From a virus: 24,409 nt of DNA. How positions within the stretch are numbered: position 1 is the stretch's first letter; each line of letters opens with the position of its first letter. The stretch is from IMG/VR virus record IMGVR_UViG_3300000265_000020, positions 1-24,409 of that record, one strand, 5' to 3'. The notes beneath the pieces were generated by a model. The model was given only the letters and a program-made list of their open reading frames with translations. It ran no database searches and was not told the origin of the DNA. The translations under genes were made by a program, and so were the position numbers. This document shows, piece by piece, positions 1 to 24,409 of the stretch.

Positions 1-3000
1 CTCTGTCTGACTCTAGGGTTATTGAGTCACTGACACTTAATGATGCTACAACTATTCCTAGCATTGCTGCATCTACATCTGAAATTGAAGTAACAACTAA
101 GACTGATCATGGTTACTTTGCAGGTCAGTTTGTCGCTATTTCTAATACGAATATCGATAGTGTATTAGAAGGTATCTTCCCTATCAAGTCTATTGATCAA
201 AATGATCCACGTAAATTTACATATGAAGTAGCGATAGTTGTTAGTGCCATTGGAACTAGTATTGCTTCTGGTGATACTATTAGTGTTGATACTACACCAG
301 CACTCGGTCAGAACGCTCAGACGCTCGCTGAAGTTGATAGTGTAGAGTCTGCCTCTCCATATGTCTTTAACGTATCGATCCGCTCTACGTGGGGTATCTG
401 TGGTATCTGGGCGAACGGTCTGAAGGCGACTGGATTCAAGTCAATGGTCATAGCTCAATATACTGGGGTGAGCCTTCAAAAAGATGATAGAGCATTCCTC
501 CGTTATGAAGAATATTCCAATACTTGGAACCAAGCATCACTAACTGATGCATTTGCTACTGTTCCTTATCACGCTAAGGGTGATTCTTATTGGAAGGATG
601 ACTGGAGAACCTTCCACGTTAAAGCATCAGAAGATGCATTCATCCAGAACGTTTCTATCTTCGCTGTTGGTTTTGCTGATCACTTCCTAATGGAAAGTGG
701 TGGTGATATGTCTATCACCAACTCGAACTCTAACTTTGGTAATACATCACTTCATGCGATTGGTTTCAAAGGTTTCGCCTTCAACCAAGATAAGGGTGGT
801 TTCATTACCGACATCATTCCACCAAAGAGAGTTGTTGAAAATTCTTCTACCGAGAAGAAAGTACAATACTACACTATTGATATCAAAGGAACCGTTTCTG
901 ATTCTACCAATTACACTAAGTTATTCTTAGGCAGTGAAGATATTGTAACTCCAGATGCACGTCCGGCTGTTACTTTAGATGGTTTTAGAATTGGTGCAAA
1001 ATCTAGTGAAAAACTATATGTTAGACTAGACCCAGCAGTTTCTGGTGGTGCTGAAATTTTCAATGTTTCTTTGCAACCAACAGGTTTTGTTAAGTATGTT
1101 GCTGCTCCTTCTATTCTTAATCCTAGTGGAACAGCAATTAATAATGTCAATGCTGATGCTGCTAATTTAATTGAAAGTAACCGTAAGATGATCCAGGAGG
1201 AAGTCTTTGGTTATATTCTAGAGAAGTATCCTAGACTTCAAAATATTTCTTATGTTAATCCTGGTCGCGATCCTAACGCTAATAGGTTCTTTGATGGTGC
1301 TAATTTAATTATTAACAACAGAACTGAAATTGTTAATGAAGTTATTACATCAACTTCGCAATATGATACATCTTCTCCTATCACTTCGGATGATGTCCGT
1401 GAAATGGTAGATGCTATTACTGAAGACATCAGAGATGGTGGAAATTCTAATATTATTGCATTGACTAAAACATATTTTAATGGAATTGGTCAGATAAACA
1501 AATATGCCAATAAAGTTAGCACTGTAATGTGGGCAATTGCCAGAACAAGGGATCTTTGTAAAAAAGCAATTGGTAACTTACTAACAGTTAAAGCAAATCT
1601 ATATGATCCAAATCCAAATAGTGCTTTAACTGGATATTCTAATCTACCAATTGGAAATATTACTGCTGGATCAATTGGATCTGATAATGTTAATGGAGTT
1701 ACGATTGATTCTTCATCAACAATAGACCCTGCATCAAGATACAGAGAAACTTGGAATTTAATTCAAAGTAACAGAGATTATATTTTAGACAATGCACTTG
1801 CAGAAATTGCTGTTTATGATGAAACGCCATTTTTCTCTTTCCCTGGAGATCCTAGCGAGACAACTAGATCTAGATTTAAGACAGCATATCGTTTGATTAG
1901 ACGTAACAAAGATGATGCTCAAAGTTACGCTATCAATCAAATTCAAACTCAGTTCCCGTCTTTTGTATTTCCTGGTGGTTCTTCTACAAAGTGTCGTAGA
2001 GATATTGGATACTTTATTGATGCTGTAGCGATGGATGTTTTCTTGGGTGGTAATTTATGGACTAGAACATTTATTTCTAAGTATTTTGAATCTGGTGGTC
2101 AAAGTTGGATTACTGGTGGATTGCAAGGAGAAGAATCACAGAGTAATTTTGGATTTAATGCTGCTAGAGATCGTTTAATTGAAGCGGTAAGTAATCAATT
2201 ATCTTCTGGTTATACTGATACTACAGTTTCTCCTGGAGAAGCAGTGTATGGTGATGGTAATGGTGATATTGCAAATACAAACAGTGCTGCTTGTAATGAT
2301 GTTCAAAATGCAATTTCATCTTTGACATCTATTGTTACTCAAGTAGTTTCTGATGGCAATACAGATTCTATTTCAGTTTCAACAAATCCAAATTATGTAA
2401 CACCAACAAGTAGAGTTCTGCAAACAGGTGAATCTAAGTGTCGTAGAGATATTGGTTATATTGTAGATGCTGTTAAGCAAGATCTTTGGTTTGGTGGCAA
2501 TGCATATTCTGTAACAGCCGCTAAAGCATATTTTGATGCTTCTCAGACACCTATTAGTAATGGTTTACTTGGAGAAGAGTCTCAATCAATTGTTGCATTT
2601 AAGCGTGCTTCAGATGCCATTAACCTAGCTATTAACAATCAACTATATTACAAAGATAATACAATTACGCTGGATCAAGTTGGTGATCCTCCAATCGTAT
2701 CTGATATGAATGCAGATGCATATGACATGGTTCTGGACAATAAGAATTTCCTTGCCTTTGAAGGTTATGAACGCATGTTAAGTGCATTTCCTTCATATAC
2801 ACCACAGACAACTAATACTGCACAAGACTGTAAAGACGATGTTATAAATGTCTTGGAAGAGGTTATGTATGATGTTAAGTTTGGTGGTAATGCTAGGGCA
2901 TATGATTCTGCTGAAATTTACATTACTAATGTAATGCCATATTTCGGTGCTAGTAAGAGAACTAAAGAGTTTACCCCAACTAACGTCGCGTATGATCCTG

Positions 3001-6000
3001 CAACAGGAGTTTCTGTATTAACTATTCCTGGTCATGATATGACAGAGGGTAACTATATTAAACTCAAGGATAATTCCATCACAATGACATGTGCGATGGA
3101 TAATAATCAAACGCAACATACATATCCACGCCCTACTGATGCTAATTCTGGACAGTGGACGCAAATTATTTCCACTACAGAATCTACAGTTACTGTTAAC
3201 GTTGGTGTATCTGGTCCTGATGTTACTTTTACCCCACAAATAGGAACTACATATGATTCCACTTCGGGTGAAATGGTAATTGAAATTGGAGCACATACTT
3301 TAAGTGTTGGTGAAGGAGTTGTTCTTCTTGACAATTCATTCACATTCACTTGTGCTCAAGACGGTAATCTTACACAGAATACTTATCCACGTCAAGGACA
3401 AGATCCTTTTGCTGGAAGATCTATTCCAATTACTGCAAGAACTGCAACTACAATTACAATTAATGTTGGGGATGCTGGAACTGCATCTGGTGTGGCTCAT
3501 ACATTTGTTTCTGCTAATCCTAATGCAGTTCAACATCTACCACAACGTGCTCATACTTTTGTCAGTGCAGCAACCAACTCTGTTAAGTATGGTGTTGCAG
3601 CAGAAACATTTATCGATGCTGAACGTGACGAAGCAGCAAGAGTATTTACGGAAGTTAGAAACTTAATTCCTGATATTTTAAGAAGAAATACTATTACTGG
3701 TTTAAGTATTGCTAATGGATTCACTCAAGTCATTGATACGACAGTTACAGATGACTGGGATACTCCAGCATGTGCAACTGCTATTTCTGCAGTTCAATCT
3801 GGATTAGATACGATTATTCAAGCAATTGGTACGGATGCTGGTGTTGGCAACTTAACTGGAATTACCAGAACAGAACCAACACAACCATCGACATCTGATG
3901 TATTGCCTCAACCTGGTGGATATACTCCAGGTAATTGTTCTGATGTTGTATCTACAGTTAATACTCTTATTAGTATTATTTGTGATTCTACAGCAGCAGG
4001 AGATCTATCATCTCTTCCCCCAGTAGATAATGGTCTTTGGGATTGTGCTAATGTTCGAACTTCTATTGAAACATTATCTGATATTTTTTCAGATGCAGTT
4101 CAATTTGGAACTTTAAATGAACTTCCTGTTCAATCTTCTGGTGGTTATTCCACAGATGCTACGCAATCTAAGTGTTATAGAGACGTTTCTTATATTGTTG
4201 ATGCTGTTGTTAATGACTTAAGACTTGGTGGTAACATCAATAGTATTCAAGCTGGTGAAGCATACTTTGTTGGTATGAATTTAGAATATATTGATGGCGA
4301 AAAATCTGAGACTCTGGATGCTTGGAGTTATGTTGGAAACATGGCAATCGCAGCAATGCGTAACTTTGATTTCTTGGCATTTAATTGTGGCATTACAACC
4401 GGATCTGCAATTGTTGATATTGGTGATACTAGTGGTGTTCTAATTGGAATGGAAGTGGTTGAATATGATAACAGCAACGTTTCTAACCCTGCATATGTAA
4501 ATGGTCTTTTGCAAAGTGGATCAACTCCTCTTTATACTTCTATTCCTGAAGGGACATACGTAAAGAGTATTGTAAGCAGTAGCACAATTGAACTTGGAAC
4601 TAAAAACTCCAGATTATCTGTTGGATCTTTAGTTAATGCCTTACAAACAAGCACTAGCATCGATTTATATTTCTCATTTGGAAATGGTCAATGGGCAGAT
4701 ACACTACCTAAAACTGTGGTTGTTGGACCTACAGGAACTGGTGCTGATGTTATTCAAGATACGTTAACTTCTCCTACTCGTCGCGAATGTGCTCCAACTG
4801 CATCTGCTATCACTACTTTGATTGGTAATATCAATACTATTATCAATAGTGGTGTTGGTAGTGTTGCTAGACAAGAACCAACTGCTGGTATTGGGGCATT
4901 CACAAATAGAGCAACTGTATTTACAATTGATACAACAGGAACAGGTGCTTCTAATCCACATGATTTTGAAACTGGAACACCTGTACGACTTGCTCCTCGT
5001 CCTCGTTTTGATACAGTAACTAACAAATATGTTGATGTTGATAAGCGTCTTATTAGATTGCCTAATGGTTTTGAGACGAACAGAACTTATTATGTAATTG
5101 CTCCTGGCAGAACAACAAAACCAGCAGATTATTCTGATACTACTTTATTCAATGGTAGTGATCAAACTAAATTAATGCTTGCAACTTCTAAAGAGAATGC
5201 TGCAGCAGGTATTTACATCTACTCATCTGAATCTAATAGTATTGATGCTAATGTAGAGATTGATATCTATCAATTTGTTCTCGATCAAAGTTATGATCTT
5301 CATGAATACGAAGGTTCAATAACTACAACAGTTGAAGGTGGAATTCAAACAAATGTTTCCAATATTTTTGATGTTCCATTTGCTTCTGTAACCGAGCAAA
5401 AAGTATTCTTTAGACCTACTGATGGAAGTTCTTTACCTCTAGTTAGTACAACTGATGCATCTAATCCGGAAATTGCCGTTACCGATGTAACTAGTGCAGA
5501 TATTGGTAGAATTAATCCAAACAAAGAATTCTTTGTTAGATATCAAAATAGTAAAGTCTTTACAATTCATATAACTAAAGCAGATTCTATTAATAATGTA
5601 AATCCAGTAAGGTTTATTGGTGGTCAGAGTCTTAAGTTTAATGTTTATGCTAACAAACGTAGAAGTCCTGTTAGATTTGATCCAGGTTTCCAGTTAGATT
5701 CTGTTACTACTGGTAAATGGTATTTGCAATGTATTGACGAAGGTTCTAGTACTATTCTTCAAGATACTAGAGAAGAAAATATTTTCTGGAGAATTAAGCA
5801 ATCTGATTATAGTGATAGAGCAAGAACAACTGATTCTTGGTTTATCAGAACGGAAGACGAGAGAAAAGCAGAAGATAGAACATATAAGATTCGTTATGTC
5901 ATTCCTAGTTACCTTGAGAATGCTAGAGATCCTATTAATGGATTTGTTCTTAAAACAAGAACTGATGATACTCGTAGGTTAGTTCCACAAGTTGTAACTT

Positions 6001-9000
6001 TAAAACCGGTTGTGGGTAATGTTTATGGTGCTAGATTTGAAAACCCTGTTCAAGCTGGTGAATTTATTGGTCAGACTACACAACAACTTGGTGGTTTAGC
6101 AAATGAACAATCTTATGATCCTTATAGAAAAGATCAAACTAATAGTGGCACTGAGTATAGAAAGTTTGCTAAATTCTCATCTGGATTGCAGGCAACCATT
6201 CAATCTGCTCGTTATGTAGAAGATCCTATTGATTCTACGATTAAATATTTACAACTGAGTCTTGTTGACCATACTGTTGATAGTTTAAACTTCCCTGGTC
6301 TTAGAAACGAACAGTTTACTACTATTCCAATTTCTGCTCCTCAAGGTGGAACATTTGTAACTAATAAAACAGCAAACATTGCTTCTTCTCAGATTCAATG
6401 GACTGGTTATTCCTCTGGTCTTGCTAACATTCATGCATATCTAACCATTAATGGTTTTCACTACTTAATTGTTAAAAATATTCGTGGTGGAAAACTTGAG
6501 TATAGTGAGTTTTCAAATACTAGATTTACACAAGGAACGGTATTTGCTGATATGCTTGATGATCAAGACATGGGCAAATCGTTACCTTTAAAAACACTAA
6601 TTGGAAAAAATTATCCCCAATATTTTTACAAGCAAAACGGCGCTAATGTTTATACCATTACTCCTGGTGATCGTATTACTGATGACGATGGTATTGAATA
6701 TTTTGTTGATAGTGTTGCAGATGCAGGAGTTATCGAAGATACTTTCTATGTCTTTAGTTATGAAACACTACAACGTAGAATTTCAGGTCAGCAAGATGGT
6801 ATCTATTATCTTTCTTGCTTACGTGGTAACATTTCTCCATTCCCAACAGGTGCTGGTGTTGCAGAGAACTTTAAAAAGTTTAAATTCTCTCAACCTGTAA
6901 GTAGACTATTCCCTTTAAACTATAAGAATGATCCACTTTGGTTCCAAAAGAATGGAACAACAGCAGAAGAACTTAACTTTGCTTCACAACAATTAGATCC
7001 ACCACCAACATATTCTGCTGCTGACAACTATGTTCATGGTCTTGTCACAGTTAATGATAATAAGAATTCTGTAACTAGGGAATTAGTTGAAGATTTTCTT
7101 AATAACCCAGCATTTATTATTAACACATATACTGGTGTTAATAAAATTGGAGCACAGGAAGGTAATGCAACTTCTGGTTCCGAAGATAGATTAATTCCTA
7201 TTGTTGGCGATAGTCGAGTATTAGTTGATCAACGTTATTATGTTGAACTTAGAAGACCTTCTATTGCTCGTGCTGGCAATCACACGTTTGAGTATCTTGG
7301 ATTCGGTCCAGGAAACTACTCCACAGGTCTCCCAGCGCGTCAGGAAGTTGTCTTAACAGCTGAAGAAGACTTCTACGCACAAAGTAAGAAAGAAGACGGT
7401 GGTATCGTCTTCTACACGGGTCTAAATTCCAACGGTGATCTCTATATTGGTAATCGTAAGATTAATGCTATTACAGGTGAAGAAACATTCCTTGAAGCAG
7501 CAGTTCTTCAAGATAGCGAAGATGAAAATGATTCTATTGGAAACTTAGTTACATCTTTTGATACTCCTGTAACTTTCAATCAAAATATCACGGTTGTTGG
7601 TGGAGATGGAACCTTACAAAATGTTTTCCAGTCACCATTAATTGTTTCGGTACAAGATAATGATCTTACTGAAATTAGAGATTCTTTAATTATTCGTTCT
7701 AATGTATCTTCTGTTGATCCGGTAACTCAATTTGAGCAAGATGAATTACTAGACAGAACATCGTTCTCTAATCCTGGTTCTCCATTAGATGGAGATATTA
7801 GAATCAGTAAGAATAGAATTAATGCTGCTATTTTCGGTTGGAATCCTAGAGGAAAGGGTCAAAAATATCAGATCCAAACTCATACTACTAATGGTGCTCC
7901 TTCAAACATTACACCAAACAATAATAATACTATTGCTGCTGGTGGTGATAGACTATTCCTTAATCAAGTAACTAATTATAGTGGTGTTCAACCATCCTCT
8001 GGTGATATTTTATTCAAAGGAAAGGAGTTAGGCAAATCTGGATCAATTGGGTGGACACTTTGTAATTTCTTCTCTGATATTGCAACTAATCAAATTTTCA
8101 GTATTGAATTTAATGGAACAAATGTTGTTAAGTTGACATTTATTCAACAGGGAACTGGACTTCCGATCCAAAATAATGCTATTGGTTTAGACTCTGGTTC
8201 GCAAATTAGATTTTCTAATTATCCAAACCCATTGCTTAACGGAACGTGGACAGTATTCAGTCCAAATGGAGATCCTTTCTTACCAACTAATAACTATATT
8301 CAATTCCAAATTAATGATAATATTACAATTGAAACTATTAGTTGGAATGGCGCTGGAGGTATTTTAACACAATCGGCATCTACTCTTGTAGAATTTGCTA
8401 ATTTTGGTTGGAAAGAATTTGGAGTTATTGGTGGTGAAGCAATCAGAACTGAGACTGAAACTATTGGTGACTATAAGTTAGGTGTTAATACTATTGCACG
8501 TTCTGCTCATGAAGCATCTCAAAATGCATTTGTTTCTGTTGAAACAGGACCAAGAGCAAACTTAGATGTTGTAGGCACTGCATTCATTAGTGGTAAGAAA
8601 ATTAATTCTTACTTAACGGAAGTTGGTAACGTTAAAACTGAAACTAATCAAGATAATGCATTTTTGGTTGGTGGTGATAGCACAACACCAAATGATCCTG
8701 CTGTGTTGAGAGTGATGACTACCAATGGCGGTAGGTTGGGCATTAATACATCTCTTGGTGATACTATCAATCCTTCGAATAATCTTGATACTGATTTTGT
8801 TGTAGTTGGTGATTCTAGAATGCAGGGTAATTTGAACCTTGCACTAGATCTTCAAGTTAATGGTGGAGATATTACAAGTACAAATGGCACATTTAACTTT
8901 GTAAATCAAGGACCAACTATCTTTAATGCTGCTGGTGATGCCACTCAAGTAAATATATTTGGTGGAGCAACAGGAGAGCAAACTATTAGAGTTGGTAGCG

Positions 9001-11423
9001 GATCAACTAACCAAACATTATTAATTGGTGAAGCAGCTGCTATTGGAAACTTAAGAATTCACAGAAATGTGACTTCTTCTACAGTTGAGATTGGAACTTC
9101 TGATAATAATACGACATCTATTTCTAGAGTATTCCTTGGTGGTGCATTTGAATCACGTTCAACTACAAATTCGATTGCAGAAATTAGAACATTCCAGACT
9201 AAGATCTTTGGTAATCTAGAGATAGGAAGTGGATATGGTTCAGGTCAAGATGGTCCAGCAACACTTTCTACTCGTTGTAGAGTTGCCAGCATATTTGCTG
9301 GAGATGAAACAAATACTGTAAATCTTGCAACAAATGCAACTACATTTACTCTTGGTTCTACTGGTGGAACAACTACAATTAGAAATACCTTAAATGTTCT
9401 TGCTTCTGCAATTGTTGAAGGTAACATTAGACTAGATGGTGGTTTAAATGCTGGTATTATCAAGGTTTCAAGAGGTAGATTTGGAACGACACCGGTTGCT
9501 CACTTAATTGCTGGTGTTAATAATCCAAATATTGATTTCTATAAGTATAATGCTACTGGAAAACTTATTGATACTGCAGGTGTTTCTCCTTGGGGTGGAA
9601 CTAACTTCTTAGTTGCTGGTGGACAGGTTGCATCTATTGATACAATTACTGGAGACAATGATAATTCTAGGGTTGTTAGCAACTACCCATTCGTAACTGC
9701 AACTAGTAGTGGTGCAGGACAGGGAGCATCATTTACAGTTATTGTAAGATCTGATTTTACTATCGATATTACAATTAATAGTCCTGGTGAAGGATATTCT
9801 GTTGGAGAAATTCTTACAATCACTGACACACAATTAGGTGGTGGTGGAGCTGCAGATATCACATTTAGAGTTGCTCAAGTAAATTCTGGTGGATCTACTT
9901 ATTTCTTACCAATTACTACACCAGCAACATCTGATTTTAGAGTTGGTGATCTTTTGCTTATTGATAGAGAAGATGCACAAAGTCCTGAAGTTGGTGGAAA
10001 TAGAGATGAAGCGCAAAGTGAAATTGTTAGAATTGAGGGTCTAGCAAACGTTGCAAATGCTGCAGATCCAAATGGATATCGACTAATTGTTTCTAGAGGA
10101 CAAGAAGGAACTACTCTTGCAACTAATCATCCCGATAATTGTGTAATCGCAAGACTAGAAAAACAGTCAAATGCTTCTTATATTACTGGTTCTGATCTTA
10201 ACAACAACGGTGTTTTGGATGAACCTTTATCTGGTATTGGTGGTGGTTCTGTTGATGTCAATATTGGTGTTGCTGAATTTGGTGGAACTTTATCTACTAG
10301 AGATTTTATTAGACTAACAGGAACTGAATTTGTATCAATTGTTGAACTTATTACTACTTCACCTCAGACATTAAGTGTCAATGATGGTGGATCTCCTGCT
10401 GCTGAAGTATTCAAAGTAGAATCTACTACTGGTGATACTTACATCTTTGGCGACATCCTTGCCGGATCTGGATTTAATAAGTTTACTGTCAATTCTGAAA
10501 CAGGTAACACTAATATTGCTGGAACCTTAACAACAGAGAATAGTATCACACTTAATGGTGCTGGTTTAGCAGGTAATGAATACTTTAAGATCACTAATGG
10601 TGGTCCTTATGTTGATCCGGATCCTACTAATAATATTCCTTTAGTAACAACATTTGAAATTGATTCTGCCAACGGTAATATTATTAACCGTGGTGGAAAT
10701 ATGCAGTTCTTCAACCTAGCGGGTGATACTTTAAGACTTGATTTTGTTAATTCTTCTGGGGATTTTAAGGTATTTGGTTCATTCTCTGCTTTAGGATCAG
10801 GTGCTAGTAGATTTGGTGGTCCTATTATTATTGGTAACGTATTTGGAACTGATAATAATACAAATGAATTTAAATACAATGAAGATTGTGATTTAACTAT
10901 TAATGGTGGAGATCTCACAATCAATAGTGTTATCAATGGTTCTGCAGTAGAGACATTTAAAGTTTCTAATAATGGTTCTCTTAAAGTTGCTGGAATTGAT
11001 AACTACATTTCAAGTAGTGGTGGTGAACTTTGGTTATATGAAAATAGTGCAATTATCCAAGCAGAACAAAATAGAAATTATTTTGTTAATTGCCAAAACT
11101 CTGTAACGTTAATTAAATTGCCACCAGATGCTCAAATGGGTGACACTATTAGTATTATAGATACTAGTGGTAGTCTAACATTCAATCAGACCTTGGTTGT
11201 TAGAGCACAAGATGACATCAGTGTTCAAGGTGATAGATCAAATACTGGATCTAACATGTTAGTTGGTATTCCACCTTCAAGTTATGCTGGATTTAATGGT
11301 GGTGAATTAGTAGTACAAACACCAAATGCAGCATTCACATTAGTTTTTGCTGGTTCTACTACTGCTGGAGGAAATCCAGGTGCTGCTGGCAATCAAGTCG
11401 GATGGTATCTAAAGGACGTATAA
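1..11423 (+). CDS. Giant virion structural (tail fibre-like) protein, 5'-partial
   Basis: The reading frame is open from the first complete codon at base 3 to a TAA at 11421-11423, giving at least 3806 residues. An in-frame ATG at 444 is internal, because the coding pattern continues upstream of it. Numbering codon n as position/3, the layout is as follows. Residues about 120-270 hold a Trp/Gly-rich segment (W130) and a beta-helix-like stretch of Asn/Ser/Gly turns. Residues 663-1411 hold four copies of a Lys-Cys-x-Arg-Asp...Gly-Gly-Asn unit. Residues 997-1170 hold two tandem 87-residue repeats with a TYPR motif. A segment around 2410-2510 (RAGNHTFEYLGFGPGNYST) resembles one I recall from other marine cyanophage structural proteins. 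Fibre-like turns such as GTAFISG occur near 2856, and a beta-rich cap ends in GWYLKDV. No enzymatic motif is visible. It is probably a host-recognition or baseplate-associated fibre. Virion location is inferred from composition and from the fibre genes downstream. Confidence 0.85.
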   Translation, partial: LSDSRVIESLTLNDATTIPSIAASTSEIEVTTKTDHGYFAGQFVAISNTNIDSVLEGIFPIKSIDQNDPRKFTYEVAIVVSAIGTSIASGDTISVDTTPALGQNAQTLAEVDSVESASPYVFNVSIRSTWGICGIWANGLKATGFKSMVIAQYTGVSLQKDDRAFLRYEEYSNTWNQASLTDAFATVPYHAKGDSYWKDDWRTFHVKASEDAFIQNVSIFAVGFADHFLMESGGDMSITNSNSNFGNTSLHAIGFKGFAFNQDKGGFITDIIPPKRVVENSSTEKKVQYYTIDIKGTVSDSTNYTKLFLGSEDIVTPDARPAVTLDGFRIGAKSSEKLYVRLDPAVSGGAEIFNVSLQPTGFVKYVAAPSILNPSGTAINNVNADAANLIESNRKMIQEEVFGYILEKYPRLQNISYVNPGRDPNANRFFDGANLIINNRTEIVNEVITSTSQYDTSSPITSDDVREMVDAITEDIRDGGNSNIIALTKTYFNGIGQINKYANKVSTVMWAIARTRDLCKKAIGNLLTVKANLYDPNPNSALTGYSNLPIGNITAGSIGSDNVNGVTIDSSSTIDPASRYRETWNLIQSNRDYILDNALAEIAVYDETPFFSFPGDPSETTRSRFKTAYRLIRRNKDDAQSYAINQIQTQFPSFVFPGGSSTKCRRDIGYFIDAVAMDVFLGGNLWTRTFISKYFESGGQSWITGGLQGEESQSNFGFNAARDRLIEAVSNQLSSGYTDTTVSPGEAVYGDGNGDIANTNSAACNDVQNAISSLTSIVTQVVSDGNTDSISVSTNPNYVTPTSRVLQTGESKCRRDIGYIVDAVKQDLWFGGNAYSVTAAKAYFDASQTPISNGLLGEESQSIVAFKRASDAINLAINNQLYYKDNTITLDQVGDPPIVSDMNADAYDMVLDNKNFLAFEGYERMLSAFPSYTPQTTNTAQDCKDDVINVLEEVMYDVKFGGNARAYDSAEIYITNVMPYFGASKRTKEFTPTNVAYDPATGVSVLTIPGHDMTEGNYIKLKDNSITMTCAMDNNQTQHTYPRPTDANSGQWTQIISTTESTVTVNVGVSGPDVTFTPQIGTTYDSTSGEMVIEIGAHTLSVGEGVVLLDNSFTFTCAQDGNLTQNTYPRQGQDPFAGRSIPITARTATTITINVGDAGTASGVAHTFVSANPNAVQHLPQRAHTFVSAATNSVKYGVAAETFIDAERDEAARVFTEVRNLIPDILRRNTITGLSIANGFTQVIDTTVTDDWDTPACATAISAVQSGLDTIIQAIGTDAGVGNLTGITRTEPTQPSTSDVLPQPGGYTPGNCSDVVSTVNTLISIICDSTAAGDLSSLPPVDNGLWDCANVRTSIETLSDIFSDAVQFGTLNELPVQSSGGYSTDATQSKCYRDVSYIVDAVVNDLRLGGNINSIQAGEAYFVGMNLEYIDGEKSETLDAWSYVGNMAIAAMRNFDFLAFNCGITTGSAIVDIGDTSGVLIGMEVVEYDNSNVSNPAYVNGLLQSGSTPLYTSIPEGTYVKSIVSSSTIELGTKNSRLSVGSLVNALQTSTSIDLYFSFGNGQWADTLPKTVVVGPTGTGADVIQDTLTSPTRRECAPTASAITTLIGNINTIINSGVGSVARQEPTAGIGAFTNRATVFTIDTTGTGASNPHDFETGTPVRLAPRPRFDTVTNKYVDVDKRLIRLPNGFETNRTYYVIAPGRTTKPADYSDTTLFNGSDQTKLMLATSKENAAAGIYIYSSESNSIDANVEIDIYQFVLDQSYDLHEYEGSITTTVEGGIQTNVSNIFDVPFASVTEQKVFFRPTDGSSLPLVSTTDASNPEIAVTDVTSADIGRINPNKEFFVRYQNSKVFTIHITKADSINNVNPVRFIGGQSLKFNVYANKRRSPVRFDPGFQLDSVTTGKWYLQCIDEGSSTILQDTREENIFWRIKQSDYSDRARTTDSWFIRTEDERKAEDRTYKIRYVIPSYLENARDPINGFVLKTRTDDTRRLVPQVVTLKPVVGNVYGARFENPVQAGEFIGQTTQQLGGLANEQSYDPYRKDQTNSGTEYRKFAKFSSGLQATIQSARYVEDPIDSTIKYLQLSLVDHTVDSLNFPGLRNEQFTTIPISAPQGGTFVTNKTANIASSQIQWTGYSSGLANIHAYLTINGFHYLIVKNIRGGKLEYSEFSNTRFTQGTVFADMLDDQDMGKSLPLKTLIGKNYPQYFYKQNGANVYTITPGDRITDDDGIEYFVDSVADAGVIEDTFYVFSYETLQRRISGQQDGIYYLSCLRGNISPFPTGAGVAENFKKFKFSQPVSRLFPLNYKNDPLWFQKNGTTAEELNFASQQLDPPPTYSAADNYVHGLVTVNDNKNSVTRELVEDFLNNPAFIINTYTGVNKIGAQEGNATSGSEDRLIPIVGDSRVLVDQRYYVELRRPSIARAGNHTFEYLGFGPGNYSTGLPARQEVVLTAEEDFYAQSKKEDGGIVFYTGLNSNGDLYIGNRKINAITGEETFLEAAVLQDSEDENDSIGNLVTSFDTPVTFNQNITVVGGDGTLQNVFQSPLIVSVQDNDLTEIRDSLIIRSNVSSVDPVTQFEQDELLDRTSFSNPGSPLDGDIRISKNRINAAIFGWNPRGKGQKYQIQTHTTNGAPSNITPNNNNTIAAGGDRLFLNQVTNYSGVQPSSGDILFKGKELGKSGSIGWTLCNFFSDIATNQIFSIEFNGTNVVKLTFIQQGTGLPIQNNAIGLDSGSQIRFSNYPNPLLNGTWTVFSPNGDPFLPTNNYIQFQINDNITIETISWNGAGGILTQSASTLVEFANFGWKEFGVIGGEAIRTETETIGDYKLGVNTIARSAHEASQNAFVSVETGPRANLDVVGTAFISGKKINSYLTEVGNVKTETNQDNAFLVGGDSTTPNDPAVLRVMTTNGGRLGINTSLGDTINPSNNLDTDFVVVGDSRMQGNLNLALDLQVNGGDITSTNGTFNFVNQGPTIFNAAGDATQVNIFGGATGEQTIRVGSGSTNQTLLIGEAAAIGNLRIHRNVTSSTVEIGTSDNNTTSISRVFLGGAFESRSTTNSIAEIRTFQTKIFGNLEIGSGYGSGQDGPATLSTRCRVASIFAGDETNTVNLATNATTFTLGSTGGTTTIRNTLNVLASAIVEGNIRLDGGLNAGIIKVSRGRFGTTPVAHLIAGVNNPNIDFYKYNATGKLIDTAGVSPWGGTNFLVAGGQVASIDTITGDNDNSRVVSNYPFVTATSSGAGQGASFTVIVRSDFTIDITINSPGEGYSVGEILTITDTQLGGGGAADITFRVAQVNSGGSTYFLPITTPATSDFRVGDLLLIDREDAQSPEVGGNRDEAQSEIVRIEGLANVANAADPNGYRLIVSRGQEGTTLATNHPDNCVIARLEKQSNASYITGSDLNNNGVLDEPLSGIGGGSVDVNIGVAEFGGTLSTRDFIRLTGTEFVSIVELITTSPQTLSVNDGGSPAAEVFKVESTTGDTYIFGDILAGSGFNKFTVNSETGNTNIAGTLTTENSITLNGAGLAGNEYFKITNGGPYVDPDPTNNIPLVTTFEIDSANGNIINRGGNMQFFNLAGDTLRLDFVNSSGDFKVFGSFSALGSGASRFGGPIIIGNVFGTDNNTNEFKYNEDCDLTINGGDLTINSVINGSAVETFKVSNNGSLKVAGIDNYISSSGGELWLYENSAIIQAEQNRNYFVNCQNSVTLIKLPPDAQMGDTISIIDTSGSLTFNQTLVVRAQDDISVQGDRSNTGSNMLVGIPPSSYAGFNGGELVVQTPNAAFTLVFAGSTTAGGNPGAAGNQVGWYLKDV
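1989..2054 (+). repeat. GGN repeat, copy 1 (22-residue core)
   Basis: Encodes residues 663-684 of the giant protein: Lys-Cys-Arg-Arg-Asp-Ile-Gly-Tyr, an IDAV-like helix, then Gly-Gly-Asn. The similarity to copy 2 continues for about 50 more residues through GLQGEESQS to a helix ending in NQL, so the full unit is about 70-75 residues. Confidence 0.85.
2436..2501 (+). repeat. GGN repeat, copy 2 (22-residue core)
   Basis: Encodes residues 812-833. It starts KCRRDIGYIVDAV and ends FGGN, nearly identical to copy 1, and is followed by an AKAYF segment and LLGEESQS. It lies 447 bases after copy 1. Confidence 0.85.
2826..2891 (+). repeat. GGN repeat, copy 3 (diverged)
   Basis: Encodes residues 942-963. 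It starts DCKDDV and ends KFGGN. The Cys, the acidic pair, the helical spacing and the Gly-Gly-Asn are kept, but the first Lys and the IVDAV part are changed. It lies 390 bases after copy 2. Confidence 0.75.
2991..3512 (+). repeat. Tandem pair of 87-residue TYPR domains
   Basis: Two in-frame units of 261 bases (2991-3251 and 3252-3512) sit end to end in the giant gene. Each starts Tyr-Asp-x-x-[TS]-Gly. Each then has a G-H-like turn, a DNS-[IF]-T-x-T-C-A strand with an aligned Cys, a TYPR motif and a [TI]-[VI]-N-V-G strand. The alternating pattern suggests small beta-sandwich domains. The DNA copies are well diverged, so the duplication is not recent. Confidence 0.75.
4170..4235 (+). repeat. 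GGN repeat, copy 4
   Basis: Encodes residues 1390-1411. It starts KCYRDVSYIVDAV and ends RLGGN, followed by GEAYF and a shortened GEKSE segment that matches the GEESQS part of copies 1 and 2. It lies 1344 bases after copy 3, beyond the TYPR tandem repeats. Confidence 0.8.
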
Positions 11424-11428
11424 TAAAA

Positions 11429-12718
11429 ATGGCATTTTACCAAGAAACAAGGACCATGCGAGCTGCTGTTATCGGCACAATTATGCCATGGTCTGGTACA
11501 TTAAGCGGCATACCTGCAGGGTGGATTATATGTGATGGATCCTCAAAAGAAGCAGATGAATATCCTTTATTGGTTCAGTCAATTGGGGACACATATAATT
11601 TAAGTGGGAGTGGTAATTTAGGTGGAGGATTTCCGAATTATAGTGGACAATTTACTTTACCTAATTTAGTTGATGGGAGATATTTGGCAGACTATGAGGT
11701 AGATTATTTTGTTTCTGGAACGGGAACTGATAGTCCTATTGAATTAGATTCTGATGCTAGAAATCTAATTGAACCTTTTATTGGTGAAAATACTGACAAT
11801 GGTGTTCCAATCATTTTTAATGATGTTTTTACTGATGTGGAATTTACATTAAATGATAGAAGTGGTTACGCTGGAAATATTAAGGGAAATACAATTATTC
11901 CTGGACAAGGAATTAGACCTGTCTTTATTGGTGGTAGAAAATTGGGTAATGGTCATGTAAGATCACACGCACATCCAGGGGTTTATTCTACTATAGATGA
12001 TTCACAGAGAAATAGACCTGGACTTGGTGTTATTCCATACGACAACATTACGGCAACTTTTAATTATGCTTCATTTGACGATCGGCAGATTGTATCAATT
12101 TTAGGTATACCAGTTGATGTTACTGGTCCCGTAGGAGTTGATGAAGCGAGGTTTGGAGTAGAGTGGTATGCTCCTGATGGAAATACTGATATTGGTAGCA
12201 ATAATACTTGGGACTCAAGTTTCTCTAGTTTTAGTGGTTTTGGTGGAGGACTTCCTGGTAGAACTATGGCTCAAGTTCGAGGTGAAAATCCACCCGTTAA
12301 TCTAACTCCCCTCTTTGCCACTTTTACCCCTGTTGTTAATTTTTCTGAGTGGACCCAGAGAGCAATTGATAGTGAGGATACAATTAATTTTGGACTTTTT
12401 GGTCAAAGTTTTTCTATTCCTCAAGGATTTAGAAATAACTATAATACTCTTCCTGCAGACCCCAATGATAGATATTCTACTTTCGTGAGCAATCCTCAAA
12501 GTGCTTGGCAAGAAACAGATTTCCCAGCACATGGACATGATCCATTTGATGTTGTCTTCAATCAAAATAGTTTAAAACCTCAACCAGGTCTGGTAGCTAG
12601 TGTAAATGTTCCACCACAAACTCTACTGGATAATGCATCTAATGTTGGTGCATTGCAGATTAATATGAATACGTCTCAACCTTCGTTAACTTGTATATAC
12701 ATTATCCGAGCATATTAA
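11429..12718 (+). CDS. Phage tail-collar domain protein 1 (fibre-like)
   Basis: The protein is 429 residues. Residues about 13-90 match the phage tail-collar fold: IGTIMPW, then GW-[IL]-x-CDG (C35-D36-G37), then an FTLPNL strand ending near 80. A His-Ala-His motif (H180, H182) and a His-Gly-His motif (H368, H370) flank a long Gly/Asn-rich middle. Paired HxH motifs resemble those that coordinate metal in the trimeric fibres T4 gp12 and gp37. The C-terminus ends YIIRAY. I chose the ATG at 11429, five bases after the giant gene's stop, because an AGGA lies upstream and the N-terminus MAFYQETRTM is sensible. An in-frame ATG at 11402 would overlap the giant gene and lacks such a site. It is likely a short tail fibre or fibre-tip subunit. 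The exact role is unknown. Confidence 0.85.
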   Translation: MAFYQETRTMRAAVIGTIMPWSGTLSGIPAGWIICDGSSKEADEYPLLVQSIGDTYNLSGSGNLGGGFPNYSGQFTLPNLVDGRYLADYEVDYFVSGTGTDSPIELDSDARNLIEPFIGENTDNGVPIIFNDVFTDVEFTLNDRSGYAGNIKGNTIIPGQGIRPVFIGGRKLGNGHVRSHAHPGVYSTIDDSQRNRPGLGVIPYDNITATFNYASFDDRQIVSILGIPVDVTGPVGVDEARFGVEWYAPDGNTDIGSNNTWDSSFSSFSGFGGGLPGRTMAQVRGENPPVNLTPLFATFTPVVNFSEWTQRAIDSEDTINFGLFGQSFSIPQGFRNNYNTLPADPNDRYSTFVSNPQSAWQETDFPAHGHDPFDVVFNQNSLKPQPGLVASVNVPPQTLLDNASNVGALQINMNTSQPSLTCIYIIRAY

Positions 12719-12719
12719 A

Positions 12720-13610
12720 ATGTCAAATTACACCAGAGAAAAATCAAAATACGGGGGTTGTGTTGGTAGCATCATTATCCACACAACACCAGGACTGGGA
12801 TTAGTAAATGATCCTAGTAGTGCTCAGTTTAGACAAAAAATTCCGGGTGGTTATTTGAGATGTGATGGTTCTATTCTAAATTCAAAAGATTATCTTGCTT
12901 TATCCAATCTTTTAGGATCTGGTGAGGCAACTAGATTTATTAAACCAGGAACTACTCCAAGAGAACCAGATGTAGCAATTAATGATCTAGGTCAGTTTTC
13001 TTTACCTGATCTTGGATCAAAAGTAATTGTAGGTGGTAGAGGAACTGGAATTTATAATAATTATGTTGTAGAAAGAGAAACTGAAAGTAATGTTATAACT
13101 ACAAGGACAGGTCCTCAAATAGCAGTTACTAGTAATTTTGGAAATCAAATTGAATCGAGTTATATTGGAAATGTAAATGTTGTTGCTCAATCTGCTTTGC
13201 AAATGGTCGGAAATGCACGATTTAATGTTCAGCAACAAACTACAGAAACTGTCTTAAATATTGAAAATTTTCAAGGTCATGCACATAGATCAAACCAAAA
13301 ATTCTTACAATATTCTGCTGAACACGAAGTTGGTGCTTTTGGTGGTAAAGATCGTGCTCAGAGAGAAGGAGCTAGTGGGTCTGGAAATTCACTAGACGTT
13401 AGTAACGATTGGGATCAAGGAGCATCTACACACTCACATCGAATTACAAGACCTTTCAGTTATGGAGGTGAATTTTTATATTCTTATGGTAATACTAATA
13501 TTGACATGTCAAGTGTTCAAGTATCTCTTGATGTGGATGTATCAGACGAAGAAAAATTGGATGAGTTATCAACTCCTTTTTTGTTAGTAGAGTATCTAAT
13601 TAAATTCTAA
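12720..13610 (+). CDS. Phage tail-collar domain protein 2 (fibre-like)
   Basis: The protein is 296 residues and starts one base after the previous stop, with no clear Shine-Dalgarno site, so translational coupling is likely. The N-terminal 100 residues carry the collar signature: VGSIII, then PGGYLRCDG (C48-D49-G50), then QFSLPDL (93-98). Two HxH motifs follow, HAH at 187-189 and HSH at 238-240, closer together than in its two relatives in this cluster. The C-terminus ends VEYLIKF, similar to the YIIRAY and YIIKAF ends of the other collar proteins. The middle is rich in Asn, Gln and Val and probably forms a beta-stranded fibre shaft. It is a candidate partner or paralogue of the neighbouring fibre subunit. 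Confidence 0.8.
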   Translation: MSNYTREKSKYGGCVGSIIIHTTPGLGLVNDPSSAQFRQKIPGGYLRCDGSILNSKDYLALSNLLGSGEATRFIKPGTTPREPDVAINDLGQFSLPDLGSKVIVGGRGTGIYNNYVVERETESNVITTRTGPQIAVTSNFGNQIESSYIGNVNVVAQSALQMVGNARFNVQQQTTETVLNIENFQGHAHRSNQKFLQYSAEHEVGAFGGKDRAQREGASGSGNSLDVSNDWDQGASTHSHRITRPFSYGGEFLYSYGNTNIDMSSVQVSLDVDVSDEEKLDELSTPFLLVEYLIKF

Positions 13611-13612
13611 AA

Positions 13613-15619
13613 ATGTCACATCAACAGTTTCCGGTAATATCGTATAAAATTCCAAAAATCATTGAATATCAATGTAAATCTTTTGATGTTTCCTATTCTT
13701 TAGAAAATGCGGAACTTGGTTCCACAATGGCAATAAGATATCAATATTCTGATAGTAAAAAATTAGTTGAAACTTTAAGTTTAGATGGAGACACTGGAAT
13801 AGTGTCTGTAGAAGTAGAATGGAGTGTACAAGGACCTATATCTCTTGAAATTTCTTTTTCTGCTGAGGGAGAGGGTGGTGTTAGTGCATCTGCTCCTGAA
13901 CTTATTGGTGTAAATAATGTTATAGCATCTCCAGGAACACCTACAAAATATAAGTATAAATCATTAGCAGAAGAAAATGCTATTGTTCCTATTTCAGAAG
14001 CAAAAGTAGCAAAATCTGCTACACCAGAAGAATTGGCGGCATTAATTAACTGTATTTCTGTTATTGATGAAACATCTAATAGTACATATTCAACTAATGC
14101 ATCTTTACTTAATCAAATATGGAATGGAAGTCCGGCAGTTGTTGGTGGTACTGTAGATAATCGTAGAGGATTTAGGACAGCATTTCCATTTAGAACGTTC
14201 TGGATTTTAGATCCAGAACTGCAGTCTACATCCCGAAATATTAATTTGCCTACAGCATATAATGGAGATCCTAATACAAATGGTCCAATTCGTGTTAATC
14301 GCGATGAAGGAAATGCTGCTAATAGATCTGAATGGTTTGATATTTGTGGATTAAATAATGTCCCTGCAGGAACATATGTGTCTTTATGGATTGATATTTC
14401 CGGTTCAATGAGACTCTCTACAGTTCAGGCATCGTATGATCGTTTTATATCACGTTGTAATGCTGCAGGATTAATTGTTGTTCAAAACTTCAGTGCCGCT
14501 GGTGAAAGATATATTGAACAACATATTGCATATTTTCCTCCTAGTGGTAGATTAAAAATTGTTAATAATGCTGGAAATGAAGTAGATACTATACAAATTA
14601 TATCAGGAGAAACCGTTACATTAAGATGGGTTATATTTGGTGATGTTGCTGGTGTTACTATTTCTCCTAATGTTATATCTTCTACAAATCCTCTTAATTT
14701 TGCCAATGATATTACTGTAAGTCCAACTCAAAATACAACATATAGTTTGATTGCATTTGGAATTGGAAGTGGAAGTTTAAGTGATAATGTTACAGTTAAT
14801 GTATATGTTCCTCCTATAATGTTCATGAACATTTCAGGAACTGATCCTATTATTAGAGGATCTTGTACAACTATTCAGTGGGGTAAAATTGAGGGTGATG
14901 CAAGTAGAGTTGTCTGGACGGCAGGAAACATTTCTAGTGCAAATGTAACAGGATCGGAACAGGTTTGTCCACAATCAACAACAACTTTCACTGGAAAATT
15001 GCAATTTCGTATTGGTGGAGTTGTTATACTCGAATCTCCAGAAGTATCAGTAACAGTTACTGTATACAATCCACCAACTGCTAGTATATCTTCTCCAAAT
15101 TCAGTAAATTATAATTCTGGTGGGGCAAATGGTAACGTTAATCTTTCATATAGTTTTAGATATGCTAACACTAGCGTAGAAATAACACCAACATATAGCT
15201 ATTATACTGCAACTGGAGGAACAGAAGATGTTGTTGGAAGTGCAGTTACTATTACTCCAATAAGCACTAGTTCAGAATCCGGACCATTAATTACAGGAAG
15301 TGCTAATATACCTACACCATGGAATGATTTTGGTCCATATCAAATTAGTTATAGTATTTCAGCAATAGGCGATGGTGGAACAGTATTTGACTCTAGTGAT
15401 ACTACAGTTGTTATTGATCAACTACCAAATAATTTTAATATTCCTGAGAGTGAAGATTTGATCAAAAATGAACAACTAGTACTTAGTCCAGATACTGAAA
15501 TCTTAACCGAACTTATACTCATAGACGATATTGATATTCCTGTAGAAATTAAAGCGAATCGGGCAATTTTGGTTGATAAGAATAGGCAAGAGGATTGGAT
15601 TAAAGTTCGATCTATTTAA
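13613..15619 (+). CDS. Structural protein with MIDAS-like motif and Ig-like domains
   Basis: The protein is 668 residues. Residues about 185-305 form a domain with a strand entering WIDISGSM, that is D261-x-S263-x-S265, which matches the metal-binding MIDAS motif of von Willebrand factor A domains. A predicted helix (TVQASYDRFISRC) and a strand (GLIVVQNF) follow, but only about 45 residues separate the motif from the next domain. A full vWA fold is therefore absent, or the domain is a short variant. Two Ig-like repeats follow at about 313-401 and 402-488, each with a T-[LI]-x-W strand, a TTTY/TTTF turn and a closing Thr/Val strand ending in PP. A third beta-rich domain spans about 489-600. 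No collar domain or HxH motif is present. It is probably an adhesin-like virion component. The MIDAS function is inferred from the motif alone. Confidence 0.7.
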   Translation: MSHQQFPVISYKIPKIIEYQCKSFDVSYSLENAELGSTMAIRYQYSDSKKLVETLSLDGDTGIVSVEVEWSVQGPISLEISFSAEGEGGVSASAPELIGVNNVIASPGTPTKYKYKSLAEENAIVPISEAKVAKSATPEELAALINCISVIDETSNSTYSTNASLLNQIWNGSPAVVGGTVDNRRGFRTAFPFRTFWILDPELQSTSRNINLPTAYNGDPNTNGPIRVNRDEGNAANRSEWFDICGLNNVPAGTYVSLWIDISGSMRLSTVQASYDRFISRCNAAGLIVVQNFSAAGERYIEQHIAYFPPSGRLKIVNNAGNEVDTIQIISGETVTLRWVIFGDVAGVTISPNVISSTNPLNFANDITVSPTQNTTYSLIAFGIGSGSLSDNVTVNVYVPPIMFMNISGTDPIIRGSCTTIQWGKIEGDASRVVWTAGNISSANVTGSEQVCPQSTTTFTGKLQFRIGGVVILESPEVSVTVTVYNPPTASISSPNSVNYNSGGANGNVNLSYSFRYANTSVEITPTYSYYTATGGTEDVVGSAVTITPISTSSESGPLITGSANIPTPWNDFGPYQISYSISAIGDGGTVFDSSDTTVVIDQLPNNFNIPESEDLIKNEQLVLSPDTEILTELILIDDIDIPVEIKANRAILVDKNRQEDWIKVRSI

Positions 15620-15626
15620 TCTTAAA

Positions 15627-15633
15627 CTAAATA
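15627..15633 (+). promoter_or_regulatory. Possible T4-type late promoter (CTAAATA)
   Basis: A CTAAATA heptamer lies 26 bases before the next start codon, in the only gap over 10 bases within the fibre cluster (15620-15659). T4 late promoters use TATAAATA, and related elements have been proposed for cyanophages. The match is short and the DNA is AT-rich, so chance is a real alternative. Confidence 0.3.
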
Positions 15634-15659
15634 GTAAGACTGAAACTGTAAGTTAAGGA

Positions 15660-18600
15660 ATGACCTATACATTTGCGCCTAATGATGAACCACTGTTCGT
15701 TGATCAGGGTGACTATGTGCAGTTTAGATTTAAAGCACCCAATAATTGGAACACCACAGAAACAGTAAGAGTTGAAGTTGGTGAACTAGTCCAATTCTGG
15801 TTACTTACAACAATTCCTGAAGATTTTACTCCAGATCCATTTCCTTTTCTTGATTATGAACCCGCTGCGTTAAATACTAGATATGTTTATGGTGATGGCA
15901 ATCGTCCTGCAGAGAATATTATTACAGTTAGCGGATTAACACCAACAACTCAAGCACCTATTCGTATAACCTCTTCTTTATTTGGGGGTGTTGATCTATA
16001 TTCTTTGAGAATCGATCCAGTAGATCAAGGTGGTGGATTTGGTCCTTGGATACAACCAGGTGGATCACAAACAGTTGAAAATGGCGATAGAGTTCAGATA
16101 AGATCTACTTCATCTGAGTTTCCTGCTGATATTACTAGAACTACTTTAACAATTGGAACATCGTCATCTACATGGGAAATTATAACCCAAGGACAACCAC
16201 AAAATATTCCTTTTCCGTTTCCAACTTTTACAGATTTAGTTGATCAACCAACGAATACACTTATATACAGTGATGTGATTCGTATCCAAGGATTGATTGC
16301 TGATGCATTTTTAGTATTAAATCCTTCTACAGGAGCAACAGCACGTTGGGCAGTTTCTTCTCAAAATGTCACCACAACAAATGCTCAGGGATTTGCTATT
16401 TTAAATGGTGTTACATTTAGTGAAAATCCAGCAGATGTAAGTAATGGAGATTACTTACAATTACAAATTCTTTCTTCTCCAAGTGGTCTTACTCCAGTCT
16501 TTGCAGATCTTACTATTGGAGATGGTGCAAATCTTTCGACGTGGACAGTAACTACTGATAATGCTCCTTCTACATCTCCTACCCCATTTCAATTTAATGA
16601 TCGCACAGGTGTTCCTGAAAATACTTTAATTCAATCAAACACGAGAACTATAACTGGATTAGGTGTTCCTGTTGAAGTTAGTCTTCTCAACACAGATTCC
16701 GCTGAGGTTAGTGTAAAAATTAATGATGGATCTGTAGGAACGTTTCCTGTAACTGTAGAAAATAATGATACTATAACAGTATACATGAGATCCAGTGCAG
16801 TATTCAGTGAATTTAGAGAATTAACTATTAGAGTTGGAACACTTGATATCAATCCATGGACTATTCAGACAAATGCTGGTCCAGATACTGATGCAATTTT
16901 TACTCCACCAGCTAATAAAATAAATCAATACCCAGATACATTTATCTCCAGCTCTGCAATAATTGTAGAAGGAATTAATAGACCAATTACAATTTCTGCA
17001 ACAAATAATGCATTAATTTCAATTGATTTTGATACACCAAGTGCAAGTCCTAGAATATTTAATCCAAATCAAAATGCCAGTTTTTATATATCTTTATTAT
17101 CTGCAGATCAACTATCAACACCAGAATTTACCGTAGTCACAGTAGGAACTGGAATTGCAAACAATCCATTTACTTGGACTGTTACTACTTTTGCAAACTT
17201 TCCATTAATTACATCTCAAGTTGGACAGTGGTATAGTAATAAAACATTTAAGTTTGATGGGTATACTATCGGAACAGTTCTTCCTATTCTTAAAGAGATT
17301 GTGGGTAGTTATGGGGATATAGATGATGGATTGGATAATACTACTAGCACCAGATATCCTGGTTTCTTGAAGTGTGAAGGGCAGTCACTTAATGCCGCTA
17401 GATATCCTTTCTTATTTGATATTATTGGTAATAATTATGGTGGCAATGGCATCAAAGATTTTACTGGTGCGTATTCAGGAACCTTTAATTTACCAGACTA
17501 CAGAATGAGAAGATTATGTGGAGTTGGATTTGTTGATGCTTCTCAAGGCAATTCTGCATTCTTGCCAGTAACAGGTTCTGGACTATCAATTCAAGATCCT
17601 GGTGGCGAAGGAGGATATTGGTATTTTGATAGAGTTGATACTTTAGGTCAACAACCTCTAGAGCAGTTAGAAGGAACTGGCAATACTAGTTTGATTAGTC
17701 GATTCTTTTCACTTGGAACAGTTAAAATTTCTAACTTAGAATCGATTACTGATAGTATCATATTTAATGTTACTGGATCTATAAATGGTATAATTGGACC
17801 AATGGATCCAGTAGTTGTTGTTCCACCAGTACATAATCATTTTTATATTTCTGCTATTCCTGCAGGTGATAGTGGAGATCCTGTAATTAAGTGGGGGAAT
17901 GGAACCGGTAGAGGTATGTTTGGCGTTGGAGAAAGACGTGATGAGCTTGGCGTTTCAGCAAATGACGACGGATCAGAAAATCGGGAGGCTATTCTTGCAG
18001 CTTGGGCATCTTGGATTCGTACTCTTGGTGCCTTCGAAACCGAATTGAGATTATATTACGGATCCGACTTTAATTTAAATGACTGGGTAGAGCAAAATTT
18101 ACCTTCTGGATTCCCTGTAAATGAAGAGTCTCCTGGCGGTGGAGTATTATCAGTTGGAGCCACTGATTTTGGACCAGAATCCAATGACCAATCAGTTGAC
18201 GTTGATTTTTTAAACTGGTGGATTTCTAGTATTACTAGTCTACCTAATACTTTAATCGGGACAGACAGTGCATCATTGGCAGGACTTGGCAATACTGGCA
18301 ACTATAGTCAAGCGAGCACAGGAGAAGCAGCTGCTATTATTGATACACGAGAAGGAAGATTTCTTATTGATGCTTATCTACCCCCTAATGGCACAACTTT
18401 TACTCATTCACATAAACTTACGGAAGATACTGTTGGTAATTTACAAACTGATTTTACTGGTGGTAATGTAGACGGATCTGGTGAGGTTACTTTAGGTGGA
18501 TTAACTGTTGGATCAGGATTGGGAAATGCAAGTGACGCAATAAGTGTTGAATTTGTAACAGGATCCGGATCTCCTCAAGATCTTTTTATGGATATGACAG

Positions 18601-18725
18601 ACGGAATATTTCAATTTACAACAAGTGTTAAAAAACCAATTCCTGATGTTACAATGAGACCACAACGACAAGTTCCAATTATCAATGCATTCCACAAAAC
18701 TAAATATATCATTAAAGCATTTTAA
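15660..18725 (+). CDS. Modular tail fibre: five beta domains, collar domain, paired HxH
   Basis: The protein is 1021 residues. The first about 520 residues are five repeated beta domains. The last four close with W-x-[IV]-x-T (W172, W295, W400, W506, spaced 105-123) and W47 marks the first. Most have a [GN]-D-x-[VLI] strand about 30 residues before that Trp, and domains 3 to 5 open with a [IL]-x-S-x-x-x-x-[IV]-x-G-[LI] strand. A tail-collar domain follows at about 535-620 (IGTVLP, C572-E573-G574, then FNLPDY at 609-614). HNH-type His pairs are at H725/H727 and H916/H918, 191 residues apart, almost the same spacing as in collar protein 1. The C-terminus ends KYIIKAF. An AAGGA directly abuts the ATG, which is too close for normal Shine-Dalgarno pairing. 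It is probably a host-contact fibre with an Ig-like shaft and a metal-bound trimeric tip. The domain calls are good and the function is inferred. Confidence 0.8.
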   Translation: MTYTFAPNDEPLFVDQGDYVQFRFKAPNNWNTTETVRVEVGELVQFWLLTTIPEDFTPDPFPFLDYEPAALNTRYVYGDGNRPAENIITVSGLTPTTQAPIRITSSLFGGVDLYSLRIDPVDQGGGFGPWIQPGGSQTVENGDRVQIRSTSSEFPADITRTTLTIGTSSSTWEIITQGQPQNIPFPFPTFTDLVDQPTNTLIYSDVIRIQGLIADAFLVLNPSTGATARWAVSSQNVTTTNAQGFAILNGVTFSENPADVSNGDYLQLQILSSPSGLTPVFADLTIGDGANLSTWTVTTDNAPSTSPTPFQFNDRTGVPENTLIQSNTRTITGLGVPVEVSLLNTDSAEVSVKINDGSVGTFPVTVENNDTITVYMRSSAVFSEFRELTIRVGTLDINPWTIQTNAGPDTDAIFTPPANKINQYPDTFISSSAIIVEGINRPITISATNNALISIDFDTPSASPRIFNPNQNASFYISLLSADQLSTPEFTVVTVGTGIANNPFTWTVTTFANFPLITSQVGQWYSNKTFKFDGYTIGTVLPILKEIVGSYGDIDDGLDNTTSTRYPGFLKCEGQSLNAARYPFLFDIIGNNYGGNGIKDFTGAYSGTFNLPDYRMRRLCGVGFVDASQGNSAFLPVTGSGLSIQDPGGEGGYWYFDRVDTLGQQPLEQLEGTGNTSLISRFFSLGTVKISNLESITDSIIFNVTGSINGIIGPMDPVVVVPPVHNHFYISAIPAGDSGDPVIKWGNGTGRGMFGVGERRDELGVSANDDGSENREAILAAWASWIRTLGAFETELRLYYGSDFNLNDWVEQNLPSGFPVNEESPGGGVLSVGATDFGPESNDQSVDVDFLNWWISSITSLPNTLIGTDSASLAGLGNTGNYSQASTGEAAAIIDTREGRFLIDAYLPPNGTTFTHSHKLTEDTVGNLQTDFTGGNVDGSGEVTLGGLTVGSGLGNASDAISVEFVTGSGSPQDLFMDMTDGIFQFTTSVKKPIPDVTMRPQRQVPIINAFHKTKYIIKAF

Positions 18726-18727
18726 CT

Positions 18728-19387
18728 ATGAATCCTCCTGAAATTCCTGATTATAGACCTTTTGAATTGATGCAAGATGAAAATATTACCAAATCCAATT
18801 TTACAGATTTTATAGGAGTTTGGGATAATTTTATGCCCAAACCACTATGTGAACAAATAATAACTTTTTGTGATATGATGATGGAAATGGGTAGCATACC
18901 CACCACTCCAGATGACACCTCTTCAGAAGTTTTTCAATCACAAGATTACTACCAAGGATCTTTGAAGAGATGTGATAGTGCATTTCTTTTAAATTACAGT
19001 AATAAATTATTGTGTTATCAGATAAACAGTATTTTAAGATCTTGTGCCAATCATTATATTTACAAATATAATTCTTTGAGAAATACTGGATTAATTTCTA
19101 CAGATATTAAAGTTCAAAAAACACCTCCTGGTGGTGGTTATCATATTTGGCATCACGAAAATGCAAATTTAGATCATGCTGCTAGAGAATTGACATGGAT
19201 GATTTATTTGAATGATATGCCAGATGGCGAAGCAGAAACTGAATTTTTATATCAACGTAGAAGAATAAAACCAACAGCAGGAACTGTTGTTATATGGCCA
19301 GCAGGATATACACATCCACATAAAGGAAATACGGTGATGACAGAAGATAAATATATTTTAACAGGTTGGTATATCAAAAACAAATAA
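18728..19387 (+). CDS. 2OG-Fe(II) oxygenase family protein 1
   Basis: The protein is 219 residues. The C-terminal half matches the double-stranded beta-helix of 2-oxoglutarate/Fe(II) dioxygenases. The motif GYHIWHHEN gives a candidate H142-x-E144 iron pair, then come LTWMIYLND, a PTAGTVVIWPAG strand and a distal His in THPHKG (H196 or H198). The usual Arg that binds 2OG is replaced at the expected place by K208 in DKYILTGW. Both HxE and Lys are known variants in the superfamily, so activity is possible but not certain. The gene begins two bases after the 1021-residue fibre gene. Members hydroxylate proteins or small molecules, and the substrate here is unknown. Modification of the fibres is an inference from position. 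Confidence 0.75.
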   Translation: MNPPEIPDYRPFELMQDENITKSNFTDFIGVWDNFMPKPLCEQIITFCDMMMEMGSIPTTPDDTSSEVFQSQDYYQGSLKRCDSAFLLNYSNKLLCYQINSILRSCANHYIYKYNSLRNTGLISTDIKVQKTPPGGGYHIWHHENANLDHAARELTWMIYLNDMPDGEAETEFLYQRRRIKPTAGTVVIWPAGYTHPHKGNTVMTEDKYILTGWYIKNK

Positions 19388-19392
19388 AACTC

Positions 19393-20337
19393 ATGATAAA
19401 AAGAAACCTAATCCTAGAAATTGATTTCATCAATAATGTTATCGCTTGGGGAAACTCCCCTTCAGATCCAAATCTTGGGGCAATTGCTGACAAAAAGTAT
19501 GGATTCTCTGATGAACTGAAGGGTAAGTTTTTAACCCAAGTTGATTCATTTTGGCATAATGAAAATGACCAATTGCAATTTTTTCAGTTATTTAACACAG
19601 GAGAATATTTTTGCCAAAGAAAAAAGAAAAAAATCAACTTCTCGAATGATAGTTTTTATTGGATTCAATATGAATTCAAAGCAGCATCTACTTCTCAAGC
19701 AGAAGATTTAAATCAACAACTAACAACTTTCTATAGTGTTGTTAGGGAAGTTAAACAACTTAATGCAGAAAAAATTATTGCTAAAGTTGATCATGAGGCA
19801 GCATTCTTTGAACAAAGATGGTACAAAGTAAGAAGAGAAAAGCAAGTTATGCTGTCTCAAAGTGATTGGAGAGTGTTACCAGACATCGATGATTCGTATG
19901 AAGGAGAAAAAGCAGAATGGATTGCATGGAGATCTTATTTGAGAAATATGGTGATCCTTTCACCAAATGATGAGTCTTTTAATAACTCTGGTCTTACTTG
20001 GTTTAAACATGTCATGAATACGAGATATCCAATTGACCCTGTAAATTATAAAAAGAAATATCCCAATGGATTAGATGAAAATGGAAATGCTGCACCAGCA
20101 TTTATGGATGCAAACGATTTGAATCAATGGACTAAGTATGATTCTGTTGCATCTTCTGATTTCTATAAGAGTAGAGAGCAAAATGTTGTTGCTATGGCAG
20201 GAACAGCATTTGTCGGTAAGAAGAAAATTGATCAATCAGTGAAAGATTTAATGAAACTACTAAGAGTTGAGGATGAAGTTCCAGTAAATTGGAGTGAATA
20301 TTATGTTGAAGACTCTGAATTGGAGGAAGATTCTTAA
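19393..20337 (+). CDS. Tail-assembly-chaperone-like protein
   Basis: The protein is 314 residues. A central segment has the pattern seen in phage fibre or tail assembly chaperones of the XkdW/DUF4376 type: VRREKQVMLSQSDW (D158-W159), then an acidic linker, then AWRSYLRNM (W179, R180, Y182, R184). Around it are a charged helical region (about 85-150) and a tail rich in Asn, Lys and Trp. The last 20 residues are strongly acidic. I chose the ATG at 19393, five bases after the preceding stop. An in-frame ATG at 19366 would overlap the oxygenase gene and adds a poor N-terminus. Such proteins assist folding or trimerisation of fibres, which fits its place behind four fibre genes. The rest of the protein is not recognised. 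Confidence 0.65.
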   Translation: MIKRNLILEIDFINNVIAWGNSPSDPNLGAIADKKYGFSDELKGKFLTQVDSFWHNENDQLQFFQLFNTGEYFCQRKKKKINFSNDSFYWIQYEFKAASTSQAEDLNQQLTTFYSVVREVKQLNAEKIIAKVDHEAAFFEQRWYKVRREKQVMLSQSDWRVLPDIDDSYEGEKAEWIAWRSYLRNMVILSPNDESFNNSGLTWFKHVMNTRYPIDPVNYKKKYPNGLDENGNAAPAFMDANDLNQWTKYDSVASSDFYKSREQNVVAMAGTAFVGKKKIDQSVKDLMKLLRVEDEVPVNWSEYYVEDSELEEDS

Positions 20338-20972
20338 TGATATATGAATTTGAAATTTTAAATGATGAAAAATTGAAATATGTTATGTCATATTACAAGT
20401 ATCTAGAATGGGGAGACGGTAAGGATAGTAATGCAAATAGAAGTATAAAAAGGTGCAATACTTCTTATTATGGTGATGCTGCTGTGCATCTCAATAAATA
20501 TTGCACCAATGCACTATCCGAAAAATTAACATATCCATATTCTCTTAAAAAAATATCCAATTGTTATTTTTCTGAATTTAATACTAAAGACTATTACAAC
20601 TATCATCATGACCATAACCCATGTGGTGGTGTTAATGCTCATTGGAGCGTAACATGTTTTCTTAGTGATCCAGACACTTACGAAGGAGGAGAATTAGTAC
20701 TTCAAATTGGTGGGAAAGAAATTGAATACAAATTGCAATCAGGATTTGCCGTAGTATATCCAACTGGTATTTTGCATAAAGTAAATGAAATAACAAGTGG
20801 ATCTAGGAAAGTATTTTGTGCATGGTTGCAATCTTCTATATCTAGTAAATTTATGAGATCTCATGTATTGGATTATGGCATACATCTTATATCAAAAGAT
20901 CTTACTAAAGAAATGGGAGAATTTGATCGTTTTCGTATGGAGTTAATACGTGAGTTTTCTAATGACCTCTGA
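20337..20972 (+). CDS. 2OG-Fe(II) oxygenase 2 (PKHD/prolyl-hydroxylase-like)
   Basis: The protein is 211 residues and has a complete catalytic set. H90-x-D92 lies within YNYHHDHNP, the distal His is H147 in TGILHKV, and the 2OG-binding Arg is R157 in SGSRKVFCAW. Between them come a VTCFLSD strand and YEGGELVLQIG, typical of prolyl-4-hydroxylase-like oxygenases. It should use Fe(II), O2 and 2OG to hydroxylate an unknown target. The ATG shares its A with the TAA of the chaperone-like gene (TAATG), which implies coupled translation. The C-terminal 40 residues form a charged helical extension. Confidence 0.88.
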   Translation: MIYEFEILNDEKLKYVMSYYKYLEWGDGKDSNANRSIKRCNTSYYGDAAVHLNKYCTNALSEKLTYPYSLKKISNCYFSEFNTKDYYNYHHDHNPCGGVNAHWSVTCFLSDPDTYEGGELVLQIGGKEIEYKLQSGFAVVYPTGILHKVNEITSGSRKVFCAWLQSSISSKFMRSHVLDYGIHLISKDLTKEMGEFDRFRMELIREFSNDL

Positions 20973-21474
20973 CATTATAAAATATGACAATTTTCTAAAC
21001 CTAGAAGATTTTAAAAAAATACAAGACAAATTATCAGAACCAAATTGGTATTATGGGCATGGTTCATATCGTCCAGGACAAAGTGGCAGAAAAAATGTAT
21101 TTTGGTGCATGAGTCTACAAAAAGATGATTACTTCACAGAATATCTTCTAAATATCATTGAGGAAACGACTCAGGAAGAATACATTTTACATGATGTTTA
21201 TGCTAATGGGCATACATTTGGCACAATGGGAGATTTCCACGTTGATTGGAATGATATTACCGGTAGAACATTTTTATATTATGCAAATGCTAATTGGAAA
21301 CCGGAGTGGTGCGGTAAAACTATGTTTAATGTGAATGGAAACATTCAATATTTTGATCCTAAACCAAACTCTGCATTGTTTTTCCCCGGTTGTATACCAC
21401 ACTGTGCTGAGGCAACTTCTAAATTATTCACTGATCTCAGAGTAACTATTGCTTGGAAACTGCAACTTAAATAA
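20962..21474 (+). CDS. 2OG-Fe(II) oxygenase family protein 3
   Basis: The protein is 170 residues and carries the full 2OG-Fe(II) set: H93-x-D95 in GDFHVDW, distal H147 in GCIPHCAE, and R160 in LRVTIAWKL. The fold order is preserved: a TFLYYANANW strand, then MFNVNG, then a PKPNSALFFPG strand before the distal His. The sequence is quite different from oxygenases 1 and 2, so this is not a recent duplicate. I chose the ATG at 20962, which overlaps the upstream gene by 11 bases. An in-frame GTG at 20950 is the alternative start. It is a predicted hydroxylase with unknown substrate, cotranslated with oxygenase 2. Confidence 0.85.
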   Translation: MTSDIIKYDNFLNLEDFKKIQDKLSEPNWYYGHGSYRPGQSGRKNVFWCMSLQKDDYFTEYLLNIIEETTQEEYILHDVYANGHTFGTMGDFHVDWNDITGRTFLYYANANWKPEWCGKTMFNVNGNIQYFDPKPNSALFFPGCIPHCAEATSKLFTDLRVTIAWKLQLK

Positions 21475-21476
21475 CC

Positions 21477-21824
21477 ATGAATACTTCTTACGAATTACTT
21501 TATTTTGACAACTTCATCGAAAGTTATGCGCGACTAGTAAATAAACCAGTAGTTTATTATAGATCCACTGGTTGGAATAATAGTAGTGATGTTGATGCTA
21601 TTAATGCCTCGTACGAGATATATCGCACTATATTACCAGTTGATTTGTGGACTGCATTAAAGCAATCTGAACATGTGTTCATGATAGTTGATAATATTGA
21701 AGATACTGTGACATTTTTAGAAAACAATTTACCAGAATCTCAAGCAGGAACATTAGTTCCGGAAAATTATCTTTTTTATTCGTTATGTAACGCTGAAGGT
21801 CAAACCATTGCATCTAACGAATAA
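21477..21824 (+). CDS. Conserved-type cyanophage protein of unknown function
   Basis: The protein is 115 residues, starts two bases after oxygenase 3 and lacks a visible Shine-Dalgarno site. It is a soluble, mixed alpha/beta sequence: an N-terminal strand and helix (LLYFDNFIESYARLV), a Trp-containing helix (LPVDLWTALKQS), a strand (HVFMIVDN) and a C-terminal LFYSLCNAEGQ strand. There is no signal peptide or membrane segment. I do not recognise the family with certainty. Its position behind the oxygenases and tight coupling to the next gene suggest a late-expressed accessory role. Confidence 0.75.
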   Translation: MNTSYELLYFDNFIESYARLVNKPVVYYRSTGWNNSSDVDAINASYEIYRTILPVDLWTALKQSEHVFMIVDNIEDTVTFLENNLPESQAGTLVPENYLFYSLCNAEGQTIASNE

Positions 21825-22687
21825 TGTTTTCCGATATATTTTACCTTGTTAACAAATACAGTGTTATTAGACAAGAATATATTTCTACTATAGAAGTAAT
21901 GCCTAGAAGATTTACTTCTTTAGTAAGTGATCAATACTTGCCAGTATTATCTGAAGAGTATAAAAATAAACTTAATGGTTATTTTAACTTTACTTTTCCC
22001 ACAAGAGGAAAACCCATCTACGAATTTGATAAAGACTTGTGGATAGAATATTCTGGAGACACTGTTATTGGATATGATGCTAAATGTCCCTTAGTTTATC
22101 ATGATATCTCTAAACCTAGTATCTGGAATAGATTTGTTCGTTTATCCCAATGTCCTGAACTAAATGTATGTAAGGAAAAGATTGATAAAATAACTTCTAT
22201 TACTGATATCAATAAGACGAGGATTTTTTCAATTTCTTATGACGATGAGATGAATTTGACTGGAGTAAAACTATATGATTCTGCGTATGATCTAGGAAAT
22301 TTTTATAATAATGAAACTTTAAGTGATGTCAATACTTTTGTTCAAACGAACAAAACAAAGATGAATGCATTTGTCGAAATTAGTCCAAATATAGATAAAA
22401 TTTCGTATTTTATTGATTTTGCTTTTACATTGTCAGAAACAAAGGATGCTAATGGTTTCGTATCTTTAGTAGATGTAACACCATCATTAGTAGATGCATA
22501 CCTTTCTGTAATGAAACGAGATACAAATCAAATTATCACAAGTGAACAAGCAGATTACATTAAATCTAAATGTATTGGTAATAGTGCATTTGATTTAGAG
22601 TTTATCATAAATGATTCTGGTGAGATCGAGGATATTATATTACACCATGTTAAGATAGCAAATTTTAGGGACTTGACATTAGAGTGA
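21824..22687 (+). CDS. Unknown protein, 287 residues
   Basis: The ATG shares a base with the preceding TAA, so translation is probably coupled. The sequence is soluble and AT-rich, with many Asp, Asn, Ile and Tyr residues. It reads as alternating strands and helices and has no catalytic motif that I can see. Cys residues at about 89, 112 and 118 and near 250 are scattered and form no zinc-binding spacing. The 3' end overlaps a likely promoter -35 box at 22673. It is the last gene of the low-GC block. No function can be assigned. Confidence 0.75.
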   Translation: MFSDIFYLVNKYSVIRQEYISTIEVMPRRFTSLVSDQYLPVLSEEYKNKLNGYFNFTFPTRGKPIYEFDKDLWIEYSGDTVIGYDAKCPLVYHDISKPSIWNRFVRLSQCPELNVCKEKIDKITSITDINKTRIFSISYDDEMNLTGVKLYDSAYDLGNFYNNETLSDVNTFVQTNKTKMNAFVEISPNIDKISYFIDFAFTLSETKDANGFVSLVDVTPSLVDAYLSVMKRDTNQIITSEQADYIKSKCIGNSAFDLEFIINDSGEIEDIILHHVKIANFRDLTLE

Positions 22688-22702
22688 GTCTTGTGCTATG
22701 GT
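22673..22702 (+). promoter_or_regulatory. Sigma70-like promoter for the small-gene module
   Basis: TTGACA (22673-22678) is a perfect -35 box. TATGGT (22697-22702) matches four of six bases of the -10 consensus with an 18-base spacer. Transcription would start near 22709, about 15 bases before the ATG at 22725. The site lies where gene size, composition and probable expression class all change. Early genes of cyanophages are read from host-type promoters like this. Confidence 0.55.
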
Positions 22703-22706
22703 AGCA
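22694..22706. repeat. Inverted repeat over the -10 box
   Basis: TGCTA-TGG-TAGCA is a perfect 5-base inverted repeat centred on the proposed -10 box. It could be an operator half-site pair or a small hairpin. A related ATAGCAC occurs at 22735-22741, inside the following gene. The repeat is short and could be chance. Confidence 0.35.
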
Positions 22707-22724
22707 GAGCGTCCGTAGAACCCC

Positions 22725-22919
22725 ATGGATTGGAATAGCACCACGAAACACGAGAAACGTAAAGATGCGTTCTACATCTTCTATGAGAGCGTTCTCAAAC
22801 CAGACTATCAGCTACGTCAGGACGCACATGATCAGGAATGCTATCATGAACTGCTAGAATGGCGCACAGAAATCATTGCATACCTAGATCAACGAAGAAA
22901 CGAAGAATTCAACTTATGA
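22725..22919 (+). CDS. Small charged protein of unknown function
   Basis: The protein is 64 residues, largely helical and highly charged, rich in Glu, Lys, Arg and Tyr (for example HELLEWRTEIIAYLDQRRNEE). It has no signal peptide or membrane segment. Codons are visibly richer in G and C than in the genes upstream. The ATG lies 22 bases after the proposed -10 box, and no strong ribosome site is seen. The end overlaps the next gene through ATGA. Very small charged early proteins of T4-like phages often act on host proteins, but nothing here identifies a target. Confidence 0.65.
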   Translation: MDWNSTTKHEKRKDAFYIFYESVLKPDYQLRQDAHDQECYHELLEWRTEIIAYLDQRRNEEFNL

Positions 22920-23191
22920 CTATTGAAGGACGCCCAAACATCAAAACCTCAGACGATTACTGGAAAAATGAGTATTCAAAACAGCGCAAAGATCGTATGC
23001 AAGATGCGATTGATGATTATCTCAACGATGGTAAAGTATCAGCACGACAAACATATGAAGAGATGCTATCTGGCGTCGATGATGTGATAGAATATCACAA
23101 GACAGCATACTGTCGTGCTATGTCTCTTCGAGATCTTATGACAGGCAACACCGCTCTCAACCTAGACCACAGTATTCCTGAACGCTACTAA
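22916..23191 (+). CDS. Small helical protein of unknown function
   Basis: The protein is 91 residues. I chose the ATG at 22916, which overlaps the preceding stop as ATGA. A longer in-frame ATG at 22859 would add an out-of-character basic leader read across the previous gene. The sequence is helical and charged (DDYWKNEYSKQRKDRMQDAI, then YEEMLSGVDDVIEYHKTAY). I recall similar conserved proteins in marine cyanophages, without a known function. It is coupled on both sides by overlapping start and stop codons. Confidence 0.7.
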   Translation: MTIEGRPNIKTSDDYWKNEYSKQRKDRMQDAIDDYLNDGKVSARQTYEEMLSGVDDVIEYHKTAYCRAMSLRDLMTGNTALNLDHSIPERY

Positions 23192-23388
23192 TGACTGAAG
23201 AAGACTTTAAACAAGCAATCAACAATATGTTGATGATGCAGAACAACAATGATCACAACTTTCAGATTTTACAAGCACAAATTGATAATTTGCAGAAACA
23301 ACTAAATGAATTAAACGACCTTAAAGAAATGTTCAGATTGCCTAAACCAGAAAACAAAGATCGCCAACCATTTGAAGAGGTTGATTAG
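23191..23388 (+). CDS. Small coiled-coil protein
   Basis: The protein is 65 residues. Residues about 20-46 (FQILQAQIDNLQKQLNELND) have Ile/Leu at heptad-like spacing, so a short coiled coil is likely and the protein probably self-associates or binds a partner. The tail is polar and acidic. The start overlaps the previous stop by one base (TAATG), and the gene ends in TAG, which overlaps the next GTG start. Function unknown. Confidence 0.7.
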   Translation: MTEEDFKQAINNMLMMQNNNDHNFQILQAQIDNLQKQLNELNDLKEMFRLPKPENKDRQPFEEVD

Positions 23389-23621
23389 TGAAGTTTACTC
23401 GTGGTATGATTGTCAATTACCGCACCACCACGGGGTGGGTAGATTTTATTGGTGATAAGTATATCACTATTTGCTACATCGATCGACCTGACCCATCATG
23501 TCGTCATGGTCGTTATCAGTCAACTTTATGTGTTTTTCGCGAGTATTGGAATGAAGTATGCAGTTGTATGGATGAAGAACAAGAAGAAGGGGCAAGCGAA
23601 GCAGCAAGCGATCTTCTATAA
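23388..23621 (+). CDS. Small beta-rich protein of unknown function, GTG start
   Basis: The protein is 77 residues and begins with GTG, sharing one base with the TAG of the coiled-coil gene. The N-terminal half forms beta strands (GMIVNYRTTTGWVDFIGDKYITICYI), and a Cys-containing segment (SCRHGRYQSTLCVFREYW) follows. It resembles small conserved cyanophage proteins I recall. The C-terminal 25 residues are very acidic, and this part overlaps the next gene in another frame. There is no alternative ATG before codon 7, so GTG fits best. Confidence 0.65.
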   Translation: MKFTRGMIVNYRTTTGWVDFIGDKYITICYIDRPDPSCRHGRYQSTLCVFREYWNEVCSCMDEEQEEGASEAASDLL

Positions 23622-23709
23622 CTTAGATGACGCTGGTATGTGGGAGCAACACATCAACAAAACAGTACACGCTAAGACTAACATTATCCCTATCTTTAGT
23701 GACACTTAA
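23551..23709 (+). CDS. Small basic protein overlapping the previous gene
   Basis: The protein is 52 residues, starting at the ATG at 23551 (MKYAVVWMKNKKKGQAKQQA). The frame is open further upstream, to an ATG at 23449, but that part is a hydrophobic shadow of the previous gene. The first 71 bases overlap the 77-residue gene in a different frame, and the rest (YNLDDAGMWEQHINK) has no competing frame. The TAA is followed by a terminator 10 bases later. The KYAVVW strand, a basic turn and a helix with MWEQH look like a genuine small fold. Function unknown. Confidence 0.6.
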   Translation: MKYAVVWMKNKKKGQAKQQAIFYNLDDAGMWEQHINKTVHAKTNIIPIFSDT

Positions 23710-23719
23710 TGAACTGGTT

Positions 23720-23746
23720 GCAGGTGGTTGACGCCACCTGCTTTTT
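23720..23746 (+). terminator. Rho-independent terminator
   Basis: A perfect 8-base GC-rich stem, GCAGGTGG (23720-23727) with CCACCTGC (23734-23741), closes a 6-base loop and is followed by TTTTT (23742-23746). It lies just after the last small gene, so it should end the transcript that starts near 22709. Confidence 0.85.
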
Positions 23747-23756
23747 CGTGTACAAT
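23728..23756 (+). promoter_or_regulatory. Sigma70-like promoter nested in the terminator
   Basis: TTGACG (23728-23733, five of six consensus bases) and TACAAT (23751-23756, five of six) are separated by exactly 17 bases. The -35 box is the terminator loop itself, and the spacer is the 3' stem arm plus the T tract. Transcription should start near 23763, about 16 bases before the ATG at 23779. Confidence 0.75.
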
Positions 23757-23778
23757 TACAGCATAGTCACAAACACCC

Positions 23779-24282
23779 ATGATCGAACTGAACAAGGTTT
23801 ATCACTTCAAAATTGAAAACTTGTTTCACCCTGATTGCCCTAAAGGTATAGTCAAAAATCTCAGTAAGAAGATCTGTGAAGATGGTCGAACATCTTCTCC
23901 TGTTATCACCACATATGTTCATGAACAGTGGTTCCCTGAGTTGACTTACGTTGACAAAAAGTTTATCGATTTTATTGGTAAAATTATTGAGGGTATTGAT
24001 GAAGAGAGTAATATAGAGAAAAAGATGTTTACTCTTTCTGGTGGTTCTAAGTTCTGTCCATCTAACATGGTTGGTAAGGGTCGCACTATTGATCCTGTCA
24101 AATCTCGTCAAATTTGTGAAGAGAATAAATTAATCTATCTCCTCGCTGATGCTACCGAGTTTCCTAATGTTTATGTAACATTCGTGGATGGTATTGAACT
24201 GCATGATCGCCACAAATCATGTAGTATCGGTTATAATGATAAGTGGCGTAACTTTTACTTTGGACGTAATGTTGTTTCTTGA
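23779..24282 (+). CDS. Unknown protein upstream of a DNA methyltransferase
   Basis: The protein is 167 residues and has its own promoter. The sequence is mixed alpha/beta and soluble: VYHFKIENLFHPDCPKG, a basic helix (IVKNLSKKI), a Tyr/Trp-rich part (TTYVHEQWFPELTYVD), a Cys/Ser-Gly region, and a C-terminal strand pair with VYVTFVDGIELHDRHKS. No family is recognised with confidence. There is no obvious nuclease PD-ExK triad, although D, E and K residues are scattered. The end overlaps the methyltransferase start by 14 bases, so the two are probably cotranslated. Confidence 0.75.
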   Translation: MIELNKVYHFKIENLFHPDCPKGIVKNLSKKICEDGRTSSPVITTYVHEQWFPELTYVDKKFIDFIGKIIEGIDEESNIEKKMFTLSGGSKFCPSNMVGKGRTIDPVKSRQICEENKLIYLLADATEFPNVYVTFVDGIELHDRHKSCSIGYNDKWRNFYFGRNVVS

Positions 24283-24409
24283 AGATTGTTTGAATGGTAT
24301 GAAGAAATTGGAGGACGGTAGTGTAGATGCTATCGTCACATCTCCACCATATAACCTCAACATCAAATATGGTAAGTATGATGACAACAAACCACGTCAA
24401 GAGTATATT
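24269..24409 (+). CDS. DNA methyltransferase (SPPY motif), 3'-partial
   Basis: The first 47 residues are present and the frame is open to the window end. The catalytic motif IV, TSPPYN, has S25-P26-P27-Y28 in the setting DAIV-TSPPYN, with the acidic and hydrophobic lead-in typical of amino-methyltransferases. Motif IV at the N-terminus means the beta-type order, with the AdoMet-binding motif expected further on, beyond the window. It should methylate adenine N6 or cytosine N4; SPPY alone does not decide. Many T4-like cyanophages carry orphan methyltransferases thought to protect phage DNA from host restriction. Confidence 0.85.
   Translation, partial: MLFLEDCLNGMKKLEDGSVDAIVTSPPYNLNIKYGKYDDNKPRQEYI

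Follow-up and report, generated by a model that had tools for sequence, protein, structure and literature searches.

On balance, our data favour the view that two adjoining modules of a virion structural protein, here termed A and B, together make up a composite metal site of MIDAS-like type at the head of a fibre, fused into a single chain in the phage studied here and split between two proteins in relatives. The protein of 668 aa is encoded on a virus record of 24.4 kb (24,409 nucleotides, the window) from a relative of the T4-like cyanophages. Residues of approximately 141-308 would constitute one functional head of two modules, in which module A would contribute the acids D152-E153, located where its first strand ends, and module B the D-x-S-G-S-M loop, located where a strand ends and a helix follows. 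The two loops would together complete one site for a divalent metal (Mg2+ or Ca2+), carried on the tip of the Ig-like stalk, and its ligand would be acidic or a glycan; in the split phages the modules would lie on the C-terminal ends of two proteins, and the site would be completed in trans. By computation the pairing of A with B is obligatory, the modules are fused in some phages and separate in others, and their loops are altered jointly, from which we infer that the acidic loop of A and the DxSGS loop of B are one site; this implies physical contact between the modules, and an acid combined with D-x-S-x-S points by its chemistry to the binding of a divalent metal. The new part of this picture is module A, which lies upstream of the motif and is absent from the earlier, sequence-only reading of this DNA.

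The gene of the 668-aa protein (window positions 13613..15619, + strand) is the positional counterpart of T4-LIKE GC 737 in S-PM2 and Syn1, and the phrog_29022 profile ('virion structural protein') matches the protein at E 3.2e-171 over residues 123-668, that is, head and stalk. A counterpart gene is present in similar order in S-PM2, Syn1, S-RIM44 and others, with the label T4-LIKE GC 737 where clusters are given, and the best matches among phage records are 45-47% identical to the window protein. Upstream, the gene is flanked by those of a fibre-like protein of 3659 aa and of two collar/short-tail-fibre proteins; downstream lie genes for a short tail fibre protein of 1021 aa, for 2OG-Fe(II) oxygenases and for a tail assembly chaperone. 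With such neighbours, the earlier placement of the gene in a phage fibre cluster is correct. Three 2OG-Fe(II)-oxygenase-like genes are found around the tail assembly chaperone (18728-19387, 20337-20972 and 20950-21474), and the top PHROG label of the last one is 'DNA endonuclease V', apparently a naming error. One study reports virion proteomics of S-SM1 and cites that of S-PM2 and Syn9 (PMC3037559). The N-terminal residues 1-136 (13613..14020, +) are poorly conserved (median 15% identity, n=14) and have low model confidence.

The MIDAS-like loop D261-I-S263-G-S265-M266 (14393..14410, +) follows the hydrophobic strand of residues 255-260, as can be read directly from the sequence and as had been described. 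A DxSxS match alone is weak evidence, with 0.41 matches expected in the shuffled 668-aa protein (P of at least one match 0.34) and a second DxSxS at residue 25, while DxSGS is expected 0.03 times. The motif is taken as real because it is conserved: D.SGSM is a signature kept in 128 of 132 distinct homologous B units, Gly and exact D-x-S-x-S spacing included, in a sample biased to close relatives. These relatives were gathered from IMG/VR and phage records by scans of which two kept the best 80 of 137 and the best 80 of 100; one of the six patterns in one search was WIDISGSM, the patterns of two other scans were free of the motif, and B matches covering less than 80% of the profile were removed before counting. 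The exceptions are DNSSSL (second copy in L130), DKSGTI (L208), DDSNAT (L002) and DGGTSS (L001, which is P-SSM2). A cellular origin was set aside, relatives of B being found neither in plasmids nor, in scans that depend on short-pattern matches, in genome contigs. In the 3659-aa protein, the stretch 'SIIDTSGSL' (11160-11177, residue 3573) also follows a hydrophobic stretch near the C-terminus, where it looks by its context like a beta-rich fibre tip piece; given this decoy, a strand followed by DxSGS is by itself no proof of a MIDAS.

Module B as a whole (residues 220-308; 14270..14536, +) is delimited by homologue alignment and predicted model as a beta-alpha-beta unit with the MIDAS-like loop. 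It is 47-70% identical to that of the window in 31 relatives (median 55%), and no other folded part of the protein is as well conserved, the medians of the Ig-like domains being only 32-39%. Besides the motif, W241, P251 and E298 are kept in 132/132 distinct units, D231 in 131 and T270 in 123. E298 (14504..14506, +), in the loop after the second strand, was considered as a third metal ligand, a role that is weakened by its persistence in units without DxSGSM; it is therefore probably structural.

The structure of B was predicted from 207 matches, reduced to 75 by a redundancy filter and completed with the window (76 rows), and residues 215-313 come out as one beta-alpha-beta unit (pLDDT 86, pTM 0.79) with strands 255-261 and 288-294, helix 268-284 and an additional short helix. 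Since this model of B alone holds only two strands, these must pair, and the linking helix implies that they are parallel; the motif loop and E298 would then lie at the same edge of the unit. In the full-length AlphaFold model (48 rows), which is confident over approximately residues 141-600, the strands 145-150, 195-200 and 222-227 precede the unit, the last being a strand of B that is missing when B is modelled alone. The strongly constrained motif is predicted to sit where a beta-strand ends and a helix follows, which is the geometry of a MIDAS loop and supports the earlier reading on this point.

The vWA domain has a doubly wound sheet of six strands and approximately 180-200 aa, with the MIDAS strand first, and its MIDAS is completed by a Thr (loop 2) and an Asp or Glu (loop 3) later in the same domain. 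In the predicted models of our protein the MIDAS strand is followed by one helix and one strand and then by an Ig-like domain, the other strands preceding it, so that there is little room after residue 294 for vWA loops 2 and 3, and the MIDAS strand would not be the first of its domain if A is included. The earlier remark that the residues behind the motif do not suffice for a complete vWA fold was right: the unit is over by about residue 308, and the first Ig-like domain starts there. The proposed kinship with vWA/integrin I domains was not supported: the predicted unit is two-stranded, Pfam VWA models give no match in the window protein, and within the family VWA_2 is matched in 3/76 members and VWA in 1/76, all sub-threshold (best E 0.019). 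Full vWA membership was consequently rejected on sheet extent and family profile. It could also be imagined that the fused order (acid strand, two more strands, MIDAS strand) represents a circularly permuted vWA-like fold; the alignments to vWA speak against this, since B placed before A scored 25.0 (Prob 31%) against 36.0 for B alone, and the DE of A failed to align with the loop-3 acid of vWA, and we retain it only as part of the speculative split-domain reading given below.

A related alternative sees in module B by itself a vWA domain that is degenerate or halved (betaA-alpha1-betaB) and acts as a stand-alone metal-dependent adhesion module, with A having its own job. The hhalign comparison of B (76 rows) with bacterial vWA domains (nine of ten used, L230 left out) gives a Prob of 83% and a score of 36 over strand-MIDAS-helix-strand, against at most 10.4 for shuffled controls, and the best PDB sequence match, 4rck (E 0.069), is on strand-MIDAS-helix. 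When the six motif columns are masked, however, the score falls to 6.2, inside the shuffled range, which means that the likeness is the motif. The two-stranded model also speaks against a halved vWA, and such a module would leave both the obligatory presence of A and the joint changes unexplained; we regard this alternative as improbable. The idea of a minimal domain stands in part: the unit is small and has Ig-like domains behind it, but in the group of the window it is always preceded by module A.

A further alternative holds that the D-x-S-G-S-M loop is metal-free and, in a small Rossmann-like unit, caps a helix or binds sugar or phosphate, in the manner of SIS and periplasmic sugar-binding proteins. 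Foldseek/VIA searches of the PDB with the unit by itself gave nothing that reaches E 0.001; the leading matches are weak and mixed, coming from the Rossmann-like LacI/periplasmic sugar-binding proteins and from DhaK (all E > 0.05, highest VIA Z 5.0), and no vWA chain is among the weak matches listed, an absence that does not speak against a vWA fold. BFVD searched with the unit gives only family members to E 0.001. Pfam matches SIS in 2/76 members (E 0.0082) and Dak1 in 23/76 (E 0.0055), while SIS has no match in the window record or in the 668-aa protein. Against a metal-free loop stands the exact spacing with Gly in nearly all units, and hhalign scores KdsD (SIS) and DhaK, one sequence each, no higher than background, KdsD being the sole SIS control as GutQ, GmhA and GlmS were not picked up by the pattern. 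The likeness to SIS, DhaK and periplasmic sugar-binding proteins was set aside as weak in all three methods, and a loop of this kind appears unlikely to us. The unit may be called MIDAS-like as far as its sequence can tell, while its membership in the vWA domains is unsupported.

Module A (residues 141-214; 14033..14254, +) consists, by alignment and full-length model, of a strand (NCISVID), D152-E153, helices and a strand (RTFWIL). The pair D152-E153 (14066..14071, +), candidate acidic partner of the metal site, is kept as D in 118 and as E in 116 of 120 distinct A modules, in all of which a W and a P are also conserved. DE is kept in 63/63 fused A modules, and the signature C147, I151, D152, E153, F187, P192, R194, F196 and L199 in 32/32 fused rows. 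An origin of A and B as internal duplicates was rejected for want of evidence (hhalign 7.75, shuffled controls up to 13.1), and at the profile level A resembles neither B nor vWA significantly. Among five A-carrying tail proteins tested, three match phrog_3304 ('L-shaped tail fiber protein assembly') and two phrog_45 (tail tube). Tail-tube-like phrog_45 proteins with module A are encoded at L150:1888-2928, L152:1879-2928 and L201:1133-2797; the module is at the C-terminus in L152 and approximately 227 aa before the end in L201, and the gene in L150 comes after that of the major head protein. These proteins are possibly a modified tail-tube paralogue.

The two modules are paired in every unit or locus with enough flanking sequence. 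In fused homologues, A lies 5-17 aa (median 6) ahead of B in 63/63 units uncut by the contig start, and both fused-type units without A begin at a contig end. In the second, cap-type arrangement, B forms the extreme C-terminus of proteins with Calx-beta/Ig-like repeats, which themselves lack A, and A resides on a different protein encoded upstream, at its C-terminus or close to it. A cap-type pair of this kind is that of L205 (A 1092-1679, B 4567-6273). In 71 of 135 distinct B domains no more than 6 aa separate the domain from the frame's end, 69 of these 71 having EDW. The cap-type contigs are from other marine T4-like phages, with major-head-like, tail-tube-like and UvsW-like genes nearby in L150. 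Wherever more than 3.5 kb of upstream sequence is present, A is encoded on another upstream ORF (38/38 loci; 53/70 overall). The reverse test, starting from A and keeping the best 80 of 175 relatives, on contigs many of which are common to the B-started set, finds B in 41/41 loci with at least 5 kb downstream, out of 80 loci. Three of the 58 listed pairs (L261, L264 and L265, all with less than 5 kb downstream) were excluded as B, the matches being weak ones to another protein upstream of A. One pattern of the A-started search contained 'DE', so that altered A modules are under-sampled in it.

The motifs of the two modules are altered together. In 75 distinct cap-type A/B pairs, 57 combine DE with D.SGSM and 18 have both motifs altered, with no mixed pair; the altered combinations (A with B) are PD with DGGT-, DD with DDS-, SS with DNS- or DDS-, SG with PDAN, and DG with DKSGTI. 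Some of these alterations are mild, as 'DD' in A retains an acid and 'DKSGTI' in L212/L208 retains D.S.T. Homologues lacking the Asp and Ser residues had been named as evidence against the MIDAS-like reading; some without the Ser do exist, and it is exactly there that the partner module A has changed too. In a smaller pair set Fisher's test gives 3.4e-6 (4/4 versus 0/49), or 7.8e-4 when only two lineages are counted. When A+B are placed on a tree built with the motif columns left out, the altered pairs group into three clades of 9, 8 and 1 members, and by parsimony each motif changed three times, with A and B changing on the same clades; 17 of the 18 are in two clades, maybe one, so that the independent events number about 2-3. 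This clustering is what would be expected if the joint alteration merely reflected shared ancestry of one diverging subclade of P-SSM2-like phages, without any contact between the modules. The rest of the modules is nevertheless conserved there (W, F, R and P in A, W and E298 in B), with a whole-module identity to intact modules of 54-69%, which makes the altered pairs look like loss of a site and not general decay. As L212/L208 are a separate case, and given that every one of the 75 pairs is either wholly intact or wholly altered, ancestry alone seems to us a rather unlikely explanation.

The earlier recognition of Ig-like domains behind the motif is borne out by AlphaFold, which gives confident beta-sandwiches at residues 311-600. 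Three such domains form the stalk (residues 309-605; 14537..15427, +), placed by the predicted model and by fold matches; in Foldseek/VIA these include three-Ig tandems, e.g. titin I67-I69 (Z 9.1, rmsd 4.3, 244 aligned), and also the GhpA grappling-hook protein. The C-terminal tail (residues 606-668; 15428..15616, +) has low model confidence and is conserved (median 54%, n=20). In relatives, the Ig-like part and tail (residues of approximately 329-668; 14597-15616) are shared by neighbouring fibre-cluster proteins with other N-termini (L085:6305-9940, L122:3088-4791 and 6246-7646, L101:1219-2958 and L118:1279-3018), and judged from this shared sequence they are a common carrier with exchangeable heads. 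The last approximately 30 aa of the carriers (15536-15616 in the window; L050:4612-4704 in S-PM2, PIQV..DND....NW..LREI) weakly resemble the start of B (GPI.VNRD.....DWF.IC).

With regard to function, to our knowledge little has been learned about the receptors of marine T4-like cyanophages or about the chemistry by which these phages adhere. One contig, L130, encodes an 883-aa protein (4653-7301) with two A-B copies, the second B being DNSSSL, together with PA14/GLEYA domains, which are sugar-binding or adhesive. The fibre cluster, the Ig-like stalk and this PA14/GLEYA company lead us to favour adhesion, and adhesion to the host is plausible, the ligand being perhaps the host surface or another part of the virion. 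The head is, on the other hand, more conserved than the stalk, which is unusual for a host-range receptor-binding tip and speaks against a strain-specific one. For comparison, in host-adapted populations of cyanophage S-TIM4 most mutated genes with an ascribed function are reported to be those of tail fibres and baseplate (PMC6224464). The main rival on function is a joint between virion proteins, in which a cap-type fibre protein docks with its B end on the A end of a tail protein, the ligand lying inside the virion and the fused form being locked. The location of split A and B at or near the C-termini of different tail proteins and the status of the head as most conserved folded part are both in line with a joint, whereas the fused proteins have nothing left to join; we consider an assembly joint possible, though the less probable reading.

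If A and B do complete one site, it is tempting to speculate about a natural split domain, in which two virion proteins carry half a metal-dependent adhesion site each, become active once the halves meet, and have been fused in one lineage, although we put this forward only tentatively. Mg2+ and Ca2+ are abundant in seawater, and a split site may serve as a joint or sensor that is gated by these metals and couples fibre docking to host contact. A composite site would name the exact residues (D152, E153, D261, S263 and S265) in a widespread fibre-cluster protein and predict that adsorption or assembly depends on a divalent metal; the P-SSM2-like phages would be natural variants without the site. 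One functional site split over two virion proteins, and fused in relatives, would also help to predict contacts between phage-tail proteins. Judged by title or abstract start, no paper describing this domain was found in the open-licence literature, nor one joining cyanophage with Calx-beta, or von Willebrand factor with phage tail and MIDAS. The vWA proteins of phages or archaeal viruses described in other reports, namely CobT (PMC8651126), a MoxR-vWA pair (PMC7824862) and a VWA protein of Vi01-like phages (PMC10892097), are different from the window protein.

The window protein can be compared most directly to the phrog_29022/T4-LIKE GC 737 proteins of S-PM2, Syn1, S-RIM44 and ACG-2014e/i/j, which have the same A-B head, Ig-like repeats and C-terminal tail and, in the regions viewed, the same adjoining collar/fibre genes, while the window protein differs by its N-terminal extension of 136 aa. 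In P-SSM2, B (PSSM2_215) and A (PSSM2_216, phrog_3304) stand alone in directly adjacent genes instead of being fused, and unlike in the window the motifs are altered, with DGGTSS in B and PD instead of DE in A. With the vWA/integrin I domains (Pfam PF00092, PF13519) the unit shares D-x-S-G-S at the C-end of a strand and the helix next to it; it differs from them in having two strands, in having its conserved acids before the motif (module A) or just after the second strand, and in a site that seems to be shared by two modules and, in relatives, by two proteins. A parallel in site construction is the Bdellovibrio MIDAS adhesin Bd0875, in which an acid from another loop (E213) lies near D-x-S-x-S (PMC11003981), much as the acids of A are here proposed to approach the loop of B.

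Follow-up and report, generated by a model that had tools for sequence, protein, structure and literature searches.

A short tail fibre gene of a T4-like cyanophage (Kyanoviridae) is followed by a compact run of genes for a chaperone-like protein and three 2-oxoglutarate (2OG)-Fe(II) oxygenases, which we call OxA, OxB and OxC. The best explanation of this arrangement, and one we favour on balance, is that the products of the gene string hydroxylate the fibre. The window, i.e. the whole stretch of DNA that was analysed, is a 24,409-nt fragment of such a phage and contains the following features.

3..11423, + strand: giant fibre protein, 5' end beyond the window
11402..12718, + strand: short tail fibre protein (gp12-like) with two HxH pairs (189, 377), a possible further substrate; phrog_4591 1.6e-146
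12720..13610, + strand: tail collar protein with two HxH pairs (187, 238), a possible further substrate; phrog_4714 2.6e-117
15660..18725, + strand: short tail fibre protein, 1021 aa, with a collar domain, the probable substrate; phrog_4924 E 0, PF07484 E 1.4e-10
18728..19387, + strand: OxA, prolyl-4-hydroxylase-like 2OG-Fe(II) oxygenase, 219 aa; PF13640 E 3.6e-11
19393..20337, + strand: tail fibre assembly chaperone-like protein, 314 aa; phrog_4697 2e-107, Phage_tail_APC E 8.6e-4, 2kz6 E 1.1e-7
20337..20972, + strand: OxB, PiuC/PKHD-like 2OG-Fe(II) oxygenase, 211 aa; PF13640 E 8.1e-9
20962..21474, + strand: OxC, PHD2/P4H-like 2OG-Fe(II) oxygenase, 170 aa; PF13640 E 0.0021, fold and ligands
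21477..21824, + strand: unknown protein of the same gene string, 115 aa; phrog_4883 1e-51
21824..22687, + strand: unknown protein of the same gene string, 287 aa; phrog_4851 1.4e-62

From the fibre gene onward, the intergenic gaps are 2, 5, -1, -11, 2 and -1 bases, and the OxA, chaperone, OxB and OxC genes are in tandem, in frame and free of internal stops. The sequence-only reading of this DNA had described three tightly coupled oxygenases with recognisable iron ligands and a tail-assembly-chaperone-like gene between the first two, and all of this was borne out: the oxygenase genes are tandem ORFs with gaps of 5 to -11 bases, their iron and 2-oxoglutarate ligands are invariant (46/46 aligned sequences for each enzyme), and the intervening gene is identified by its phrog_4697 match. 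The gene for the 115-aa protein follows OxC in most IMG/VR loci, and that for the 287-aa protein takes the next position, the order being conserved across the compared genomes and loci. A promoter scan was uninformative (44 sites vs 35 expected in shuffled sequences).

The active sites of all three enzymes are intact. The ligands are H142-x-E144, H198 and K208 in OxA, H90-x-D92, H147 and R157 in OxB, and H93-x-D95, H147 and R160 in OxC. The AF2 model of OxA (pLDDT 86) has the double-stranded beta-helix of solved 2OG enzymes, with the P4H of P. putida as its best structural match (Z 19.5), and the solved structures nearest to it are protein hydroxylases (P4H, vCPH). The OxC model (pLDDT 92) has the same fold and matches P4H and PHD2 structures with Z of about 16-17.2. 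With P4H, vCPH and PHD2 as the top matches of the pair, both OxA and OxC are predicted by these models to fold as prolyl hydroxylases. For OxB, nearly full-length profile matches to PiuC structures (9ghl, 1.3e-36; 3dkq, 1e-41) indicate a PiuC-like enzyme, and the beta-helix fold of OxB is assigned solely via these matches.

The family assignment of OxC needed more care. Its PF13640 match in the window is below the cut-off, yet 44 of its 46 relatives match this profile, the best with an E-value of 1e-8. The ATG at 20962 is a more likely start than the GTG at 20950. Both PHROGs (phrog_274) and RefSeq label the family "DNA endonuclease V" (DenV). We dropped this reading. The matches listed are 2OG oxygenases and the active site is complete; no nuclease or glycosylase appears among these matches, by sequence or by fold. 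The name looks wrong. An AlkB-like role in DNA repair is similarly not favoured for the cassette, because the best matches listed, from which AlkB is absent, are peptidyl hydroxylases.

The 314-aa protein falls below the curated Pfam cut-off for Phage_tail_APC, but 7 of 15 relatives match that domain (best 2.5e-13), and the assignment as a tail assembly chaperone (PF16778 / phrog_4697) comes via the latter profile. A putative chaperone activity towards the adjacent fibre is suggested by the position of the gene.

The linkage between the oxygenases and the fibre is much stronger than could be seen from the window, and the co-occurrence check proposed in the sequence-only reading was clearly positive for the cassette. 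In 79 of the best 80 IMG/VR OxA loci, which come from uncultivated viruses and like the genomes were chosen by similarity to the cassette, a fibre gene lies directly 5' of OxA, and the remaining locus is truncated at this point. The order fibre-OxA-chaperone-OxB-OxC is found in 11 reference phages and, lacking OxC, in two more; the compared genomes are related and these counts are hence not independent. The chaperone lies behind a fibre in 54/54 loci, with OxA between the two in 50 and the complete set present in 46. This order is retained over many genera, a protein divergence of up to about 60-80% and a several-fold variation in fibre length (maximum 1572 aa). The distance matrices of OxA and fibre, OxA and chaperone, and fibre and chaperone correlate beyond background by 0.33, 0.34 and 0.48, respectively, whereas the value for OxB and fibre is almost nil (0.04), and distant OxB relatives are mostly found outside the cassette. 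Fusions of an oxygenase to a fibre or chaperone, which would be a direct sign of a link, were sought and none was found.

The HxH pairs of the fibre itself, at positions 725-727 and 916-918, are shared by no fewer than 93% of 121 fibres. A search for fibre residues conserved solely where OxA is present, i.e. candidate target sites, returned none, and OxA-linked fibres showed little difference in Gly, Pro or Lys content (Pro 6.3% vs 5.4%). None of the 80 cassette loci contains a collagen-like ORF or repeat, and the analogy to collagen is therefore limited to other lineages.

Oxygenases are also found next to other fibres. Of 13 genomes, 10 carry a different 2OG oxygenase no more than 1 kb 5' of the gene for the giant fibre (about 0.36 expected); those of S-PM2, Syn1 and ACG-2014h belong to one clade and that of S-CAM1 to another. 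Fibre genes of P-SSM2 enclose a chaperone gene (Phage_tail_APC, 8e-12) together with one for a 2OG enzyme, and in ACG-2014f the order is collagen fibre, glycosyltransferase, 2OG enzyme, fibre. In other viruses, OxA relatives follow unrelated long tail fibres with OxB alongside, and in one locus (L311) two collagen-like fibres flank the OxA relative. Cellular relatives of OxA are nearly absent (2 among 84,980 genomes). The OxA-like gene of a Gammaproteobacteria contig (L312) is surrounded by genes of sugar metabolism, and fibre linkage is therefore not universal among OxA relatives. In seven comparison genomes, whose fibre sets differ or which lack the cassette oxygenases, 43 of 50 oxygenase matches are separated from fibre genes by over 5 kb, several of them adjoining replication genes. 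A predominance of oxygenases away from fibres had been named in advance as evidence against a fibre role; it is seen in these seven genomes and not in the cassette.

Such abundance of 2OG enzymes, many of them far from fibres, is what would be expected if the site behind the fibre were an insertion hot spot for mobile oxygenase genes and the gene order reflected descent and compact packing. The intermixing of fibre-adjacent and distant copies in the oxygenase tree (15 changes vs 20.4 in shuffles) and the existence of fibre-chaperone pairs without OxA between them (seven loci, including phage Sf-FR1, which has none of the cassette oxygenases) point the same way, and these pairs also count against fibre hydroxylation. 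Simple hitchhiking nevertheless leaves the strict order across diverged genera unaccounted for, and it is also at odds with separate clades occupying an identical site 5' of the giant fibre, with the recurrence of oxygenases beside unrelated fibres and with the invariant active sites; we consider it unlikely. The fibre could also be the wrong virion protein. A separate oxygenase adjoins the giant fibre, and HxH pairs are present on the collar and gp12-like proteins of the run, so that the targets might be the giant fibre, the collar or the unknown proteins of the run. Both the chaperone and OxA co-vary with the adjacent short tail fibre beyond background, and we regard this explanation as very improbable.

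Two further explanations place the targets outside the virion. The enzymes might modify host proteins such as elongation factor Tu or ribosomal proteins and thereby steer translation, their position behind the fibre providing only late co-expression. OxC weakly matches OGFOD1, a ribosomal-protein hydroxylase. The P. putida P4H structure that best matches OxA is in complex with EF-Tu, and the B. anthracis P4H, to which OxA has a sequence match of 6.7e-7, also modifies EF-Tu (title of 5v7y). This would explain neither the placement of OxA between fibre and chaperone nor the giant-fibre oxygenases and the fibre-adjacent OxA relatives of other viruses, and we find it rather unlikely. We give slightly less credence still to auxiliary metabolic or iron genes that alter 2-oxoglutarate levels or, in the case of OxB, handle siderophores or iron like PiuC. 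PMC3037559 proposes roles connected with nitrogen and 2OG status or with DNA repair, PMC13184970 proposes that PiuC-like genes serve iron uptake, and in Caulobacter the relative CciO is required for iron import via an adjacent outer-membrane receptor (PMC12004947). Against these proposals and the PiuC match of OxB stand the scarcity of cellular OxA relatives, the resemblance of the folds to the peptide-modifying P4H/PHD2 enzymes, a sub-threshold score of OxB in the NCBIfam PiuC-type models (104 vs 143 bits), and a cassette in which we found no transporter or iron gene.

Fibre hydroxylation thus remains our preferred reading. The short tail fibre would be produced at a late stage of infection, together with its assembly chaperone and the three hydroxylases, and these hydroxylases would modify residues in the fibre, or in the collar and fibre proteins encoded nearby, proline being the likeliest target of OxA and OxC. 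The modification would precede or accompany folding and trimerisation of the fibre by the chaperone, and its effect may be a more stable fibre or an adjusted receptor-binding tip. The earlier proposal of a fibre maturation cassette that folds, loads iron and hydroxylates agrees with the fibre co-occurrence and with protein hydroxylases being the nearest structures to OxA and OxC. Its iron-loading step is hypothetical: no iron-loading protein was identified, and PiuC, the relative of OxB, is tied to iron uptake, not insertion. More tentatively, tailed phages of several lineages may have repeatedly placed unrelated peptidyl hydroxylases beside receptor-binding fibres as a general maturation route. 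Such virion-finishing systems would sometimes include a fibre chaperone or a glycosyltransferase, and by analogy with animal collagen some lineages possibly glycosylate as well. That OxB and metal-binding HxH fibre tips jointly mimic an iron ligand for host iron receptors is a highly speculative extension.

Few accessory genes of marine cyanophages are repeated as often as those for 2OG oxygenases. Should a fixed set of these genes serve fibre assembly, the strict retention of some would be explained, and vaguely metabolic genes would become testable virion-assembly genes. As far as we could find, this would be the first case in which receptor-binding proteins of phages undergo dedicated hydroxylation; literature searches on hydroxylated phage fibres and on a cyanophage prolyl hydroxylase returned nothing on point. 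The analysis would also correct a database label, "DNA endonuclease V", that looks wrong for an oxygenase family.

The cassette shares its superfamily and phage group with the cyanophage auxiliary 2OG oxygenases, which PMC3037559, PMC9602691 and PMC9964418 already note to occur in multiple copies per genome. These papers interpret them as genes of metabolism, of DNA repair or of host reprogramming; neither the sections consulted nor the literature searches brought up a link to fibres. OxB is similar to PiuC/PKHD-type hydroxylases (9ghl, 9qn1, 3dkq) over almost its entire length (1e-36 to 1e-41) but does not reach the curated NCBIfam PiuC-type cut-off (best 104.1 bits), and its neighbours are the chaperone, OxC and the fibre, whereas PiuC is adjacent to a TonB-dependent receptor gene. 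OxC shares the fold of the PHD2/EGLN prolyl hydroxylases (Z 16-17) at a sequence identity of about 20% or less. The NCBIfam model of FlmC-family 2OG oxygenases, on which our literature search found no paper, matches 46/46 OxC relatives (best 8.7e-21), and the window OxC scores 48 bits against its cut-off of 240. Like the Phage_tail_APC (PF16778)/phrog_4697 chaperones, the chaperone-like protein matches their profile and is encoded behind a fibre gene; unlike them, it is interleaved with oxygenase genes, and its 314 aa far exceed the 60-position domain. Finally, OxA shares fold and active site (Z about 18-19.5; profile matches 7e-6 to 7e-7) with bacterial P4H (4j25/4iw3, 5hv0) and with vCPH of Paramecium bursaria Chlorella virus 1 (5c5t), which is likewise a virus-encoded peptidyl hydroxylase. 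The iron motif is HxE in OxA, whose activity is predicted, instead of the HxD of these enzymes, and the cassette fibre, in this comparison, is not collagen-like.

The window, which is the entire IMG/VR virus record of 24,409 bases, is a fragment of a T4-like cyanophage, in which a short tail fibre gene leads into a run made up of three 2OG-Fe(II) oxygenase-like genes (OxA, OxB and OxC) and a gene for a protein resembling tail-fibre-assembly chaperones:

3-11423, giant fibre gene, 5' end open
11402-12718, gp12-like fibre
12720-13610, collar protein
13613-15619, virion structural protein
15660-18725, short tail fibre, 1021 aa
18728-19387, OxA, passes the Pfam 2OG-FeII_Oxy_3 cut-off
19393-20337, tail-assembly-chaperone-like protein
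20337-20972, OxB, passes the same cut-off
20962-21474, OxC, E-value of 0.0021 for the same family, below the cut-off

The tight run reported in the sequence-only reading is real: its genes are in frame, and the gaps in front of OxA, the chaperone, OxB and OxC are 2, 5, -1 and -11 bases, the first being that to the fibre. The nearest named relatives, ACG-2014e, i and j and S-CAM4, are about 65-70% identical to it in DNA across the run. Further downstream, a 167-aa unknown gene is followed by the start of a DNA methyltransferase (23779-24409; N6_N4_Mtase, 1.5e-4), which is cut by the window end; at a similar place, ACG-2014i and S-RSM4 have annotated type II restriction endonuclease and methyltransferase genes. 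The window contains no tRNA genes. In S-PM2, the giant fibre frame (comparison locus L022, 13557-18384; S-PM2 165928-177267) is open throughout, yet RefSeq places 16 tRNA genes inside it, and their coordinates or annotation look doubtful.

All three oxygenases are new members of families already known. The predicted structure of OxA (pLDDT 86) matches the P. putida P4H with a Z-score of 19.5 and a chlorovirus collagen prolyl hydroxylase with 17.8, and that of OxC (pLDDT 92) matches P4H and PHD2 with Z-scores of about 17 across 150-165 residues. The OxB profile matches PiuC structures (1.3e-36) and 3dkq (1e-41) over nearly its full length. Although OxC of the window is by itself under the Pfam cut-off, 44 of its 46 relatives match 2OG-FeII_Oxy_3. 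The iron and 2OG ligands (H142, E144, H198 and K208 in OxA; H90, D92, H147 and R157 in OxB; H93, D95, H147 and R160 in OxC) are invariant in 46-sequence alignments, and the three look like working enzymes and not decayed genes.

PHROGs, RefSeq and previous annotations give OxC and its kin the name 'DNA endonuclease V' or denV (phrog_274, T4-GC 100 and 166; window 20962-21474, L018 3165-3734, L023 8427-8927, L025 7900-8391). The denV-named copies that we checked had 2OG oxygenase matches only, the P-SSM2 'denV' scoring 27.3 bits where the cut-off is 27, and the label looks like a propagated error in cyanophages. Some 'ferrochelatase' genes are likewise 2OG enzymes by Pfam, for example PSSM2_031 (P-SSM2 piuC, L026 19678-20271); the S-H9-2 'ferrochelatase' (L017 11062-11652) had no Pfam match.

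The order fibre-OxA-chaperone-OxB-OxC followed by two unknown genes recurs in the reference genomes of ACG-2014i, S-PM2, Syn1, S-CAM1, S-CAM3, S-RIM32, S-H9-2, Sf-CH1b, Sf-CH3 and Sf-CH11. S-RSM4 has one additional gene inside the cassette and is without the two trailing genes, and S-H9-1 and ACG-2014h are without OxC. The co-occurrence of oxygenase and fibre genes was borne out for this cassette in uncultivated viruses: the fibre lies immediately 5' of OxA in 79 of the 80 closest loci, the 80th contig beginning at that point. Among the 54 loci with sufficient flank, the chaperone is always behind the fibre, with OxA in between in 50 and the full cassette in 46; OxC is inside the cassette in all 46 loci with sufficient flank. 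This order is constant despite a several-fold range of fibre lengths, up to 1572 aa.

We then mapped 150 PF13640 hits from 20 cyanophage genomes relative to the fibre blocks. Of the 100 hits in the 13 cassette genomes, 43 are no more than 5 kb 3' of a fibre block, a count that includes the cassette used for choosing the genomes. On the 5' side, which played no part in that choice, there are 17 hits within 5 kb where 2.9 are expected, and an oxygenase lies less than 1 kb from the giant fibre start in 10 of the 13 genomes (0.36 expected); because the genomes are related and not independent, the p-value is not to be read at face value. In a maximum-likelihood tree of 61 oxygenases, the fibre-adjacent ones are spread over a number of distinct clades: those of OxA, of OxB and of OxC, that of the 5' enzyme shared by S-PM2, Syn1 and ACG-2014h, that of another 5' enzyme in S-CAM1, which groups near OxA, and that of the P-SSM2/ACG-2014f pair. 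Hence, different enzymes hold the same place beside the fibre, which simple descent can hardly explain; the starred branches force at least nine changes of place, in which loss is not separable from gain. Elsewhere in these phages many 2OG enzymes adjoin replication or other genes, and therefore the entire superfamily cannot be regarded as a fibre system.

Several roles have been proposed for cyanophage 2OG oxygenases. Published papers name modulation of 2OG and nitrogen status, or DNA repair (PMC3037559), host reprogramming, with the function 'not specifically investigated' (PMC9602691), and protein modification as one of several options (PMC9964418). For PiuC-like genes iron uptake has been proposed (PMC13184970), and the PiuC relative CciO is required for iron import in Caulobacter (PMC12004947). 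We found no link to fibres in the open-licence papers searched, and the cassette appears not to have been described so far as a fibre-coupled unit.

The best supported explanation is that the cassette enzymes would hydroxylate the short tail fibre or neighbouring proteins, their putative substrates, and thereby finish them, hydroxylation being coupled with chaperone-assisted fibre assembly. Among solved structures, the nearest relatives of OxA and OxC are peptidyl hydroxylases, and the fibre and the chaperone are the partners conserved on the DNA. Weak points are the seven loci that have fibre and chaperone without OxA and the many 2OG enzymes that adjoin replication or other genes. Over 70 cassettes, distance-matrix correlation against the two unknown genes as background gave a partial r of 0.48 for fibre and chaperone, 0.33 and 0.34 for OxA with fibre and chaperone, and 0.44 for OxC and chaperone, whereas OxB and fibre (0.04) hardly exceeded background. 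Such co-variation is suggestive only, because neighbouring genes have a common recombination history. As for the loading of iron that had also been proposed, at least 93% of 121 fibres keep the two HxH pairs of the short tail fibre. In the fibre tips of T4, such pairs bind metal, and by this analogy the idea is possible; however, the analysis identified no iron-loading protein.

Related arrangements occur in other lineages. When 84,980 cellular genomes were searched with an OxA profile, two relatives emerged, one among sugar-metabolism genes on a Gammaproteobacteria contig, the other in a Flavobacteriaceae bin on a phage-like contig, where it is flanked by two collagen-like tail-fibre genes. 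The IMG/VR relatives of the latter form OxA-OxB pairs, several of them one gene behind long tail-fibre-like proteins of a different family, and in two contigs OxA-OxB-OxC triads, there without the chaperone (L331 1268-3008, L333 819-2559). Runs of at least four neighbouring 2OG oxygenase ORFs stand within one virus contig (L341-L344). In Syn9 (L008 1651-13474), two annotated tryptophan halogenase genes (one of the two was checked; PF04820, 1.4e-99) and then several 2OG oxygenases lie shortly behind tail-fibre-assembly genes, and these enzymes might also act on virion proteins.

Fibre genes of P-SSM2 flank one gene for a Phage_tail_APC protein (8.1e-12) and one for a 2OG enzyme (1.7e-16). Of 12 loci with relatives of the ACG-2014f enzyme, some of these 12 being near-duplicates, 6 have a collagen-like ORF nearby, compared with 1 of 63 distant OxB loci and none of the 80 cassette loci. 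In ACG-2014f itself (L027 4506-9982), the gene of a collagen-repeat protein (3.4e-41) is followed by two small genes, then by those of a glycosyltransferase (1.8e-12) and of a 2OG enzyme (3.8e-18), ahead of a tail fibre, and this cluster of collagen-repeat protein, glycosyltransferase and oxygenase resembles the set that hydroxylates and glycosylates collagen in animals.
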